The position numbers were made by a program, and so were the translations under genes. 64,000 nucleotides of DNA from Sphingomonas edaphi (GTDB taxonomy: Bacteria; Pseudomonadota; Alphaproteobacteria; Sphingomonadales; Sphingomonadaceae). The notes below the pieces were generated by a model. That model was not told the origin of the DNA, searched no databases, and was given only the letters and a program-made list of their open reading frames with translations. The stretch's first letter is position 1. Each line of letters opens with the position of its first letter. The stretch covers positions 372,001-436,000 of the forward strand of contig NZ_QXTF01000002.1 of assembly GCF_003583725.1 (NCBI RefSeq), written 5' to 3'. Below are positions 1 through 64,000 of this stretch, in pieces.

Positions 1-698
1 GCGAAGAAACTCGCGATGGTCGCCGCGTGCAGCCGCTGGACATGATAGCTTTCAAGGAAGGCGTCGATGATCAGCTTCCAGTTGGCGGCAACATCATGGG
101 TCTTGCGGCGATACAGGTACAGGTCGCCAAGTCCGAACGCGTCGAGATCGTCCTTGAGTGCGATCGCATCGGTAAAATCCGCGCCCTCATCTTTAGCCCA
201 CCAGATCAGGCCGCCCGCCTCGACGCAGGGAAACTCGCGAAGACCGTTCCGGCCCTTGTCGAAATCGGGGAAGCAATCGTTCCGCGGTATGCCGGTAAGC
301 TCGCCGTCCGGCTTGTATGCCCAAGCATGATAGGGGCAAATGATCCGCTTCGCCGGCACGACTTCATGGCTGTCGAGCAACCGCGTACCGCGATGGCGGC
401 ACACATTGGCGAAAACATGGGCTTTCCCGTCAATGTCGCGCGACAGGATCAGTGGCGTTCCATAATCGTCGTGCGCGACGGCTTGGTTGCGGTCGGGCAG
501 CAGGGCCGACGGCCCAAGTAGGTGCGGGACATGATCGAAAATCCGGCGCTTCTCGGTCTCGAATCGTGCCTCGTCCACGTAGACGGATGCGCTTAGCGTT
601 TCGACATGGTCGCCCATGTGAGCCTCGCCCCTCGCTAGCGCCTCGGCCAGTGCACGTTGGCCGGGGGTAGGGCGGCGGGGAGTTACGGGCATGTCCAT
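1..698 (-). CDS. Rieske [2Fe-2S] ring-hydroxylating oxygenase, alpha-subunit type (5' part, runs off the window)
   Basis: The reading frame is open from an ATG at 698 (or 692) to the left edge, giving 232 residues. The Rieske cluster ligands are visible: C100-x-H102 in CRHRG and C121-x2-H124 in CPYHAW. Near residue 206 begins NWKLIIDAF, followed by H219 and H224, the start of the mononuclear iron site of the catalytic domain; the third ligand (Asp) would lie outside. The family uses a separate reductase to hydroxylate or demethylate organic substrates; the substrate cannot be read here. It is divergent from the AmpG-type permease. No strong ribosome-binding site separates the two start candidates. 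A second, different Rieske protein lies at 58260-59429. Confidence 0.88.
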   Translation of the reverse strand, partial: MDMPVTPRRPTPGQRALAEALARGEAHMGDHVETLSASVYVDEARFETEKRRIFDHVPHLLGPSALLPDRNQAVAHDDYGTPLILSRDIDGKAHVFANVCRHRGTRLLDSHEVVPAKRIICPYHAWAYKPDGELTGIPRNDCFPDFDKGRNGLREFPCVEAGGLIWWAKDEGADFTDAIALKDDLDAFGLGDLYLYRRKTHDVAANWKLIIDAFLESYHVQRLHAATIASFF

Positions 699-835
699 CG
701 AACCAATGCTGCGCCAAGTTATTAATCGTTGCAAGGACGAACTGAATTCGTTGAGCATCTGGAGAATAACGCTACCCCTTTCGCGAAACGCCGGTGCTGC
801 TACGCTTGCCCAAACAAGGCGGGGAGAATCCACAA

Positions 836-2221
836 GTGAGCGAAGCTGCTACGGCGAGCGACGATCGGACCATCAGTTGGTGGGAAGGGCTACGGCCATA
901 TTTCGAGAAGGCCCCGATCGCGGCGTTCTTCGTCGGTGTATCGTCCGGTTTCCCTTACGCCATGATCGGGGCGACGCTGACCACGCGGCTGGCGCAGGAT
1001 GGCATCGAAAAGTCGACCGTCACGACATTCGCGCTGGCGTTCCTCGTCTATAACCTTAAATTTCTATGGGCGTGGATTGTTGACGGTGTTCACCTGCCGA
1101 TCCTTGGGCGCTTGGGCCAACGCGTTTCATGGCTGATATTCTCGGGACTGCTGGTCATGGCGGCGGTCGCCAATCTGGCATTCCAAGATGCGTCGGCAAG
1201 CATTTACCAGATGGCGATCGCGGCGGTGCTGGTCGGCGTCGCGGGCGCCACCTTTGATATCGTGATTGACGCCTACCGCATCGAGTTGCTCGAGCCGCGC
1301 CAGCTCGGCGTTGGATCTGGCATGTCGCAATATGGTTGGCGCATCGGCTCGGTCGCCGCCGGCGCGCTCGCTCTGGTTCTCGCTGCGCGGGTGGGCTGGG
1401 AAATCGCTTACCTGGCTTGCGCCATGTTCGCGTTGCCGGCGATGCTCACGGGCCTCATAGTTGGTGAACCCAAACGGCATCGAGAGCCCACGGAAAAGCG
1501 CGGCTTGGCGGAAGCGGCAGTCGCTATTTGGGGGCCGTTCGCGGAGTTCTTCAAGCGCCGGGGCGCCTTTCTGGTCCTGCTGTTCATCCTGCTTCACAAG
1601 ATCGGCGACACGCTCGGCCAGCTCGTGCTGCGACTGCTTCTCGACGACATGGGCTACACCAACGACGAGATCGCGATCTGGGACGTCGGTGTGGGTTTCT
1701 GGGCTTATCTGATCGGCATCTTCGTCGGTGGTGTCCTGTACGCCAAGATCGGCATGAAGCGCTCGGTCCTCATTAGTCTTATCCTGATGGGCGTCTCCAA
1801 CGCCACGTTCGCGATTCTGGCGATGGGAGCGAAGTCGAACCCTGCGCTTGCGGCCTGTATCGGCTTTGAGAATTTTGCCAGCGGCATCGGGGGTGTCGTT
1901 GTCGTCGCCTACTTCTCTGCACTGTGCAATTTGCAGTTCACCGCATCGCAATATGCACTGATTTCAGCTGCCGCGAGCATTGTGGGCCGGGTCCTGACGG
2001 GTACCACGGCTGGCAGTATCGTGGAGTCCGTCGGCTTCATCAATTTCTATTGGCTAACAACGGTGGCGGCCCTGCCAGGGATTGTCCTCTTCTGGCTAAT
2101 GATGCGCAGCGGATTGGTCGACAGTTCAATCGGGACGGCTGGCAAGGTCGGGGAGGGCGATGCCCGGGACGATCAGTCGGGCAGTGAACCGTTGAGCGAC
2201 AGCGCTTCGCCGGCGAGGTAA
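836..2221 (+). CDS. AmpG-type MFS permease (muropeptide/anhydromuropeptide importer-like)
   Basis: An inner-membrane major-facilitator protein of 461 residues from GTG 836. I chose this start because GGGGAG at 821-826 lies nine bases upstream; an ATG at 794 adds 14 residues without such a site. The protein opens with WWEGLRPYFEKAPIAAFFVGVSSGFPY, which is characteristic of the AmpG branch, and has about 12 hydrophobic segments. AmpG proteins import GlcNAc-anhydroMurNAc peptides from the periplasm for cell-wall recycling. Other recycling-type genes (MurC/Mpl-like ligase and LD-carboxypeptidase) lie further on in the window. The last 49 bases overlap folC tail to tail. AmpG-like paralogues with other substrates exist, so the exact cargo is inferred. 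Confidence 0.8.
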   Translation: MSEAATASDDRTISWWEGLRPYFEKAPIAAFFVGVSSGFPYAMIGATLTTRLAQDGIEKSTVTTFALAFLVYNLKFLWAWIVDGVHLPILGRLGQRVSWLIFSGLLVMAAVANLAFQDASASIYQMAIAAVLVGVAGATFDIVIDAYRIELLEPRQLGVGSGMSQYGWRIGSVAAGALALVLAARVGWEIAYLACAMFALPAMLTGLIVGEPKRHREPTEKRGLAEAAVAIWGPFAEFFKRRGAFLVLLFILLHKIGDTLGQLVLRLLLDDMGYTNDEIAIWDVGVGFWAYLIGIFVGGVLYAKIGMKRSVLISLILMGVSNATFAILAMGAKSNPALAACIGFENFASGIGGVVVVAYFSALCNLQFTASQYALISAAASIVGRVLTGTTAGSIVESVGFINFYWLTTVAALPGIVLFWLMMRSGLVDSSIGTAGKVGEGDARDDQSGSEPLSDSASPAR

Positions 2222-3483
2222 AGCGAGCCGAACACCAGCACGCGCGCGGGCTTGCGAAGCGCAATCAGCGCATCGGAGATGCTGCGCTTCGCAGATGAAA
2301 CAAATCCCATCTTGGCCGCCATGGCTGCAAGATCGGACGGGTCGCGATATTCATGACCTTCAATGGGCAGGGTCAGGATTTGTGAAGCAACTCCGCGAAA
2401 CGGCTGCAGCACCGTCGCAGCGTCCTTGCTGGCCAAGCTTGCGTATAGCAGCACCAAAGGACGCTTATCCGTCCAGTTGCGCCGGGCATGGGCCGCGATC
2501 AGCCGGGAGGCGCTCGGATTATGGCCGCCGTCGATCCAAAGTTCGCTTCCGCGCGGCAGCATCTCGATCAGAGGTCCGCTGTGAAGTTGCTGGAGCCGCG
2601 CGGGCCAATTGGCCCAGCCCATCGCAGCACTGAATGCCGATGCCGGGATGTCGATGGTGTCTTGATGACGAAGCATCGCCACCGCCAGCGCTGCGTTCAT
2701 GCTTTGGTGACGGCCAGGAAGTCGAGGCAGGGGCAAGAAAAGCTGCCCAGCTTCGTCATAATATCGAAGCTGTCCTGACCGCGAAATGGCGTCCCAGTGC
2801 AGGCCTTTCGGTTCCCAGATCGCGCCCGCAGCTCGAGCAACTTGCGCGACCCGTTCGGCCAAGGCCGTTGGATAGCGCTGCGTCACCAGCGGCACACCCC
2901 GTTTGGCGATTCCTGCCTTCTCGTATGCGACATCGACCAAGCGGTTGCCGAGGAATGCCTGATGATCGAGTCCAAGGCTGGCGATGCCGGTGACTAGCGG
3001 GTGTTCGATGACGTTGGTTGCATCAAGCCTCCCGCCTAGTCCGACTTCTAGGATGCAGGCATCGGCCGGAGCCTCGCTAAAGGCGCAAAAGGCGGCCGCA
3101 GTATTCACCTCGAATAGACTACCGCCGATATCCTCGTTGGCGTCGAGCACTTGACCCATCAGTTCGGCAAGCTGCCCGTCGTCGATCAACCTACCGGCGA
3201 TCCGGATGCGCTCGTTGTATCGGACGAGGTGCGGGCTGGTGAAGGCATGGACGCGTTTTCCGGCAGCCTCCAGCGCGGCGCGAAGGAACGCGCAAGTCGA
3301 CCCTTTGCCGTTGGTGCCGGCGACATGGAAAACGGGAGGAAGCCGGTCTTGCGGGCGGCCGAGGCGGTCGAGCAGAGCGGTTATTCGCTCCAATCCAAGC
3401 TGGTCGCGGTCAACATATTGACGGGCCTGTCGGGCGATCAGTGCCGCAATTCGCGGATCCGCCGAGCGGATCACTTCCTTCAT
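2173..3483 (-). CDS. folC: Bifunctional folylpolyglutamate synthase / dihydrofolate synthase
   Basis: A 436-residue Mur-ligase-fold enzyme that adds glutamate to dihydropteroate and to folates (ATP-dependent, cytosolic). The N-terminal P-loop VAGTNGKGSTCAFL, the GLGGRLDATNV signature, TGIASLGLDHQAFLG and the C-terminal LWIDGGHNPSASR segment are all in family order. Length is normal. The start codon overlaps the accD stop (TGATG), so the two are translationally coupled, as is usual in alphaproteobacteria. The 3' end overlaps the convergent permease gene by 49 bases. Confidence 0.95.
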   Translation of the reverse strand: MKEVIRSADPRIAALIARQARQYVDRDQLGLERITALLDRLGRPQDRLPPVFHVAGTNGKGSTCAFLRAALEAAGKRVHAFTSPHLVRYNERIRIAGRLIDDGQLAELMGQVLDANEDIGGSLFEVNTAAAFCAFSEAPADACILEVGLGGRLDATNVIEHPLVTGIASLGLDHQAFLGNRLVDVAYEKAGIAKRGVPLVTQRYPTALAERVAQVARAAGAIWEPKGLHWDAISRSGQLRYYDEAGQLFLPLPRLPGRHQSMNAALAVAMLRHQDTIDIPASAFSAAMGWANWPARLQQLHSGPLIEMLPRGSELWIDGGHNPSASRLIAAHARRNWTDKRPLVLLYASLASKDAATVLQPFRGVASQILTLPIEGHEYRDPSDLAAMAAKMGFVSSAKRSISDALIALRKPARVLVFGSLYLAGEALSLNGSLPD

Positions 3484-4343
3484 CAGGCGGCGGCCTTCGC
3501 TCCGCTCGGGGCAAGGTAGCCGACCAAACGGGCCAACCGGTCCTTGAGCGCGTGACGATGCACGACCATGTCGATCATGCCGTGTTCCAGCAGATATTCG
3601 GCTCGCTGGAAGCCCTCGGGCAGCTTTTCGCGAATGGTCTGCTCGATGACGCGCTGCCCGGCGAACCCGATCAGGGCGCCCGGTTCGGCAATCTGGACAT
3701 CGCCGAGCATGGCGTAGCTTGCAGTAACGCCGCCAGTGGTCGGGTCGGTCAGAACAACAATGTAGGGTAGTCCCGCTTCACGCAACTGCGCCAGCGCCAC
3801 GGTGGTGCGCGGCATCTGCATCAGCGACAAAATGCCTTCCTGCATGCGCGCGCCGCCGGCGGCCGTGAACAGGATATAAGGGCAGCGCTTCTTGATCGCC
3901 TGCTTGACGCCAATAACAAAGGCCGCGCCGACGGCGACACCCATCGAGCCGCCCATAAAAGCGAAATCTTGAACGCCGACCACGGCGAGCTTGCCTTCGA
4001 TCTTGCCGAATGCGTTGATCAGCGCGTCGCGTTCTTCGGTCGAGGAACGGGCGGCCTTGAGGCGATCGGTATAGCGCTTCGTGTCGCGGAATTTCAGCGG
4101 GTCTTCGCGGACCTCGGGACTGTCGAGGATTTCATATTTCTGCCGGTCAAACAGTGCGTCGAAGCGCACTTTCGGTCCGACCCGGTCGTGGTGGTCGCAG
4201 CGCGGGCAAACGTAAAGATTGTCCTCCCATTCCTTGGTAAAGACCATGGATTCGCACTTGCGGCACTTGTGCCACAGATTGTCGGCGCTCTGACGCTTGG
4301 TCAGCGATTGGATGCCGTTGCGAACGCGGCTCAGCCAGCTCAT
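3483..4343 (-). CDS. accD: Acetyl-CoA carboxylase carboxyltransferase subunit beta
   Basis: A 286-residue subunit of the carboxyltransferase that makes malonyl-CoA for fatty-acid synthesis together with AccA. The N-terminal zinc ribbon has two CxxC pairs (CRKC near residue 27 and CPRC near 48). The crotonase-like core carries [17 protein letters not shown] and [17 protein letters not shown], typical of AccD. A GAGAGG site precedes the ATG at 4343. Only 55 bases separate it from pyrF, the place where trpF, trpB and trpA normally lie in related genomes; this gap holds a GC-rich hairpin but no gene. Confidence 0.97.
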
Positions 4344-4398
4344 TCAAACCTCTCGATAATGCGGCGGGCGGGGTAAGCCTCGCCGCCGCCAATGTCCA

Positions 4399-5073
4399 CT
4401 ATAGCGTACCGGCGATTTCCCTTACGGCCACGGCGGGATCGTCGGCGCCGGTGATGGGCCGGCCGATGACGAGGATTGATGCGCCGGCATCGAGTGCGTC
4501 GCGAGGCGTCATGACGCGCTTCTGGTCGCCGATCGCGGTATTGGTGGGCCGAATGCCCGGAACGACGAAAAAGCCATTTTTCCATCGAGCACGCGCCGCA
4601 GCAACTTCATTGCCGGAACAGACTATGCCGTCGAGGCCCGCATCCTTGGCAAGGTCGGTCAAGCGTTCGACCTGTGCCCGGCTGTTCCCGGGAACGCCGA
4701 TGGAAGCCAGGTCGCCGGAATCCAGACTGGTCAACACGGTGACGGCGACGACCTTTGTACCTGCAGGGGCCGCCGCCTTTGCGTCCTCGAGCATCGCTCG
4801 ACCGCCCGCCGCGTGAACCGTCAGCACCGACGGAGTGATCGGCGACAGGGCCTGGATTGCTTTAGCGACCGTATTGGGAATGTCGTGCAGCTTGAGGTCG
4901 AGGAAGAGCGGCAAGTCGAGGTCTGCGAGTTCGAGTACGCCCGCGCGGCCGTTGTGGCAGAAAAACTCCAGTCCAAGCTTCAGTCCGCCAGCATGCCGCT
5001 TGACTGCCTCGGCGACAGCGCGCGCCCGGTCCAGGTCCGGTGTGTCGATGGCGACGTAGATTGGGCTAGTCAT
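4399..5073 (-). CDS. pyrF: Orotidine-5'-phosphate decarboxylase
   Basis: Catalyses OMP to UMP, the last step of de novo pyrimidine synthesis. The 224-residue protein starts MTSPIYVAID and carries the catalytic Lys/Asp segment LDLKLHDIPNTV and the C-terminal phosphate-binding stretch VPGIRP ... LVIGRPIT. The frame is open further upstream to 5262, but homology begins only at the ATG at 5073, which overlaps the lapA stop codon by four bases (ATGA). It is cotranscribed with lapA upstream and probably with accD-folC downstream. Confidence 0.95.
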   Translation of the reverse strand: MTSPIYVAIDTPDLDRARAVAEAVKRHAGGLKLGLEFFCHNGRAGVLELADLDLPLFLDLKLHDIPNTVAKAIQALSPITPSVLTVHAAGGRAMLEDAKAAAPAGTKVVAVTVLTSLDSGDLASIGVPGNSRAQVERLTDLAKDAGLDGIVCSGNEVAAARARWKNGFFVVPGIRPTNTAIGDQKRVMTPRDALDAGASILVIGRPITGADDPAVAVREIAGTL

Positions 5074-5354
5074 GGAAGCGGGGTCTCTTCGACGGGTGTC
5101 TGCGCAGGAGGAGCCGCAACTGGCGGACGTTCTGCGATGACAAGGCGCCGCCGGACGGTCCACAACTTGCCCCGCAAGATGAAAAAGGGCGGCAGGAAAC
5201 CCAGCAGGAAAATGATCAGCAGTAGTACCGGCAATTTGATGTCGGCCTGAAGGTTGCCCCACAGGTTCACCGACACATCGCTCCAGTTCCGGCTCGCAAA
5301 TATGGCGAGGGAAACAGCGATCACCACCCAGAAAAGCGTTCGCAAGAAATGCAT
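5070..5354 (-). CDS. LapA-domain inner-membrane protein
   Basis: A 94-residue protein with an N-terminal transmembrane segment (WVVIAVSLAIFASRNW), the NLWGNLQADIKLPVLLLIIFLLGFLPPF core with a second membrane segment, and a short basic then proline-rich cytoplasmic tail. This is the pattern of the lipopolysaccharide assembly protein A (LapA/DUF1049) family, linked in enterobacteria to envelope lipid balance. GGGGAG sits just upstream of ATG 5354. It overlaps pyrF by ATGA, so it leads the pyrF-accD-folC transcription unit. Confidence 0.82.
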   Translation of the reverse strand: MHFLRTLFWVVIAVSLAIFASRNWSDVSVNLWGNLQADIKLPVLLLIIFLLGFLPPFFILRGKLWTVRRRLVIAERPPVAAPPAQTPVEETPLP

Positions 5355-5509
5355 CGTGACTCCCCGGCTGAAGCCTTTAGGCGACCATGAGGCTGCTGGC
5401 CAGTCGTTCGCCGCTTCCCAGCATCGTCTCGCCGCAGGGAGATTCTGAGGGGAGTTGAGCGTTTCACTGTCTAGCGCCACACCAGCTGAAGGGGAGGCCG
5501 CGTTTTCCG

Positions 5510-6817
5510 TTGGATCGTAAATATAAACTAGGGATCGGCGCGTTTGCGTTGGGGCTCGGCGCATTCGCGCTCGCACAGCCATTTGTTGAAACGAAAAAGG
5601 CCTCGCCGTCAGCGATCCAGGCCGCTCAGGCCAAGTCAATCGCGCAGGCGAGCGCACGGCTTGCTGTCGTCGAACCGGCCAGCCGAAGTCGTATCGATTA
5701 CAAGCGCCTTGATGAGCGTTTGCAGCGCATGGTCGAGAAACCCACGATGGTCGGCATGGCGGTCGGCATCGTCGAGAACGGCCGCATCACCTTTCTGAAC
5801 GGCTATGGCGAAACGCTCGAAGGATCGGGCGAAAAGGTTACGCCCGAAACCGTCTTCCGCTGGGCGTCAGTATCGAAAGGCGTCGCCGCCACGATGGTCG
5901 CCAAGCTGGAAGAAAAGGGCAAGCTGCGCTTCGATCAGTCGGTCGCGTCCGTCGCGCCCTCGCTCCATTTGCCGGGCGGCAACGAACTGACTGCGACGGT
6001 CGGCGACGTTCTCAGCCATCGGCTGGGCTTGTACCGCAATGCTTTCGACAACAAGCTGGAAGAAGGACAGGACGCGTCATTCCTCCGCGCGTCGCTGGTG
6101 ACCCTCAACAGCATTTGTCCGCCGGGAACCTGCTGGAGCTATCAGAACGTTGCCTATGACGCGGCAAGCGAAATGGCCACGAAGGTGACCGGCGTAAGCT
6201 ACCCGGACCTTGTCCAGCGCGAACTGTTTGCGCCGCTGGGAATGACTTCTGCGTCGATGGACCGCAATGGGCTGGTGAGTGCACCTAGCTGGGCAAGGCC
6301 GCACAGTGTCGGTCGCCGACCGCTGGAAGTGAACGATAACTATTACCGCGTCCCAGCTGCGGGTGGCGTGAACAGTAACATCAAGGACATGTCACTGTGG
6401 ATGCTGGCTCAGCTGGGCCAGATGCCCCAAGTGCTAAGCCCGAAGCTTTTGGAGACTATACACGCGGCGCGCGTAAAGACGCCCGGCGAGCGAGGCCGGA
6501 TGCGCAAATTTTTGGAGCGACTGGGTCAGGCTGACTACGGATATGGGTGGCGCAGCTATGAATATGCCGGTCATCACATCATCGGCCATCGCGGCGGCGT
6601 TGCCGGGTACCGGTCACTGATCTTGTTTGACCCCAAGTTGAAGAGTGGCGTTGTCGCGCTGTGGAACAGCAACACGTCGCAGCCGGGGGGCTTGGAGTTC
6701 GAAGTGATGGACATGCTCTACGGCCTTGAATTCCGGGACTGGATGGAAATCGACAAGGGCGGACCGGCCAAAGCTAACCAAGTCGCCGTCAAGCGTGACC
6801 GTAACCGTTCTGCCTGA
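5510..6817 (+). CDS. Serine hydrolase of the beta-lactamase / penicillin-binding-protein fold (class C type)
   Basis: A 435-residue exported or membrane-anchored protein with a hydrophobic N-terminal segment (LGIGAFALGLGAFALAQP). The three active-site motifs of the family are present: S120-V-S-K123 (nucleophile motif), Y211-Q-N213 (equivalent of YxN) and HRGG near residue 363 (in place of KTG). Members are esterases, D-amino-acid peptidases or beta-lactamase-like proteins; the substrate is not readable. Translation probably starts at TTG 5510, with GGGGAGG at 5490-5496; the next in-frame ATG would remove the signal segment. Confidence 0.85.
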   Translation: MDRKYKLGIGAFALGLGAFALAQPFVETKKASPSAIQAAQAKSIAQASARLAVVEPASRSRIDYKRLDERLQRMVEKPTMVGMAVGIVENGRITFLNGYGETLEGSGEKVTPETVFRWASVSKGVAATMVAKLEEKGKLRFDQSVASVAPSLHLPGGNELTATVGDVLSHRLGLYRNAFDNKLEEGQDASFLRASLVTLNSICPPGTCWSYQNVAYDAASEMATKVTGVSYPDLVQRELFAPLGMTSASMDRNGLVSAPSWARPHSVGRRPLEVNDNYYRVPAAGGVNSNIKDMSLWMLAQLGQMPQVLSPKLLETIHAARVKTPGERGRMRKFLERLGQADYGYGWRSYEYAGHHIIGHRGGVAGYRSLILFDPKLKSGVVALWNSNTSQPGGLEFEVMDMLYGLEFRDWMEIDKGGPAKANQVAVKRDRNRSA

Positions 6818-6889
6818 CCTACGTCGTTATTTTGTGCTATATGATCCGTGGGCCGCGGCTCGCGCCGCGGCGGAGCCTAGGGCAAAGAC

Positions 6890-7066
6890 ATGGAACCGCA
6901 AAGCGATCGCGCCTTTCACTTGGAGCGCGCCAAACAGTGCCGCTCGATGGCCAGCGAATCCAGCGACCCGGTCGTTCGTCGACTGCACGAAGAACTTGCT
7001 GAGTTTCATGAGCTAGAGGCCGAACGAGGCGAGCTCGAGGTCCCAATGAACCAGGAGCCGGCCTGA
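6890..7066 (+). CDS. Small conserved-looking protein of 58 residues, function unknown
   Basis: An intact ATG-to-TGA frame just downstream of the serine hydrolase gene. The product is highly charged: it opens MEPQSDRAFHLERAKQCRSM and has a probable amphipathic helix VVRRLHEELAEFHELEAERGE. GC-rich third codon positions support coding. The start-proximal pattern resembles short unnamed proteins I associate with sphingomonads, but I cannot name a family. It precedes the hemerythrin gene and its stress promoter. Confidence 0.62.
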   Translation: MEPQSDRAFHLERAKQCRSMASESSDPVVRRLHEELAEFHELEAERGELEVPMNQEPA

Positions 7067-7105
7067 CCGGACCCACATGTTTGAGTTGCGTTGCGCTCTC
7101 GCTGC

Positions 7106-7131
7106 GGAACATCGGCGTACCGACCGATGTT
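7106..7131 (+). promoter_or_regulatory. EcfG-type general-stress promoter of the hemerythrin gene
   Basis: The -35 element GGAAC (7106-7110), a 17-base spacer and TGTT (7128-7131) fit the alphaproteobacterial EcfG consensus GGAAC-N16/17-CGTT. It lies 34 bases before the hemerythrin ATG. The same bases contain an inverted repeat, AACATCGG/CCGATGTT. Confidence 0.6.
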
Positions 7132-7164
7132 TTACCGAACGCACGCAAATGAAAGGCTTCAAAG

Positions 7165-7677
7165 ATGGCAGACGCCGAGAAATTGGACGCAGTTGCGCTC
7201 CTCAAAAAGGACCATCGCACAGTCGAAGAGCTGTTTGAACAGTTCGAAAAAGCGAGTGGCGACGGACGCAAGCGCAAGCTAGCCGAGCAAATTTGCCTCG
7301 AACTTTCGGTTCACGCACAGATCGAGGAAGAAATTTTCTATCCAGCCTGCCAAGGGAAGGTTGAGGAAGATCTGCTAAAAGAAAGCTACGTCGAGCACGA
7401 TGGCGCAAAGGTGCTGATCGCCGAAATCATGACTGGCGGGCCGGACGACGAATATTACGACAGCAAGGTCAAGGTGCTTAGCGAGCAAATTGAGCATCAT
7501 GTCGAAGAGGAAGAGAAGCGAATGGAAGGACTTTTCTCCCAAGCCCGCAAGGCTGGCCTCGATATGGACGCGCTCGGCGAGCAGTTGGCGGCGCGTAAGG
7601 CCGAACTCACGACACAGTTCGAGAAAAACGGAATACCGAAGCCGACGCTGACTACGATGGAAGCGGCCAGCGTCTGA
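7165..7677 (+). CDS. Hemerythrin HHE cation-binding domain protein
   Basis: A 170-residue cytosolic protein of the bacterial hemerythrin-like group, which binds a di-iron centre and is linked to oxygen, NO or oxidative-stress handling. Ligand-type residues appear in order: H in KKDHRTVEELF, the pair in LSVHAQIEEEIFYPA, H in YVEHDGAKVLI and the HHVEEEEKRM segment. The C-terminal part is a charged helix. It is monocistronic, with an EcfG-type promoter upstream and a hairpin terminator downstream, which points to general-stress control. Confidence 0.88.
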   Translation: MADAEKLDAVALLKKDHRTVEELFEQFEKASGDGRKRKLAEQICLELSVHAQIEEEIFYPACQGKVEEDLLKESYVEHDGAKVLIAEIMTGGPDDEYYDSKVKVLSEQIEHHVEEEEKRMEGLFSQARKAGLDMDALGEQLAARKAELTTQFEKNGIPKPTLTTMEAASV

Positions 7678-7698
7678 TTTTTTGTGCTTATCTTTATC

Positions 7699-7733
7699 GG
7701 CCGTTCCGTGACACTGCGGGACGGCCTGATTTC
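7699..7733. terminator. Hairpin terminator between convergent genes
   Basis: GGCCGTTCC (7699-7707) pairs with GGGACGGCC (7718-7726) around a 10-base loop and is followed by a T-containing run. It lies just after the hemerythrin stop codon. The 95 bases from here to the helicase stop codon show no further feature. Confidence 0.55.
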
Positions 7734-7822
7734 ATTGGGGAGCGCCCGTCGCTCGAGGCGCGCGAGGGTGGAGCCGCCCACCGGCAAGGAGAGCCGACAT
7801 CCGCTAAGGCTTACGCGGCTCG

Positions 7823-10123
7823 CTAATTTGATGTGCTAACGAAGCTGTCGAGAACGCGCTTTCGGCCAGCTTTCTCGAATTCGATTTCCAGCTTGTTGCC
7901 TTCGATCTCGGCGATCGTGCCATAGCCGAACTTTCCGTGGAAGACGCGCTGCCCAACACTCAGGTCATCGCGCCCCTTATTGCCCAACGACACCGCACTG
8001 GCACGGGCTTCGATTATCCGCTGCGGCTGAGCGTTGAAACGGCCCTGAGCGCGTTGCCAGCCGGCACCACGCGTGCTGGCCCGATCACTTTGCGCGGCGG
8101 CCAGATGGGCGAACGGGTCGCCTCGCTCGCTCCACTGCGCACGCCACATGCTTTCCCCCCCGCTCATCGTAGTTTCCTCATCGATATGCTCTTTGGGAAG
8201 CTCGCTCACAAACCGGCTGGGAATCGAACTCGTCCATTGTCCGTAGATGCGCCGGTTGGCTGCATGGATGATGATAGCTTTCGCGCGTGCGCGGGTCAGG
8301 GCGACGTAGGCGAGGCGGCGCTCTTCCTCGAGGCTGGCTAGTCCCCCCTCGTCGAGCGCGCGCTGCGATGGGAAAACGCCTTCTTCCCAGCCCGCGAGGA
8401 AGACGTTCGGAAATTCCAGACCCTTGGCGGCATGAATAGTCATGATCGTGACCTTCTCGCCCTGCTTCGCCTGGTCGTTGTCCATGACGAGGCTGACATG
8501 CTCGAGAAATGCGCCGAGCGTTTCATATTCTTCCATCGCCCGCGTTAGTTCGGTGAGGTTCTCGAGTCGGCCTGTGGCTTCGGCGCTTCGTTCATTCTGA
8601 AGAGCGGCCGTGTACCCGCTTTCGTCGAGCAGGATTCGCGCCAGTTCCGGATGGGGGATCTCGCCGGCCATGGTTCGCCAGCGAGCGACGTCGGCAACAA
8701 ACCGGCCGAGACTGCGCCGCGCTTGCGGAGTGAGTTCGTCGCTGTCGAGCATCTGCGCGGCGGCAAGCAAAAGCGGCTGGTCAGTCGCCCGCGCAAATTT
8801 GTGGATGTTCGCAACAGCCTTGTCGCCCAGCCCGCGCTTGGGCGTATTGATGATGCGTTCGAACGCGAGGTCGTCGGCCGGCTGCGCGACAAGCCTAAGG
8901 TAGGCGAGCGCGTCACGGATTTCAGCGCGCTCGTAGAAGCGAAAGCCGCCGACGATCTGGTAGGCGAGGCCGATGGCGATGAACCGCTCTTCAAATTCGC
9001 GGGTTTGGAACTGTGCCCGCACGAGGATCGCGCAATCGTCGAGTGACCCGCCCCGTGCCTGATGGGCCTCGATCTCCTCGCCGACGCGGCGAGCCTCCTC
9101 CGGTCCGTCCCAGACGCCGATCACCCGAACTCGGTCGCCCTCGTTGCGCTCGGTCCAGAGGGTTTTACCGAGCCGGCCGGCGTTGTTGGCGATCAGCCCG
9201 GTTGCGGCGCCCAGAATATGCGGCGTGGAACGGTAATTTTGCTCAAGCCGGATCACCGCCGCGCCCGGGAAGTCTTTCTCGAAGCGAAGGATGTTGGCCA
9301 CCTCCGCTCCCCGCCAACTGTAGATCGACTGGTCGTCGTCGCCAACGACGCAGATGTTCTGGCGCGGCTCTGCCAGCAAACGCAGCCATTCGTATTGGCT
9401 GGCATTGGTGTCCTGATACTCGTCGACCAGGATATAGCGGAACCGCTCGCGATAGCTTTCGAGTACGTCGGGATGCGCCTTGAGGATGGTCAGCATGTGT
9501 AGCAGCAGGTCACCGAAGTCGCAGGCGTTCAACGCCCGAAGCCGGTCTTGGTAGGCGGCATAGAGTTCCTGCCCGCGACCGTTGGCGAAAGCCTCCGACT
9601 CCGCGGCGTCGATATGTGCGGGCGTCCAGCCCCGATTCTTCCAGCGATCGATGACACCGGCAAATTGCCGCGCCGGCCAGCGCTTTTCGTCCAAGTTTGA
9701 GGCGACGATAAGTTGCTTTAGCAAGCGGAGCTGGTCGTCGGTGTCGAGGATGGTGAAGTTGCTCTGCAGTCCGGCCAACTCGGCATGGGCACGAAGCATC
9801 TTGGCCGCAACACTGTGGAAGGTGCCGAGCCACGGCATCCCCTCGATTGCCCCGCCGCTGATTGCCGAGACTCGCTCTTTCATTTCCCGAGCGGCCTTGT
9901 TGGTGAACGTCACCGCCAAAATCTGGCTAGGCCAGGCTTTGCGCGTTGCGATGATGTGAGCGAGCCGCGCAGTGAGCGCTGCTGTTTTTCCCGTGCCTGC
10001 GCCTGCAAGCATCAGGACCGGACCCTCGGTCGTGAGCACGGCCTCGCGCTGCGGCGCATTCAGGCCGCGCAGGTATGGCGCATCGGCGGTTGGTTCGGTG
10101 CAATGGTTGGAAGATTCGGACAC
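7823..10123 (-). CDS. UvrD/PcrA-family ATP-dependent DNA helicase (SF1)
   Basis: A 766-residue 3'-5' helicase of DNA repair. Visible motifs: Q-motif LNAPQREAV, Walker A LAGAGTGKTAAL, Ia TFTNKAAREMKERV, II ILVDEYQDTN, III VGDDDQSIYSWRGA, IV EQNYRS, V TIHAAKGLEFPNVFLAGWEEG and VI EERRLAYVALTRARA, with a C-terminal Tudor-like end (FGYGTIAEIEGNKLEIEF). I place the start at GTG 10123 (VSESSN..), where similarity to the family begins. The frame is open to a GTG at 10270, but that would add 49 unlike residues covering a DnaA-box-like site. Confidence 0.93.
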   Translation of the reverse strand: MSESSNHCTEPTADAPYLRGLNAPQREAVLTTEGPVLMLAGAGTGKTAALTARLAHIIATRKAWPSQILAVTFTNKAAREMKERVSAISGGAIEGMPWLGTFHSVAAKMLRAHAELAGLQSNFTILDTDDQLRLLKQLIVASNLDEKRWPARQFAGVIDRWKNRGWTPAHIDAAESEAFANGRGQELYAAYQDRLRALNACDFGDLLLHMLTILKAHPDVLESYRERFRYILVDEYQDTNASQYEWLRLLAEPRQNICVVGDDDQSIYSWRGAEVANILRFEKDFPGAAVIRLEQNYRSTPHILGAATGLIANNAGRLGKTLWTERNEGDRVRVIGVWDGPEEARRVGEEIEAHQARGGSLDDCAILVRAQFQTREFEERFIAIGLAYQIVGGFRFYERAEIRDALAYLRLVAQPADDLAFERIINTPKRGLGDKAVANIHKFARATDQPLLLAAAQMLDSDELTPQARRSLGRFVADVARWRTMAGEIPHPELARILLDESGYTAALQNERSAEATGRLENLTELTRAMEEYETLGAFLEHVSLVMDNDQAKQGEKVTIMTIHAAKGLEFPNVFLAGWEEGVFPSQRALDEGGLASLEEERRLAYVALTRARAKAIIIHAANRRIYGQWTSSIPSRFVSELPKEHIDEETTMSGGESMWRAQWSERGDPFAHLAAAQSDRASTRGAGWQRAQGRFNAQPQRIIEARASAVSLGNKGRDDLSVGQRVFHGKFGYGTIAEIEGNKLEIEFEKAGRKRVLDSFVSTSN

Positions 10124-10262
10124 TGTCCGCAGGTAGGCAGGCGCGAACGAAACGGCAACCTTCGGGCTTGCAGCGAGCGATAATTCGGCTACAGCGCGCC
10201 GCGAATCGCGAACTTGGGTGGAATCCCGCTGCGATACTTTCGACTTATTCGCGATATCCCCG

Positions 10263-10271
10263 TTATCCACA
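10263..10271 (+). promoter_or_regulatory. Perfect DnaA-box match
   Basis: TTATCCACA matches the DnaA consensus exactly. It stands alone between the helicase start and the putative structured RNA, and a TTGACT -35-like hexamer follows at 10276-10281. A single box may regulate a promoter rather than mark an origin. Confidence 0.35.
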
Positions 10272-10319
10272 GGCTTTGACTCGATTTTTTCGCTTTCGCG
10301 ACTCGGAAAAGTGAGTCAG

Positions 10320-10700
10320 GTTACAAGGGTGATCGGGACGGAAGTCCCCGCCTCTCGAAAGAGCGGCAGGTGGCAGAAGGACCGATCTCCACCGGACGGC
10401 GATGAGGAGGGCTTCGGCCCAAGTCGGACCACCGGAAGAGGCGCCGGAAGAGTTGGTTTTCCAGTCGCAGTTCGCGGCTCCCTCTGGGGGCAGGCGACGC
10501 GAAGGGACCAACCCAAGAAGGGCCGCAGAAGATGAAGAACCTGCCTCCGGGCAGGACCATCATCGGAAGCGACGCCTGAGCTGGTGAGCCAGGATCGAAG
10601 AGCGGAGGACCCTCGGGTCATCAAGCTAGCGAACACCGGCAGATCTATGTCTCGGCGCAGATGGGGGCTGGCAGCAATGCCGGCCCCCATTTCTCTATGC
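10320..10700 (+). ncRNA. Putative structured non-coding RNA, family unknown
   Basis: No convincing protein frame covers this stretch, but it is full of perfect tetraloop hairpins. GGGAC-GGAA-GTCCC is at 10335-10348, GGGC-TTCG-GCCC at 10409-10420, and CCTGCC-TCCG-GGCAGG at 10540-10555, closed further by GATGA/TCATC (10531-10535/10560-10564). A long-range helix GTTGGT/ACCAAC (10452-10457/10507-10512) encloses GTCGC/GCGAC and GCTCCC/GGGGGC. It ends in a 13-bp terminator stem. I looked for RNase P, tmRNA, SRP RNA and cobalamin-riboswitch signatures and found none. The plus strand is favoured by the terminator and by TTGACT at 10276. Ends are approximate. Confidence 0.5.
10661..10696 (+). terminator. 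Strong intrinsic terminator of the putative RNA
   Basis: A 13-bp stem (10661-10673 with 10678-10690, one G-T pair) closed by a GCAA tetraloop is followed by TTTCTCT. It ends the structured region. Confidence 0.7.
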
Positions 10701-10892
10701 GCGACGCTTCATGCGCCATGATTTTGCCTTGCAGTCCGCGCCGCTTGTTGGCGGGCTGCGCACGTCATTGTGATGGCGAGGAGATGCGTCCGGTGCGTAT
10801 CCGCCTGGTGGCTATCGCGGCCCTTCCCGCTTCCGCCAGCGTTCCCGCTTTACCCCGGCAAGTCCGGCTGAGGCGGCCTTCGCTTTGATCGT

Positions 10893-11048
10893 ACGTCGCG
10901 CGACCGGGCCTTCGGCGAGCGGCTGAAACCCGAAGGCTCGATCAGATTCCACGGCAAGCATCTGTCCTATGTCGGTTGGTGGGAGGAAGGGTCTGCGCTT
11001 TCTGTGCATGAGGCGCTAAAGCTGCGTCATTTCATGGCCGCGGAATGA
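10893..11048 (+). pseudogene. Start-less coding remnant of about 51 residues
   Basis: From a TGA at 10871 the frame reads RFDRTSRDRAFGERLKPEG.. through HGKHLSYVGWWEEG to HEALKLRHFMAAE and TGA at 11046-11048. Third positions are GC-rich as in real genes here, yet there is no ATG, GTG or TTG start before the conserved-looking part; ACG at 10893 sits where a start might have been. It may be the tail of a decayed or frameshifted gene. Bases 10701-10892 hold only short frames with no recognisable product. Confidence 0.3.
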
Positions 11049-11084
11049 AAAGCCGCCGCCTGAACGAACAGCGAGGGGTGGGCT

Positions 11085-11474
11085 ATGTTCGAACGGTTGG
11101 CATCGCGGGTAGCGGCGGCGGCGGGGCGGCCGATGGCATTCGCCCTGGCTCTCTCGATCATCATCGTCTGGGGGTTTTCGGGTCCAGTCTTCGGCTGGTC
11201 TGACACGTGGCAGCTGGTCATCAACACGGGGACTACCATTGTCACCTTCCTCATGGTCTTCCTGATCCAGAACGCGCAGAATCGCGACGCCTCGGCAATT
11301 CAGGCGAAGCTGGACGAACTGATCCGCGCCGTTGACCGGGCTCGCAACGAATTCATCGGCATCGAACATCTGACCGAACTGGAGCTGAGAGAGATACGTG
11401 AGGTCCTGGAAAGAGATGCGGGCGATGAACCCGCCCGCCACGAAGCTATTCTGCGGCTGATCGCGCGACGCTGA
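11085..11474 (+). CDS. Low-affinity iron permease family small membrane protein
   Basis: A 129-residue protein. Two membrane segments (about residues 17-35 and 42-60) are joined by FGWSDTWQLVINTGTTIVTFLMVFLIQNAQNRD, the hallmark of the PF04120 family named after yeast Fet4. A charged helical tail follows (KLDELIRAVDRARNEFIGIEHLTELELREIREVLE). Bacterial members lack proof of iron transport, so the function is only suggested by the family name. A hairpin follows at 11490. Confidence 0.8.
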   Translation: MFERLASRVAAAAGRPMAFALALSIIIVWGFSGPVFGWSDTWQLVINTGTTIVTFLMVFLIQNAQNRDASAIQAKLDELIRAVDRARNEFIGIEHLTELELREIREVLERDAGDEPARHEAILRLIARR

Positions 11475-11489
11475 GGAACGGGGAAATGA

Positions 11490-11515
11490 GGCGGCGGCGC
11501 TGGCCAGCCGCCGCC
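11490..11515 (+). terminator. GC-rich hairpin after the iron-permease-family gene
   Basis: GGCGGCGGC (11490-11498) pairs perfectly with GCCGCCGCC (11507-11515) around an 8-base loop. No T-run follows, so termination efficiency is uncertain. Confidence 0.4.
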
Positions 11516-11685
11516 CCAATGCCTGTCGGGAACGATCGAACGACAGACAACGAGCTATAAACGCACGGCCCGCACAAGCGATGCGCGGCTTGGCTCATTT
11601 CCTTGGCATTTGGTCGACTACAGCAGCCACTGGCGCGAGACGGGCGCCGGCGATAAGCCTGCTGCCAAGGAGCGGAGGCTAAACC

Positions 11686-11721
11686 ATGAGGAACGTCACG
11701 ATTACGCGAGGCCTCCGATGA
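11686..11721 (+). CDS. 11-codon leader peptide overlapping the symporter start
   Basis: ATG at 11686 follows a strong Shine-Dalgarno stretch, AGGAGCGGAGG (about 11668-11678). It encodes MRNVTITRGLR and stops at TGA 11719-11721, overlapping the symporter ATG at 11718 as ATGA. The symporter start has only a weak site of its own, so ribosomes probably reach it by reinitiation or coupling. Whether the leader senses anything is unknown. Confidence 0.45.
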   Translation: MRNVTITRGLR

Positions 11722-12971
11722 CGCCTAAGGCGCAGCGTTCGACCTGGTTGGTGCTGGGCGCATTGCTTGTCGGTCTGTTGTTGGGCGCGCTGGCGACCCA
11801 GGCGGGCGATGGCGTTCGCGAGCCCATGGTGAGGGTTGCATCCACCATCGGTGGATTGTGGCTCGACGCGCTTAAGATGACGGTCATCCCGTTGATAATC
11901 GCGTTGCTCATCACGGGAATCGTTTCCGGAGCCGATCACGCGCGGGCGGGCGGCATCGCCCGGCGGTCGATCCTGTGGTTCGTCGTCCTGCTGACCGCAT
12001 CGGCGGTCTTCGGCGCGTTCGCGATGCCCGCACTTTTGAATGCCTTTCCGCTTCCCGCTGAGGCCGCCGAAGCGTTGCGCGCAGGCCTTGCAAGCGTTGA
12101 TAGCAAGGCGACCGCCGCATCCGTGCCCACGGTGCAGGATTGGCTGAAGAGCGTCGTTCCGACAAATCCCATCGCCGCTGCGGCGAACGACCAAGTGCTG
12201 GCGCTGGTCGTGTTCACCGCGATCTTCGCTTTTGCGGTGACCCGCATCGAAGGAGAGGGACGCCTCGCGATCGCCCGGTTTTTCAAGGGAGTTCAGGACG
12301 CGATGCTTATCGTCGTCGGCTGGGTGCTTTGGCTGGCGCCGATCGGTGTCCTGGGCCTGGCCTTTGCCGTGGGCGCTGGTGCAGGAGGCGCCGCATTCGG
12401 CGCGGTGCTTCACTATGTCGTCATGGTCTCCATCGTCGGCATCATCGTCATGCTGGCGGGATATGCCATCGCCGTGCTGTTCGGCCGATGGAAACTGGGC
12501 GAGTTCGCTCGCGCGATGATTCCGCCGCAGGCCGTCGCCATCTCGACCCAGTCGAGCCTGGCGTCGCTTCCCGCCATGCTCGAGGCGTCACGTCGGCTGG
12601 GATTGCCGCAGCGCAACGCCGATGTCAGCCTGCCGCTCGCAGTTGCCCTATTTCGCGCCACGGGACCGGCGATGAACATCGCCGTCGCGATTTATGTGGC
12701 TTATTGGATGGGCATCGATCTCAACGCGGGTAACCTGATCGCGGGCATCGCGGTGGCATCCGTCGCCAGCTATTGGGCGGTGAGCCTGCCAGGCGCCCTA
12801 TCGTTCGTGACTTCAATCGCCCCGATCGCGCTGGCCATGGGCATCCCGATTGAGCCTCTGGCGCTGCTGATTGCTGTCGAGGTCATTCCCGACATCTTCC
12901 GAACGCTGGGCAATGTTACGCTGGATGTCGCGGTGTCCGGGGCTGCTGCCCGGGGCGAACGCGACGACTGA
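11718..12971 (+). CDS. Dicarboxylate/amino-acid:cation symporter (DAACS family)
   Basis: An inner-membrane transporter of 417 residues that takes up C4-dicarboxylates or acidic/neutral amino acids with Na+ or H+. Seen: about eight hydrophobic segments, TVIPLIIALLITGIVSGADHA, the serine-rich re-entrant loop AISTQSSLASLPAML and the substrate/cation-site segment FRATGPAMNIAVAIYVAYWMG, which replaces the usual NMDGT-type motif. I start it at MTPKAQRS (11718), where the hydrophobic core begins, and not at the in-frame ATG at 11610, because ATG 11718 is coupled to the leader peptide. It is convergent with the LytTR/kinase pair. Confidence 0.87.
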   Translation: MTPKAQRSTWLVLGALLVGLLLGALATQAGDGVREPMVRVASTIGGLWLDALKMTVIPLIIALLITGIVSGADHARAGGIARRSILWFVVLLTASAVFGAFAMPALLNAFPLPAEAAEALRAGLASVDSKATAASVPTVQDWLKSVVPTNPIAAAANDQVLALVVFTAIFAFAVTRIEGEGRLAIARFFKGVQDAMLIVVGWVLWLAPIGVLGLAFAVGAGAGGAAFGAVLHYVVMVSIVGIIVMLAGYAIAVLFGRWKLGEFARAMIPPQAVAISTQSSLASLPAMLEASRRLGLPQRNADVSLPLAVALFRATGPAMNIAVAIYVAYWMGIDLNAGNLIAGIAVASVASYWAVSLPGALSFVTSIAPIALAMGIPIEPLALLIAVEVIPDIFRTLGNVTLDVAVSGAAARGERDD

Positions 12972-13078
12972 TCGGCCGTTTGTCGAACCTGACGGCAGCT
13001 TGTCCGCCGTTTGTCGCTATTTGCCTTCGCTGGTCGAGTGGTGGGTGAAAAGCTGCCGCACATGCGCTGATATCGGGG

Positions 13079-13130
13079 TGCGGCGCGAAACGGGGAGAAC
13101 CCCTGACACCCGACCCGTTTTCGCGCCGCA
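13079..13130. terminator. Long inverted repeat between convergent genes
   Basis: The left arm TGCGGCGCGAAACGGG (13079-13094) pairs with the right arm at 13114-13130 with one bulged base; the loop is 19 bases. It lies between the symporter and response-regulator stop codons. There is no clear T-run, so a bidirectional terminator is likely but not certain. Confidence 0.45.
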
Positions 13131-13145
13131 ACCGACGTGTTGGAA

Positions 13146-13904
13146 TTATCGGCCGGCGATGGCTCGGACCTGGTCGGCGTAAAGTCGACCGACGGGCTGC
13201 TCCTCGCCATCGCCAAGTCGCGCGATCCAACGGCCGGAGGCATTGCGGGAGAAACCGGCAATGAAGTCACGACGCACGATGGCCGATCGATGCAAGCGGA
13301 CGAAAAGCTCGGGATCTAGCCCCTCTTCCAGTGCAGTCATCGAATGATGAATCAGCCAGCTGCGCTTGCCGACGTGCAGGCGCATGTAATCGCGCTCGGC
13401 TGTCACACGGTCGATGTCGCGAGCGGCAATACGCACAAGCCCGGACAAGTCCGATGCCCAGAATTCTTCAAGCCAAGGCGAGCCGGCAGCGGGCCGCTCC
13501 GCGATGGCCTGTTCCTGCCCGCGGCCCTCCACATAAGCCCGCGCACGCTCGATGGCCCGGCCAAGGCGATCGGCGTCGACAGGCTTCATCAAATAATCGA
13601 TGGCAGCCACGTCGAAAGCGGCGACGGCAAACTGGTCGAACGCGGTCACGAAGACGACAGCGGGCGATGTTTCCTGCCGCGATAACGCTCGCGCAACTTC
13701 AATGCCGTCTAGGCCGGGCATGGCGATGTCGAGAAGGACAAGGTCGGGGCTCAGCGCCTCCGCCATGCGCACCGCGCTTTCGCCGTCGTGCGCCGTGCCC
13801 ACCAAATGAACGCCGCCGATCTTGGCCAGCATCATTTGGAGACGCTCAGCCGCCAATGGCTCATCGTCAGCGATCAAAATCTTCAGATCAGTCGCATCAG
13901 TCAT
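13146..13904 (-). CDS. LytTR-family two-component response regulator
   Basis: A 252-residue cytosolic regulator. The receiver domain (residues 8-120) has the acidic pair DDEP near 14, the phospho-acceptor in LVLLDIAMPGLDG and the conserved Lys in YLMKPVDADRL. The C-terminal LytTR DNA-binding domain (about 150-250) has IDRVTAERDYMRLHVG and LFVRLHRSAIVRRDFI. It overlaps the kinase gene by eight bases, so the two form a pair. Target genes are unknown; the convergent symporter is a possible one. Confidence 0.93.
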   Translation of the reverse strand: MTDATDLKILIADDEPLAAERLQMMLAKIGGVHLVGTAHDGESAVRMAEALSPDLVLLDIAMPGLDGIEVARALSRQETSPAVVFVTAFDQFAVAAFDVAAIDYLMKPVDADRLGRAIERARAYVEGRGQEQAIAERPAAGSPWLEEFWASDLSGLVRIAARDIDRVTAERDYMRLHVGKRSWLIHHSMTALEEGLDPELFVRLHRSAIVRRDFIAGFSRNASGRWIARLGDGEEQPVGRLYADQVRAIAGR

Positions 13905-15120
13905 CTTCGTCGCCTACGGGAAGTGCTAGTGAAACTTCGTAGCCGCCAGGGATCGGGCCAAAGCGGCAGTCGGCACGATTGCCGAAATGTGCCTCCAGGC
14001 GCTGGCAGACATTAGCCAGCCCAACGCCCGTGCCTTCGTGGGTCGGCCAGGTGATCTTCTTCGCAGCACCCACTATGCGGTTGGCGATGTCCAGTTGCAT
14101 CCTGCCGCCGTCAAGGCGCCTCGCGCGGATGGTGATTTCGACTTTCGACGTGCTCGTCGAAACGCCATATTTGATCGCGTTCTCAACAATCGGCTGCAGG
14201 ATGAGCGCGGGTACGCGCGCCTCTTTCAGGTCGTCGGGAATGTCGATCGTAACGTGCAGTCGATCCGGAAAACGGACTTTCTCGATGTCGAGATAAAGCC
14301 GCTGAAGCGAGATTTCCTCGGCAAGACTGACGTCGGCAGACGGGTCGATCGATAGGCTCGTGCGGAAGAAAGTCGACAATGCCATCAACATTTCTTCGGC
14401 CCGGTCGGACCGTCCCGACATCACCAGCGAAGACAAGCTATTCAGCGTATTGAACAGGAAATGCGGATTGACCTGGTACCGAAGCGCTCGCACCTGCGCG
14501 GCATGGGCGGCGGTCTCCGCTTCAGCGAGGCGGATTTCGGTCAACCGCGTGCGCCGCTGCTGGGTCATGGCGATAAAGAAGGCGCACCAGGCGGCGAGCA
14601 GGAAGTACCAGGTGACGGTTCCATCCGCGATTAATCGCGGCATTTTCGAAGCGATCATCTCCTCGACGGGCGGCAGGTTCACCTCAAGCTCGTTGCCGTC
14701 TTCCTTGACGATGCGGACATTGTTGCCCCGTTGGACAATGGCCACTCCTTCCTGCGTCGTGATCCTGGACGGCGGCCCCATCGGATCCGACATGGTCGCC
14801 ATCCGCAGGCTCATGGCCGACATGATGACGGCGGCTGGCAGGGAAGCGAACGCAGCAACAAAAGCCATTTTTCGGATGCTGCCGTCCTGCGCCAGCAGCC
14901 GAATCGCGGCATAGATGAGGAAAGTAAGGACGAGTCCCAGTCCCGCATTGACGGCGCGAAAACCGATGGCCTCCGCCGCTTCCGGGCCGAACAGGCCGCG
15001 CAGAAGCACGGTGACGAGGTAAAACGACCAGAAGCCGATGATCGACTGGGTTGCCAACCGCCAGTCTGAAAATCGGCCCTCGGATGAAAACAGCGAATTT
15101 TTGGCCATCACCGCCGTCAT
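13897..15120 (-). CDS. LytS-type membrane sensor histidine kinase
   Basis: A 407-residue kinase with about four N-terminal membrane segments (residues 20-115), a short periplasmic/linker region, a further membrane segment near 175 and the His_kinase domain. The phospho-histidine motif is YQVNPHFLFNTLNSL, the N box is PIVENAIKYGV and the G box is GTGVGLANVCQRLE. It partners the LytTR regulator immediately downstream. Its ligand is unknown. The ATG at 15120 could be replaced by the internal ATG four codons later. Confidence 0.92.
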   Translation of the reverse strand: MTAVMAKNSLFSSEGRFSDWRLATQSIIGFWSFYLVTVLLRGLFGPEAAEAIGFRAVNAGLGLVLTFLIYAAIRLLAQDGSIRKMAFVAAFASLPAAVIMSAMSLRMATMSDPMGPPSRITTQEGVAIVQRGNNVRIVKEDGNELEVNLPPVEEMIASKMPRLIADGTVTWYFLLAAWCAFFIAMTQQRRTRLTEIRLAEAETAAHAAQVRALRYQVNPHFLFNTLNSLSSLVMSGRSDRAEEMLMALSTFFRTSLSIDPSADVSLAEEISLQRLYLDIEKVRFPDRLHVTIDIPDDLKEARVPALILQPIVENAIKYGVSTSTSKVEITIRARRLDGGRMQLDIANRIVGAAKKITWPTHEGTGVGLANVCQRLEAHFGNRADCRFGPIPGGYEVSLALPVGDEDD

Positions 15121-15211
15121 TAAGGATAGATGGCGGCGAAGGACAATTGCTCGTTTGTCCGTTGGCAGACGCTTGGTGACGCCCGGTCGAAGAAATCGCG
15201 GGCGGACCCGA

Positions 15212-15236
15212 GGAACGCGTCCTCACGGCGGTCGTT
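15212..15236 (+). promoter_or_regulatory. EcfG-type general-stress promoter
   Basis: GGAAC (15212-15216), a 16-base spacer and CGTT (15233-15236) form an exact match to the EcfG consensus, 38 bases before the ATG of the 70-residue protein gene. Confidence 0.65.
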
Positions 15237-15273
15237 CTGCAGGAAGAGACTGCATGAACGGAAAGACTTTTTC

Positions 15274-15486
15274 ATGACCCACCATAAACCAGGCAATGAC
15301 GATCATCCTGCCGTCCAGTCGGCCGACCCCGACCGCGAACTTGAACTTAAGGTAAAGAAAAATCCGCAGGACCAGGATGCCAAGGTCGATCTTGGCAGCG
15401 ACGAATCGATGGATGCGTCCGATCCGAGTTCGGCTACGCAGCCGGGATCGTCTGAACCCGCGCCGTCTTCGGGTTTTCCCGAATAA
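15274..15486 (+). CDS. Small acidic, probably disordered stress protein (70 residues)
   Basis: The product opens MTHHKPGNDDHPAVQSADPD, followed by KVKKNPQDQDAKVDLGSDESMDASDPSS and a proline/serine-rich end (SSEPAPSSGFPE). It is rich in Asp, Ser and Pro with no hydrophobic core, so it is likely unstructured. The sequence pattern is one I associate with unnamed sphingomonad proteins. The perfect EcfG-type promoter upstream suggests general-stress induction. A seven-codon frame (ATG 15253) ends on this ATG; GGAAAG at 15260 could serve it directly. Confidence 0.65.
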   Translation: MTHHKPGNDDHPAVQSADPDRELELKVKKNPQDQDAKVDLGSDESMDASDPSSATQPGSSEPAPSSGFPE

Positions 15487-15701
15487 CTGTACCGCCGCCG
15501 ACAATCTCCGGACGGCGCGGCGGCGTAATACATCGTGCCCTTAAAAACACAGCCGCCAATAAGTTGCTGTGGATATTTCACTTTCATGTTGCGGCCACGA
15601 CTCCCCTCTGATTCAATCCTGAATGGGGGGTGGGAAATTGGTTAAGCGATTGGAAACCGATTCAGTCGCATCATCCCACCAGAGCTGAAGGAGTGGGATC
15701 G

Positions 15702-16253
15702 ATGACGACGAGGACGAGCCAGCCCGCAGGTGGTGCTCTCCTGATTTCGGAAATGAAGGAATTCGCTTCGTTCCCGAAAGCGACGCAGCGCTACATTCGT
15801 CGTTCGCTCGACGTGGCCTATGGCAGATCGAACCCGATGGAAACGTGGGCCCGCGACGAGATTGAGGCAGCCGCCATCGCCGCGCAGGGGCGGTTTTACA
15901 AGCAGCTCGATCATCTCCGCCTACAAATTCCTGACGACAGCGGTCTCGACATGATCGAACCGTTCCTCGGCATGCTGGTGACGCTTGCGGCGTTCGATCT
16001 TGGCCAGGACCGGGTGCAGAATTTTGCATCCTTTCGCTTCCTCTACGAACGGTTGCTGGGTGCGTCAGTACGTCCCTGGCTTCCGGCTGCTTTCTGCGCA
16101 GCGGCGGCATTGCCGCACCTTCATCCGGACCGGCGCCGGATGCTTCTGCAGTCGATCAGCGAAAGTGCGGCAACGGCGCCGGGCTGGTCGTCGCGGGAGT
16201 CGGTGTTCTGGCCGGAATGGGTTGAAAAAGTAGATCAGGCAGCTGCCGCCTAA
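15702..16253 (+). CDS. Hypothetical protein, 183 residues
   Basis: Begins MTTRTSQPAGGALLISEMKE at ATG 15702, preceded by AGGAG; the frame extends upstream to 15630 but without a ribosome site. The body is mostly predicted helical (KATQRYIRRSLDVAYGRS, WARDEIEAAAIAAQGRFYKQLDHLRLQ), with no signal peptide and no motif that I recognise. It may be cytosolic. It ends five bases before the convergent HAD gene. Confidence 0.7.
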   Translation: MTTRTSQPAGGALLISEMKEFASFPKATQRYIRRSLDVAYGRSNPMETWARDEIEAAAIAAQGRFYKQLDHLRLQIPDDSGLDMIEPFLGMLVTLAAFDLGQDRVQNFASFRFLYERLLGASVRPWLPAAFCAAAALPHLHPDRRRMLLQSISESAATAPGWSSRESVFWPEWVEKVDQAAAA

Positions 16254-16257
16254 GCCG

Positions 16258-16743
16258 CTACGCCGGGACATTCACTGACGGGAACACGCGGGCGAGTTCT
16301 GTCAAACTGGTCTGTGCGTTTTTGTGATGAATGAAAACGCCGCCGGCATCCTCCCACTTCGCCCGGTGATCCTCGCGATCGTCGACCAGCACATCGCCCG
16401 GATCCATGTAGCGATATTTATCTCGCGCCATACAGGTGATAATCGGCGTGCGGGGGAAGTACTCTTCGGCCCAGGCCACCTTCTGCGGGGCGGCCCAAGT
16501 ACCCAGCGGCAATCCAGTAAGTATGGTCGGGTGCAGGTGCTTGACCGCCTCGAACAATTCCATCGCGTCTGGCAGCAATGGCAGTCGGGCATAGAAATCC
16601 TTGGTGTTGGCTAGCCGTCGCCAAAATTCCCTTTTCGAATGGCGCGCTTCGAACTGCTTGGGCGAAAGCCCGCCAAGCACAGCTCGCGCCCCCGAATCGA
16701 AGTCGGCCAAAACCCCGTCACAATCGAGGAACAGGTTCGGCAT
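16258..16743 (-). CDS. HAD-superfamily 5'-nucleotidase-like phosphatase
   Basis: A 161-residue phosphatase of the haloacid dehalogenase fold. Motif I is D7-C-D9-G-V-L-A-D-F, motif II is ILTGLPLG, the Lys is in the APQKVAWAEEYF region and motif III is DVLVDDREDH. The overall pattern (WRRLANTKDFYARLPLLPDAMEL) resembles the NT5C deoxyribonucleotidase subfamily. It lies directly after, and probably in one operon with, the 2H-phosphoesterase-like gene, which suggests a nucleotide or RNA-end phosphate substrate, but this is inference. Confidence 0.82.
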   Translation of the reverse strand: MPNLFLDCDGVLADFDSGARAVLGGLSPKQFEARHSKREFWRRLANTKDFYARLPLLPDAMELFEAVKHLHPTILTGLPLGTWAAPQKVAWAEEYFPRTPIITCMARDKYRYMDPGDVLVDDREDHRAKWEDAGGVFIHHKNAQTSLTELARVFPSVNVPA

Positions 16744-16745
16744 AT

Positions 16746-17126
16746 TTAGAACTTCGCCGGCTCGACGCGGATCGCTACGGGATCATCGAATAGTTTCCAG
16801 CCACCACCTTTCAGAAGATCATTGCTCTCGCGGGGCTGGCGGCCCTTCGACTTGTCCAGCGACCAAGTGATGTGAAAGATGGACCCATCCGGCCGATCCG
16901 ACGTGCCATCTATTTCGACGACCATAGCCTCCAGGCTGCTGCCGTCATCGGCATGCCCAACAATCTTCGCATCGACCTCGGGGGGCAGCTGCGCATCGCC
17001 TGCATTTGCGTGCAGCGTTACATGATCGGCGTCCGCGTTTTCGTAACGAGGGCGATAGCGTTTAAGCAGCTCCTCGCGCTGCGATCGGTCCAATTTCCAG
17101 CCAACGACAGTTCTGGGTTTCGTCAT
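16746..17126 (-). CDS. Small 2H-phosphoesterase-like protein (two HxT motifs)
   Basis: A 126-residue cytosolic protein starting MTKPRTVVGWKL. It contains H35-V-T37-L in ADHVTLHA and H85-I-T87-W in IFHITWSL, 50 residues apart. This spacing of two HxTx motifs is the active-site signature of 2H phosphoesterases (2',3'-cyclic phosphodiesterases and the CPD part of fungal tRNA ligases). The start GWKLDRSQREELLKRYRPRY also recalls that group. It is two bases from the HAD nucleotidase gene. The overall assignment rests on the motifs only. Confidence 0.6.
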   Translation of the reverse strand: MTKPRTVVGWKLDRSQREELLKRYRPRYENADADHVTLHANAGDAQLPPEVDAKIVGHADDGSSLEAMVVEIDGTSDRPDGSIFHITWSLDKSKGRQPRESNDLLKGGGWKLFDDPVAIRVEPAKF

Positions 17127-17160
17127 GTGTGACAAAAACCCCGACGCCGGAGTCGGGTTC

Positions 17161-18540
17161 CTAGCCGAGCTTCCGCACCAGCTCGGCCGCGAAGTCACTG
17201 AGCGTATCGTCGCGCGCGCCGAGGATTGCGATTCGATCACCCGGCAGCGCTTCGGAAAGCAGCCGCTCGCCAATGGCCGCGCGCTCCGCGACGTGCTCGG
17301 CGTGGCCGCCCGCTGCTCGGATCGCGTCCGCCAGCCATTCCGTTCCGCGCGATCTGTCGACCGTGCCGCCTTGGTAAACGGCGTCGGGCATGTATAGCCG
17401 GTCACCCTCGCGCATCCCTTTGGCGAAGGTTTGCGCAAGTTCGTCGCCCATTTTGGCGATCGGACCATAGCCGTGCGGTTGGAACATGATGAGCAAGCGC
17501 CCTGGCTGCGCGGTCAACGTGGCAAGCGTCGCCGCGATCTTGTCAGGATTGTGCGCGAAATCGTCGATTACCGTCACCCCGCCGGCGGTCCCGACCGTCT
17601 CGAGCCGACGTTTCAGGCCTGAAAAACGCGAGAGGGCGCTTGCCGCTTCACCAAGCGGAAGTCCCAGCGCGTGAACCGCACCCAGCGCGGCCAGAGCGTT
17701 CATCGCGTTATGGCGACCGGGAACTGCCAAACTGACCTCGTGACGGTCGCCGTCATGCTCAACGGTAAACTGCACGCCGTCGGGCAGCAGTGACAGGTTG
17801 CGGCCGCGAAGGGTTGCCGCCGGCGAGTCGAAACCAAAGCCAATGGGGTCCCTTATCGCTTCGGCAATTGCGCGAGTTTCCGGATCGTCGAGGTTGACCA
17901 CTGCCTTCGATGCGCGTGCCAAGAATGCGCCAAACAGGCTGCGGAGCTCATCCATCGATTTGTGGTCTAGGCTAATGTTGCCCACAACCGCGACCGTCGG
18001 CTTGTAAAGCGCGATCGACCCGTCGCTTTCATCCACCTCGCTTACGAAAAGCTCGGGATCGCCCACCAATGCGGATGCGAACGGCGCGCTTGGCGCGACG
18101 AAGTTCTTCATCACCGCGCCATTCATGACGGTCGGTTGGCGATGCATTCCGTGCAGGATCCAGCCTATCATGCCGGTAACGGTCGACTTACCGCTGGTGC
18201 CGCCGACCGCAACGCTTGTCTGCGCCGCGTTCAGCAGTCTAGCCAGAAGCTGCGGGCGGGTGACGTGGTCCAGCCCGAGCTCCCGGGCGCGGACTACGTC
18301 CGGGATGCTCTCTTCGACTGCCGCCGACGTTACTAGCGTCGCACCATCCGCAAGACCTGACCCGTCCTGCGGGGACAGGCTGATGCCTAGCGATTTCAGA
18401 TAGTCGAACTTCGATGCCAGGCGGCCAGCGTCGAGGGAGCGATCTGACCCGCCGACACGAGCGCCGCCGGCTCGAAGAATGGCCGCGAGCGGCAGCATCC
18501 CGCTGCCTCCGATTCCGCAGAAGAAATATTGGTCCGTCAT
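17161..18540 (-). CDS. Mur ligase family protein (MurC/Mpl-like)
   Basis: A 459-residue ATP-dependent amide ligase. The N-terminal Rossmann domain has CGIGGSGMLPLAAIL, the central P-loop is VGGTSGKSTVTGMIG, acidic SEVDESDGSI follows, then NISLDHKSM and the C-terminal domain with VIDDFAHNPDKI. It starts at ATG 18540. MurC adds L-Ala to UDP-MurNAc; Mpl re-attaches a recycled tripeptide. Because it sits outside a dcw cluster and faces an LD-carboxypeptidase across 48 bases, a wall-recycling role is plausible, but the substrate cannot be settled from sequence alone. Confidence 0.85.
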   Translation of the reverse strand: MTDQYFFCGIGGSGMLPLAAILRAGGARVGGSDRSLDAGRLASKFDYLKSLGISLSPQDGSGLADGATLVTSAAVEESIPDVVRARELGLDHVTRPQLLARLLNAAQTSVAVGGTSGKSTVTGMIGWILHGMHRQPTVMNGAVMKNFVAPSAPFASALVGDPELFVSEVDESDGSIALYKPTVAVVGNISLDHKSMDELRSLFGAFLARASKAVVNLDDPETRAIAEAIRDPIGFGFDSPAATLRGRNLSLLPDGVQFTVEHDGDRHEVSLAVPGRHNAMNALAALGAVHALGLPLGEAASALSRFSGLKRRLETVGTAGGVTVIDDFAHNPDKIAATLATLTAQPGRLLIMFQPHGYGPIAKMGDELAQTFAKGMREGDRLYMPDAVYQGGTVDRSRGTEWLADAIRAAGGHAEHVAERAAIGERLLSEALPGDRIAILGARDDTLSDFAAELVRKLG

Positions 18541-18588
18541 CGATCGCCGCCCTATGCGGGCGCGGCGCTTCGTGCAAATGATGACGCG

Positions 18589-19407
18589 ATGAAGATCGCG
18601 GTCGTCGCGCCAAGCTGCACGTTGAAACCCGAAGCCGCTGAGGCGGTCGCCGCCATTGCCCGCGCTCGCGGCGATGTCGATCTGGCGATCCATCCCCAAT
18701 GCTTTCTGTCGGATGGCCACTTTGCTGGACACGACGAAGCGCGACTGATGGCCCTGCGCGAGGTAATGGCCGACGAGAGCATCGACGCTGTATGGTTCGC
18801 GCGCGGAGGCTATGGCTCAAACCGGATCGCTGAGGCAGCCGCGGCTGAATTGCCTGCCGCCGCTAAACGTAAAACCTACCTCGGCTATTCCGACGCAGGG
18901 TTCCTACTCGCCGCATTCGACAAGGCAGGGCTCATGGTTGCGCACGGGCCAATGGTTCAGGATGTCGTCAGGGAGGGCGGCGAGGCTGCCGTGCATCGCG
19001 CGCTCGACTGGCTGGTGAACCGCGACGAAGGCGCTCTGGATGCCGGAGTTCGCTTCGGCCAGCGAACGATGGCCTTCAACCTTACGGTGCTGTCCAACCT
19101 GCTGGGGACGGCAATCGAACCTGACTTTTCGGGGGCGGACCTGTTGATCGAGGACGTGGCCGAGCATGAATACCGCATCGACCGCGCCATGTTCCATGTA
19201 ACGGGAAGTCCCGCCATTCGTCGGATCGCTTCGCTAAGAATGGGTAGGATGAGCGAGATTCCTGAGAACGATCCCGTATTCGGAAGCGACGCCGAATCTA
19301 TTGTTCGCGAGTGGTGCGGCAGGTCAGGAATCGTCTTTGGGGGCATCGCAGATATTGGTCACGATGCCGCAAATCGCATTGTTCCGTTCGATCTTGCGCG
19401 AAATTAA
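18589..19407 (+). CDS. LD-carboxypeptidase (peptidase family S66)
   Basis: A 272-residue LdcA-like serine peptidase that removes the terminal D-Ala from tetrapeptides in murein recycling. The N-terminal part MKIAVVAPSC and the nucleophile loop FARGGYGSNRI (Ser) are followed by GYSDAGFLLAA and VAHGPMVQD; C-terminal acidic and His residues lie in LLIEDVAEHEYRIDR and GHDAANRIVPF. Start chosen at ATG 18589; the open frame reaches 18529 without homology. It is divergent from the Mur ligase, with 48 bases between start codons, so shared control is likely. Confidence 0.88.
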   Translation: MKIAVVAPSCTLKPEAAEAVAAIARARGDVDLAIHPQCFLSDGHFAGHDEARLMALREVMADESIDAVWFARGGYGSNRIAEAAAAELPAAAKRKTYLGYSDAGFLLAAFDKAGLMVAHGPMVQDVVREGGEAAVHRALDWLVNRDEGALDAGVRFGQRTMAFNLTVLSNLLGTAIEPDFSGADLLIEDVAEHEYRIDRAMFHVTGSPAIRRIASLRMGRMSEIPENDPVFGSDAESIVREWCGRSGIVFGGIADIGHDAANRIVPFDLARN

Positions 19408-19485
19408 CCATTTTGATCGCGCTCTCCCCCTTGCACAGAGAGGGAAATCGCGCTCTATCGACTCTCAGAACAACAGGAGGGCCTC

Positions 19486-19761
19486 ATGGCAAAAGCATCG
19501 AGCGGGACTGGTCGTAAAGCAGGTGGTGGACTCGCACGTCCGGTAACGCCGTCTTCGGATCTCGCCGCGATCGTGGGTTCGAACCCGCTGCCGCGTAGCG
19601 AAGTCGTCTCGAAGGTTTGGGATCACATTCGCAAGAACAACCTGCAAAACCCGAATAACAAGCGGGAAATTCTTGCAGACGACAAGCTGAAGAAGGTCTT
19701 CGGCACTGACAAGTGCACCATGTTCGAAATGAACAAGCATCTGTCGAAGCATCTGAGCTAG
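19486..19761 (+). CDS. SWIB/MDM2-domain mini-protein
   Basis: A 91-residue protein consisting of a basic, Gly/Ala-rich tail (MAKASSGTGRKAGGGLARPV) and one SWIB domain (residues 22-90: SDLAAIVGSNPLPRSEVVSKVWDHIRKNNLQNPNNKREILADDKLKKVFG). SWIB domains are best known from eukaryotic chromatin remodellers; stand-alone forms occur in Chlamydia and some alphaproteobacteria with no settled role, perhaps in nucleoid or topoisomerase functions. A good AGGAGGG precedes ATG 19486, and a strong terminator follows at 19799. Confidence 0.92.
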   Translation: MAKASSGTGRKAGGGLARPVTPSSDLAAIVGSNPLPRSEVVSKVWDHIRKNNLQNPNNKREILADDKLKKVFGTDKCTMFEMNKHLSKHLS

Positions 19762-19798
19762 GCCGCGCGCCGCGCTTGTCGCGGCATGCGTGCGACGA

Positions 19799-19829
19799 GG
19801 GGCCCCGGCATTGCCGCGGGCCCCTTTTT
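19799..19829 (+). terminator. Intrinsic terminator of the SWIB gene
   Basis: GGGGCCC (19799-19805) pairs with GGGCCCC (19818-19824) and is followed by TTTTT. Confidence 0.85.
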
Positions 19830-19848
19830 CTTGTTCAGACGATTCGCG

Positions 19849-20604
19849 TCAGGCGCGAAACGCCGTGGCGAGTCGTTCTGAAATGACCGGATAGCCGCGG
19901 TCCGATGGGATCCGCACGTGCGGTTCGCCGTCAATTTCCTCAACCCAAGGAACGATCGTCTCGAGTGAGTGGGCGCGCGCGTCGGCGATTGCGGCCGTGA
20001 GATCGCGGTGACCTGCAAGTCGCTCAAGATTGCGCTTGGTCGGGAAGATCGCGTTTGCCTCTCCTCGGGCCACGCGGTCGACTAGTTCGGCCGGACTCGA
20101 CCATTCGGCAGCGACGCACTCGCCGGGCTGCGGATTTGGTTGCCACTCTCCGTCCGGTCCGCGCGCCAGATAGAAGAGGGTATCGAATTTGCGGGGCTGT
20201 TTGAAAGCCGGCATCCAGCGTGCGAACGGCACCAGCGCATCCAGGTCGAGCGATAGACCATGAGCCCGCAACAACTCGCCGAAATCCGCGCCTTCGATGA
20301 GTAATGACTGCAGCATTCGCCCTAGCGCTACATCCACGGGCCCCTGAAGGCCGGCGACAATTGCACTTTCCTCGATCGTTTCGCGGATTGCCGTGATTTT
20401 AGCTGTACCGTCCGCAATTCCCAACGAAGTTGCAAGCCGGCGGTCAGCCTCGTCGACACGCCCCCCCGGGAACACGATCGCTCCCGCAGCAAACGCCATT
20501 CGTGCCGATCGTTCGACGACCAAGATTTCCGGCACGCCAGCTGAACCCGCCGGCGGATCGCGCCAGACGACCAGTGTTGCGGCGGGAATCGCATCGTCGC
20601 TCAT
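19849..20604 (-). CDS. NUDIX hydrolase (NUDT19/acyl-CoA diphosphatase-like)
   Basis: A 251-residue hydrolase. Its Nudix box is split by an insertion: GGRVDEADRR ... IRETIEESAIVAGL carries the RExxEE catalytic core. The long insert and C-terminal region with FARWMPAFKQPRKFDTLFYLA and GECVAAEWSSP match the NUDT7/NUDT19 type, whose members cleave CoA or nucleoside-diphosphate conjugates. The substrate is not determined. The gene starts at ATG 20604, and the terminator of the neighbouring minus-strand lipoprotein gene lies upstream of it. Confidence 0.85.
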   Translation of the reverse strand: MSDDAIPAATLVVWRDPPAGSAGVPEILVVERSARMAFAAGAIVFPGGRVDEADRRLATSLGIADGTAKITAIRETIEESAIVAGLQGPVDVALGRMLQSLLIEGADFGELLRAHGLSLDLDALVPFARWMPAFKQPRKFDTLFYLARGPDGEWQPNPQPGECVAAEWSSPAELVDRVARGEANAIFPTKRNLERLAGHRDLTAAIADARAHSLETIVPWVEEIDGEPHVRIPSDRGYPVISERLATAFRA

Positions 20605-20634
20605 CGCCCAACGGCCCTATCATTCTTCTGCGCA

Positions 20635-20670
20635 TAAAAAAGGGCCGGCAGCCCGAAGGCGCCGGCCCTT
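20635..20670 (-). terminator. Intrinsic terminator of the lipoprotein gene
   Basis: GGGCCGGC (20642-20649) pairs with GCCGGCCC (20661-20668). Read on the minus strand, the stem is followed by a run of T, so it ends the gene at 20705-20974. Confidence 0.8.
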
Positions 20671-20704
20671 TCCGTTCCACCCCCGGGAAGGGAGCGGAAA
20701 CGGA

Positions 20705-20974
20705 TTACATCGCGTTGACAGCAGCCGCGTTGACGTCGGCTTCGTCGACTGCTTCTTCCTTGGCATCGCCTTCGGCTTCGAGCGCGTCGGCCTGGTTTTC
20801 CAGGGCAGCGGCTTCGGCGCCATTGGCGGTGTTGTCGGCCATCGCTTCCAGGTTGTCGGCGGCAGCGTCGTAGTTGTCCTCGATGTTGTCGCCGAGGGCA
20901 TCGTCACCCTTGCCACCACAGGCGGCGAGAGCAAGCGCGGCGGCGCCGACGATGGCAAACGAAAGCTTCTTCAT
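20705..20974 (-). CDS. Small acidic lipoprotein under stress control
   Basis: An 89-residue protein starting MKKLSFAIVGAAALALAAC, with a lipobox (LAAC) at the end of the signal peptide. The mature part is an Ala/Asp/Glu/Asn-rich low-complexity helix (DNIEDNYDAAADNLEAMADNTANGAEAAALENQADALEAEG), like unnamed sphingomonad outer-surface or periplasmic lipoproteins. AGGGGA precedes ATG 20974. An exact EcfG-type promoter lies 59 bases upstream of the start and a terminator follows, so it is monocistronic. Function unknown. Confidence 0.85.
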   Translation of the reverse strand: MKKLSFAIVGAAALALAACGGKGDDALGDNIEDNYDAAADNLEAMADNTANGAEAAALENQADALEAEGDAKEEAVDEADVNAAAVNAM

Positions 20975-21032
20975 CAAAAATCCCCTTTTTCCAGTGTGCT
21001 GGCGTTCTTGCAGCCTTCACATAGGCCGTTCC

Positions 21033-21058
21033 AACGCAACCACATCCGTAACGGTTCC
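21033..21058 (-). promoter_or_regulatory. EcfG-type general-stress promoter of the lipoprotein gene
   Basis: On the minus strand GGAAC (21058-21054), a 17-base spacer and CGTT (21036-21033) match the consensus exactly. Confidence 0.65.
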
Positions 21059-21084
21059 GCGCTGCACCGCATTTTGTCAATCAC

Positions 21085-21113
21085 TTGCTTGGGAAAGGCG
21101 GAAACCCTATCTT
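21085..21113 (+). promoter_or_regulatory. Probable sigma-70-type promoter of ssrA
   Basis: TTGCTT (21085-21090), a 17-base spacer and TATCTT (21108-21113) place transcription start near 21120, where the acceptor half of the tmRNA begins. Confidence 0.5.
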
Positions 21114-21119
21114 GGGGGC

Positions 21120-21395
21120 GCCGGGCAACCGGCTATGTCGGTAGAGTATCGGGTGGAATAGGCATTTCGGACCCGGGGGGCAGTACCCCGGCGCCTCCAC
21201 CACCAGCAGCGACCCTCGCGGTTTTCGATGCTGCTGATGGGGGCGAAACAGGATCGACGAGTGCAATAAAGGCCTGGTTGCCGATCGGTATGAGACCACC
21301 GTGACGGCTCGTTCACACAAGTGCCAACGATAACGAGGCTCTTGCTATTGCTGCCTAACTGAGGGCCTAACGGTCTGAAGTTAAGTGGACAAAAG
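21120..21395 (+). ncRNA. ssrA: Transfer-messenger RNA, circularly permuted two-piece form
   Basis: tmRNA rescues stalled ribosomes. The acceptor piece comes first and ends in a T-arm with the loop GGCAGTA, then CGCCTCC-A-CCA (21193-21202). After a spacer of 36 bases containing an inverted repeat (GCAGC/GCTGC), the coding piece begins with GGGGGCG at 21239. Its first seven bases pair with CGCCTCC and include the G3-U70 pair recognised by alanyl-tRNA synthetase. The tag frame runs from GCC 21323 to TAA 21356-21358 and encodes ANDNEALAIAA. Permutation is typical of alphaproteobacteria. The 5' and 3' ends of the pieces are approximate. Confidence 0.93.
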
Positions 21396-21440
21396 CGCGG
21401 TCGGACCCCACCGGGCAACAGAAGGGGATTCCAGCGGCTT

Positions 21441-21477
21441 GGAGAGCGCCGGGCAACAGAAGCTCTCCACTTTTTCT
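21441..21477 (+). terminator. Intrinsic terminator of ssrA
   Basis: GGAGAGC (21441-21447) pairs with GCTCTCC (21462-21468), followed by ACTTTTTCTT. The loop holds the second copy of a 14-base direct repeat, CCGGGCAACAGAAG (21411-21424 and 21449-21462). Confidence 0.8.
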
Positions 21478-21556
21478 TCCCCGTTATTGTCCGGCTTGCC
21501 GTGCGGCTCGTCCCGTCGCAGGTTCGCGCCTGCAAATATTCCGGGGGAGTCGCATT

Positions 21557-23638
21557 ATGACCGTTCGCCGCCTTGTCCTTGCTCTTGGCCTCGCCGCCGC
21601 GCCGCTGGCCATCACGCCCGCCGCCGCACATGAGACGATGGTCGCCTTGGCGGCGGCTGCCGCACCCGTCCCCAAGGACCAGTTGATGAAGCCGCCCGCG
21701 GACGCGGCGCACTATGTCGTGGTCTCTGACGCCGGAAAGCATGGCGACCAATGGCGATGGCAGCTCCCGGACGGCAGCACCGCATATCGCTGGTCGCAGG
21801 AGCTTCGTGGCTGGATCAGCGAGGTCGACCAGGTAGTGAGGCTCGGCTCCGACGGGATGCCGGAGGCGGTGACCATTCGCGGCGTGACGATCAGCGGCGA
21901 TGCGGCGGAGACCTTCGCGGTCAAGGACGGAAAGGCCAGCTGGACCAGCACCAGTGACAGCGGCTCTGCGCCGGCTGGAGGCTATTATTTGCCCGCCGGT
22001 GGTATCGGGCTTGCGAACAGCGCTCTGATTGAGCGGCTGGTCGCGGCTGGTGCAGCCGGTGTGAATCTGCTGCCCAGTGGCAAGGCGACTTTGGCCTTGG
22101 GGCCGACGCAATCGATTACGGGACCGGGTGGGCCGAAGACGGTCCAGCTTGCCTTCGTTCGCGGCGTGCTTGCATCCCCGTTTCCCGTCTGGCTAGACGA
22201 GAACAAGCGTTACTTTGCCGACATCGGCGGTATGTCGCTGGTGCCCGCCGGCTATGAAGGCGCCGTCAAGGCGATGCGCGACGTTCAGGAAGCCGCCACA
22301 GCCGCGGAAGTTAAGGCGATTGCCGCCCGTTTCCTGACCGCAGAGGCGAAGCGCCCAGTTCTGTTCGACAATGTCCAGCTGTTCGATGCCGACAAGGGTC
22401 AGTTCCTCGCGAACCAGTCCGTCCTTGCACAGGACGGGAAAATCGCCCGGATTGGTGTCGCAGGTTCGATCGAGGCGCCCGCAGGCGCGCAGCTGATCGA
22501 CGGACGCGGCAAGACACTGGTTCCAGGCATTTGGGACAGCCACATGCACATCGGCGACGACTGGGATGTGCTGGCCAACATGGCCAACGGGATGACCAGC
22601 TTCCGTAGTCCCGGGACGGAAATCGACCGCGCCAAGTCGACCACGGCGCGCCGGAAGAGCGGTGAGCTTCTGATGGGCGAGCCATTCATTTCGGCGATTG
22701 TAGACAAGAAGGACCCCCTCGCGGCGCAAGGAGCCGAAGTAGTCAGCAGCGAGGCGGAAGCGATTGCCGCGGTCCGTAAGATCAAGAATGCGGGATTGTG
22801 GGGTGTGAAGTTCTACACTTCGATGAATCCAGCGTGGATCAAGCCCGCCGCGGCTGAAGCTCACCGTCTGGGCCTGCACGTCCATGGCCATGTGCCGGCC
22901 TCGATGCGGCCGAGCGAGGCGGTTGCGGCTGGCTATGACGAACTGACCCACCTGAATTTCGTCGTCATGGAATCGATGCCGCAAGAAGTGGTCGACAAAG
23001 CGAACACCCGGCAGCGGATGGAAGGGCCGGCCAAATTCTTCAAGAACGTCGACCTGGACGCGGAACCGATAAAAAGCTTCATCGCCGGTTTGGCTGCGAA
23101 GAAGACCGTGGTCGACCCGACCATCGTCATCTTCGAAAGCATGCTTACCCAGGACGGCGGCAAACCGGCGCCGGCTTATGCGCCCTACATGAACATCATT
23201 TCGCCGGTTCTGGACCGCAGTTTCAAGAGCGGTGGCTATCCGCTGGTGGAGGGCTACACGCGCGATGACTATCGCAAGAGCTTCGCCAACATGGTCAAGC
23301 TAGTGGGCAAGCTTCATCAGGCTGGCGTTCCCATCGTCGCCGGAACGGACGGCTGGGGCATCGAACTGGTCCGCGAGCTGGAAATCTATCGCCAGGCCGG
23401 AATGTCTCCAGCCGCCGCACTGCAAAGCGCCACGATCGTCCCCGCCCGGGTCGTTGGCGCGGACCAGCGGATCGGCTCAATCGCCGTCGGCAAGGAGGCA
23501 GACATGGTACTGGTCGATGGCGACCCATCAAAGGAAATCGGCGCATTGCGGCGCGTCGTGACGGTGGTCAGCGACGGCTATGTGATGGACGGGGACGCAT
23601 TGCGTAAGGCCGCGGGATACAGCGGCCGGCCGAAATAA
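21557..23638 (+). CDS. Secreted amidohydrolase with a large N-terminal extension
   Basis: A 693-residue exported protein with signal peptide MTVRRLVLALGLAAAPLAITPAAA. Residues of about 45-280 form an extra region (HYVVVSDAGKHGDQWRWQLPDG.. to ..KAIAARFLT) that I cannot assign. The amidohydrolase domain starts at VLFDNVQLFDADKGQ, with metal ligands in DSHMHI, a possible Lys in LWGVKFYTS, HVHGHV, ELTHLNF and AGTDGWGI, and the closing IVPARVVGADQRIGSIAVGKEADMVLVDGDP. It resembles imidazolonepropionase/prolidase-like secreted amidohydrolases. The substrate is unknown. It lies ten bases ahead of the frameshifted lipoprotein gene. Confidence 0.88.
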   Translation: MTVRRLVLALGLAAAPLAITPAAAHETMVALAAAAAPVPKDQLMKPPADAAHYVVVSDAGKHGDQWRWQLPDGSTAYRWSQELRGWISEVDQVVRLGSDGMPEAVTIRGVTISGDAAETFAVKDGKASWTSTSDSGSAPAGGYYLPAGGIGLANSALIERLVAAGAAGVNLLPSGKATLALGPTQSITGPGGPKTVQLAFVRGVLASPFPVWLDENKRYFADIGGMSLVPAGYEGAVKAMRDVQEAATAAEVKAIAARFLTAEAKRPVLFDNVQLFDADKGQFLANQSVLAQDGKIARIGVAGSIEAPAGAQLIDGRGKTLVPGIWDSHMHIGDDWDVLANMANGMTSFRSPGTEIDRAKSTTARRKSGELLMGEPFISAIVDKKDPLAAQGAEVVSSEAEAIAAVRKIKNAGLWGVKFYTSMNPAWIKPAAAEAHRLGLHVHGHVPASMRPSEAVAAGYDELTHLNFVVMESMPQEVVDKANTRQRMEGPAKFFKNVDLDAEPIKSFIAGLAAKKTVVDPTIVIFESMLTQDGGKPAPAYAPYMNIISPVLDRSFKSGGYPLVEGYTRDDYRKSFANMVKLVGKLHQAGVPIVAGTDGWGIELVRELEIYRQAGMSPAAALQSATIVPARVVGADQRIGSIAVGKEADMVLVDGDPSKEIGALRRVVTVVSDGYVMDGDALRKAAGYSGRPK

Positions 23639-23648
23639 GGGGAAAGAG

Positions 23649-24517
23649 ATGAGCGCGTGGGGGAAATTCTTCGTCGCGGCAGCGGCGCCATTGCTGCTGG
23701 GCGGATGCCTGTGGGGGCCGGGTAAGTTCACGTCGGACCTGGCGCTGCGCAAGAACGGCACATTCGTGCTGGATTATCGGGGCGAGATCCTGCTGCAGAT
23801 GCCGGACTATAAGGGTCCGGCGCCGCTGCCGTGGGAAAATGACATGGCGCGCTGCTATGCCGACGGCCGGGCCGAAATTGTGGATACGGAAGTCAGGACT
23901 GACCCGGTCGATGGCTCAGATGAAAAAGAGGTGGAAAAGCGCGCTTGCACCGCTGCAGAACTGCGAAGCTCAAGGCGCAGCATGAAAAAGAAAGCGCGGA
24001 AAAGGTCGAGCAGCGCCGTAAGGAAGGCGAAAACGTGGCCAAGGTGCTGGGCTTGCCGAGCTCTGATGATGCGTCCAACCGCCGCTTTGCCGCGAACTTG
24101 ATGAAATACCAAGGTTGGCGCTCGGTGATCTATAAGGGCAAGGGCATGTTCGACGTCGACTATCATTTCGAAGGCCGTGTCGGACAGGACTATGCATTTC
24201 CGATGATGCCGGAATCCGACATCGTCATTCCCTTCGTCATGATCCGTCGCAGGCAAGATCGGACCGTTATGGTCACCGCACCGGCGCTGAATGGCGGCTT
24301 GGGACCTCTCAGCGGTCGCGCCAAGATGCTGAATCTGCCTGACAAAGGCGACGGCCCGCCCTCGCTCGCCGAAGGTCGGTTCACCATTACAACCGACGGG
24401 GAAATACTGACCAACAATAGCGAGGATGGACCGATTGCTGGCACTGCCGGGAAACAGGTCCGCTGGGATGTCAGCTCGGAAACGACAAAAGTGCCGGAGA
24501 TGCTGTTGAGGTTGTAA
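23649..24517 (+). pseudogene. Lipoprotein gene of unknown function, interrupted by a -1 frameshift
   Basis: The first part begins MSAWGKFFVAAAAPLLLGGC, a lipoprotein signal, and reads well to KRACTAAEL at about 23962. From there the matching frame is one base displaced: AKLKAQHEKESAEKVEQRRKEGENVAKVLGL continues to ..VPEMLLRL and TAA at 24515. One inserted base (CTN GCG AAG) would restore a 289-residue protein. The 3' part has good coding composition, so the lesion is recent, is a sequencing or assembly error, or is a programmed shift; no slippery run is seen at the site. Confidence 0.7.
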
Positions 24518-24553
24518 CGGCCGCTCCCGCTTCGCAGCGGGAGCAAACCGGGG

Positions 24554-24979
24554 TTACGGACGCTTTTTTAGTTCGTCCCTGATCTCGGTAAGCAGGTCGA
24601 CTTCGGTCGGACCGGCGGGAGCTTCTTCCCCGCGCTTCATGATCTTGTTCGCATAACGCACGAGCAGGAAGATGATGAAAGCGAGGATCAGGAAGTTAAT
24701 CAGTACGGTCAGAAACTGGCCCCACCCAAGGACGGGAACGCCAGCGGCTTTCAACTCGGCATAGTTTGCGGGATTCCCCGCGAAGGTGTCGGGGATGGGG
24801 CCCAGCGTCACAAAGTGACTGCTGAAATCCAGACCACCGAAAATCGCGCCGACGATTGGCATGATGATGTCACCAGTCAGGCTAGTTGCGATCGTGCCAA
24901 ATGCTGCGCCGATGATGACGGCGACGGCAAGGTCCAGCACGTTGCCCTTGGCAATGAAGGCCTTGAATTCGGAAAGCAT
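24554..24979 (-). CDS. mscL: Large-conductance mechanosensitive channel
   Basis: A 141-residue inner-membrane pentameric channel that opens on hypo-osmotic shock. The N-terminal amphipathic helix and TM1 ([44 protein letters not shown]) are diagnostic, as is TM2 ([22 protein letters not shown]) and the C-terminal helix ending [19 protein letters not shown] precedes ATG 24979; the open frame upstream to 25072 is not part of the family. Confidence 0.97.
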
Positions 24980-25102
24980 GACTTTTCCCCCGAAGTCGAT
25001 GGAAGGGACGTCTATCCTGTGTCTGTTCGCCGACAATTGAAAGGGGCGAGACATCGCCTTACCTATCGCCAAGGCACTTTTGCCCGCATGGGGGTTTTTT
25101 TC

Positions 25103-25702
25103 ATGACCGCACTTCGCCGCTTTGGACTTCTCGCTCCGGCCGCCGCGCTCAGCGTTGCGGGCTGCGGCCTCAACTCGGTCCCGACGGCCGAGGAAAACGT
25201 CAACGCGAAATGGGCGGACGTGCAGAGCGAATATCAGCGCCGCTCTGACCTTATTCCCAACTTGGTCGCGACCGTGAAGGGCTATGCCCAGCAGGAGAGC
25301 AAGGTTCTGATCGAAGTAACGCAGGCCCGCGCCGATGCGGGGCGCGTCCAGCTTAGCGCCGCGGATCTCGACGATCCCGAAAAGGTTCGCGCCTTCAATG
25401 ACGCGCAGAATCGCCTGACGCAGGCGATTATTCCGCTGCAGCGCCTCCAGGAAGCCTATCCCGACCTGAAGTCGAACACGAATTTCCTGACCCTGCAGTC
25501 ACAGATCGAAGGCACGGAAAATTCGATCCTCGTTGCTCGCCGCGATTATAATGAGGCGGTACAGGCCTATAATACCCGAATCCGCACTTTCCCCGACGCG
25601 ATCGGCGCGAAGATTTTCTACGGAGCAAAGCCGAAGGTTCCGTTCGAAGCGGCGGCCGGGGCGCAGGAAGCGCCAAAGGTCGATTTCAACACCGCGGGCT
25701 AA
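25103..25702 (+). CDS. lemA: LemA family protein
   Basis: A 199-residue envelope protein with a lipoprotein-like N-terminus ([16 protein letters not shown]). The conserved LemA core follows: [29 protein letters not shown], then [54 protein letters not shown]. It opens a lemA-TPM-TPM-NUDIX operon, the usual neighbourhood. Function is unsettled (membrane or stress related). Start ATG 25103 is preceded by GGGGG; an ATG five codons upstream is possible. Confidence 0.93.
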
Positions 25703-25703
25703 G

Positions 25704-26522
25704 ATGGCTCGCATTTTTGTCGCGCTGTGGCTGGCGGTCCTTGTGGTCGTCAGCCCCGCCCATGCGCAGACCTTTCCCAAGCTTACGGGCCGGGTCGTGG
25801 ACCAGGCTCAGTTGCTGACCCCAGCCCAGGTCATCGACATCACCTCAAAGTCCGAAGCGCTCGAAGCTGCGTCGGGGCGGCAATTTGTCGTTGCGACCGT
25901 GAACAGCCTCGAAGGACGGACTATCGAAGACTATGGCTACCGGCTGGGTCGTGAATGGGGGATCGGTCAGAAGGAGGAGGACGACGGCGTCATCCTCCTC
26001 GTCGCACCCAACGAGCGCAAGGTGCGGATCGAGACCGGATATGGAGCGCGCGTGTTCCTGACCGATGCGGTTTCTAGCGTCATCATCCGCGAAAGCATCC
26101 TGCCGCGCTTCAAGCAGGGTGACATGGGGGGCGGGATTGTCGCCGGCGCGGACAAGATCATCGAAATGATGCAGCTTCCGCCTGAAGAGGCAGCCCGCCG
26201 CGCCGAACAGATCGGTGCCACAGAAGTGAAGCGGGAGCGCAGCGGCGTCGGCTTCATCCCGGTCATTTTCATAGTCGTCTTTTTCTTCATCATCATTGGT
26301 TCGATCGCCAGCAGGGCCGGCGGGAAACGCTATCGCCGACGTAAGGGAGGAATCGATCCTTGGGTGGTTCTGTGGGGCCTCAACGAAATTAGTCGCGCAT
26401 CACGTGGTGGCGGCGGCTGGGGCGGAGGCGGCGGTAGCTGGGGCGGGGGAGGCGGCGGCTTCGGCGGCTTCTCCGGCGGCGGCGGATCGTTTGGCGGCGG
26501 CGGCGCTTCAGGGGGATGGTAA
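25704..26522 (+). CDS. TPM-domain membrane protein with Gly-rich tail
   Basis: A 272-residue protein with signal peptide MARIFVALWLAVLVVVSPAHA and a TPM (YgcG/TPM_phosphatase) domain (residues 27-150: LTGRVVDQAQLLTPAQ .. VNSLEGRTIEDYGYRLGREWGIGQKEEDDGVILLVAPNERKVRIETGYG). A membrane helix (VGFIPVIFIVVFFFIIIGSI) and a tail of Gly/Ser/Trp repeats ending GGGGASGGW follow. It begins one base after the lemA stop codon and is the usual LemA partner. The exact role is unknown. Confidence 0.92.
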   Translation: MARIFVALWLAVLVVVSPAHAQTFPKLTGRVVDQAQLLTPAQVIDITSKSEALEAASGRQFVVATVNSLEGRTIEDYGYRLGREWGIGQKEEDDGVILLVAPNERKVRIETGYGARVFLTDAVSSVIIRESILPRFKQGDMGGGIVAGADKIIEMMQLPPEEAARRAEQIGATEVKRERSGVGFIPVIFIVVFFFIIIGSIASRAGGKRYRRRKGGIDPWVVLWGLNEISRASRGGGGWGGGGGSWGGGGGGFGGFSGGGGSFGGGGASGGW

Positions 26523-27193
26523 TGCTGAAATTGACCGAGGCCGATCACGCCCGGGTGAGTGCTGCCATTGCCGAGGCGGAAGCGAAAAGCGATGGCGAGA
26601 TTATCGCCATTTCGGCCGATCAGTCCGATGCCTATCACGATGTCGGCCTGCATTATGCAGTGCTCGTGCTCTTTATCGTTCTGGCCTTTTTCGCCGCTTG
26701 GCCGCACCAGCTGGAGCTGTGGTGGAGCTGGTTGATGGGCTGGAGCGCAGAGCCTGGTCTCCGCCAGCTGTTGACGCTCCTGCTCGGCATTGCGTTGCTC
26801 AAATTCCTGGTCGCGCTGTTCTTGATGAAGTGGCGTCCGCTCCGCCTGTTCCTGACGCCGGCAACCACCAAGACGCGTCGCGTCAGGCGCCGCGCCATCA
26901 TGCTGTTCAAGACCGGTGCGGAACGTCGGACGGTCGGGCGTACCGGTATCCTGATCTATCTTTCGATGGGGGAGCACCGCGCGGAAATAGTCGGCGATGA
27001 AGCGATCACCGCGGTCACGACTCCCGAGACTTGGGGAGAGGCGATGGCAACGCTGATTACCCATGTGAAGGATGGACGACCGGCCGATGGAATTGTCGCC
27101 GCGGTGGAACTGATAGGAGAAGTGCTAGCTGAGCATTTTCCGAAAAGCCACGAAGACACCAACGAGATTCCCGACAAGCTGATCGAGCTGTGA
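26522..27193 (+). CDS. Second TPM-domain membrane protein
   Basis: A 223-residue protein. The N-terminal half of the TPM fold (LTEADHARVSAAIAEAEAKSDGEIIAIS) is followed by two membrane segments (residues about 45-65 and 85-105). The second half then follows (RRRAIMLFKTGAERRTVGRTGILIYLSMGEHRAEIVGDEAITAVTTPETW). The ATG at 26522 overlaps the previous stop (TAATG) with GGGGG seven bases upstream; ATG 26516 lies too close to that site. It resembles the TPM proteins paired with YgcG-type genes. Confidence 0.9.
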   Translation: MLKLTEADHARVSAAIAEAEAKSDGEIIAISADQSDAYHDVGLHYAVLVLFIVLAFFAAWPHQLELWWSWLMGWSAEPGLRQLLTLLLGIALLKFLVALFLMKWRPLRLFLTPATTKTRRVRRRAIMLFKTGAERRTVGRTGILIYLSMGEHRAEIVGDEAITAVTTPETWGEAMATLITHVKDGRPADGIVAAVELIGEVLAEHFPKSHEDTNEIPDKLIEL

Positions 27194-27705
27194 GCGGCAT
27201 CGTCGAGTGGGAAGGCAAGTGGATCCGCATCGTCCGCGATGGACGGTGGGAGTTTGTCGAACGCTGTGGCGGTGTCCATGCGGTCGTCATCCTCGCGGAA
27301 CATGAGGGCAAGGTGATCCTGGTCGAACAGGCGCGAGTCCCCCTCGGAAACCGAAAATGCCTCGAATTGCCGGCAGGCCTGGTCGGCGACGAGGATCCGG
27401 GCGCGACAGTCGAGGACACCGCGATCAAGGAATTGGAGGAAGAAACGGGCTTCACAGCGACGCATGTTGAGCGCCTGGGCGAATTTTTCAGTTCGCCCGG
27501 CATGGTGGCCGAGGGATTTACCTTGGTCCGCGCGAATGGGCTGACACGCATCGGCGATGGCGGAGGCACGGAGCATGAAGAGATCGAAGTTCACTTGGTC
27601 CCTCGCCCTGACGTTGCCGCCTTTGTCGAGCAAAAGCGCGCTGAAGACTGCGCTATCGACGTAAAGCTACTGCTGCTGCTTGGGAGTGAATTTGGTCGAC
27701 CCTGA
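27190..27705 (+). CDS. NUDIX hydrolase, ADP-ribose-pyrophosphatase type
   Basis: A 171-residue hydrolase with a full Nudix box: G63-Lx4-E .. KELEEETGF (GLVGDEDPGATVEDTAIKELEEETGF), preceded by ELPAG as in ADP-ribose pyrophosphatases. It starts with GTG overlapping the previous stop by four bases (GTGA), so it is cotranslated with the TPM gene. It probably clears nucleoside-diphosphate sugars such as ADP-ribose; its substrate is not fixed by sequence. Confidence 0.88.
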   Translation: MSGIVEWEGKWIRIVRDGRWEFVERCGGVHAVVILAEHEGKVILVEQARVPLGNRKCLELPAGLVGDEDPGATVEDTAIKELEEETGFTATHVERLGEFFSSPGMVAEGFTLVRANGLTRIGDGGGTEHEEIEVHLVPRPDVAAFVEQKRAEDCAIDVKLLLLLGSEFGRP

Positions 27706-27787
27706 CAGCCGCTTGTCGAAACGGTTGCCCTGAGTTCAGCCGCTTCCCGCTAGGCCCTCGCGCGAGAGTCCATTCGGGGAGAATATC

Positions 27788-29920
27788 TTGAAAACGATCC
27801 TTTTGAGCAGCGCTGCTGCTTTTGCCATGCTTGCAGCCGTGCCGGCGTTCGCGCAGCCTGCTGCCGTACCGACCGCTGCCGTTTCGACCAATGTTCTGCT
27901 CCAGGATTGGACCGGGCCCTATGATGGGGTTCCGCCGTGGGACAAGGTGAAGCCGGAGCAATTCCCCGAAGCGCTCCAGGCCGGCATCGACGAAATGCTG
28001 CGCGAGATCGAGGCGATTGCATCCAACAAGGATACGCCCACCTTCGCAAACACGATCGAGGCGATGGAAAAGTCGGGACAGAAACTCGACCGGGTGACAT
28101 CCGTGTTCGGCGTCATGACCGACAATATGTCGACGCCGGCCTACCAGGCGCTCGACAAGGAATGGTCGCCTAAGCTGTCGGCGGCCTATGACAAGATCAA
28201 CCTCAACGGCGCACTTTTCGAGCGCATCCAGGATCTCTACAACAAGAAGGGCGAGCTGGGCCTCGACGCCAAGCAGGATCGCCTTCTGACGCGGACCTAT
28301 GAGGGCTTCGTGCGGCGGGGTGCGAAGCTCAATGCGGAACAGAAGTCGCAGCTCACTGCCTACAACCAGCAGCTCGCGTCGGCATTTTCCGAGTTCAATT
28401 CGCGCCTGCTTGCCGACGAAGGGACCTTTACCCAAGCGACCGCGGCCGAGCTGGCCGGCGTCCCGCAAGACGTGAAGGACGCTGCGGCGGCAGCGGCGAA
28501 GGAAGCCGGTCTTCCCGCTGGCAGCTTTGCCATTCGCAACACACGCTCCGCGGTGGAACCGGTACTGAGCTTTGCCACCAACCGCGCTCTTCGCCAGAAG
28601 GTGTGGACTGCTTTCGCCAATCGCGGCGACAACGGCAACGCCAGCGACAACAATGCGCTCATCGCGAAGATCGTTAAACTTCGCGCCGATCGCGCGCACC
28701 TTCTCGGCTACAAGACCCACGCCGACTGGCGGATGCAGGACACGATGGCCAAATCACCCGCCAAGGCGATGGAGCTGATGATGCGCGTCTGGCCCGCCGC
28801 CGTTGCTCGCGTAAAGGAAGAGGTCGCGGACCAGATGACCTTCGCGAAGAAGGACGGGCTTCAGCATATCGAGCCGTGGGATTATCGGTTCTATCAGGAG
28901 AAGGTCCGCAAGGCGAAGTACGACCTCAGCCAGGACGAGATCAAACCCTACTTCCAGTTGGATAATCTGGTGAAGGGAATGTTCTGGTCGGCGGAGCAGC
29001 TCTACGACCTGAGGTTCACGGAAAACACCGGCAAGGTCCCGGTATTCCAGCCCGACGTTCGTACCTTCGAAGTGACAAATGCGAAGACGGGCGACGTCAT
29101 CGGGCTATTTTACTTCGACACCTACGCTCGGACCGGCAAGCGATCAGGTGCTTGGGCAACGACCTATCGCAGTCGCGCGCGCCTTCTGGATGACAATATC
29201 GTCCTGGGTTCAAACAACAATAACTTCACCAAGCCCGCTGCCGGACAGCCCGTGCTCATCAGCCTCGATGATGCATCGACGCTGTGGCACGAATTCGGCC
29301 ACGCAATTCACTACTACCTCAGTGACGTGAAATACCCGTCACTGGGCGGCTCGCCCCGTGACTTCGTGGAATATCCGAGCCAGGTGAACGAGAATTGGCT
29401 GCTGACCCGTCCTGTGCTCGACAAGTTTGCGCGCCACTACAAGACCGGTGAAGCGATGCCCGACGCGCTTGTGAAGAAGATTGAGGCATCGGATAGCTTC
29501 AACCAGGGCTTTGCCACGGTCGAGTATCTATCGTCTGCGCTGGTCGACATGAAGCTGCACACCAAGGAAGATGGCGTGGTTGATCCTGACGCGTTCGAAA
29601 AGGCGACACTGGCCGAACTGGGCATGCCCAAGGAAATGGTCATGCGCCATCGCCTTCCGCAGTTCGGGCACCTCTTCTCGTCCGACAGCTATTCGGCCGG
29701 CTATTACAGCTACCTTTGGTCGGAAACGATGGACGCTGATACCTGGGCGGCGTTCGACGCGGCGGGGAACCCCTACGACCGCAAGATCGCCGACGGGTTC
29801 CGCACCTTCCTCCTGTCCACGGGCAACGAGACCGACCGGGCGGAAGCCTATCGCCAGTTCCGCGGCCGCGATCCGGACGTGAAGGCTCTGCTGAAGCGGC
29901 GCGGCTTCCCGACTAACTAG
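27788..29920 (+). CDS. M3-family zinc peptidase (Dcp/oligopeptidase type), exported
   Basis: A 710-residue metallopeptidase starting at TTG 27788 with GGGGAG upstream and a signal peptide (LLSSAAAFAMLAAVPAFAQ). The catalytic HExxH is LWHEFGHAIHYYL near residue 503, with the third ligand Glu in the following FVEYPSQVNENWL. The N-terminal helices and the C-terminal SYLWSETMDADTWAAFDAAGNPYDR are typical of peptidyl-dipeptidase Dcp. It likely degrades oligopeptides in the periplasm. It overlaps the convergent cNMP-binding gene by eight bases. Confidence 0.93.
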   Translation: MKTILLSSAAAFAMLAAVPAFAQPAAVPTAAVSTNVLLQDWTGPYDGVPPWDKVKPEQFPEALQAGIDEMLREIEAIASNKDTPTFANTIEAMEKSGQKLDRVTSVFGVMTDNMSTPAYQALDKEWSPKLSAAYDKINLNGALFERIQDLYNKKGELGLDAKQDRLLTRTYEGFVRRGAKLNAEQKSQLTAYNQQLASAFSEFNSRLLADEGTFTQATAAELAGVPQDVKDAAAAAAKEAGLPAGSFAIRNTRSAVEPVLSFATNRALRQKVWTAFANRGDNGNASDNNALIAKIVKLRADRAHLLGYKTHADWRMQDTMAKSPAKAMELMMRVWPAAVARVKEEVADQMTFAKKDGLQHIEPWDYRFYQEKVRKAKYDLSQDEIKPYFQLDNLVKGMFWSAEQLYDLRFTENTGKVPVFQPDVRTFEVTNAKTGDVIGLFYFDTYARTGKRSGAWATTYRSRARLLDDNIVLGSNNNNFTKPAAGQPVLISLDDASTLWHEFGHAIHYYLSDVKYPSLGGSPRDFVEYPSQVNENWLLTRPVLDKFARHYKTGEAMPDALVKKIEASDSFNQGFATVEYLSSALVDMKLHTKEDGVVDPDAFEKATLAELGMPKEMVMRHRLPQFGHLFSSDSYSAGYYSYLWSETMDADTWAAFDAAGNPYDRKIADGFRTFLLSTGNETDRAEAYRQFRGRDPDVKALLKRRGFPTN

Positions 29921-30572
29921 TTGGGGCCGCGGCCCGGTTCATGGCCTCCAGCTTTTCGCGGAGGCTGATGGTGAAGCCATGTTCAAGGGCGTGGCGCGCG
30001 TCGGGGTTGGCAGCCAGATAGGCGTTCAACGCCTGCCCCTGCGCGCACCAGAACCGGCTCGGCGCGGTCAGGGTGACGGTCGCGGTTGCCGGCGCATCGC
30101 CCAGCACCGTGGCCTCCCCGATCAATTGGCCGGCCCCGACCCGCCCGACGAGGTGGCCGTGGGCACGTACCTCCGCCTCGCCGGTTACCAAATAAAAAAG
30201 TTGCGTGGCGTGCTGTCCCTCGCGGGTCAGCACGTCGCCCGGCCGACCGTCGATCCAGTAGCCTTGGTCCAGCAAGCGGCGGGCCTGTGCCCGGCCAAGT
30301 CCCTCAAGCGGACCATACAGCATCGCTTCCTCATCCTTGGAAAAACGGGCAGCCCGGTCAGCCCCAAGGACGCTCGCGACCTGCACTGCGGCCACAACGA
30401 GGATGATCAGGGGAACGATGCCGCCCATCATTCCGTGCGCCTCAAGCCCGTAGGCAAGGCCGAACGCCCCCGCCAGACCGATCATCAGGTGACTACTCAG
30501 CCGGGAACGGCCGAGCAGGCTGGCCAGCGCGGCAATGAAGATGACGATGTACAGGAACAGCATCACCGTCAT
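29913..30572 (-). CDS. Membrane protein with a cyclic-nucleotide-binding domain
   Basis: A 219-residue protein. Three hydrophobic N-terminal segments (residues 3-75: MLFLYIVIFIAALASLLG.. GIVPLIILVVAAVQVASVLG) recall Popeye-like membrane anchors. The C-terminal cNMP-binding fold follows (ARRLLDQGYWIDGRPGDVLTREGQHATQLFYLVTGEAEVRAHGHLVGRVGAGQLIGEATVLGDAPATATVTLTAP). The phosphate-binding cassette is GAGQLIGEATVLGDAPATATV, with Glu present but no typical Arg. It is the last gene of the operon with a CHASE2 cyclase, so it is a candidate receptor for its product. Confidence 0.82.
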   Translation of the reverse strand: MTVMLFLYIVIFIAALASLLGRSRLSSHLMIGLAGAFGLAYGLEAHGMMGGIVPLIILVVAAVQVASVLGADRAARFSKDEEAMLYGPLEGLGRAQARRLLDQGYWIDGRPGDVLTREGQHATQLFYLVTGEAEVRAHGHLVGRVGAGQLIGEATVLGDAPATATVTLTAPSRFWCAQGQALNAYLAANPDARHALEHGFTISLREKLEAMNRAAAPTS

Positions 30573-30582
30573 GGCTTGCGGT

Positions 30583-31275
30583 CTATCCTTCCGAGCGGGC
30601 GCTGAACGTGTCGATCAGCACGTCGAGTTGGGCCTGGCAGTCAGCGCGGATCAAGCTCTGCGCCATTCCCTCAAGGCCGGAAGGAACCGGCGACAGCACC
30701 TTTAGCGTCAGCGTCGCCGGGGTCGACAATCCCGAAACCGTGATTCTTGCGCCCGACGTCGCGGGCAGCGCCGCCGGCCATGCAGCGATCGACTGGCCCG
30801 CCGCGAAATGAATCTCGGACTTGGCGCCGCTGGCCGCGTCGGTAAGCGTTACGTGAGCTTCAGATCCGCTGTTGGCGCGATACAATCCAAGATCGGCTGG
30901 ATTGGCAACGCAAACATTTCCGGACCGGTCGAGGTCAGCCTGCCAAACGCTCCGCGTGTTGGTTCCGCGGACTGCCCCGAGCCGCACACGCCGTACGCTG
31001 GTACCGGCGGTCGTCGCCGTCTTCACCGGCGCAGCGCTGGCCGATGCGCTGAAACTACCCGGACCCTGGAGCGAGCGTGTTCCCCGCGAATCAAGCAGCA
31101 CAATCGTGTCATTCGCCTTTAGCTTGAGCATGTGCGTATCGGGCAGAGCCTTTCCTGGAGGATAGGCGCCGGCGGACGGACCGGATGATCGAACCACCAA
31201 AACGGCGGCGGCAGCCGATGTGGAAACGAGAAGCGCGGCAGCGGCCGCAACCAAAGCCAAGCGAGCCATTGTCAT
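30583..31275 (-). CDS. Exported FecR-like protein in the cyclase operon
   Basis: A 230-residue protein with an N-terminal signal (MARLALVAAAAALLVSTSAAAAVLVV). The next part (ALPDTHMLKLKANDTIVLLDSRGTRSLQGPGSFSA) has the shape of a FecR/DUF-type beta domain seen beside CHASE2 cyclases. The rest has no motif I know, and two Cys (about residues 115 and 214) may form a disulphide. ATG 31275 overlaps the cyclase stop codon (ATGA). It probably sits in the periplasm and may modulate the CHASE2 sensor; that is inference. Confidence 0.72.
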   Translation of the reverse strand: MTMARLALVAAAAALLVSTSAAAAVLVVRSSGPSAGAYPPGKALPDTHMLKLKANDTIVLLDSRGTRSLQGPGSFSASASAAPVKTATTAGTSVRRVRLGAVRGTNTRSVWQADLDRSGNVCVANPADLGLYRANSGSEAHVTLTDAASGAKSEIHFAAGQSIAAWPAALPATSGARITVSGLSTPATLTLKVLSPVPSGLEGMAQSLIRADCQAQLDVLIDTFSARSEG

Positions 31276-33464
31276 TTCTCCGTCAGTGCGACCCCACCGC
31301 CAGGCCCTGCCTCCCGCAGGCGGCAGGCAAAGGCCGATAATGCGGCATCCTTATCATGGGTTAAGCAAATTTGCTCGATTTCGTCGAGCGCGGTGCGGTC
31401 ACCGGAATCGAACCTGTCCCATAGTTGGCCGAGCCGGGCCCGAAGCGTTGGGTCGAAGTTCGGCACGGGTTCCCACACGACCACGGGTGTTGAGCGGCCT
31501 GACAAAATGATGCGGCCCATAGGGCGAAACACATCGAGGGTCGTGCGGCTTTTTGCGTCGTCACTGACCAGCGCAACGGTCTTTAAATATTTGTTGGCGC
31601 CCTCCAGCCGCGCAGCGCAGTTCATTGCATCGCCCAGCGCGGTATAGCTCAGCCGGCCTTCGCCACCGAAGTTGCCAACGACCGCATCTCCGAAATGAAG
31701 CCCGGCGCGCGTCCGGCCTAGTGGCGCACCGGCCTCATGATGCGTCTCGGAAAACGTCTGCGTGAAGCGGTTCATGGCAAGCAGCGCATTGGCGGCGCGG
31801 TCGGCATCGTCGTCCCGTGCAATCGGCGCTCCCCAGAAAGCAACCACGGCATCGCCGACAAACTTGTCGATCGTGCCGCCATGATCGAGAACAATTTCAC
31901 TCATCCCGTCGAGATAAGCGTTGAGCAGGGTCGCTACCTTTTCCGGCGGCAGCCGGTGGCTCAACGCAGTGAATCCCTCGATGTCGGTAAACAAGGTGTA
32001 GATTGCCCGTTTTTCCCCAGTAAGCGACAGCTTGGCCGGATCGCGAAGGATTTGTGCCGCGATGTCACGCGGCAGATATTTGCCGAGCGCCGATTGCGCA
32101 TACCGCCGCTGCTCGGACCCGATCGCGCGTACCGCCGCCCCCGTCGCGGCGTAGGCCAGCGTCCAACCGCCAAGCCAACCGAACGCTGGAAGGCCATAGG
32201 TGTCGATGCCGCGCCATTCGAGCAGGAACGGCGTCCCAGCGAAGAAGATAAGTTGACCAAGCACCGCAAGGGCAACGACCCATGGCCTCACGTCCAGCAT
32301 TGCGGTGAACGCGCCGCACAGCACTACCAGCAATGCCAATGCCCACAGCGACACAGATCCGGCAGGGCGGGGCAAGCGGCCGTCGAGCAACTGGGCCAAC
32401 AAAGTTGCGTGAATTTCAAGGCCACTCATCGTCGGACCGTCGAGCCGCGTCGATGGAATCTCGAACTGGTCACGGTCGGGCAAGTCGCCGCCAATCAGGA
32501 CCACGCGACCGCGTACCTGGTCAGCCAACAGCGACGCCATTTCAGGGGAAGAGAATAAGTCGATAGGAAGCTTGGCAAAGACGGGCCTTTCCGGGTTTGC
32601 CGGAACCCGGAAATCTACGCTTCCATCATATTCGAACCCCTCGCGCGCACCCGCCAGGGCGAGCGGCATAAACTGGGGCAGGTCGTTCCGCATTGCCGGC
32701 CAGCGACGAAGGACGTTATCGCCATCCGCTTCGAATCGGACCGAAGTTCGCCGCACCTGGCTGCCCGCCAACTGCTTCGTCCATTCATCCATGAACTGCT
32801 GCTGCCATTGCTCGATCTCGGCGGGTGCAGAGGCGCGGGTTGCATACGCAAGCCAAACCGGCGTTCGCATCGATTGTAGCGCGGAAAGGAGTTGGTCGTC
32901 CTCGGGCTGTGGCTGGTCGATCAAAATATCGATCCCGATGGCCTTCGCCCCCATCGCGTCGATGCTGGTCAGCGCACGGGCAAGGATGGCCCGGTCAAGC
33001 GGCGAGCGCTTGGCCGTCGCCCGCAACGTATCCTGCGTATAGGGTACCAAGACGATGCGATCGTCCTGAACAATCTTCCGTCCGCGTTCACCGACGGCTT
33101 GACGTAGGTCGAACAGCGCGCGCTCCGCGTCCGTCGCTATGGGAATAGTTTGCCTCGGCTCGCCTGCGCGGGCCGGAAAGTGCCACTCAGCAGTGCCGTC
33201 GTCATCCGGTCCGACACTGACCGGGAGTTCCCAGCTGAACCGAGCGAAGAGTACTGCCCAGGCAATAATCAGCGTCGTGGCCAAGAGTCGCGCCATCGGT
33301 ACGCGGCGCAACTCACGCATCACGCCTTCCAGCGTCGGCCGATCTTCGTCCTGAAGCGGATCGGGGCCTGCAGCCCATAGGCGGCGCGGCTGGTCCACGC
33401 TCAGCGGTTTTCCCAAGACTTGCTGTCTCGCACGACCCTGACCCCCGACGTCCGCGCCGCTCAC
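31272..33464 (-). CDS. CHASE2-domain class III adenylate/guanylate cyclase
   Basis: A 730-residue membrane cyclase. One membrane segment near residue 60 is followed by a periplasmic CHASE2 sensor domain (about 100-370), two or three more segments (375-450), and the catalytic domain from about 495. Metal-binding Asp residues lie in FTDIEGFT and FVGDAVVAF, the substrate-selecting Lys in TIDKFVGDA, and Asn/Arg in AMNCAARL, so the site looks complete. Start GTG 33464 gives a 48-residue lead without homology; ATG 33320 (MRELRRVPMARLL) may be the real start. First gene of a three-gene operon. Confidence 0.9.
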   Translation of the reverse strand: MSGADVGGQGRARQQVLGKPLSVDQPRRLWAAGPDPLQDEDRPTLEGVMRELRRVPMARLLATTLIIAWAVLFARFSWELPVSVGPDDDGTAEWHFPARAGEPRQTIPIATDAERALFDLRQAVGERGRKIVQDDRIVLVPYTQDTLRATAKRSPLDRAILARALTSIDAMGAKAIGIDILIDQPQPEDDQLLSALQSMRTPVWLAYATRASAPAEIEQWQQQFMDEWTKQLAGSQVRRTSVRFEADGDNVLRRWPAMRNDLPQFMPLALAGAREGFEYDGSVDFRVPANPERPVFAKLPIDLFSSPEMASLLADQVRGRVVLIGGDLPDRDQFEIPSTRLDGPTMSGLEIHATLLAQLLDGRLPRPAGSVSLWALALLVVLCGAFTAMLDVRPWVVALAVLGQLIFFAGTPFLLEWRGIDTYGLPAFGWLGGWTLAYAATGAAVRAIGSEQRRYAQSALGKYLPRDIAAQILRDPAKLSLTGEKRAIYTLFTDIEGFTALSHRLPPEKVATLLNAYLDGMSEIVLDHGGTIDKFVGDAVVAFWGAPIARDDDADRAANALLAMNRFTQTFSETHHEAGAPLGRTRAGLHFGDAVVGNFGGEGRLSYTALGDAMNCAARLEGANKYLKTVALVSDDAKSRTTLDVFRPMGRIILSGRSTPVVVWEPVPNFDPTLRARLGQLWDRFDSGDRTALDEIEQICLTHDKDAALSAFACRLREAGPGGGVALTEK

Positions 33465-33523
33465 GACTCGTCGTGATGATCGCGGTTAACTTTCCGATAA
33501 AATCTTTTGCGTCGTGGCGCGAG

Positions 33524-34594
33524 TCAGAGCTGCGCGGCTTGCGCCTGTGTAAGGGCGAGATCGGCCAACAGCTCCAGCTGTCCGACCATCTGCGCGGCAT
33601 GGGCGGAGGATGCGTTGCCGCGCGCCAACCGGCCCTTGATGCCATGCAGGATGGCCGCCAGCCGAAACATGACGAAGACCATCAGATAGTCGACATGGGG
33701 CAGTTGGTCGCGGCCGGTCCGACGGCAATAGGCCGTGACATAATCTTCTTCCGATGGAATGCCGAGCGCAGTGAGGTCGAGCCCAGCTAGGCCAGTGAAA
33801 ATCCCGGCTGGCATCCGATACATCAATAGGTGGTAGACGAAGTCCGCGGTCGGATCGCCGACCGTGGACAGTTCCCAGTCGAGGACCGCGATCACTCGCG
33901 GCTCCGCGGGTGCAAAAATCATATTGTCGCAGCGGAAGTCGCCGTGAACGACCCGGGCATCCCCGCTGTCAGCCGGCAGATGCTTCTGCAGCCAGTCTAC
34001 CAGTGCATCCATCTGCGGCAGGCGGCCGGCATCATTGTCCTGTACGTACTGCTTCGACCAGCGAGCGACTTGCCGCTCGACGAAGCCGCTGGCCCGGCCG
34101 TAATCCCCCAGTCCGATTTTGTCGGGATCGTAGCTGTGCAATTGGGCAATGGTTGCGTTCATGGCGTCGAAGTGGGCGGCGCGGGCCTCGCGGGACAATC
34201 CGGGAAAGGACGCTTCCCACACAATGCGCCCATCAACCATGTCCATGACGAAAAAGGGTGTGCCGATGACGTTCTCGTCCTCGCACAGGCCGTGGACGTG
34301 CGGCACGGGGAACGCCTGTCTGCCGAGCGCGGCCATGACGCGCGCCTCGCGGTCGATGGCATGGGCGCCAGGAAGTAGCTTGCCCGGCGGCTTGCGTCGG
34401 AGGACGAATGAGCGACCTGACGGCGTATCTAGGCGGTATGTCGGGTTGGACTGGCCACCCTTGAACTGGCTGACACTCAGTGGTCCTTCGAAGCCCTCGA
34501 CATGTTCCGCCATCCAGTCTTCAAGAGGGGCCAAGTCGAAGCGCAGCCGTTCGCTTACGTCGCGTGTTCCGCTATTCGCTTCGGTACGGTCCAT
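33524..34594 (-). CDS. Aminoglycoside-phosphotransferase-fold kinase (ACAD10/11-like)
   Basis: A 356-residue kinase-fold protein. The glycine/Lys segment FKGGQSNPTYRLDTPSGRSFVLRRKPPG is followed by the catalytic loop VHGDFRCDNMIF and the metal-binding VLDWELSTVGDPTAD. This is the same arrangement as in the kinase domain of mammalian ACAD10/ACAD11, which acts on hydroxyacyl substrates; relatives are often annotated phosphotransferase family. It starts at ATG 34594 (also possible at 34606) and diverges from the metallophosphoesterase gene. The substrate is not known. Confidence 0.87.
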   Translation of the reverse strand: MDRTEANSGTRDVSERLRFDLAPLEDWMAEHVEGFEGPLSVSQFKGGQSNPTYRLDTPSGRSFVLRRKPPGKLLPGAHAIDREARVMAALGRQAFPVPHVHGLCEDENVIGTPFFVMDMVDGRIVWEASFPGLSREARAAHFDAMNATIAQLHSYDPDKIGLGDYGRASGFVERQVARWSKQYVQDNDAGRLPQMDALVDWLQKHLPADSGDARVVHGDFRCDNMIFAPAEPRVIAVLDWELSTVGDPTADFVYHLLMYRMPAGIFTGLAGLDLTALGIPSEEDYVTAYCRRTGRDQLPHVDYLMVFVMFRLAAILHGIKGRLARGNASSAHAAQMVGQLELLADLALTQAQAAQL

Positions 34595-34651
34595 GTGCCA
34601 AAGCATGGAAGCGGTTCGGAGCGAATGCAATCAACCCGCGTTCTCGTCTCC

Positions 34652-35503
34652 ATGGCCAGACTAATCCATCTCTCCGACCTGCATTTTGGAGCGCATGACG
34701 ACCGCCTTGTTCGGGCGGTCGAGGATCGCATCGACGAAGTAAAACCCGATCTCGTCGTCATCTCAGGTGACTTTACCCAGCGTGCTCGAACCGAGCAGTT
34801 CGAGCAGGCATGCCAGTTTCTCGAGCGCCTTAAAGCCGCGGGGCATGAGGTGCTCGGCGTACCGGGGAATCATGACGTTCCGTTATACGATGTCCTGCGA
34901 CGTTTCCTGTCGCCGCTGACGCGTTATCGTCGCTACATCGACGAGACGCTTTGCCCATTCCACGAACTGCCCGACGCCGCCGTTCTCGGCATCAATACAG
35001 CGCGGTCGCTCACTTTCAAGGATGGGCGCATTAACAATGAGCAGGTCGCCTACATCAATCAGACCTTCGCCAAAACCCGTGATGCAGCGACCCGCATTCT
35101 CGTGACCCATCACCCCATGTTCGCGCTTCCGGTCGGCGATGGGCCGGAACTGGGCAAAGCCATTGGGCGGCAGGAGCTTGCGCTGGGCGCGGTAGCGGAT
35201 GCCGGGGTCGACCTGCTGCTGGCCGGTCACAACCATCGCGCATCGGCCCATCATGCCAAAGATCTGGTAACCGACGCAGGGTCCGCGCTGGTCGTGCAGG
35301 CCGGGACAGCGACTTCGACCAGACTTCGTGACGAGGAGCAGAGCTTCAACCTGATCGAAACGGGACAAGGCGAGGTGACTGTCGCGGTCCAGGCATGGGA
35401 CGGCAAAGGATATGCGAGTCAGGATGCTACGCGTTTCGTGCGACGCGGTGAGCATTGGGAGACGGCAGGCGGCGAGCAGTTAGCCGAGGCGCCGGAGGGT
35501 TGA
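34652..35503 (+). CDS. Calcineurin-like metallophosphoesterase
   Basis: A 283-residue di-metal phosphoesterase. All motifs are present: DLHFG (HLSDLHFGAHDD), SGDFTQRA, GNHDVPL, THHPMFALP and AGHNHRAS. The set is typical of the CpdA/Icc-like cyclic-nucleotide phosphodiesterase and YfcE groups. Given two cyclase genes in this window, cAMP hydrolysis is possible, but nothing in the sequence proves it. Starts MARLIHLSD at ATG 34652. Confidence 0.9.
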   Translation: MARLIHLSDLHFGAHDDRLVRAVEDRIDEVKPDLVVISGDFTQRARTEQFEQACQFLERLKAAGHEVLGVPGNHDVPLYDVLRRFLSPLTRYRRYIDETLCPFHELPDAAVLGINTARSLTFKDGRINNEQVAYINQTFAKTRDAATRILVTHHPMFALPVGDGPELGKAIGRQELALGAVADAGVDLLLAGHNHRASAHHAKDLVTDAGSALVVQAGTATSTRLRDEEQSFNLIETGQGEVTVAVQAWDGKGYASQDATRFVRRGEHWETAGGEQLAEAPEG

Positions 35504-35548
35504 GTCCGCTCTCCAATCCCGACTAATGCCGCGAAAACAGGAGAGACG

Positions 35549-36394
35549 ATGGACCTGCCTCACTTCGACCTCGGTGACTTCGTCCGCCGGGTGCTTGCCG
35601 AAGACCTAGGATCGGGCGGCGATGTGACCTCAAAGGCAACTATCGACCCGACCGCCCGTTTCACTGCCGAAATGAAATGCCGCGAGCCAATCGTGGTCGC
35701 GGGTCTCGACATCGCTCTTGCTTTCTTCAAGGCACTCGACGGCGAGGTGCTGATCGAGCGTCTAGTCAAGGATGGCGACGCGGTGGTGGCCGGGACGGTT
35801 CTCTTGCGCCTGGAGGGCAACGCGAGGGCGATGCTCGCCGCCGAGCGATCGGCGCTTAACACGCTGCAGCATCTCTCAGGGATCGCGACCATGGCGCGGC
35901 GCTACGCCGATGAAATCGCGGGGACTGGTGCAACTTTGCTTGACACTCGCAAGACCATTCCTGGTCTTCGCCTCTTGGAAAAATATGCGGCACGTATGGG
36001 CGGGGCTGAGAACCACCGGATGCGGATGGATGACGGCCTGCTCATCAAGGACAATCATGTAGGCGTGCGCGGTGGCGTGGCCGAAGCAGTGCGCGCGGCG
36101 AAAGCTTATGACAGCGGATTGCAGATCCAGGTCGAGGTCGACCGAATAGAGCAGATAGAACCGGCTCTCGAAGCCGGTGCGCAGCGGCTGCTCCTCGATA
36201 ATATGAAGCCCGAAACATTGCGGGAGGCCGTCGCGCTGGTTGCTGGTCGAGTTCCGCTCGAGGCATCGGGCGGCGTCAACCTTGATACGATCCGAGCAAT
36301 TGCCGAAACCGGCGTCGATTATATCTCGGTCGGGCGCATTACCCAGTCGGCCCCTGCAGTGGACATTGGGCTGGATTATGTGCTGAGCGCCTGA
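35549..36394 (+). CDS. nadC: Nicotinate-nucleotide pyrophosphorylase (carboxylating)
   Basis: A 281-residue quinolinate phosphoribosyltransferase that makes nicotinate mononucleotide from quinolinate and PRPP in de novo NAD synthesis. Diagnostic stretches: EDLGSGGDVTSKAT, LNTLQHLSGIAT, DTRKTIPGLRLLEKYA, GGAENHRMRMDDGLLIKDNH and the closing ASGGVNLDTIRAIAETGVDYISVGRIT. AGGAGAG precedes ATG 35549. No nadA or nadB is seen nearby. Confidence 0.97.
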   Translation: MDLPHFDLGDFVRRVLAEDLGSGGDVTSKATIDPTARFTAEMKCREPIVVAGLDIALAFFKALDGEVLIERLVKDGDAVVAGTVLLRLEGNARAMLAAERSALNTLQHLSGIATMARRYADEIAGTGATLLDTRKTIPGLRLLEKYAARMGGAENHRMRMDDGLLIKDNHVGVRGGVAEAVRAAKAYDSGLQIQVEVDRIEQIEPALEAGAQRLLLDNMKPETLREAVALVAGRVPLEASGGVNLDTIRAIAETGVDYISVGRITQSAPAVDIGLDYVLSA

Positions 36395-36450
36395 CGCATT
36401 TTTTCCGCGCCAAGCGGGCCCTTGCGGCTTATAGGGGCCTCAAACGACAT

Positions 36451-37869
36451 GTGGAGAGGCAATTGTTCAAAGGGTTGAAGCCCATCCTGTATGGCGGCCG
36501 TGAAGTCTGGCCGCTGGTTGAGGGCGGAAAAGGCGTTTCGGCGACCAACCATGCCAGCAGCGGCGCTTGGGCCGCAGCAGGTGGCATCGGCACCGTGTCC
36601 GCGGTCAACGCCGACAGCTATGACCCCGAAGGCCGCATCATCCCGCAGGTCTACAAGTCTTTGACGCGGCGCGAGCGTCACGAGGAACTGATCCAATATG
36701 CGATCGACGGCGCCGTAGCGCAGGTCCAGCGCGCGCATGACATTGCCGGTGGTAAGGGCGCGATTAACATCAACGTCCTCTGGGAAATGGGCGGTGCGCA
36801 GCGCGTCCTCGAAGGCGTCCTGGAACGCACCAAGGGCCTGGTCGCCGGCGTTACCTGCGGCGCGGGCATGCCCTACAAGCTGAGTGAGATCGCTGCGCAC
36901 CACGGCGTTACCTACCTACCGATCATTTCGTCGGGCCGCGCATTTCGTGCATTGTGGAAGCGGGCCTATTCGAAGGCCGCCGAATGGCTGAGCGCTGTTG
37001 TTTACGAAGACCCGTGGCTGGCGGGCGGTCATAACGGCCTGTCGAACGCCGAAGATCCGCGCAAGCCGCAGGACCCCTATCCCCGCGTCGCTGAGCTTCG
37101 TGCCGTAATGCGCGAGGGTGGCATTTCCGACGACGTGCCGATCGTCATGGCGGGCGGCGTGTGGCGGCTGGACGAGTGGAACAACTGGATCGACAACCCC
37201 GAACTTGGGCAGATCATGTTCCAGTTCGGAACCCGGCCGCTGCTGACGCAGGAAAGCCCGATCCCGCCGGACTGGAAGGCGCGGTTGATGACGCTCGAGG
37301 AAGGCGACGTCCTGCTCCATCGTTTCTCGCCGACCGGCTTTTATTCGTCCGCCGTACGCAACCCGTTCCTTCGCAACCTGGAAGCGCGCAGCGAGCGGCA
37401 GATCGCTTTCACCAAGGAAGCGATCGGTGACCATGCGTTTGAGCTGGACGTAGGCATTGGCACTAAGAAGAATTATTGGGTGACCAAGGGTGACCTCCAG
37501 CACGCCCGCGAGTGGTATGGTGCCGGGTTTACCAACGCGATGAAGACGCCGGACGACACGCTGGTGTTCGTCACGCCGGAGGAAGAAAAGATCATCCGCA
37601 AGGATCAGGCGGACTGTATGGGCTGTCTTTCGCAATGCAGCTTTTCCAGCTGGGCGGACAACGAGAAGAATAGCACCGGGCGCTTGGCTGACCCGCGCAG
37701 CTTCTGCATCCAGAAGACGCTGCAGGACATCGCGCACGGCGGACCAGTCGAGGAAAACCTGATGTTCGCAGGTCACGCCGCGTTCCGGTTCAAGTCGGAC
37801 CCCTTCTATTCGAACGGGTTCGTTCCGACCGTGAAGCAGCTCGTCGATCGTATCCTGACCGGGGCCTAG
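36451..37869 (+). CDS. Nitronate-monooxygenase-like flavoprotein with a C-terminal cysteine cluster
   Basis: A 472-residue TIM-barrel flavin enzyme of the NAD(P)H-dependent flavin oxidoreductase/2-nitropropane dioxygenase group. Recognisable: WPLVEGGKGVSATNHASSGAWAAAGGIGTVS, the Gly-rich VAGVTCGAGMPYKL, GGHNGLSN and IVMAGGVWRL for FMN phosphate. Near residue 389 it carries C389-x2-C392-x3-C396 and another Cys in RSFCIQ, a possible Fe-S or zinc site that classical nitronate monooxygenases lack. The GTG 36451 start is chosen; TTG 36463 is an alternative. It begins 56 bases after nadC. Confidence 0.8.
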   Translation: MERQLFKGLKPILYGGREVWPLVEGGKGVSATNHASSGAWAAAGGIGTVSAVNADSYDPEGRIIPQVYKSLTRRERHEELIQYAIDGAVAQVQRAHDIAGGKGAININVLWEMGGAQRVLEGVLERTKGLVAGVTCGAGMPYKLSEIAAHHGVTYLPIISSGRAFRALWKRAYSKAAEWLSAVVYEDPWLAGGHNGLSNAEDPRKPQDPYPRVAELRAVMREGGISDDVPIVMAGGVWRLDEWNNWIDNPELGQIMFQFGTRPLLTQESPIPPDWKARLMTLEEGDVLLHRFSPTGFYSSAVRNPFLRNLEARSERQIAFTKEAIGDHAFELDVGIGTKKNYWVTKGDLQHAREWYGAGFTNAMKTPDDTLVFVTPEEEKIIRKDQADCMGCLSQCSFSSWADNEKNSTGRLADPRSFCIQKTLQDIAHGGPVEENLMFAGHAAFRFKSDPFYSNGFVPTVKQLVDRILTGA

Positions 37870-37872
37870 GCC

Positions 37873-38346
37873 GTGAAGCGGGGGCTTTTCATCGCCGGCT
37901 TGCTGACCCTCGCCACCGTGGCGAGCGCACAGGACAAGACGCCACCCTATTGGGCGTCGATTGCATCGGGCGAGGCGATGATGCGCACAGGGCCGGGGCG
38001 CAACTACCCTGGCGTCTGGCTTTACCAGCGACGCGACCTGCCTATCCGCGTGATTCAGGTCTATCCCAACTGGCGCAAGATCGAGGATCCCGACGGTCAG
38101 CAGGGATGGATGCTGGTTACCCTGCTGAGCGACCGCCGCACGGGCATTATCAAGCCTGGCGAACCGCGTGACATCCGGGTACGCGCCGACGGATCAGCTC
38201 CCGTGCGTTACCGAGCCGAGGCGGGCGTCGTCGGCCGCATCGACAATTGCGACGGAAGCTGGTGTCACATCCAGATCGGGAAGCGCGAAGGCTATATCGC
38301 GCAGACCGATATCTGGGGCGTCGACGCAGGCGAACAACTCGATTGA
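37873..38346 (+). CDS. Exported SH3-domain protein
   Basis: A 157-residue protein with signal peptide MKRGLFIAGLLTLATVASA. Two bacterial SH3-like repeats follow (about residues 28-85: YWASIASGEAMMRTGPGRNYPGVWLYQRRDLPIRVIQVYPNWRKIEDPDGQQGWMLVTLLS; about 95-150). The family is usually periplasmic and may bind cell-wall peptides. GTG 37873 starts three bases after the previous stop codon, so it is likely cotranscribed with it. Confidence 0.88.
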   Translation: MKRGLFIAGLLTLATVASAQDKTPPYWASIASGEAMMRTGPGRNYPGVWLYQRRDLPIRVIQVYPNWRKIEDPDGQQGWMLVTLLSDRRTGIIKPGEPRDIRVRADGSAPVRYRAEAGVVGRIDNCDGSWCHIQIGKREGYIAQTDIWGVDAGEQLD

Positions 38347-38500
38347 GGCAAAGGGCCCTTGGCGTCTCTGGCTGGCGTTGACCAAAGTCTACGTCAGCTA
38401 TTTCGGTGACGCCCAAGCCGGCACGGAGCGCGTTCGGCGCTGACGGCTTGGCATTGGACGCATTGCCGGAGGTCGAATGCATAGCTTGAGCGGGCATGCG

Positions 38501-39268
38501 CTAGAACAGCATCCGTCCCATCCACATTGCCATCGCGACCATCATCACATTTTCGGTCAGCGAGACGAAGCCGAGCGGGACGTTGGAAGATCCCCCGACG
38601 CAGGCGCATTTCAATTCGCGCTTGTCAACATAGACCGCCTTGAACACGGACACCGCGCCCTCCAGTCCGATGAACAGTGCAATCGGCACCGACAGCCAAG
38701 TTAGCCGGTCAGCGACCATGAGTACGCCTGCTGCGCCTTCGAGGAATGGGTAGAGGCTTGCGTAGGGCACCCAGCGGCGCGACAGCAGGTCATAGTTGAG
38801 GAACATAGACGAGAATTTCTCAACGTCCTGCAACTTCAGCAAGGCAAGCACGGTCATCGAAAGGCCGATGAACCATTCGCCGGCCCGCACGGTCAGCGGT
38901 GTCCCGAAGACCGATGCGCTGAGCGCCAACGCCGCTAACGCAGTCATCGAGAAGAGCGCGATCACGGGTACATAACTGGTCGTGCCGGTCGGCCGCACGG
39001 CCTTGCCAAAAAATCGGTTTAGCTCGTCGAAGCCGCCGACCCTTTCTCCGCCGATGAAGATTTGCGGCGTTGTGGCCACGCCATGCGTCGCCTTGAATGC
39101 ATCGACAGCTTCGCGGGTGGTCAAGTGGCGGTCCTCGACCTGGTAGCCGCGACTTTCGAGCAGGTGCTTCGCTTTCAGGCCGAACGGGCAGATATGCCCG
39201 GGCATTACCATTCGATACAGCGTGGCCTTCCTCACCATTTGGGATTCGACATATTCAAGCTTGGTCAT
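38501..39268 (-). CDS. Glutaredoxin-MauE/DoxX fusion membrane protein
   Basis: A 255-residue protein. The N-terminal glutaredoxin-like domain (MVMPGHICPFGLKAKHLLESRGYQVEDRHL .. VATTPQIFIGGERVGGFDELN) has a single active-site Cys, CPFG. It is joined to a MauE/DoxX-type membrane domain with four segments (residues about 100-250). Redox-linked membrane roles are known for this type. I start it at ATG 39268 (MTKLEYV), with GGAAGG upstream, and not at ATG 39304, because the MerR-type promoter would begin transcription near 39300, just inside the longer version. Confidence 0.82.
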   Translation of the reverse strand: MTKLEYVESQMVRKATLYRMVMPGHICPFGLKAKHLLESRGYQVEDRHLTTREAVDAFKATHGVATTPQIFIGGERVGGFDELNRFFGKAVRPTGTTSYVPVIALFSMTALAALALSASVFGTPLTVRAGEWFIGLSMTVLALLKLQDVEKFSSMFLNYDLLSRRWVPYASLYPFLEGAAGVLMVADRLTWLSVPIALFIGLEGAVSVFKAVYVDKRELKCACVGGSSNVPLGFVSLTENVMMVAMAMWMGRMLF

Positions 39269-39306
39269 CGGGGGTCGTCCTTCCCTGTTCAACGAGTCGG
39301 ACATGG

Positions 39307-39337
39307 CTTTAGCTCCCGTACCATGGTACGGAGTCAA
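39307..39337 (-). promoter_or_regulatory. MerR-type promoter/operator for the glutaredoxin-MauE gene
   Basis: On the minus strand TTGACT (39337-39332) and CTAAAG (39312-39307) are separated by 19 bases, longer than normal. The spacer holds the palindrome CCGTACCATGGTACGG (39316-39331), next to TTGACT as in the Tn501 mer promoter. It lies between the divergent genes and adjoins the merR ATG at 39340. Confidence 0.78.
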
Positions 39338-39339
39338 GT

Positions 39340-39723
39340 ATGGTAGATTTGACCATCGGAACGCTGGCAGCCCAAGCAGGCGTTGGGGTGGAGACGGTGC
39401 GGTTCTACCAGCGAAAGGGGCTGCTAGCCGTCCCGGCGCGCGCGGGGGGCATCAGGCGTTATTCGACGGCGGATGTCGAACGCATTCGATTTATCAAGCG
39501 GGCGCAAGCCGCCGGGTTTACCTTGTCGGAAATCGCCGAACTGATCGCGCTGGATGCCGGTGAGGACCGGGCGCGGGCTCGCGAACTCGCAGGCTCAAGG
39601 ATCGCCGCGCTTGACGAAAAAATTGAAGAACTGAAGCAGGCGCGCGCATCACTGGCCCGACTTGCCCGCGAATGCAGCGAGGCCGGGCAGGGGCCGTGCC
39701 CGATCATCGCGTCGTTCGAGTGA
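39340..39723 (+). CDS. MerR-family transcriptional regulator (mercury-sensor-like, lacking one Cys)
   Basis: A 127-residue dimeric regulator. The winged HTH is LTIGTLAAQAGVGVETVRFYQRKGLL with RRYSTADVERIRFIKRAQAAGFTLSEI, the dimer helix runs about 85-110 and the C-terminus is ECSEAGQGPCPIIASF. In Tn501 MerR three cysteines bind Hg(II); the two C-terminal ones (C117 and C126 type) are matched, but the first (C82 type) is replaced, here in ALDAGEDRARA. It probably still senses a thiophilic metal or redox signal. It activates the divergent gene from the promoter above. Confidence 0.88.
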   Translation: MVDLTIGTLAAQAGVGVETVRFYQRKGLLAVPARAGGIRRYSTADVERIRFIKRAQAAGFTLSEIAELIALDAGEDRARARELAGSRIAALDEKIEELKQARASLARLARECSEAGQGPCPIIASFE

Positions 39724-39763
39724 GGGTTTGGCAGCGCTCTCCGAAGCGCCGCCCGAATGCGTT

Positions 39764-40213
39764 TTACTTGGCCTTCACCGCGTCCGGCGCAGCCATATAG
39801 GCGACGCGCTTCACGGTCAGTTTTTCGCCCTTGTCACTGGTGGTTTCCATCGATTGGCCGATCTCGACCGGCGAGGTCGTCCAGCAGGTCTCGCCTTCCT
39901 TGTCCATCGCGCTGGTGAAGCAGGCCTTGCCGTCCTTCATAACCGACGTGCCATGGTCGACATGCTCGGTGCCTGACCAAGCAATGTAGTTTCCACTGGC
40001 GTCGACCGTTTCCATCATCGGCTTGCCGTCCTGAGTGAACTCCCAGGTCGTTTCGTTGAGTTGGAAAGCTGCGGGCGTCGCCAAGTTGGCGTCCATCACA
40101 TTTTCATCCATCGCCATATTTTCTTCGGCGATGATTTCGTTGGTGGTGTCTGCGGGCTTGCTGCACGCGATGAGCGCCAGCACGGCCAGTGAGGTCATCA
40201 CTATCCGCATCAT
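39764..40213 (-). CDS. Small lipoprotein of unknown function
   Basis: A 149-residue protein with signal MMRIVMTSLAVLALIAC (lipobox LIAC). The body, NETTWEFTQDGKPMMETVDASGNYIAWSGTEHVDHGTSVMKDGKACFTSAMDKEGETCWTTSPVEIGQSMETTSDKGEKLTVKRVAY, has two Cys and repeated beta-strand-like units. I know it only as a pattern found in sphingomonads. GGGAGAG precedes ATG 40213. It is 49 bases upstream of, and on the same strand as, the thiolase stop region, but separate transcription is possible. Confidence 0.82.
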   Translation of the reverse strand: MMRIVMTSLAVLALIACSKPADTTNEIIAEENMAMDENVMDANLATPAAFQLNETTWEFTQDGKPMMETVDASGNYIAWSGTEHVDHGTSVMKDGKACFTSAMDKEGETCWTTSPVEIGQSMETTSDKGEKLTVKRVAYMAAPDAVKAK

Positions 40214-40281
40214 CTCTCTCCCTGTTGTGACGAGGGGAGTCGCGTTAGCAGTTTTCGGCGCCTAGCGCACGAGCCGAGCGG

Positions 40282-41466
40282 TCAGGCCAGTTCGACCGCG
40301 ATCGCCGTAGCCTCGCCGCCGCCGATGCACAGGCTGGCCACGCCGCGCTTCAGCCCCTTGGCCTGCAGCGCACCGATCAGCGTGACGAGGATGCGCGTGC
40401 CGCTGGCACCGATCGGATGGCCTAGCGCGGTTGCGCCGCCGTGGACGTTGATCTTTTCGTGCGGGATGCCGAGGTCCTTCATCGCAAACATGGCGACGCA
40501 GGCGAAGGCTTCGTTGACTTCCCACAGATCAACGTCGGCGACGGTCCAGCCGGCCTTCTTCAGCACCTTCTCGATCGCACCGGCGGGAGCGACGGTAAAT
40601 TCGCTGGGTTCGCGCGCATGGGCGGCGCTGGCGACGATAGTTGCGATCGGCTTCAGGCCTTTCGCCTCCGCATCCGCCTGACGGGCGAGCACAACGGCCG
40701 CCGCGCCGTCGCTTATTGACGAGCTGGTCGCGGCGGTGATGGTGCCATCCTTGGCAAATGCAGGCTTTAGCGTCGGAATCTTGTCGGGACGGCCACGGCC
40801 CGGCGCTTCGTCGGTGTCGACGACAGCCTCGCCACCACGTCCTTGAATGGTGACGGGGGCGATTTCTTTCGCAAATGCGCCGCTTTCGATTGCGGCCTTG
40901 GCGCGCGACAGGCTTTCGATGGAATAATTGTCCATCTCCTCCCGGGTCAGCTGATATTCGTCGGCGGTGCATTGGGCAAAGGTGCCCATGGCGCGGCCCG
41001 CTTCGTACGCATCCTCGAGGCCGTCGAGGAACATATGGTCATAGGCCGTGTCATGGCCGATGCGCGCGCCCGAACGATGCTTCTTCAACAGGTAGGGAGC
41101 GTTGGTCATCGATTCCATGCCGCCGGCGACGATGAGGTCGGCATTGCCGGCCTTAAGCGCTTCCTCACCCATGATGACGGTCTGCATGCCTGAACCGCAC
41201 ACCTTGTTGACGGTGGTCGCCTGCACCGATTTGGGCAGGCCGGCCTTGATCGCCGCCTGGCGGGCCGGCGCCTGGCCGAGGCCGGCGGGCAGAACGCAGC
41301 CCATGTAGATGCGGTCGATCTCGTCGCCCTTCACGCCCGCGCGCTCGACCGCCGCCTTGACGGCGGTGGCGCCGAGGTCGGTCGCGGACACGTCCGCTAG
41401 CGCGCCTTGCATAGACCCCATAGGCGTGCGCGCGATGGACAGGATGACGATGGGATCGGTGGCCAT
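40282..41466 (-). CDS. Acetyl-CoA C-acetyltransferase (thiolase)
   Basis: A 394-residue thiolase starting MATDPIVIL at ATG 41466. The nucleophilic Cys is in VNKVCGSGMQTV, the His in NVHGGATALGHPIGASGTRI and the second Cys in LCIGGGEATA. It interconverts acetyl-CoA and acetoacetyl-CoA (or 2-methylacetoacetyl-CoA). With isovaleryl-CoA dehydrogenase divergent at 41570 and the carboxylase and HSD10 genes nearby, a role in branched-chain amino-acid breakdown is likely. Its start lies 103 bases from that gene, with the promoters between. Confidence 0.93.
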   Translation of the reverse strand: MATDPIVILSIARTPMGSMQGALADVSATDLGATAVKAAVERAGVKGDEIDRIYMGCVLPAGLGQAPARQAAIKAGLPKSVQATTVNKVCGSGMQTVIMGEEALKAGNADLIVAGGMESMTNAPYLLKKHRSGARIGHDTAYDHMFLDGLEDAYEAGRAMGTFAQCTADEYQLTREEMDNYSIESLSRAKAAIESGAFAKEIAPVTIQGRGGEAVVDTDEAPGRGRPDKIPTLKPAFAKDGTITAATSSSISDGAAAVVLARQADAEAKGLKPIATIVASAAHAREPSEFTVAPAGAIEKVLKKAGWTVADVDLWEVNEAFACVAMFAMKDLGIPHEKINVHGGATALGHPIGASGTRILVTLIGALQAKGLKRGVASLCIGGGEATAIAVELA

Positions 41467-41569
41467 GTGAAATCGACTCCGTGAAATTTGTTGCACTGCA
41501 CATAGGCCTGCGGGCTGCCTTGTCCAAGACCTTGCGCCGCGCTAGTCGCCCGTCCGACAGGAGAGACAG

Positions 41570-42724
41570 ATGAGCGACATGCCCGGCCTCGATTTCGACC
41601 TTGGCGAATTGGCGGATACGATCCGCGACACGACGCAGCGCTTCGCGGCCGACCGCATCGCGCCGATTGCCGCCGAAATCGACGAGAAGGACGAATTTCC
41701 CAAGCAGCTTTGGCCGGAAATGGGCGAGCTTGGTCTGCACGGGATCACTGTCGAGGAGGAGTGGGGCGGGCTTGGCCTTGGCTACCTTGAGCATGTCGTG
41801 GCACAGGAGGAAGTAGCGCGCGCGTCGGCGTCGGTCGGCCTCAGCTATGGTGCCCATTCCAACCTGTGCATCAATCAAATCCGCCGCTGGGCGAACGAGG
41901 AGCAGAAGCGCAAATATCTTCCCAAGCTGATCAGCGGCGAACATGTCGGTGCGCTGGCGATGAGCGAGGCGGGAGCGGGCAGCGACGTCGTCTCGATGAA
42001 GCTGAAGGCGGAAAAGTCGGGCAACGGATATCGTCTTAACGGCACGAAGTTTTGGATCACCAACGGCGCCTATGCCGACACGCTGGTTGTCTATGCCAAG
42101 ACCGGCGAAGGATCGCGCGGCATCACCACCTTTCTGATCGAGAAAGGGATGGAGGGCTTTTCCATCGGCCAGAAGATCGACAAGTGCGGCATGCGCGGGT
42201 CGCCCACTTGCGAACTGGTGTTCGACGACTGCTTCGTTCCGGCCGAAAACGTGATGGGCCCCGAAAACGGCGGCGTAGGGGTGCTGATGAGCGGCCTTGA
42301 TTATGAGCGCACCGTGTTGGCCGGTATCCAGCTGGGCATCATGCAGGCCTGCCTCGACGTGGTCATTCCTTATGTCCGCGAGCGCAAACAGTTCGGGACG
42401 GCGATTGGTTCTTTCCAGCTGATGCAGGCAAAAGTCGCCGACATGTATGTCGCGCTGAATTCGGCGCGCGCCTATGTCTATGCGGTGGCGAAGAATTGCG
42501 ACGCCGGGCGGACGACGCGCTTCGACGCGGCGGGCGCGATCCTTCTGGCGAGCGAAAGTGCCTTTAAGGTGGCGGGTGAGGCGGTGCAGGCACTAGGCGG
42601 CGCGGGTTACACGAAGGACTGGCCGGTCGAACGTTACATGCGCGACGCCAAGCTGCTCGACATCGGCGCGGGGACCAACGAGATCCGCCGCATGCTGATT
42701 GGGCGTGAGCTGATCGGGGCTTAG
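41570..42724 (+). CDS. ivd: Isovaleryl-CoA dehydrogenase
   Basis: A 384-residue FAD enzyme of leucine catabolism converting isovaleryl-CoA to 3-methylcrotonyl-CoA. It has the acyl-CoA dehydrogenase signatures ([53 protein letters not shown]). The catalytic Glu is in [27 protein letters not shown], the position used in isovaleryl-CoA dehydrogenases rather than the C-terminal one. AGGAGAG precedes ATG 41570. The product is the substrate of the MccAB carboxylase encoded 3 kb downstream. Confidence 0.93.
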
Positions 42725-42774
42725 TTTCGCAGGCGTTCCGTGGTAGATGCCCCTTCGCAACGAAGGGGGCTTCA

Positions 42775-43626
42775 ATGCGACCGATCATGTTCGTCCTGGC
42801 GGTGGCCGGCTTGGCTGCCTGTGACCGCAACTCAAACACGACCGACGGACCCGGCGTGCCCCTGACGCCTGCGTCGATTAGTTACGATGGCGCGGATTAT
42901 AGGGATGATGCCGCGAAAGTGGCGCATGGCGAGCGGCTGAGCGTGCTGCTCGGTTGCAAGGGCTGTCACGGTGATGATTTGCGCGGCCGAAACGTAACGG
43001 CGGAAGACAAGGCGATGGGCGACTGGTGGGCGCCAAACGTCACGCTCGCAATGGCTAGTTACGACGATGCCGCGCTCGACAAGCTGATCCGCCATGGCCA
43101 GCCGAAAGATGGCCGCGCCTTTTACTTCATGCCAGCCGAGAGCCTGCAATATGTGAGCGATGCGGACTATGCGGCGCTGGTGGCCTATCTGCGAACGCTG
43201 GAGGCAGGGGGCGATAAGATGCCGCCGGTCAAGAAGGGTCCGCTTTTTATCGAACTGGAAAAGAAGGGCGAATTCGCGCCGTCGACCGAAATGATCCGCC
43301 GCTTCCGTGCGCAAGAGCCGGAGGACCTGGGCCAACAGCACAAACTGGGCCGCTACATCGCGATGACCGTTTGCAGTGAATGTCACAACGGCAAGCTGCA
43401 AGGCTACGAAGGCTTTTCACCAAGCCTTAATATAGTCGGTACCTACAATGACGCGGAGTTGGCGCGGCTGCTGACGACCGGCGAAGGCAAGGTCAAAAAA
43501 GACCTCGGCCTCATGTCGATCACCGGGAAGCATCGCTTTTCAAAGTTCACCGACCATGAGCGGACTGCGGTCGTACGTTACCTGAAGGCCCGCGCCGACC
43601 AGCCACAGCCGGCGCAGGCCCAGTAA
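42775..43626 (+). CDS. Dihaem c-type cytochrome lipoprotein
   Basis: A 283-residue exported protein with a lipoprotein signal (FVLAVAGLAAC). Two haem-binding CxxCH motifs are present, LGCKGCHGDDLRG near residue 60 and VCSECHNGKLQG near 200, each within a cytochrome c fold (MPAESLQYVSDADYAALVAYLRTLE gives the axial Met type). The product is probably periplasmic. It is followed two bases later by the convergent M13 peptidase gene. Electron partner unknown; cytochromes of this type can accept electrons from dehydrogenases. Confidence 0.9.
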   Translation: MRPIMFVLAVAGLAACDRNSNTTDGPGVPLTPASISYDGADYRDDAAKVAHGERLSVLLGCKGCHGDDLRGRNVTAEDKAMGDWWAPNVTLAMASYDDAALDKLIRHGQPKDGRAFYFMPAESLQYVSDADYAALVAYLRTLEAGGDKMPPVKKGPLFIELEKKGEFAPSTEMIRRFRAQEPEDLGQQHKLGRYIAMTVCSECHNGKLQGYEGFSPSLNIVGTYNDAELARLLTTGEGKVKKDLGLMSITGKHRFSKFTDHERTAVVRYLKARADQPQPAQAQ

Positions 43627-43628
43627 GT

Positions 43629-45710
43629 TCACCAGACCCTTACGCGCTGTTCGGGCGCGAGGTAGAGCTTGTCGCCCGGCTTCACGTTGAATGCCGTGTA
43701 CCAGGCGTCGACGTTACGGACAGTCAACGCACGGAAGTTGCCGGGGGAGTGGCCGTCGGTGGCGACCCGGGCCCGGAGTGTTTCGTCCCGCATCTTGGTC
43801 GCCCAAGTCTGGGCGTAAGCGATGAAGAAGCGCTGGTCGCCAGTAAGGCCGTCGATCACTGGCGCTTCCTTCCCGCCCAGCGACGCCTTGTAGGCATCAT
43901 AGGCGGCGGCGAGACCCGCCACGTCGGCGATGTTTTCAGCCAGCGTCTGGCGCCCATTGAGCTTGAGGCCCGGCAGGGCTTCATAGCCGTTATATTGCGC
44001 GACCAGCGCTTGGCCCGACTGGTTGAATTTCTGTAGGTCTGCCGGAGTCCACCAGTTACGCAAGCGGCCTTGGGAATCGAAGGTCGACCCTAGATTGTCG
44101 AAGCTGTGACTGATTTCGTGGCCGATCACCGCGCCGATCGCTCCGTAATTGGCAGCAGCGTCCGCGCCGGGGTGATAGAAGGGCGATTCCAAGATGCCAG
44201 CGGGAAAGTTCAGTGCATTCTGCAGCGGGATGTTCAGCGCGTTGACGATCTGCGGCACCATCCACCATTCGCCCTTGTCCGGCGCCTTACCCAACTTCGC
44301 CAACTGGTGCTGATACTCCGTTAGCTCGGCGCGGCGGTAATTGCCGTAGGCATCGTCGGGCCGGATTTCGAGCGCGCCATAGTCGCGCCATTTGTCAGGA
44401 TAACCGATGCCGACCTTCATGGTCGTAACCTTTGCCTGCGCTTCCTTCTTTGTGTCCGGTGCCATCCACGGCAGCGCGGCGATCCGCTTGTCGAAGGCAG
44501 ATTTGATCCCCGCGACCATCGTGTCGATTTCTGCCTTGGACGAAGCCGGGAAATATTTAGCGACATAGGCCTGGCCCATCGCGTCGCCGAGTTGGCCGTT
44601 GATCGCATTCTGCAACTGCTTGTCGCGGGGCCGTTCCTGTGGCGTGCCATTCAGGGTCGTGCCGAAGAATGCAAAGTCGTCTTTGTGCATCTGCGTCGGA
44701 AGGACGGGACCGACCTGGATAATCTGGTGGAAAGCTAGCCAATCCTTCCAGGCGTCGAGCGGCTCGCTGCCGACTAGCGCCGCGAGTTTGCGCGTTGGCG
44801 CCGCGTGCCAGACTGCAATTTCAGGAACAGTCGACAACTGCGCTGCCTGGAAGAAAGCGCCCCAATCCATGCCTGGCGCCCGCGAGGCAAAATCGGACTG
44901 CTTCCAGGTCTGGACCTTCGTAGAGTCCTCAGTCTCGACGATGGTCGAGTGCGCCGCCGCGATCTTTGCTTCAAGGTCATAAACCCGCTTTGCACGCGCT
45001 TCGGCATTGTCGAGCCCCGCACTGGCCAGCATTTTCGCGATAAACGGGCGATAGGCGTCGCGGAGCTTGGCCATCGCCGGGTCGGCGGACAGATAATAGT
45101 CGCGGTCCGGAAGGCTGATCCCGCCCTGCAGGAGGTAGGGGACGTTCTTCGACGGGTTGGCCATCGACTGGGTGACGAAAATGCCGAACAGGTTTTCGGT
45201 GTTGAGGTCGGTCGCGTTCAGCGGATCGACGTCGGCGCGGATCGTTCCGCCAATCGCCCCTGCCAATGCCCGCTTGTCGGGGATCGCCTGAAATTTGGCG
45301 ATGTCAGCCTTCAGCGCCGGAAGAGTTCGCGCATCGATGCCGGCTTGGTCCATGAAAGCAGTGCGATAGTCCGCAAGCTTGCGCTCATTCGACCCGGCGG
45401 CGGCCTCGGTCTTGCCAAGGTCGGCCATCAAACCGTCCATCCGCTTTTCGAGTTCTTGCTGAGTGACGAAGAAAGCGCCGATCGATCCTCGATCCGCAGG
45501 GATCTCGCTATTCTTCATCCAGCCGCCGTTGGCATAAGCGTAAAAGTCGTCGCCCGGCTTCACGCTCTTATCCATCGCGGCAAGGTTGATGCCCGACGCA
45601 CTGCCGACCGCCGCTTCGACCTGGTTGTCGGTGGTTGCATTCTTGCAGGCCGCGGCGGTGAGCGCGAGGCTCGCGCTGCCGATCAGCAGGGCCAGTGTCT
45701 TGTTGCGCAT
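43629..45710 (-). CDS. M13-family zinc endopeptidase (neprilysin-like), lipoprotein
   Basis: A 693-residue enzyme with signal LLIGSASLALTAAAC. The catalytic motif VIGHEISHSFDNLGSTFD (HExxH) and the ENIADVAGLAAAYDAY Glu ligand are complete. The PGDDFYAYANGGWMKNSEIP start and the C-terminal GDKLYLAPEQRVRVW end match bacterial PepO-like members. Probably located in the periplasm, degrading peptides. It faces the dihaem cytochrome gene tail to tail and is divergent from mccB. Confidence 0.95.
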   Translation of the reverse strand: MRNKTLALLIGSASLALTAAACKNATTDNQVEAAVGSASGINLAAMDKSVKPGDDFYAYANGGWMKNSEIPADRGSIGAFFVTQQELEKRMDGLMADLGKTEAAAGSNERKLADYRTAFMDQAGIDARTLPALKADIAKFQAIPDKRALAGAIGGTIRADVDPLNATDLNTENLFGIFVTQSMANPSKNVPYLLQGGISLPDRDYYLSADPAMAKLRDAYRPFIAKMLASAGLDNAEARAKRVYDLEAKIAAAHSTIVETEDSTKVQTWKQSDFASRAPGMDWGAFFQAAQLSTVPEIAVWHAAPTRKLAALVGSEPLDAWKDWLAFHQIIQVGPVLPTQMHKDDFAFFGTTLNGTPQERPRDKQLQNAINGQLGDAMGQAYVAKYFPASSKAEIDTMVAGIKSAFDKRIAALPWMAPDTKKEAQAKVTTMKVGIGYPDKWRDYGALEIRPDDAYGNYRRAELTEYQHQLAKLGKAPDKGEWWMVPQIVNALNIPLQNALNFPAGILESPFYHPGADAAANYGAIGAVIGHEISHSFDNLGSTFDSQGRLRNWWTPADLQKFNQSGQALVAQYNGYEALPGLKLNGRQTLAENIADVAGLAAAYDAYKASLGGKEAPVIDGLTGDQRFFIAYAQTWATKMRDETLRARVATDGHSPGNFRALTVRNVDAWYTAFNVKPGDKLYLAPEQRVRVW

Positions 45711-45780
45711 TTAAGTCTCCCCAAGCCGGGCAGCCTTGGAAGCCGCCGCTTTGCAAGTCGCTTTGGGGACGCTACGCGCG

Positions 45781-47421
45781 ATGCACAGCAAGGTTTCGAC
45801 GAACGGGGATTTGTCAGGGATGAGCGCACCGCGCCTCGACAGCAAGCTCGACCTCAACAGCGACGAATCGCGCGCCCGGGCTGCGCATAATCGCGCGCTT
45901 GCGGAGCAGCTACGTGCCGACGTTGCGGCGGCCGCACTGGGTGGCAATGAGAAAAGCCGGGAACGTCATGTGTCCCGTGGCAAGCTGCTTCCCCGCGACA
46001 GGGTGGAGCGGCTGCTCGATCCCGGCTCTCCCTTTCTCGAGATCGGTCAGCTGGCAGCCTGCGACCTATATAATGGCGAAGTACCCGGCGCGGGGATGAT
46101 CGCGGGGATCGGACGGGTGGCCGGGCGGCAGGCGATGATCGTCGCCAACGACGCCACGGTGAAAGGTGGCACCTATTATCCGATGACGGTCAAGAAGCAC
46201 CTGCGCGCGCAGGAGATTGCGGAGGCGAACCGGCTTCCGTGCATCTATCTGGTTGATAGCGGGGGCGCGAACCTGCCGCATCAGTCAGAGGTATTTCCTG
46301 ACCGCGACCATTTTGGCCGCATCTTCTACAATCAGGCGCAGATGAGTTCGAAAGGCATCGCCCAGATCGCCTGCGTCATGGGCAGTTGCACTGCCGGCGG
46401 GGCCTACGTCCCGGCGATGAGCGACGAGAGTGTCATCGTCCGTAACCAAGGCACCATCTTCCTTGCCGGGCCGCCGCTTGTGAAGGCCGCAACGGGCGAG
46501 GAGATCAGTGCCGAGGAACTGGGCGGCGGCGACCTTCATGCGCGCAAGAGCGGCGTGGTCGATCATCTGGCGGAAAATGATGAGCATGCGCTGACCATCG
46601 TCCGCGATATTGTTAGCCATCTGGGGGACGAGACCGGGGCGGGCATCGAACCGCGCGAGCCGCGCCCACCGCTTTACGATACGGAAGAGCTTTACTCGAT
46701 CATTCCCGAGGACGTCCGCGCGCCTTATGACGTGCATGAAATCATCGCTCGGATCGTCGACGGATCGGAATTCCACGAGTTCAAGCCGCTGTTTGGAAGC
46801 AGCCTGGTGTGCGGCTTTGCCCACATCTGGGGAATGCCGGTCGCGATCCTGGCTAACAATGGCGTGCTGTTCAGCGAGAGCGCCGTGAAGGGCGCACACT
46901 TCATTGAGCTCGCCTGCCAGCGGCGCATCCCGCTGCTGTTCCTGCAGAACATTTCTGGCTTCATGGTCGGCGGAAAATATGAAGCCGAGGGTATCGCCAA
47001 GCACGGCGCGAAGCTGGTCACCGCCGTCGCCACCGCGAGCGTGCCCAAGGTCACCATATTGATCGGCGGCAGTTTCGGTGCGGGCAATTACGGCATGTGC
47101 GGGCGGGCCTATTCGCCCCGCTTCCTGTTTACTTGGCCCAACAGCCGCATCAGCGTGATGGGCGGCGAGCAGGCCGCATCCGTGCTCGCCACCGTCCACC
47201 GTGACGCCGACAAGTGGACGCCGGACGAGGCAGAAGCCTTCAAGCAACCGATCCGCGACGATTATGAAGCACAGGGCAATCCCTGGCACGCGACCGCGCG
47301 GCTGTGGGATGACGGTATCATCGACCCGGCGCAAACACGCGACGTGCTGGGGCTGGCGTTTGCGGCATGCCTCAACGCTCCGATACCCGAACACCCGCAG
47401 TTCGGCGTGTTCAGGATGTGA
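45781..47421 (+). CDS. mccB: 3-methylcrotonyl-CoA carboxylase, carboxyltransferase (beta) subunit
   Basis: A 546-residue carboxyltransferase that adds a carboxyl group from biotin to 3-methylcrotonyl-CoA. Recognisable: [78 protein letters not shown], the acyl-CoA-binding [30 protein letters not shown] and [42 protein letters not shown] at 45820 may be the true start. It overlaps the next gene by one base and shares an operon with mccA. Confidence 0.95.
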
Positions 47422-47897
47422 TGACCATGATTGACATGCTGTTGGCTATCGCCCTTCAATCCGTTGATCGACTTCCTCCGGCAGGACCGATGCCCGCGCC
47501 CGATTTCGATGAAGCCTCCGTGCTCGCGCCGATCAACGAGACATTTCGGGCGCTCGAGAAGCAGGACTCGGCAGCGCTACTTCGCCATGTCTATCCCGAA
47601 GGTCGAGTTACGGCTGTCGGTACGCTGCCGAGTGGCGCAACCGGCCTTCGCCTGTCGAGCTGGACCGAATATGCCGCGCGAATGAAGCCCGGCAATGGCT
47701 TCAAGGAGCGCATTACCAAACCGGCGATCGAAATGGACGGTGATATTGCGCTCGTCTGGGCGCCGTTCACGATCGAGCGGGACGGCAAGATCGTGAGCTG
47801 TGGCACCGACCATTTCGACATGGTGCGCCAAAACGACACGTGGAAAATTATGAATATTACCTTTTCGAGCCGAACCACGGGATGTCCCGGTCAATGA
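47421..47897 (+). CDS. NTF2/SnoaL-like (DUF4440-type) exported protein
   Basis: A 158-residue product starting [14 protein letters not shown] at ATG 47421, overlapping the mccB stop (TGATG). The fold is suggested by [34 protein letters not shown] and the closing [51 protein letters not shown] weak signal peptide lies at the start. Relatives are small ligand- or steroid-binding proteins; the function in this operon is unknown. It overlaps bioB by four bases. Confidence 0.8.
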
Positions 47898-48883
47898 CAC
47901 GCACCGAATGGACCCGCGACGAGATCGCTTCGCTTTTCGACCTTCCGTTCACAGAGCTCGTTTTCCGCGCCTCCGAGATTCACCGCGCCAACCATGCGGC
48001 TGAAGAGGTGCAGCTTTGCACCCTGCTGTCGATCAAGACCGGCGGCTGTCCGGAGGACTGCGGTTACTGCTCGCAGTCAGCGCATGCCAATTCTGGGCTG
48101 AAGGCCGAGAAGCTGATGGATGTCGATGCCGTGCTCGCAGCGGCGGCGGAGGCCAAGTCGCATGGCTCCCAGCGCTTCTGCATGGGCGCGGCGTGGCGCG
48201 AGCCCAAGGACCGCGACATGGGCAAGGTCTGCGAGATGGTGGCAGGGGTGAAGGCGATGGGCCTGGAAACCTGCATGACCCTTGGCATGCTGACCGGCGA
48301 GCAGGCACGCAGCCTTAAGCAAGCGGGCCTCGACTATTACAATCACAACATCGACACCTCGCCAGAACATTATGGCGAAATCATCACCACCCGAACGTTT
48401 GGCGAGCGGTTGGACACGCTTGAAGAAGTGAGGGCTGCGGGCATCAGCGTGTGCTGCGGCGGTATCGTCGGGATGGGTGAGAGCCGTGAGGATCGCGTGG
48501 GGTTCATCCACGCACTCGCAACTTTGCCGCGCCATCCAGAAAGCGTGCCGATCAACGCGTTGGTACCAGTCAAGGGCACTGTGCTGGGCGACATGTTCGC
48601 TGGAGAGCGCATGATCGACGATATCGAGTTTGTTCGCACCGTGGCGGTTGCACGCATCGCTATGCCAAAATCCATGGTCCGCCTGTCGGCCGGGCGCGAA
48701 AGCATGAGTGAGTCGACACAGGCCCTCTGCTTCGTGGCCGGAGCGAACAGCATCTTCACCGGGGACAAGCTGCTGACCACCGCCAACGCAGGCGACAGCG
48801 CCGACGCCGCGATGTTCGCCAAGCTAGGGCTGAAGCCCATGGAGGCCGCGGAGCCGATGCGCGCGATGGAGGCCGCCGAGTGA
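47894..48883 (+). CDS. bioB: Biotin synthase
   Basis: A 329-residue radical-SAM enzyme that inserts sulphur into dethiobiotin. The cluster motif CxxxCxxC is [16 protein letters not shown], preceded by [11 protein letters not shown]. Other conserved stretches: [31 protein letters not shown] and [12 protein letters not shown] 47894 overlaps the upstream stop (ATGA); the open frame to 47840 is not homologous. It sits between the two subunits of a biotin enzyme, and no bioF, bioD or bioA is nearby. Confidence 0.96.
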
Positions 48884-50751
48884 TCCAGTCGTTGCTCATC
48901 GCTAACCGGGGCGAGATCGCCTGCCGGATCATCCGCACCGCGCGAGAGATAGGGGTGCGCACGGTTGCGGTCTATTCGGATGCCGATGCCAAGGCACTGC
49001 ACGTCCGCATGGCGGATGAAGCGATGCACATCGGACCGTCGCCGGCGCGTGAAAGCTACCTCGTCGGTCAGAAGATTATCGCTGCGGCTATGCAAAGCGG
49101 GGCGGACGCAATCCACCCGGGATACGGCTTCCTCAGCGAGAATGCTGATTTCGCCCAAGCGGTGATTGACGCGGGACTCATCTGGGTCGGTCCCAAACCG
49201 GACAGCATCCGCGCAATGGGCCTGAAGGATGCGGCCAAGTCGCTAATGGCGGAAGCGGGCGTTCCGGTAACGCCTGGGTACCTCGGCGAAAACCAGGACC
49301 CGGCATTCCTTGCCGAACAGGCCGCGACGATCGGCTACCCGATTCTAATCAAGGCGGTTGCGGGCGGCGGCGGCAAGGGCATGCGCCGCGTCGATCGGGC
49401 CGAGGATTTCATCGACGCGCTTGAAAGCTGCAAGCGCGAGGCAGCCAGCAGCTTCGGCAACGATGTGGTGTTGCTGGAGAAATACATCCTTTCGCCTCGC
49501 CATATCGAGGTGCAGGTGTTCGGCGACCGCCACGGCAACGTGGTCCACTTATTTGAGCGGGATTGCTCGCTGCAGCGGCGTCATCAAAAGGTGATCGAGG
49601 AAGCGCCGGCGCCCGGCATGGACAAGGCGACGCGCGAGGCCGTGTGCGGCGCAGCAGTGCGAGCGGCGCAGGCGGTGAACTATGAAGGTGCGGGAACGAT
49701 AGAGTTCATCGCCGACGCGAGCGACGGCCTGCGCGCCGATCGTATCTGGTTCATGGAAATGAACACGCGCCTGCAGGTTGAGCATCCGGTGACCGAAGAG
49801 ATCACCGGTCAAGACTTGGTCGAATGGCAGTTGCGCGTCGCCAGCGGTGAGAAACTGCCGAAGGCGCAAGACGAGCTGTCGATCAATGGCTGGGCGATCG
49901 AGGCACGGCTCTACGCCGAAGATCCGGCGAAAGGCTTCTTGCCAAGCGTCGGGCGACTCGAGCATTTCGACCTGGGTGTCGGTGGCCGCATCGAGACTGG
50001 CGTTGGGGAAGGTGACGCGATCTCGTCCTTCTATGATCCGATGATCGCCAAGCTGATTGCAACCGGGGACGACCGCGCAGAAGCGATCGCCGAGCTTGCG
50101 GGGATTCTGGACGAGGTCGAGGTCTGGCCGGTCCGGACCAATGCCGGTTTCCTGTTCAACGCCTTGCTGGACGAGGATTTTGGGGCCGCCCGGATCGATA
50201 CCGCCTTCATTGAGCGCAAGCTAGTCGAGTTGGTGCCTGATCCGGAGCCGGACGAGGACATCCTGCGAGGCGCCGCGGCCATTTCTGTTGCTGTAGGCAA
50301 CGAGGAATCGTTTGGAGAAATGGCCGGCTTCCGCCTCAATGCCGCCCCCAACCGCAGCGTCGCGTTGGGGAGCGGTGGGACATTTCGAACAATCGCGCTC
50401 GACGATGGAAAGCCGTTGGCGGCAGTATCGGGCTTTCGTGACGAGGAGCGCGTCGTCGCCTTTTACGAAGGCCAGGCCTATGAATTCGACCGCGCATCGC
50501 GTGGCAGCGTTGGGCATGGCGTTGCAGACGGAGCGATCCTTGCACCGATGCCGGGGAAAGTGACCAGTGTCGACGTCTCGCAGGGCGAAAAGGTTGCAAA
50601 AGGGCAACGTTTGTTGACCCTTGAAGCGATGAAAATGGAACATGGGCTGATAGCGCCGTTCGACGGCGTGGTCGCAGAACTGAACGCAAACGCAGGCGGA
50701 CAGGTGCAGGTGGATGCACTGCTGGCCAGGATCGAGAAGGAAGACGCATGA
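48880..50751 (+). CDS. mccA: 3-methylcrotonyl-CoA carboxylase, biotin-containing alpha subunit
   Basis: A 623-residue protein with a biotin carboxylase domain (residues 1-450: [59 protein letters not shown]) and a C-terminal biotinyl domain whose attachment Lys lies in [14 protein letters not shown]. Between them is a subunit-contact region. It starts at GTG 48880, overlapping the bioB stop by four bases (GTGA), and overlaps the HSD10 gene likewise. It works with MccB in leucine degradation. Confidence 0.95.
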
Positions 50752-51527
50752 AGATCGACGGAACTCCCGCAGTCGTCACGGGCGGCGCATCGGGCTTGGG
50801 CGAAGCAACCGCGCGAGCGCTTGCCGCCAAGGGTGCCAAGGTCGCTATCTTCGATCGAGACATCGAGAAAGGTGAGAAGGTTGCGGCCGAGATTGGCGGC
50901 ATTTTTTGCGAGGTCGACGTGACGAGCGACGAGAAGGTTGCGGCGGCTTTCGAGAAGGCACGGACCGCGCACGGACAGGAGCGAATCCTGGTGAACTGCG
51001 CGGGTGTCGCCAATGCGGTGAAGACTGTCGGCAAGGACAAGGCGACGGGCGAGCTGAAGCGTTACCCGATGCACCAGTTTGAGCTGGCGATTGGCATCAA
51101 TTTGGTCGGCACGTTCCGTTGCATCGCCAATTCGGCCTACGGGATGGTGTCGGCCGAGCCGATGGAAGACGGCGAGCGCGGCGTTATCATCAACACCGCC
51201 AGCGTGGCGGCGCAGGACGGCCAAATCGGCCAGGCGGCCTATTCGGCGTCCAAGGGTGGCGTGTTGGGTATGGCGCTGCCAATCGCTCGTGACTTGATGA
51301 ATGATGGGGTGCGGGTGAATACGATCCTGCCGGGCGTGTTCAAGACACCAATGGTCGCGATGATGCCGCCTAATGTGCAGGACGCGCTGGGCGCCCAGGT
51401 GCCGTTCCCCAAGCGGCTCGGCATGCCCGAAGAATATGCGCGGCTCGCCTGTTTCATCGTCGAGAATGTCTACCTCAATGCGGAAGCGATCCGCCTTGAC
51501 GGCGGCATTAGGATGGCGCCGCGTTGA
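50748..51527 (+). CDS. 3-hydroxyacyl-CoA dehydrogenase, HSD17B10 type
   Basis: A 259-residue short-chain dehydrogenase. The nucleotide-binding motif is [15 protein letters not shown] with NCAGVA, and the catalytic Ser-Tyr-Lys lies in [24 protein letters not shown]. The pattern [26 protein letters not shown] is that of type II 3-hydroxyacyl-CoA dehydrogenases (HSD10), active on 2-methyl-3-hydroxybutyryl-CoA in isoleucine breakdown. ATG 50748 overlaps the mccA stop. This fits the branched-chain-acid operon. Confidence 0.92.
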
Positions 51528-52354
51528 TCGAGGACGAAGCAGCTCTTCTCAATGCCTGCGTCGACGCCGCCCGGGCCGCCGGGGCGGAAATACTGAAGCT
51601 GGTCGAACGCGGTTTCGAGGTGGAAACCAAGATGGACGAATCTCCCGTCACGGTCTGCGACCGGGCGGCGGAGTCGATCATTTTGAAGGCGCTCGCCAAA
51701 GCGGCGCCGGGCGTGCCGGTGATCGCTGAGGAAGAGGTCGCGGCCGGGCGAATTCCGCAGCATGACGATATCTATTTCCTCGTTGACCCGCTCGATGGAA
51801 CCAAGGAATTCGTGCGCGGCGGGGACGACTATACCGTGAACATCGGCCTGATCGTCGATGGGGAGCCGCGGTTGGGCGTCGTCTACCAGCCGGCATGCGA
51901 CAAGCTTTGGGCAGGCATAGCGGGAGAAGACGCGTTCCTCGAGGATGGCTCGGGCCGCGTGGCTATCCGGACGAGGGAACTTCGCGAGGAACGGGCGGCC
52001 GTTGCCTCCAAGTCCCATTTTACGCAGGCGACGGCGGACTATCTGGCGGAGGCGATCGGGCTTTGCGATCATGTCTCCGTCGGCTCGTCGCTGAAATTCT
52101 GCATCGTCGCCGAAGGACGGGCGGACATTTATCCGCGGCTGTCGCCCACGAGCGAGTGGGACACGGCGGCGGGACATGCCGTGCTTCTAGGCGCAGGAGG
52201 CCGTGTCGACGGGCTGGACGGCAAGCCGCTGCGTTATGGAAAGACGGCCTTCCTTAACCGCGGATTCTGCGCCACCGCCGGATGGGAAGCACCAGCGATC
52301 GGGCCATATATGGAACCGTTCGCTGGCGGCGGCGAATTGCCGCAGGGCGTCTGA
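51524..52354 (+). CDS. cysQ: 3'(2'),5'-bisphosphate nucleotidase (CysQ-type inositol-monophosphatase family)
   Basis: A 276-residue Mg-dependent phosphatase that degrades PAP, a by-product of sulphate assimilation. The metal-site motifs are VIAEEEVAAGR, VDPLDGTKEFVRGGDDYTVNIGLI and SPTSEWDTAAGHAVLLGAGG. The start TTG 51524 overlaps the previous stop (TTGA). It is the last gene of the operon. Some members act on other phosphate esters such as histidinol phosphate; the DPLDGTKEF pattern is the CysQ type. Confidence 0.85.
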   Translation: MIEDEAALLNACVDAARAAGAEILKLVERGFEVETKMDESPVTVCDRAAESIILKALAKAAPGVPVIAEEEVAAGRIPQHDDIYFLVDPLDGTKEFVRGGDDYTVNIGLIVDGEPRLGVVYQPACDKLWAGIAGEDAFLEDGSGRVAIRTRELREERAAVASKSHFTQATADYLAEAIGLCDHVSVGSSLKFCIVAEGRADIYPRLSPTSEWDTAAGHAVLLGAGGRVDGLDGKPLRYGKTAFLNRGFCATAGWEAPAIGPYMEPFAGGGELPQGV

Positions 52355-52426
52355 TCTTAAGGCGCTGAGGCTGCATTACTTAGGGATTGGCGCCGACTAC
52401 GATGCCGGCTTGGCTCACGACGTTAA

Positions 52427-52502
52427 TGGTGGGCGCTGACGGGCTCGAACCGCCGACCCTCTCGGTGTAAACGAGATGCTCTACCAACTGAGCTAAGCGC
52501 CC
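52427..52502 (-). tRNA. tRNA-Val (anticodon TAC)
   Basis: On the minus strand GGGCGCT pairs with AGCGCCC. The D-arm TTAGCTCAGTTGGTAGAGC, an anticodon loop TTTACAC (anticodon TAC) and a T-arm GGTTCGAGCC are all intact, and CCA is encoded (52427-52429). It lies between cysQ and an XRE regulator on the same strand as the latter. Confidence 0.96.
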
Positions 52503-52571
52503 GCACATGCGGAGGCGCGCCGATGCCACGCAAAGTGCAGTTGGGCAAGAGCTGCCGCACAAATGTCGCCG

Positions 52572-53135
52572 TTATAACGCCCGGACTAACTTCACCGTGA
52601 CCGCGATCCAAGGCGGGTCGGTGACGACTTGTTGGCGGCCGCCGGCACCCAGAGGCAGGAGGTGGAGCTTGCCGTCTTCGCGGCCGATCAGGCGGCCGAA
52701 AAGAAAGCGGCCGGCCGGGCGGGGCAGGACGACGTCGCGATTCAGCGCGCGGCCGTAATCTTCCGCTTCAAGCCGTTCGCACCAGATTTCGTCGCCGGCG
52801 CGGTAATCGCCGATGCTGGCCGACACGGTCATGGCGATCTGACCCGGGCCGACCTTGGGCGGAACGACCAGGGCATGGCGCTTCGGGGCTGTAGTGCCAT
52901 TGGCTCCGAGGACAGCAACGACAGGAAGCTCTGCCCGGTCCGGGTGGTCCACGAGATCCGCGGCATCGACGCCAAGCGCCGATGCGATTCGGTTCAGCCA
53001 GCCCACCGATACGGTGCGCGTGCCGGTTTCCAGGCGGCCGATAGTTTGTGGCGTCGTCGGCGGGCTGCACGCCTTTGCGACATCGTCGAGCGTCATTCCG
53101 CGCGCGCGGCGCACTTCCCGGATGCGAGTGATCAT
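52572..53135 (-). CDS. XRE-family transcriptional regulator with S24/LexA-like C-terminal domain
   Basis: A 187-residue protein. The N-terminal HTH is IREVRRARGMTLDDVAKACSPPTTPQTIGRLETGTRTVSVGWLNRIASALGV. The C-terminal half (VSASIGDYRAGDEIWCERLEAEDYGRALNRDVVLPRPAGRFLFGRLIGREDGKLHLLPLG) resembles the beta-rich S24 peptidase/repressor fold, but I do not see a clear Ser-Lys dyad. Its targets are unknown. Starts at ATG 53135. The 287 bases before the next gene contain no recognisable feature. Confidence 0.86.
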   Translation of the reverse strand: MITRIREVRRARGMTLDDVAKACSPPTTPQTIGRLETGTRTVSVGWLNRIASALGVDAADLVDHPDRAELPVVAVLGANGTTAPKRHALVVPPKVGPGQIAMTVSASIGDYRAGDEIWCERLEAEDYGRALNRDVVLPRPAGRFLFGRLIGREDGKLHLLPLGAGGRQQVVTDPPWIAVTVKLVRAL

Positions 53136-53422
53136 GAACGGGGTTCCTTTAGTACGCGAACCAATGTGGTTTCATCCTCTCCTACAGTTTTGCTGCTGTG
53201 CCAAGCCAATCTGACTCAAAAGCCGGATGGAGAGAGCAGGGCGGAGGGTGAACCCGACAATTGTTGCAGCCGAACCGGGAACGGGGCGGGCGGCGAGGGC
53301 ATACGCGACGCGGAAATGACCCTCGCGGGCCAGTGCGGGGAACAGCTGCTACGCGGCCTCGCCCTCGACCGCGTCGCAGACTATTATCGGATTCGTTAAT
53401 GCTCCACGAAAGGCAATCGGCC

Positions 53423-54061
53423 ATGATCCTCTACGGTTCGACCATGTCGCCCTATGTCCGCAAGGTTGCTGCCTATGCCGCCGAGAAGGGCATCGAGCTG
53501 GAAATGAAGCCCGTAGGCATGGGCGATCCCGACCCCGCGTTTCGCGCTGCCAGCCCGTTCGGGAAAATGCCGGCACTGGTCGACGGCGATTATGGTTTGG
53601 CCGATTCCAGCGCGATCATCCACTATCTGGAAGCGCGCTTTCCGGAGCCGCAACTGGTCCCCGCTGACCCGCGCGAGCGGGGGCGGGTCATCTGGTTTGA
53701 CGAATGGGCCGACACTATCCTGTTTGCTTGCGGCGCGAAGATGTTCTTCAATCGCGTTGTTGCGCCGCGTTTCCTGGGGCGGGAAGGAGACTTGGCGGCG
53801 GCCGATGCCGCCGAATGCAACGAGCTCCCGCCCTTGCTCGATTATCTGGAGGGCGTCATCCCGGACAGCGGGTATTTGGTCGGCGGCCGATTGACGCTGG
53901 CCGACCTGGCGGTGGCTAGCCCCTTTGCCAACCTGCGCCTGATGAAGGTCGACATCGACGAGGCAAGGCATCCCAAAGTGGCGGCCTATACCAAGGCCAT
54001 TCTCGCGCGCCCGAGCTTCGCGCGGTTCGTGGAGCGCGAGATGGCGTTCCTCGCTAGGTAA
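53423..54061 (+). CDS. Glutathione S-transferase family protein
   Basis: A 212-residue cytosolic protein. The N-terminal thioredoxin-like domain (MILYGSTMSPYVRKVAAYAAEKGIELEMKPV) has the catalytic Ser in STMSPYV, followed by FGKMPALVDGDYGLADSSAIIHYLE for glutathione binding. The all-helical C-terminal domain has YLVGGRLTLADLAVASPFANLRL. Probably conjugates or reduces electrophiles. I use ATG 53423; the open frame to 53402 adds seven residues. Confidence 0.9.
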   Translation: MILYGSTMSPYVRKVAAYAAEKGIELEMKPVGMGDPDPAFRAASPFGKMPALVDGDYGLADSSAIIHYLEARFPEPQLVPADPRERGRVIWFDEWADTILFACGAKMFFNRVVAPRFLGREGDLAAADAAECNELPPLLDYLEGVIPDSGYLVGGRLTLADLAVASPFANLRLMKVDIDEARHPKVAAYTKAILARPSFARFVEREMAFLAR

Positions 54062-54069
54062 CGGGCAAA

Positions 54070-54104
54070 GAAAAGGCCGCGCCCGGCTAACCGGACGCGG
54101 CCCA
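54070..54104 (-). terminator. Intrinsic terminator of the stress-protein gene
   Basis: GGCCGCG (54075-54081) pairs with CGCGGCC (54096-54102), extended by CCGG/CCGG. Read on the minus strand it is followed by TTTTC. It may also end the GST transcript from the other side. Confidence 0.7.
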
Positions 54105-54122
54105 ACTTTCAGCGGTTAAGAC

Positions 54123-54506
54123 TTACTTCCCGTCGGGAGCGCCCTGGCCGTCCTTGCGGAATGATTGGTCGTCATCCTTATTAACGAGTTCGCTGCTCGT
54201 GTCCTGCGAGCCCTGCGAGCCGACAAAGCCGCTTCCTGCTTCGCCCGTCGATTGTTTGCCGAGCGAGGAGCCTTCCACGTCGCTACGCTGCTGCGTAGCG
54301 GTTTCACCGAAGCCCGACTGGGCCGTGCTCGACTGGTCCGACTGACCGGCCGGCGATTGCTGCGACTTGTCGAATTCAGCCTGGCTGCCCTCGCCCGATT
54401 CCGGCTGGCGATCCGAGTGCGTAGAGGAAGGCTGTTGCTGCTGCTGCGACTTGCTGATGTCGGAGTGACTGGCGGTGTTGGGGTTCTGGTTGTCGCGATT
54501 TTCCAT
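54123..54506 (-). CDS. Ser/Gln-rich disordered protein under stress promoter
   Basis: A 127-residue product starting MENRDNQNPNTASHSDISKSQ, with GGAGGAAAT before ATG 54506. It is made of Ser, Gln, Gly, Asp and Thr with repeats such as SQQSPAGQSDQSSTAQS and TGEAGSGFVGSQGSQDTSSELVNKDDDQSFRKDGQGAP. It lacks hydrophobic segments or a fold I know. An EcfG-type promoter upstream and a terminator downstream make it a single-gene stress unit. It may be a hydrophilin-like protectant; that is only inference. Confidence 0.75.
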   Translation of the reverse strand: MENRDNQNPNTASHSDISKSQQQQQPSSTHSDRQPESGEGSQAEFDKSQQSPAGQSDQSSTAQSGFGETATQQRSDVEGSSLGKQSTGEAGSGFVGSQGSQDTSSELVNKDDDQSFRKDGQGAPDGK

Positions 54507-54549
54507 GCTGCATTTCCTCCGTATCTGACCCCACGCTCCTGCCCTGATA

Positions 54550-54575
54550 AACCAAGGAGTCGGGGCGGCCGTTCC
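54550..54575 (-). promoter_or_regulatory. EcfG-type promoter of the Ser/Gln-rich protein gene
   Basis: On the minus strand GGAAC (54575-54571), a 17-base spacer and GGTT (54553-54550) fit the EcfG consensus with one mismatch in the -10 element, 43 bases before the ATG. Confidence 0.55.
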
Positions 54576-54704
54576 CCTCGTCACGGAGGCGTTGCGACCA
54601 GTCGAGGACCATGTCGGGAAGCCGACAATCGCAACGGCGGAATTGCGCCATCGGGCGCGGTGAGGTCCAAGCGGCCTTTGCGACGAGCCGATTAGGCGGA
54701 CACG

Positions 54705-54736
54705 AAAAAAGCCGCCGGGCACCGGGCCCGACGGCT
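54705..54736 (-). terminator. Intrinsic terminator of the rpsF-rpsR-rplI operon
   Basis: AGCCG-C-CGGGC (54710-54720) pairs with GCCCG-A-CGGCT (54726-54736). On the minus strand the stem is followed by TTTTTT (54710-54705), 26 bases after the rplI stop codon. Confidence 0.85.
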
Positions 54737-54761
54737 GATTTCTTGGTCGAAGGAAAGGGCC

Positions 54762-55379
54762 TTAGGCCTCTTCGCCCTCTGCGGCAGCTTCAGCCGGAAC
54801 GGCTTCCGCTTCGTCAGCCTCGGCAATGGTGCCAGGCTCCGCATTTGGATCATAGGCTTCGGTGAAGCCAGCCTCGTCGCGTTCGAACATGGACGCCATC
54901 ACGTCGACGCCCTGCGCCTGCAGCTCGGCCTCTTCGGGCGAGCGGGCGACGTTGACCTTGACGGTCACGCTGACTTCCGGGTGAAGAGCGACCTTCACCT
55001 CGTGCATGCCGATAGCCTTGATCGGCGCCTTGAGCACGACCTGGCTTTTAGCGACCTTGGCGCCTTCAGCTTCCAGCGCCTCGACGATGTCGCGGGCCGA
55101 AACCGAACCGTAAAGCTGGCCGGTGTTGGACGCCTGACGGATCAGCTGCACGGTCTTGCCGTCGACGTCCTTCGACGCCTTTTCGGCATCCGAACGCTTG
55201 GACGCATTGTCGGCTTCGATCTTGGCACGGTTGGCTTCGAAGACCTTCTTGTTCGCCTCATTGGCGCGCAGGGCCTTCTTGTTCGGCAGCAGATAGTTCC
55301 GCGCGAAACCGTTCTTGACGGTGACGACGTCGCCGATCTGACCGAGCTTCTCGACACGTTCGAGCAGGATGACTTCCAT
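54762..55379 (-). CDS. rplI: 50S ribosomal protein L9
   Basis: A 205-residue protein. The N-terminal domain MEVILLERVEKLGQIGDVVTVKNGFARNYLLPNKKAL is diagnostic, followed by the connecting helix and the C-terminal domain LYGSVSARDIVEALEAEG .. IKAIGMHEVKVALHPEVSVTVKVNVARS. A long acidic tail (about residues 160-205, rich in Glu, Ala and Asp) extends beyond the E. coli length, which is common in alphaproteobacteria. Confidence 0.98.
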   Translation of the reverse strand: MEVILLERVEKLGQIGDVVTVKNGFARNYLLPNKKALRANEANKKVFEANRAKIEADNASKRSDAEKASKDVDGKTVQLIRQASNTGQLYGSVSARDIVEALEAEGAKVAKSQVVLKAPIKAIGMHEVKVALHPEVSVTVKVNVARSPEEAELQAQGVDVMASMFERDEAGFTEAYDPNAEPGTIAEADEAEAVPAEAAAEGEEA

Positions 55380-55391
55380 CTCTAGCTCTCC

Positions 55392-55616
55392 TTACTTCAC
55401 GACATAGGGAAGCAGGCCGATGTGGCGGGCGCGCTTGATCGCCTTCGCCAGCTCACGCTGCTTCTTGGTCGACACCGCGGTGATGCGGCTCGGGACGATC
55501 TTGCCACGCTCGGACACGAAGCCCTGCAGCAGACGAACGTCCTTATAGTCGATGCGGGGGGCGTCCTTGCCCGAGAAGGGGCAGGACTTGCGGCGGCGGA
55601 AAAACGGACGTGCCAT
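55392..55616 (-). CDS. rpsR: 30S ribosomal protein S18
   Basis: A 74-residue protein with the conserved [12 protein letters not shown], the central [53 protein letters not shown]. It lies between rpsF and rplI, with three and twelve bases spacing. Normal length. Confidence 0.99.
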
Positions 55617-55619
55617 GGA

Positions 55620-56027
55620 TTAAGCCTCCACTTCTTCGCGCTCACGGCGCGGGCCGCGCGGGCCACGGTCGCCCCGATCGCCACGCTCACCACGTTCGCC
55701 GCGGTCTGACTTGCGCATCATGGCCGAAGGGCCATTCTCGTGCTCGTCTACGCGGATCGTCATGAAGCGGATGATATCTTCGTTGATGCCGGTCTGGCGT
55801 TCCAGTTCGGCAAGCGCCGGAGCCGGGGCATCAATGTCGAGCATGACATAATGCGCCTTGCGGTTCTTGGCGATCTTGTAAGCGAGGCCGCGCAGGCCCC
55901 AGGTTTCGGTCTTGACCACCTTGCCGCCGTTGTCGGCGATAATCTTGGTGGCGTTTTCCGCGAGCGCATCGACCTGTGCCTGGGCAAGGTCCTGGCGCGC
56001 GAGGAAAACATGCTCGTAAAGCGGCAT
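55620..56027 (-). CDS. rpsF: 30S ribosomal protein S6
   Basis: A 135-residue protein starting [14 protein letters not shown] at ATG 56027. The S6 core ([35 protein letters not shown] .. [21 protein letters not shown]) is complete. The tail has Arg/Gly/Asp repeats ([24 protein letters not shown]), a feature seen in several alphaproteobacteria. The longer frame to 56069 lacks homology. It leads the S6-S18-L9 operon; the 188 bases upstream hold its promoter, but no element stands out. Confidence 0.97.
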
Positions 56028-56215
56028 GTTTATGCACCTATGTTGGCCGATCGCTGACGCCCGCACCATGCGAGACGCCCCTCCGGCTGTCGTTCAAACA
56101 TTAAGGCCGCGCGAAGACTGGCTCCGGCGGCTGGCGGCCCTATGCCGGAAAGTGGTTCCAAAGGCAAGCCGCGCGGGGACTTGACCGGCGAGGGCAATCG
56201 GCGGCCAATGCGGCT

Positions 56216-57331
56216 ATGACGACTCCGATCGACTGGGCGGAGCGTGCCCGGGATGTAGCCGGGATTGTCCGCGGCCATGCCACGGCCCACGACGAGGACG
56301 ACAGCTTTGTCTCCGAAGGCTATGCGGCGATTAAGGAAGCCAGCTTGCTGAAAGCGATGGTGCCGGTAAGCCTCGGCGGGCACGGCGCCTCGATCGGCGA
56401 AATCTGCGAGGCGATCCGGATTATCGGGCAGGTCTGCGGTTCGACCGCGCTGGCGTTTTCCATGCACAGCCACCTCGTTGGGACGGCCGCGTGGCGCCTA
56501 ACTCACCAAGGTGCGCTTACGGAGCCGCTGCTGCGCAAAGTCGCCGAGGGCTGTGTGCTGGTATCGAGCGGGGGCTCCGATTGGCTGCAAAGCGGCGGTA
56601 CAGCCACCAAGACCGAGGGCGGCTTCCTGGTCACTGCGCGCAAACCCTTTTCCAGCGGATCGCCCGCGGCCGACCTGCTGGTGACCAGCGCTGTTTACGA
56701 CGACCCCGAGGTGGGGCCGACGGTTCTCCATTTCGCCGTTCCGCTGAAGGGCGAGGGTGTCGAATATGTCGAGACGTGGCGGGTTATGGGGATGCGCGGT
56801 ACGGGATCGAACGACATCGTGCTGAAAGACGTGTTCGTGCCCGACGCTGCGATTTCGGGCCGGCGGCCGAAGGGCAAATGGCACATGCTGTTCCACGCCA
56901 TCAGCATGATCGCGCTACCGTTGATCTACTCCGCCTATGTCGGTGTCGCCGAAAGCGCGCGGGACAAGGCGGTCGAGACTGCTAGGAAGCGACCGCCCGA
57001 CCGGCACTTGCCGATTCTGGTCGGCGAGATGGACAATGCGCTTCGGGGCGCGCGGCTGGCGCACGGACGGATGGTTGAGTTAGCCGATCATGGGTCGCCG
57101 GGTCCCGATACGACCAATGAAGTCACTAGCCTTAGGACCTTGGTTGGTAATGGAGCGATCCGGACGGTCGAGCGGGCGATGATGGTCGCGGGCGGATCGG
57201 CCTTTTACCGGTCGTCGGACATCGAGCGGGCGTTCAGGGATGTACAGGCTGCCCGCTATCATCCGCTGCAGGAGAAGGTTCAGCTGGAATATTCCGGGCG
57301 AATGGCGCTCGGCTGGGATATCGACGGCTAG
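56216..57331 (+). CDS. Acyl-CoA dehydrogenase family flavoprotein
   Basis: A 371-residue protein with the family domains: N-terminal helices (MVPVSLGGHGASIGEICEAIRIIGQVCGSTALAFSMHSHLVG), a middle beta-domain with ETWRVMGMRGTGSNDIVLKDVFVPD, and the C-terminal helical domain (TSLRTLVGNGAIRTVERAMMVAGGSAFYRSSDIERAFRDVQAARYHPLQEKVQ). The typical catalytic Glu is not evident, and the pattern is closer to the DszC/HpaA-like monooxygenase side of the superfamily. Substrate unknown. It ends four bases before the convergent cyclase gene. Confidence 0.87.
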   Translation: MTTPIDWAERARDVAGIVRGHATAHDEDDSFVSEGYAAIKEASLLKAMVPVSLGGHGASIGEICEAIRIIGQVCGSTALAFSMHSHLVGTAAWRLTHQGALTEPLLRKVAEGCVLVSSGGSDWLQSGGTATKTEGGFLVTARKPFSSGSPAADLLVTSAVYDDPEVGPTVLHFAVPLKGEGVEYVETWRVMGMRGTGSNDIVLKDVFVPDAAISGRRPKGKWHMLFHAISMIALPLIYSAYVGVAESARDKAVETARKRPPDRHLPILVGEMDNALRGARLAHGRMVELADHGSPGPDTTNEVTSLRTLVGNGAIRTVERAMMVAGGSAFYRSSDIERAFRDVQAARYHPLQEKVQLEYSGRMALGWDIDG

Positions 57332-57335
57332 CGGA

Positions 57336-58166
57336 TTAGCAGAGGATGCGCACCGAGTGGGTGTGCACGGGCGCCTCGAACCCCTTGATGTCGCGCGGTC
57401 CTGCATTGTCGAATTTTAGGCCCTTCCCGATGCACAGGTCGGCGATCACGTTCGAGACAAGCACCTGACCCGGGTCGGCCTGCGCGCACAGGCGTGCGGC
57501 GAGCTGGACTGTGGAGCCGAAAAGATCGTCGTTCTGTTCTACCGGCTCGCCCGCGCTAATGCCGATGCGGACCGTCACCGGGTGATCGACCTCTTCATTG
57601 TGATCGCGCAGCGCGGCCTGGATCTGGCAGGCGGCACGTACGGCGCTGGCAGCGGAGAAGAAGGACGCCATGATGCCGTCGCCGGTGTGCTTTACCTCCT
57701 TGCCGGCATTGGCCTCGAGAGCATCGCGAACAATCTTGTCGTGAGCATTGAGCACGGCGAGCGCAACATCGTCACCGAAACGCGACGTGATTTCAGTTGA
57801 GCCGACGATGTCGGTGAACATGACAGTCCGTACACCAGGATCACGTGGGCCCGTCGCAGCGCCGGGGATTAAGGCGGCGCCACCGGCGTCGAGGGCGGAA
57901 TGCCCCATGAAGCTGTCGACTAGTTCCGGATCAACCTCGATCAGCTTTTCAGCGACCATGCCGTGCGCCTGTTCATGGACGCAGCGGGCGGCTTCCGCCG
58001 ACGGCGCCTCGACAAGGCAGAACAGTTTTCCGCAATCCTGGTTGAACCAGTATTTCAAATATTCGACATCGTAACGGTCCTGGATTTCCAGATCGGAGAT
58101 ATGCGCTTTGGCAACGTCCTCCGCGTTGGCCCCGCTGACCGTGTGGATGTCCATGTAGAGCGGCAT
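57336..58166 (-). CDS. DUF4242-class III nucleotide cyclase fusion protein
   Basis: A 276-residue soluble protein. Residues 1-85 (MPLYMDIHTVSGANAEDVAKAHISDLEIQDRYDVEYLKYWFNQDCGKLFCLVEAPSAEAARCVHEQAHG) form a DUF4242-type domain, known as a nickel-binding small protein in Streptomyces. Residues 108-270 form the cyclase: metal-binding Asp in FTDIVGST and KHTGDGIMASF, Lys before the second motif, and GSTVQLAARL, where Gln replaces the usual Asn. Activity is plausible but not certain. The regulator domain probably controls the cyclase. Confidence 0.85.
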   Translation of the reverse strand: MPLYMDIHTVSGANAEDVAKAHISDLEIQDRYDVEYLKYWFNQDCGKLFCLVEAPSAEAARCVHEQAHGMVAEKLIEVDPELVDSFMGHSALDAGGAALIPGAATGPRDPGVRTVMFTDIVGSTEITSRFGDDVALAVLNAHDKIVRDALEANAGKEVKHTGDGIMASFFSAASAVRAACQIQAALRDHNEEVDHPVTVRIGISAGEPVEQNDDLFGSTVQLAARLCAQADPGQVLVSNVIADLCIGKGLKFDNAGPRDIKGFEAPVHTHSVRILC

Positions 58167-58259
58167 GGGAATTGGCCTCCCCCGTTACGCTAGATTGCAT
58201 ACATTTATTTGCGCAGCGGGCCAATTGCCGTGAGCGGCGTCCGGTGGCATTTTCTGGCG

Positions 58260-59429
58260 ATGGCAACCTCATTGAAGTCCGTCGCCCCGACGCTCGATCC
58301 GCTCGACGGCGTCAGCCTGCCAGGCTGGCTTTACCACGACCCCGAGTTTTTCGAGGCCGAGAGGAAGGCCTTCCTTCGCGCGTCGCCTCAGGTCGTGTGC
58401 CATGAAAGCGAGATCGCCAGTGCCGGCGAATGGCGATCGATCGATTATCTCGGCGAAAGCGTCATCGTCATTCGCGGAGACGATGGCGAGGTGCGGGCCT
58501 TTACCAACGTTTGCCGCCACCGAGGATCACGCCTTGTCGACGGGGAAGGCGGGTGCGCGAAGGTGCTGACCTGCCCCTATCACGCGTGGAGCTACGGCCG
58601 CGACGGGCGGCTGGTCGGAGTCATGCACCGGCATGAGTATCCCGGGCTGCAAACGGATAAGCTTGGGCTCGTGCCAGTCGCGCTGGAAAGTTGGCGGGGA
58701 TTCCTGTTTGTTAGGCTGGAAGAGGGCCTGCCGAGCGTCGCAGAGATGATGGCGCCGTACGACGAGGAAGTGGCGCCTTACCGGTTCGAGGAACTGCGGG
58801 CGATCGGGCGAGTGACGCTTCGGCCCCGGGCGCTCAACTGGAAGACCATCGCCGACAATTATTCCGACCATTTACACATTCCGGTCGGCCATCCCGGGCT
58901 GACCCGTCTATTCGGCAGAAGCTATGGTGTAGAGGCCGGCGAATGGGTCGACCGGATGCAGGGCGACCTTCGTGAGGACGAGTCCGGTAACCCGTCGGAG
59001 CGCGCCTATCAGCGGCTGCTGCCAGACACTCCGCACCTGCCGGAGAGCCATCGACGCAAGTGGCTTTATTACAAGCTGTTCCCCTGTATCGCGTTCGACA
59101 TTTATCCGGACCAGGTCGACTTCATGCAGTGGCTTCCAGTTACGGCCACCACGAGCGTGATCCGCGAGATCAGCTATGCGCTGCCCGACCACCGCCGCGA
59201 GATGAAGGCGGCGCGCTACCTCAACTGGCGGATCAACCGGCGGGTGAATGCCGAGGACACCGAGCTGATCGCTCGCGTGCAAGAAGGCATGGGTAGCCCC
59301 AGCTATGTCCCGGGCCCCTTGGGCGTATCGGAAGTATCGCTTCGAAGCTTCGCGCAGAAGCTGCGGCGGCTTATTCCCGAGGCGCGGCTGGAGCGTCCGC
59401 CATCGCCGGGCTGGGCCCGGTCGAACTGA
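58260..59429 (+). CDS. Rieske [2Fe-2S] aromatic ring-hydroxylating oxygenase, alpha subunit
   Basis: A 389-residue protein with the Rieske domain (Cys and His in VCRHRGSRL and CPYHAWSY) and the catalytic domain, in which NWKTIADNYSDHLHIPVGHPGL gives the iron-binding His residues. Choline-monooxygenase- or dicamba-like relatives share this layout. I start it at ATG 58260 (MATSLKS); GTG 58230 and TTG 58209 are further upstream. No reductase or ferredoxin gene is adjacent. Its last 59 bases overlap the convergent permease gene. Confidence 0.92.
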   Translation: MATSLKSVAPTLDPLDGVSLPGWLYHDPEFFEAERKAFLRASPQVVCHESEIASAGEWRSIDYLGESVIVIRGDDGEVRAFTNVCRHRGSRLVDGEGGCAKVLTCPYHAWSYGRDGRLVGVMHRHEYPGLQTDKLGLVPVALESWRGFLFVRLEEGLPSVAEMMAPYDEEVAPYRFEELRAIGRVTLRPRALNWKTIADNYSDHLHIPVGHPGLTRLFGRSYGVEAGEWVDRMQGDLREDESGNPSERAYQRLLPDTPHLPESHRRKWLYYKLFPCIAFDIYPDQVDFMQWLPVTATTSVIREISYALPDHRREMKAARYLNWRINRRVNAEDTELIARVQEGMGSPSYVPGPLGVSEVSLRSFAQKLRRLIPEARLERPPSPGWARSN

Positions 59430-60714
59430 AGCGGCGCGACAGCCAACGGATCGGCAGGCCCACGAGCGCTAGCGCAACGCCCCACAGCGTTGCTTCCAAA
59501 CCGGCGCCGACGAACATCGCCAGAGAGTAGATAAGGGCAATAACTGTGATCCCAGCCCAGCGGCCGGTGGCGCCCAGCTTCAGCGCGGCGGCGGAGCAAA
59601 CGGCGTAGAGGACAAGCGACGCAACGGTCGAAATCAGCGCAATGAAAACATAGACTGAGACGAAACTCTCCGACGTGCTCGCCAGAACCAGGATGGCAGC
59701 CACTACGGCGCCGACCAGCAGGGAGCCGACCGGAACTCCGGCCGCATTTGTCTTGCGGAACAGAGCGGGAAGGTCGTTAGCGCCGGCAATTGATTGCCCG
59801 ACCTCGGCCGAGAGCAGCAGCAGCGCGTTGCACGTCCCGAATGCGCTGATCGCGGCAATGACGGCGACGATAATGCCGGCGGTAGAACCCATGATCGGCG
59901 CAATGGCATCCGCGAAGGGAGCGCTGCTCTTTTCGGCCAGTACGCTGGGCAACAGCATCAAGGTAGCGACCGTCGCGGTGAGGTAGATAATGCCTGTAAA
60001 ACCCGTGCCTAAAATTGTCGCGCGTGGCACGGTGTGGCTGGCATCCTCAGTCACATTCGCGGTCACGGTCGCTGCTTCGAAGCCGGTCAGCGAGAAGAGC
60101 ATCAGGGCAGCGGCGGCCGCAATGCCCCCTAGCGTGACGGGTACGTTCTGCAGTGGCTCGACCGGCGTGCCGCTGCCGAACCGCGCCGCGACCAGCAGCA
60201 CCACCGCGAACAAAGGGATGACCTTGATGAGCGTCGCAGCAAGCTGGACCCAGCCGGCCGAGCGCGCGCCGGTGAGGTTGATGAGGGTCAGGATAGCGAT
60301 CGAACCCAATCCAACGATCGTCAGGCCGGTGCCGGACGCTGCCCCCGGAACGACGTGGCCCATGGCGCCGGCAACGGCAACCGCCACGGCCGCGACCCCG
60401 GTCCATTGGGAGATGAGGTAGCTCCACAAAGTAAGAAACGCTGATGTTTCGCCGAACGCCTGTTGCACATAGGCGAATGGACCGCCCGGGATTTTTGCCG
60501 ACAGCTTGGCGAAGGCAACGGCCAAGCACATTGTGCCGCCAATGGTGATTAGGAAGGCGATCACCAGGTTGGGGCCATAAGGCGCCAGCGTGGTCGGCAG
60601 CAGGTAAATGCCCGATCCGATCATCGTTCCTATGACCATCGCCATGCTCATCCAGCTGCCAAGGCGCTTGGAGGGAGGAGGTGCTGGCGGCAGAATGTCG
60701 GGCTGGTCGGTCAT
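59371..60714 (-). CDS. APC-family amino-acid permease
   Basis: A 447-residue inner-membrane transporter with 12 hydrophobic segments. The first segment MAMVIGTMIGSGIYLLPTTLAPYGPN is the family signature, followed by AKLSAKIPGGPFAYVQQAFGETSAFL. The TGFEAATVTANVTEDASHTVPRATILGTG region is the central conserved loop. It resembles arginine/agmatine or basic amino-acid exchangers (AdiC/CadB type). Start ATG 60714 (MTDQPD); ATG 60750 is possible. Substrate unknown. Confidence 0.9.
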   Translation of the reverse strand: MTDQPDILPPAPPPSKRLGSWMSMAMVIGTMIGSGIYLLPTTLAPYGPNLVIAFLITIGGTMCLAVAFAKLSAKIPGGPFAYVQQAFGETSAFLTLWSYLISQWTGVAAVAVAVAGAMGHVVPGAASGTGLTIVGLGSIAILTLINLTGARSAGWVQLAATLIKVIPLFAVVLLVAARFGSGTPVEPLQNVPVTLGGIAAAAALMLFSLTGFEAATVTANVTEDASHTVPRATILGTGFTGIIYLTATVATLMLLPSVLAEKSSAPFADAIAPIMGSTAGIIVAVIAAISAFGTCNALLLLSAEVGQSIAGANDLPALFRKTNAAGVPVGSLLVGAVVAAILVLASTSESFVSVYVFIALISTVASLVLYAVCSAAALKLGATGRWAGITVIALIYSLAMFVGAGLEATLWGVALALVGLPIRWLSRRFSSTGPSPAMADAPAAPRE

Positions 60715-60796
60715 TCCGGCGGGCTTTGCACTGTTGGGCGGGGTTGGCAATCTACGATCCCGGGCCTAACCGCGCCACGACGCAAAGGGGAGAATG

Positions 60797-61735
60797 ATGC
60801 GAGCATTTCTATTTCCCGGCCAGGGTAGCCAGTCGGTCGGCATGGGCGCGGCGCTGGCCGAAGCAAGCGCCACCGCGCGCGAGGTTTTCGGCGAAGTCGA
60901 TGAGGCGCTGGGTCAGCACCTGTTCAAGCTAATGCGCGAAGGTCCGGAGGACGACCTCAAGTTAACCGAAAACGCGCAGCCGGCGATCATGGCGCACGCA
61001 CTTGCTGTCTATACCGTACTAACGCGCGAAGGTGGGTTGTCCCTTGAGAAGGCAGCGCATTTCGTCGCGGGGCACAGTTTGGGGGAATATTCTGCGCTGG
61101 CGGCGGCGGGCTCGTTTGACCTCGCCACAACCGCGAAACTGCTGAAACTCCGCGGGCAAGCGATGCAGGCGGCGGTACCCGTCGGTGAAGGTGCGATGGC
61201 CGCTCTGCTTGGTGCCGACCTTGAATTGGCGCAGCGGATTGCTGCCACTGCGGCCGAGGGCGAAATCTGCACGGTCGCAAATGACAATGATCCCAGCCAG
61301 GTCGTGCTTTCGGGGCACAAGGGTGCAATCGACAGGGCCATTGCGCTGGCCAAGGACATGGGCGCCAAGCGCGCCGTGCCGCTGCCGGTATCGGCGCCGT
61401 TCCACTGCCCCCTGATGCAGCCGGCTGCGGATGCAATGGCGGACGCGCTGGCGAAGACCGAGATCGGTGCTCCTATTGTCCCGCTCTACGCCAATGTCAC
61501 TGCGCAGCCGGTGGCCGATCCCGCTACCATCCGCGACCAGCTGGTCGAGCAGGTGACGGGCATGGTTCGGTGGCGGGAGAGCATCGCCAACATGGCTGCT
61601 GCCGGCGTCGAGGAATTCGTCGAGCTTGGCGGCAAGGTGCTCGGCCCAATGGTTAAGCGCATCGCGCCGGATGCAAAGGTGACCAGCGTGGTCACGATTG
61701 AAGATATTGAAGCGATTGCGAAGGAGCTCGCCTGA
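60797..61735 (+). CDS. fabD: Malonyl-CoA:acyl carrier protein transacylase
   Basis: A 312-residue enzyme that loads malonate onto acyl carrier protein. The pattern MRAFLFPGQGSQSVGMG, LTENAQPAIMAHALAVY, catalytic Ser in VAGHSLGEYSALAAAGS and His in VSAPFHCPLMQPAA is complete. Two ATGs lie at 60794 and 60797; GGGGAG at 60786 fits the second. It overlaps fabG by one base (TGATG). FabD and AccD, both in this window, belong to the same pathway. Confidence 0.97.
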   Translation: MRAFLFPGQGSQSVGMGAALAEASATAREVFGEVDEALGQHLFKLMREGPEDDLKLTENAQPAIMAHALAVYTVLTREGGLSLEKAAHFVAGHSLGEYSALAAAGSFDLATTAKLLKLRGQAMQAAVPVGEGAMAALLGADLELAQRIAATAAEGEICTVANDNDPSQVVLSGHKGAIDRAIALAKDMGAKRAVPLPVSAPFHCPLMQPAADAMADALAKTEIGAPIVPLYANVTAQPVADPATIRDQLVEQVTGMVRWRESIANMAAAGVEEFVELGGKVLGPMVKRIAPDAKVTSVVTIEDIEAIAKELA

Positions 61736-62472
61736 TGTTCGATCTTACCGGAATGACGGCGCTGGTGACCGGTGCGAGCGGTGGCCTTGGCAGCGCCATC
61801 GCAAAGTCGCTGGCGGTCCAAGGTGCGCGACTTGCGCTATCTGGCTCGAATGAAGCGAAGCTGCAGGCGTTCGCGAAGGAACTGGGCGGCGACCATGCGA
61901 CGCTGGTCTGCAACCTGTCCGACCCGGGTGAGGTCGATCAACTCGTCCCGCGCGCGGTGGAGGCGCTCGGCAGGATCGACATCCTCGTCAACAATGCCGG
62001 AATCACGCGTGATAATTTGGCCATGCGCATGAAGGACGAGGAGTTTTCCGACGTTCTGAAGGTGAATCTCGAAGCCGCGTTCCGCCTAATGCGTGCGGCT
62101 ATGAAACCGATGATGAAGGCCCGCCACGGCCGCATCATCAACATTACCTCGGTGGTCGGCGTGACCGGTAACCCGGGACAAGCCAATTATGTTGCCTCCA
62201 AGGCGGGGCTCATCGGCATGTCGAAATCCTTCGCACAGGAGGTCGCCAGTCGCGGAATCACGGTCAACTGCGTCGCGCCGGGTTTCATGACGTCTGCGAT
62301 GACCGACGCACTGACTGATGCGCAGAAAGAAGCCATCCTGTCCAAGATTCCGACGGGCGCGATGGGAACGGGTGACGACATTGGAGCGGCTGTCGTTTAT
62401 CTCGCGTCGAAGGAAGCCGGATATGTTACCGGCCAGACACTCCACGTGAATGGTGGGATGGCAATGCCGTAA
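61735..62472 (+). CDS. fabG: 3-oxoacyl-[acyl-carrier-protein] reductase
   Basis: A 245-residue NADPH-dependent short-chain reductase. The cofactor motif is TGASGGLGSAIAKSLA with NNAGITRDNLAMRMKDEEF, and the catalytic Ser-Tyr-Lys lies in INITSVVGVTGNPGQANYVASKAGLIG. The C-terminal GYVTGQTLHVNGGMAM is typical of FabG. It is coupled to fabD. acpP and fabF, which often follow, are not seen here. Confidence 0.96.
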   Translation: MFDLTGMTALVTGASGGLGSAIAKSLAVQGARLALSGSNEAKLQAFAKELGGDHATLVCNLSDPGEVDQLVPRAVEALGRIDILVNNAGITRDNLAMRMKDEEFSDVLKVNLEAAFRLMRAAMKPMMKARHGRIINITSVVGVTGNPGQANYVASKAGLIGMSKSFAQEVASRGITVNCVAPGFMTSAMTDALTDAQKEAILSKIPTGAMGTGDDIGAAVVYLASKEAGYVTGQTLHVNGGMAMP

Positions 62473-62485
62473 GGGCAAGCTATCG

Positions 62486-62516
62486 CCCTTGTCGCTTGAA
62501 AACACGTCCCTATATC
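62486..62516 (+). promoter_or_regulatory. Putative heat-shock (RpoH-type) promoter of dnaK
   Basis: CCCTTGTCG (62486-62494) and CCCTATAT (62508-62515) with about 15 bases between fit the alphaproteobacterial sigma-32 pattern (CTTG .. CYTATNT). The same bases also read TTGTCG-N16-TATATC for sigma-70. It lies 66 bases before the dnaK ATG. Confidence 0.5.
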
Positions 62517-62582
62517 GCCGGCAAGTTCAATACGCGGGCGCACCGAAAGTCGCGTCCAAGGGGCAAGTAAGAGGGTAAGAAT

Positions 62583-64000
62583 ATGGCGAAAGTGATCGGG
62601 ATCGATCTTGGTACGACCAACAGCTGCGTTGCGGTCATGGAAGGCGGCAAGCCAAAGGTCATCGAGAACAGCGAAGGTGCGCGCACGACGCCGTCGGTCG
62701 TTGCTTTCACAAAGGACGGCGAGCGCCTGATCGGGCAGCCGGCGAAGCGCCAGGCGGTGACCAATCCCGACAATACGATTTTTGCCGTAAAGCGTCTGAT
62801 CGGACGCCGGTTCGATGATCCGATCACCAAGAAAGACACCGAGCTGGTGCCCTACAAGATCGTCAAGGGATCGAATGGCGATGCTTGGGTGCAGGCGGGC
62901 GGCAAGGATTATTCGCCTTCACAGATTTCGGCCTTCACGCTGCAAAAGATGAAGGAAACCGCCGAGGCTTATCTCGGCGAGACGGTCACGCAGGCAGTCA
63001 TCACAGTCCCGGCCTATTTCAACGACGCACAGCGCCAGGCAACTAAGGACGCCGGCCAGATCGCGGGCCTTGAGGTCCTGCGTATCATCAACGAGCCGAC
63101 AGCGGCCGCGCTTGCGTATGGTTTGGAGAAGAACGACGGCAAGACCATCGCGGTCTACGACTTGGGCGGCGGCACGTTCGACGTTTCGATTCTGGAAATT
63201 GGCGACGGCGTGTTCGAGGTGAAGTCGACCAACGGCGACACCTTCTTGGGCGGCGAGGACTTTGACGCGAAGATCGTCGAATATCTGGCTGACAAGTTCA
63301 AAGCGAAGGAGGGCATCGACCTCCGCACTGACCGCCTCGCGCTCCAGCGCCTCAAGGAAGCCGCGGAAAAGGCGAAAATCGAACTGTCGTCGGCCCAGTC
63401 GACGGAGATCAACCAGCCCTTCATCACCGCACGCATGGAAGGCGGAGCGACGACCCCGCTCCACCTCGTCGAAACCATCACTCGTGCCGACCTGGAAAAG
63501 CTGGTCGCTGACCTGATCAACCGCACGCTCGAGCCCTGCAAGAAGGCGATGAAGGATGCCGGCATCGACGCCAAGGGCATCGACGATGTTGTGCTGGTCG
63601 GCGGTATGACCCGCATGCCGCGCGTTCGGGAAGTCGTGAAGGAATTCTTTGGCAAGGAACCTCACACCGGCGTCAATCCGGACGAAGTCGTCGCGATGGG
63701 CGCTGCCATCCAGGCTGGCGTGCTCCAGGGCGACGTCAAGGACGTTCTGCTGCTCGACGTGACCCCGCTGTCGCTGGGCATCGAGACTCTGGGCGGCGTG
63801 TTCACCCGGATGATCGACCGCAACACGACAATTCCGACGAAGAAGTCGCAGACCTTTTCGACCGCGGACGACAACCAGAATGCGGTGACCATCCGCGTCT
63901 TCCAGGGCGAACGCGAAATGGCGGCGGACAACAAAATGCTCGGCCAGTTCGACCTGGTCGGCATTCCCCCGGCGCCGCGCGGCGTTCCGCAGATCGAAGT
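62583..64000 (+). CDS. dnaK: Molecular chaperone DnaK (5' part, runs off the window)
   Basis: An Hsp70 chaperone of the protein-folding and heat-shock system; 472 of about 635 residues lie in the window. The start [102 protein letters not shown] and [36 protein letters not shown] cover the ATPase domain and the start of the peptide-binding domain. AAGAGGG precedes ATG 62583. dnaJ or grpE would be expected outside the window. Confidence 0.99.

Follow-up and report, generated by a model that had tools for sequence, protein, structure and literature searches.

A structured non-coding RNA of about 365 nt is encoded at 10329..10693 on the plus strand of the window (the whole 64,000-nucleotide stretch of Sphingomonas edaphi DNA that was analysed). 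As far as the searches reported below show, it belongs to a real RNA family of the Sphingomonadaceae that is absent from Rfam 15 and carries a cell-cycle-type promoter. On the evidence of this promoter, the RNA may act in trans within the DnaA/CcrM-GcrA cell-cycle regulon, probably as the scaffold of a ribonucleoprotein (RNP), a reading to which a probability of roughly 0.6 was assigned. A role in the cell cycle is suggested because the promoter shares a rare box with replication and cell-division genes.

Position, anatomy and folding of the RNA gene

The gene was recognised by its fold, its homologues and covariation, and its ends were placed by anatomy. The folding energy was -177.7 kcal/mol (z -3.98), with none of 100 dinucleotide shuffles folding equally well, and the RNA is present as a single copy in its own genome (2.37 Mb). 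All the features listed by the sequence-only reading, from hairpins and tetraloops to long-range helices and the terminator stem, were recovered in place.

All elements lie on the plus strand. The 5' domain (10331..10387) is closed by the helix GATCGG (10331-10336)/CCGATC (10382-10387) and provides little covariation evidence because its sequence is nearly invariant. It is followed by a conserved core motif of invariant or near-invariant columns, AGAGGCGCCGGAAGAG (10437..10452), and by an arm supported by covariation (10452..10512), in which GTTGGT (10452-10457) pairs with ACCAAC (10507-10512) around the inner helix TCGC (10465-10468)/GCGA (10499-10502). Next to it lies a further core motif of the same degree of conservation, CCCAAGAAGGGCCGC (10512..10526). 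The variable arm GATGA (10531-10535)/TCATC (10560-10564) spans 10531..10564, and longer relatives carry additional sequence and hairpins inserted in this interval, between core motifs two and three. The 3' domain (10565..10658) comprises GGAAGCGACGCCTGAG, an almost invariant closing helix (10574-10580/10651-10658) and GAACACCGGCAGATC (10631-10645), and the gene ends with an intrinsic terminator, TGGGGGCTGGCA-GCAA-TGCCGGCCCCCA followed by TTTCT (10662..10693). The core segments AGGCGCCGGAAGAG, CCCAAGAAGGGCCGC and GCGACGCCTGAG give no covariation signal because they scarcely vary. Two pairings that were plausible in the window, the CTGG/CCAG hairpin (10581-10592) and a CCGG/CCGG pairing between core motifs, were rejected, both being lost in relatives when these were inspected by eye. 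At one locus (L005), a second, imperfect copy of the terminator hairpin was seen directly behind the RNA terminator.

Coding potential and known RNA families

Comparison with five close homologues, which share 85-92% of the aligned bases, revealed 36 indels, 35 of which were not multiples of three, and no Pfam family was found for the four open reading frames spanning the RNA stretch. A protein gene on either strand was rejected on this indel pattern together with the lack of a Pfam match, in agreement with the earlier view that the stretch holds no credible protein frame.

The Rfam search that had been proposed as a check was negative throughout: with Rfam 15 at curated cut-offs, the entire window gave no family at the RNA stretch, a close-up with permissive filters returned a single chance match (12.2 bits to a human lncRNA model with a cut-off of 50), and the loci of 20 relatives gave no match at cut-off. 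The RNA had been described as distinct from RNase P RNA, tmRNA and 6S RNA, and matches to all three were indeed located elsewhere. The sole RF00010 (RNase P) match in the genome lies at G000:C1:251389-251773 (292.5 bits), the sole RF00013 (6S) match lies elsewhere in the same genome and scores 47.3 bits, above its cut-off, and the RF01849 match was found at 21081-21432 of the window, apart from the RNA. The latter is an ordinary permuted tmRNA of the alphaproteobacterial type, encoded on the plus strand (217.1 bits; ARAGORN tag ANDNEALAIAA). With no Rfam match, no conserved protein frame and the covariation described below, the suggestion that this may be a new sphingomonad RNA is supported.

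Structured bacterial non-coding RNA is a known kind of molecule; the family itself and its DnaA-regulon link were not found in print. Neither a description of the RNA nor its tie to a DnaA regulon was found in the open literature, a body of text lying outside most subscription papers and bioRxiv preprints and including parts of PMC8959179, PMC7064620, PMC6970203, PMC7566282 and PMC13414033.

Covariation and length in relatives

Covariation was assessed in a block alignment of 38 of 43 loci (L004, L033, L037, L049 and L053 were left out). In these 38 loci, the long-range helix GTTGGT/ACCAAC that had been predicted from the window showed changes on both sides at all six pairs, with 55 such cells and 94.7% of cells paired. 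For the whole arm including its inner helix, ten of ten pairs were doubly changed, giving 64 cells against 20.2 in shuffles that leave the kinship among the sequences in place (0/500 as high). When the partner strand was slid, at most 19 doubly changed cells were obtained against the 64 observed, in a control that retains kinship but is biased towards a structure derived from these very sequences, most strongly in the share of paired cells. The terminator stem was doubly changed at three of its 14 pairs, in up to 11 of 30 sequences. Taken together, the 3' domain and terminator had seven of 30 pairs doubly changed (27 cells versus 4.3; seven pairs were reached by 2 of 500 shuffles), and 98.2% of the cells in the whole 3' structure were paired. 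Of the helices proposed earlier, GTTGGT/ACCAAC and the terminator stem are conserved in relatives with covariation. The pairing GATGA/TCATC, previously taken for a long-range helix, is a local one found in the short-form clade. It is replaced in a compensatory manner by AATCG/CGATT in L002 and by GGTCG/CGATC in L003, whereas L004, L042 and L043 are ambiguous (all judged by eye). In a separate alignment of the RNAs found near argG, covariation was also seen (7 pairs, 12 cells versus 4.7 in shuffles), whereas the 13 pair types of this alignment did not exceed the 14.3 of the shuffles. Comparison among relatives shows that the RNA structure is under selection.

The length of the RNA ranged from 363 (L043) to 726 nt (L024) among 37 same-genus loci, with values for L005, L016, L019 and L027 that are overestimated (terminator ends set a few dozen bases too far), which leaves both extremes as they stand; L051, the sole row from another genus, has a misplaced 5' end and a wrong length. 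Over all relatives, lengths of roughly 320-750 nt were obtained, compared with 365 nt here.

Distribution among genomes

Of 61 genomes searched by BLASTN, 30, the organism's own among them, contained homologues; the rate was 30/37 in the same genus and 0/24 in other families of the order. Two covariance models were used for wider searches, R1 being built on the 3' domain and R2 on 11 loci downstream of argG. Of 296 genomes sampled from the order, 23 matched R1 at 55 bits or more, comprising 21 of the 22 listed from the same genus and two other genera, and R2 added 77 further genomes at 64 bits or more, so that strong matches to either model were obtained in 100/296 sampled genomes. Among the matches listed for R1 and R2, every genome falls within the window's family. 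Looser tallies (162/296 for R1 at E <=0.01, 152/296 for R2 at E <=0.001) contain false matches, and the strong ones alone were counted.

A set of 40 further or weaker model matches was fetched, 39 of them to R1 (including a strong one in the same-genus genome G013 and a weak one in G002) and one, L191, a weak match to R2. A DnaA box was present at the expected place in 33 of the 40. The other seven (L070, L080, L185, L187, L188, L190 and L191) lack a DnaA box and resemble plain terminators, which is the reason for regarding the looser tallies as including false matches. G002 is the one listed same-genus genome with no strong R1 match, and no RNA was found in it because its weak match, L080, is among these probable plain terminators. 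With the RNA as query, no match was found in 72,556 plasmid records.

A common origin of the same-genus and argG-type RNAs is likely on the strength of the promoter, the ends and shared positions; it is not proven, because the RNA interior could not be aligned between the subtypes. R2 matches the window's own locus with an E value of 4.7e-7, part of the score being supplied by the shared terminator. The subtypes are further tied together because some genera that give no strong R2 match (L076, L077, L180, L181, L186 and L189) nevertheless keep the RNA near argG.

Gene neighbourhood

Pfam confirmed the neighbours named earlier, a UvrD helicase and a low-affinity iron permease. The uvrD gene (7823..10270, minus strand; PF00580/PF13361) stands head to head with the RNA, as a neighbour outside the RNA gene, and the permease gene (PF04120) begins about 390 bp past the RNA terminator. 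A uvrD gene was found in 28/30 same-genus loci, in 19 of which the protein aligns from residue 23-60 onward only, and the true uvrD start may lie around 10120, which is downstream of the GTG listed. A separate set of UvrD homologues comprised at least 80 loci, of which L082-L087, L095 and L140 were scanned for the motifs. At 89 distinct places, argG was near the RNA in 33 (on its strand), uvrD in 30 (on the opposite strand) and neither in 26, five of the last group being weak matches that resemble plain terminators. Comparison of these places shows the RNA gene adjoining different genes in different lineages, and it is read as trans-acting because it is found in such differing neighbourhoods. 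A replication origin at the RNA was rejected: from 1 to 16000, each of the eight 2-kb steps has a positive GC skew, so no origin switch is located there. The hemE region, with many GANTC sites, lies on a separate contig of the draft genome.

Promoter architecture

Upstream of the RNA, on the plus strand, lies TTATCCACA (10263..10271), which matches the DnaA box consensus exactly, 66 nt before the RNA start. A possible second, weak DnaA-like box, GATATCCCC (10253..10261), precedes it, and a similar string was seen by eye in most same-genus rows. From the promoter rows, a -35 element was inferred at CTTTCG (10293..10298; CTTTGC or CTTG in relatives), and a -10 element, placed relative to the start, at CAGGTT (10317..10322; CATAAA, CATATT or CAGCTT in relatives). 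A GANTC site, GACTC (10300..10304), is located just past the inferred -35 element, and an additional GACTC lies at 10278-10282. GANTC is the CcrM site (PMC8959179, in part). GcrA is encoded in the organism's own genome, and CcrM-like proteins are present in three relatives.

Boxes were scored as TTATCCACA or its inverse with at most one mismatch, 300-850 nt upstream of the terminator, with an equal length downstream as control. They were found in 40/41 same-genus loci (control 0/41) and at 50/59 other places (control 1/40), the misses in the latter count being L196 and L197 (strong R2 matches whose boxes have at least two mismatches) and the seven probable false matches. The short locus L010 was left out of this count, L069/L209, L072/L208, L073/L207 and L075/L210 are four places that were each counted once, and L026 and L027, nearly identical but from two genomes, were both counted. 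GANTC, counted 15-65 nt after the box with a control 150 nt further on, was present in 34/40 same-genus loci (control 0/40) and at 34/50 other places (control 3/50), and absent in 6/40 and 16/50, respectively. With rows L051, L053, L054 and L081 left out, the box lay 66-67 nt before the start in 29/30 same-genus loci (none in L020) and 56-58 nt before it in 15/19 other loci. As comparison shows, a DnaA box, usually with GANTC, has persisted at nearly fixed spacing in the presumptive promoter region. A box held at a nearly constant distance from the promoter and conserved across lineages is what membership of a DnaA regulon predicts of the sequence.

Exact boxes at other genes

The exact box occurs five times in the 2.37-Mb genome and a reversed control pattern eight times; the total number of boxes is uninformative because the control is the commoner of the two. 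The five lie in the RNA promoter, beside hemE, 74 bp before dnaB, before an mraZ-like reading frame and before a cytosine methylase. The hemE box region has 11 GANTC sites within 3 kb; hemE with an exact box and GANTC fits an alphaproteobacterial oriC, and this place is likely to be oriC. In Caulobacter, hemE is found at the replication origin (PMC8959179, in part). The MraZ reading frame scored 74.0 bits against an NCBIfam cut-off of 162. The fifth box (L215, G000:C1:447554) precedes a Dcm-type cytosine methylase; a neighbouring reading frame there resembles a ParA-type ATPase (by eye), and the region is possibly mobile.

Six relatives contained 31 exact boxes, and the loci of 30 were examined. 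Sixteen of these 30, with gene classes judged after the list was viewed and some loci assigned by eye, adjoin the RNA (3), mraZ (3), ccrM (3), ftsZ (2) and, once each, hemE, dnaB, dnaE, parE and parC; MraZ, ParE, ParC and CcrM are below the NCBIfam cut-offs for the named family, and ParE and ParC are clipped by the locus end. MraZ belongs to the division operon. The remaining 14 include two CckA-like kinases, a PhoR-like kinase, malate dehydrogenase, mnmA, an integrase-like gene and other genes, some of these boxes having been assigned to no gene. At L228 and L229 (same-genus genomes G024 and G025), the exact box adjoins the gene of a PAS histidine kinase that partly resembles CckA models, the scores of 75.8 and 167.1 bits being far below the cut-off of 1000 bits. 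The exact boxes at CcrM-like genes (L226, L237 and L247) come from three genomes of two other genera and suggest direct control of the methyltransferase CcrM by DnaA. In Caulobacter, ccrM is activated by CtrA (PMC8959179, in part). The genes with exact boxes (ccrM, ftsZ, mraZ, dnaB, dnaE, parC, parE and hemE) constitute a candidate DnaA regulon for the family.

Proposed role and alternative explanations

In the mechanism proposed here, the RNA would be transcribed from its own sigma-70-like promoter and end at a strong intrinsic terminator, a first step that the anatomy of the gene supports. DnaA would make this transcription coincide with replication initiation and the early S phase, and in lineages with GANTC a CcrM/GcrA methylation switch would add to the timing. 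The RNA would thus be expressed together with dnaB, dnaE, parC/parE, ftsZ, ccrM and the mraZ operon, each of which has an exact box beside it in at least one genome of the family. DnaA could also repress or titrate at the RNA promoter instead of activating it. The steps that follow are the least certain: we infer that the purine-rich, invariant segments either bind a protein or build the core of the RNA and that the tetraloop-capped arms, which grow and shrink, serve as spacers, and the resulting RNP would act in trans on the cell cycle. Somewhat more doubtful than trans action as such, and put forward tentatively, is the idea of this uncatalogued large RNA as a core part of the Sphingomonadaceae cell cycle: DnaA and methylation would restrict its synthesis to once in each cycle, and its RNP would help couple replication initiation to division.

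The main rival reading, unlikely yet deserving serious weight, is a large but ordinary regulatory sRNA that pairs with mRNAs under the same promoter timing, its arms being scaffold and its single-stranded purine-rich segments seeds. Such an sRNA might well have a single copy per genome, its own terminator and conserved segments, as seen here, and the Caulobacter RNA CcnA is proposed to interact with the ctrA and gcrA leaders (PMC8959179, in part). CcnA, however, measures 182 nt, and the invariant segments of the present RNA are dispersed over several domains, unlike a short seed region, in a molecule whose length varies twofold. Less probable still is the possibility that the DnaA boxes function on the DNA, as a titration or timing site, while the RNA serves an unrelated task, for example in stress or translation. 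The position of the box is almost fixed while the interior of the RNA diverges past alignment, which would suit a DNA site; its nearly constant distance from the inferred promoter and start is rather that of a regulator, and the RNA keeps its boxes in differing neighbourhoods.

Two other explanations are very improbable. A cis-acting leader or 3' element of uvrD, argG or the iron permease could draw on the frequent head-to-head uvrD in the genus and on argG on the same strand at 33 places, but the RNA diverges from uvrD, terminates well before the permease gene and has its own conserved promoter-like region with other neighbours elsewhere; its own terminator and changing neighbours (downstream genes were viewed in few loci) do not describe a cis leader or riboswitch. 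A GGA-rich sponge of the CsrB/RsmZ type would account for the excess of GGA (1000 versus 859.8 expected) and GGAA (390 versus 243.4) in 52 extracted sequences, several of them short, overlong or misplaced (e.g. L008, L022, L051 and L054), but is unlikely because CsrA (PF02599) was not found in the organism's own genome by a search that finds it in 3/14 control genomes.

If the trans-acting, DnaA-timed reading is true, the cell cycle of alphaproteobacteria is predicted to include an RNA layer. Large structured bacterial RNAs whose job is unassigned are few, and this one is spread over many genera of a common environmental family, with a promoter that points to DnaA-timed expression as testable biology. 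To our knowledge, it would be the first large structured RNA inside a DnaA regulon.

Comparison with known systems

OLE, ROOL and GOLLD are in Rfam and occur in other lineages, and they differ from the present RNA, for which no Rfam family reached cut-off. Like it, they are large and structured and come from bacteria, and their functions are known in part at most; OLE likewise has conserved segments inside an intricate structure (PMC9723947 and PMC12286853, both in part). 6S RNA (RF00013) is also a free-standing structured RNA but has a separate copy in the genome, and RNase P RNA (RF00010), which is of similar size with several helices, has a separate genomic locus. Zymomonas mobilis is in the same bacterial family as the window's organism. 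Its transcripts Zms3, Zms4 and Zms6, of about 280-390 nt by their coordinates, are alike in size, the comparison being one of length and not of sequence (PMC7064620 and PMC6970203, both in part).

There is also a likeness in biology to CcnA of Caulobacter crescentus, a non-coding RNA of the Alphaproteobacteria that is linked to the DnaA-GcrA-CcrM-CtrA circuit and whose gene contains three weak DnaA boxes (PMC8959179, in part). By the same partial account, mRNA leaders are the proposed targets of CcnA, which is located at the origin and has CtrA boxes. The RNA described here is two to four times longer, lies away from the inferred oriC and is set apart from CcnA by description; whereas CcnA base-pairs, it would affect the cell cycle by another route.
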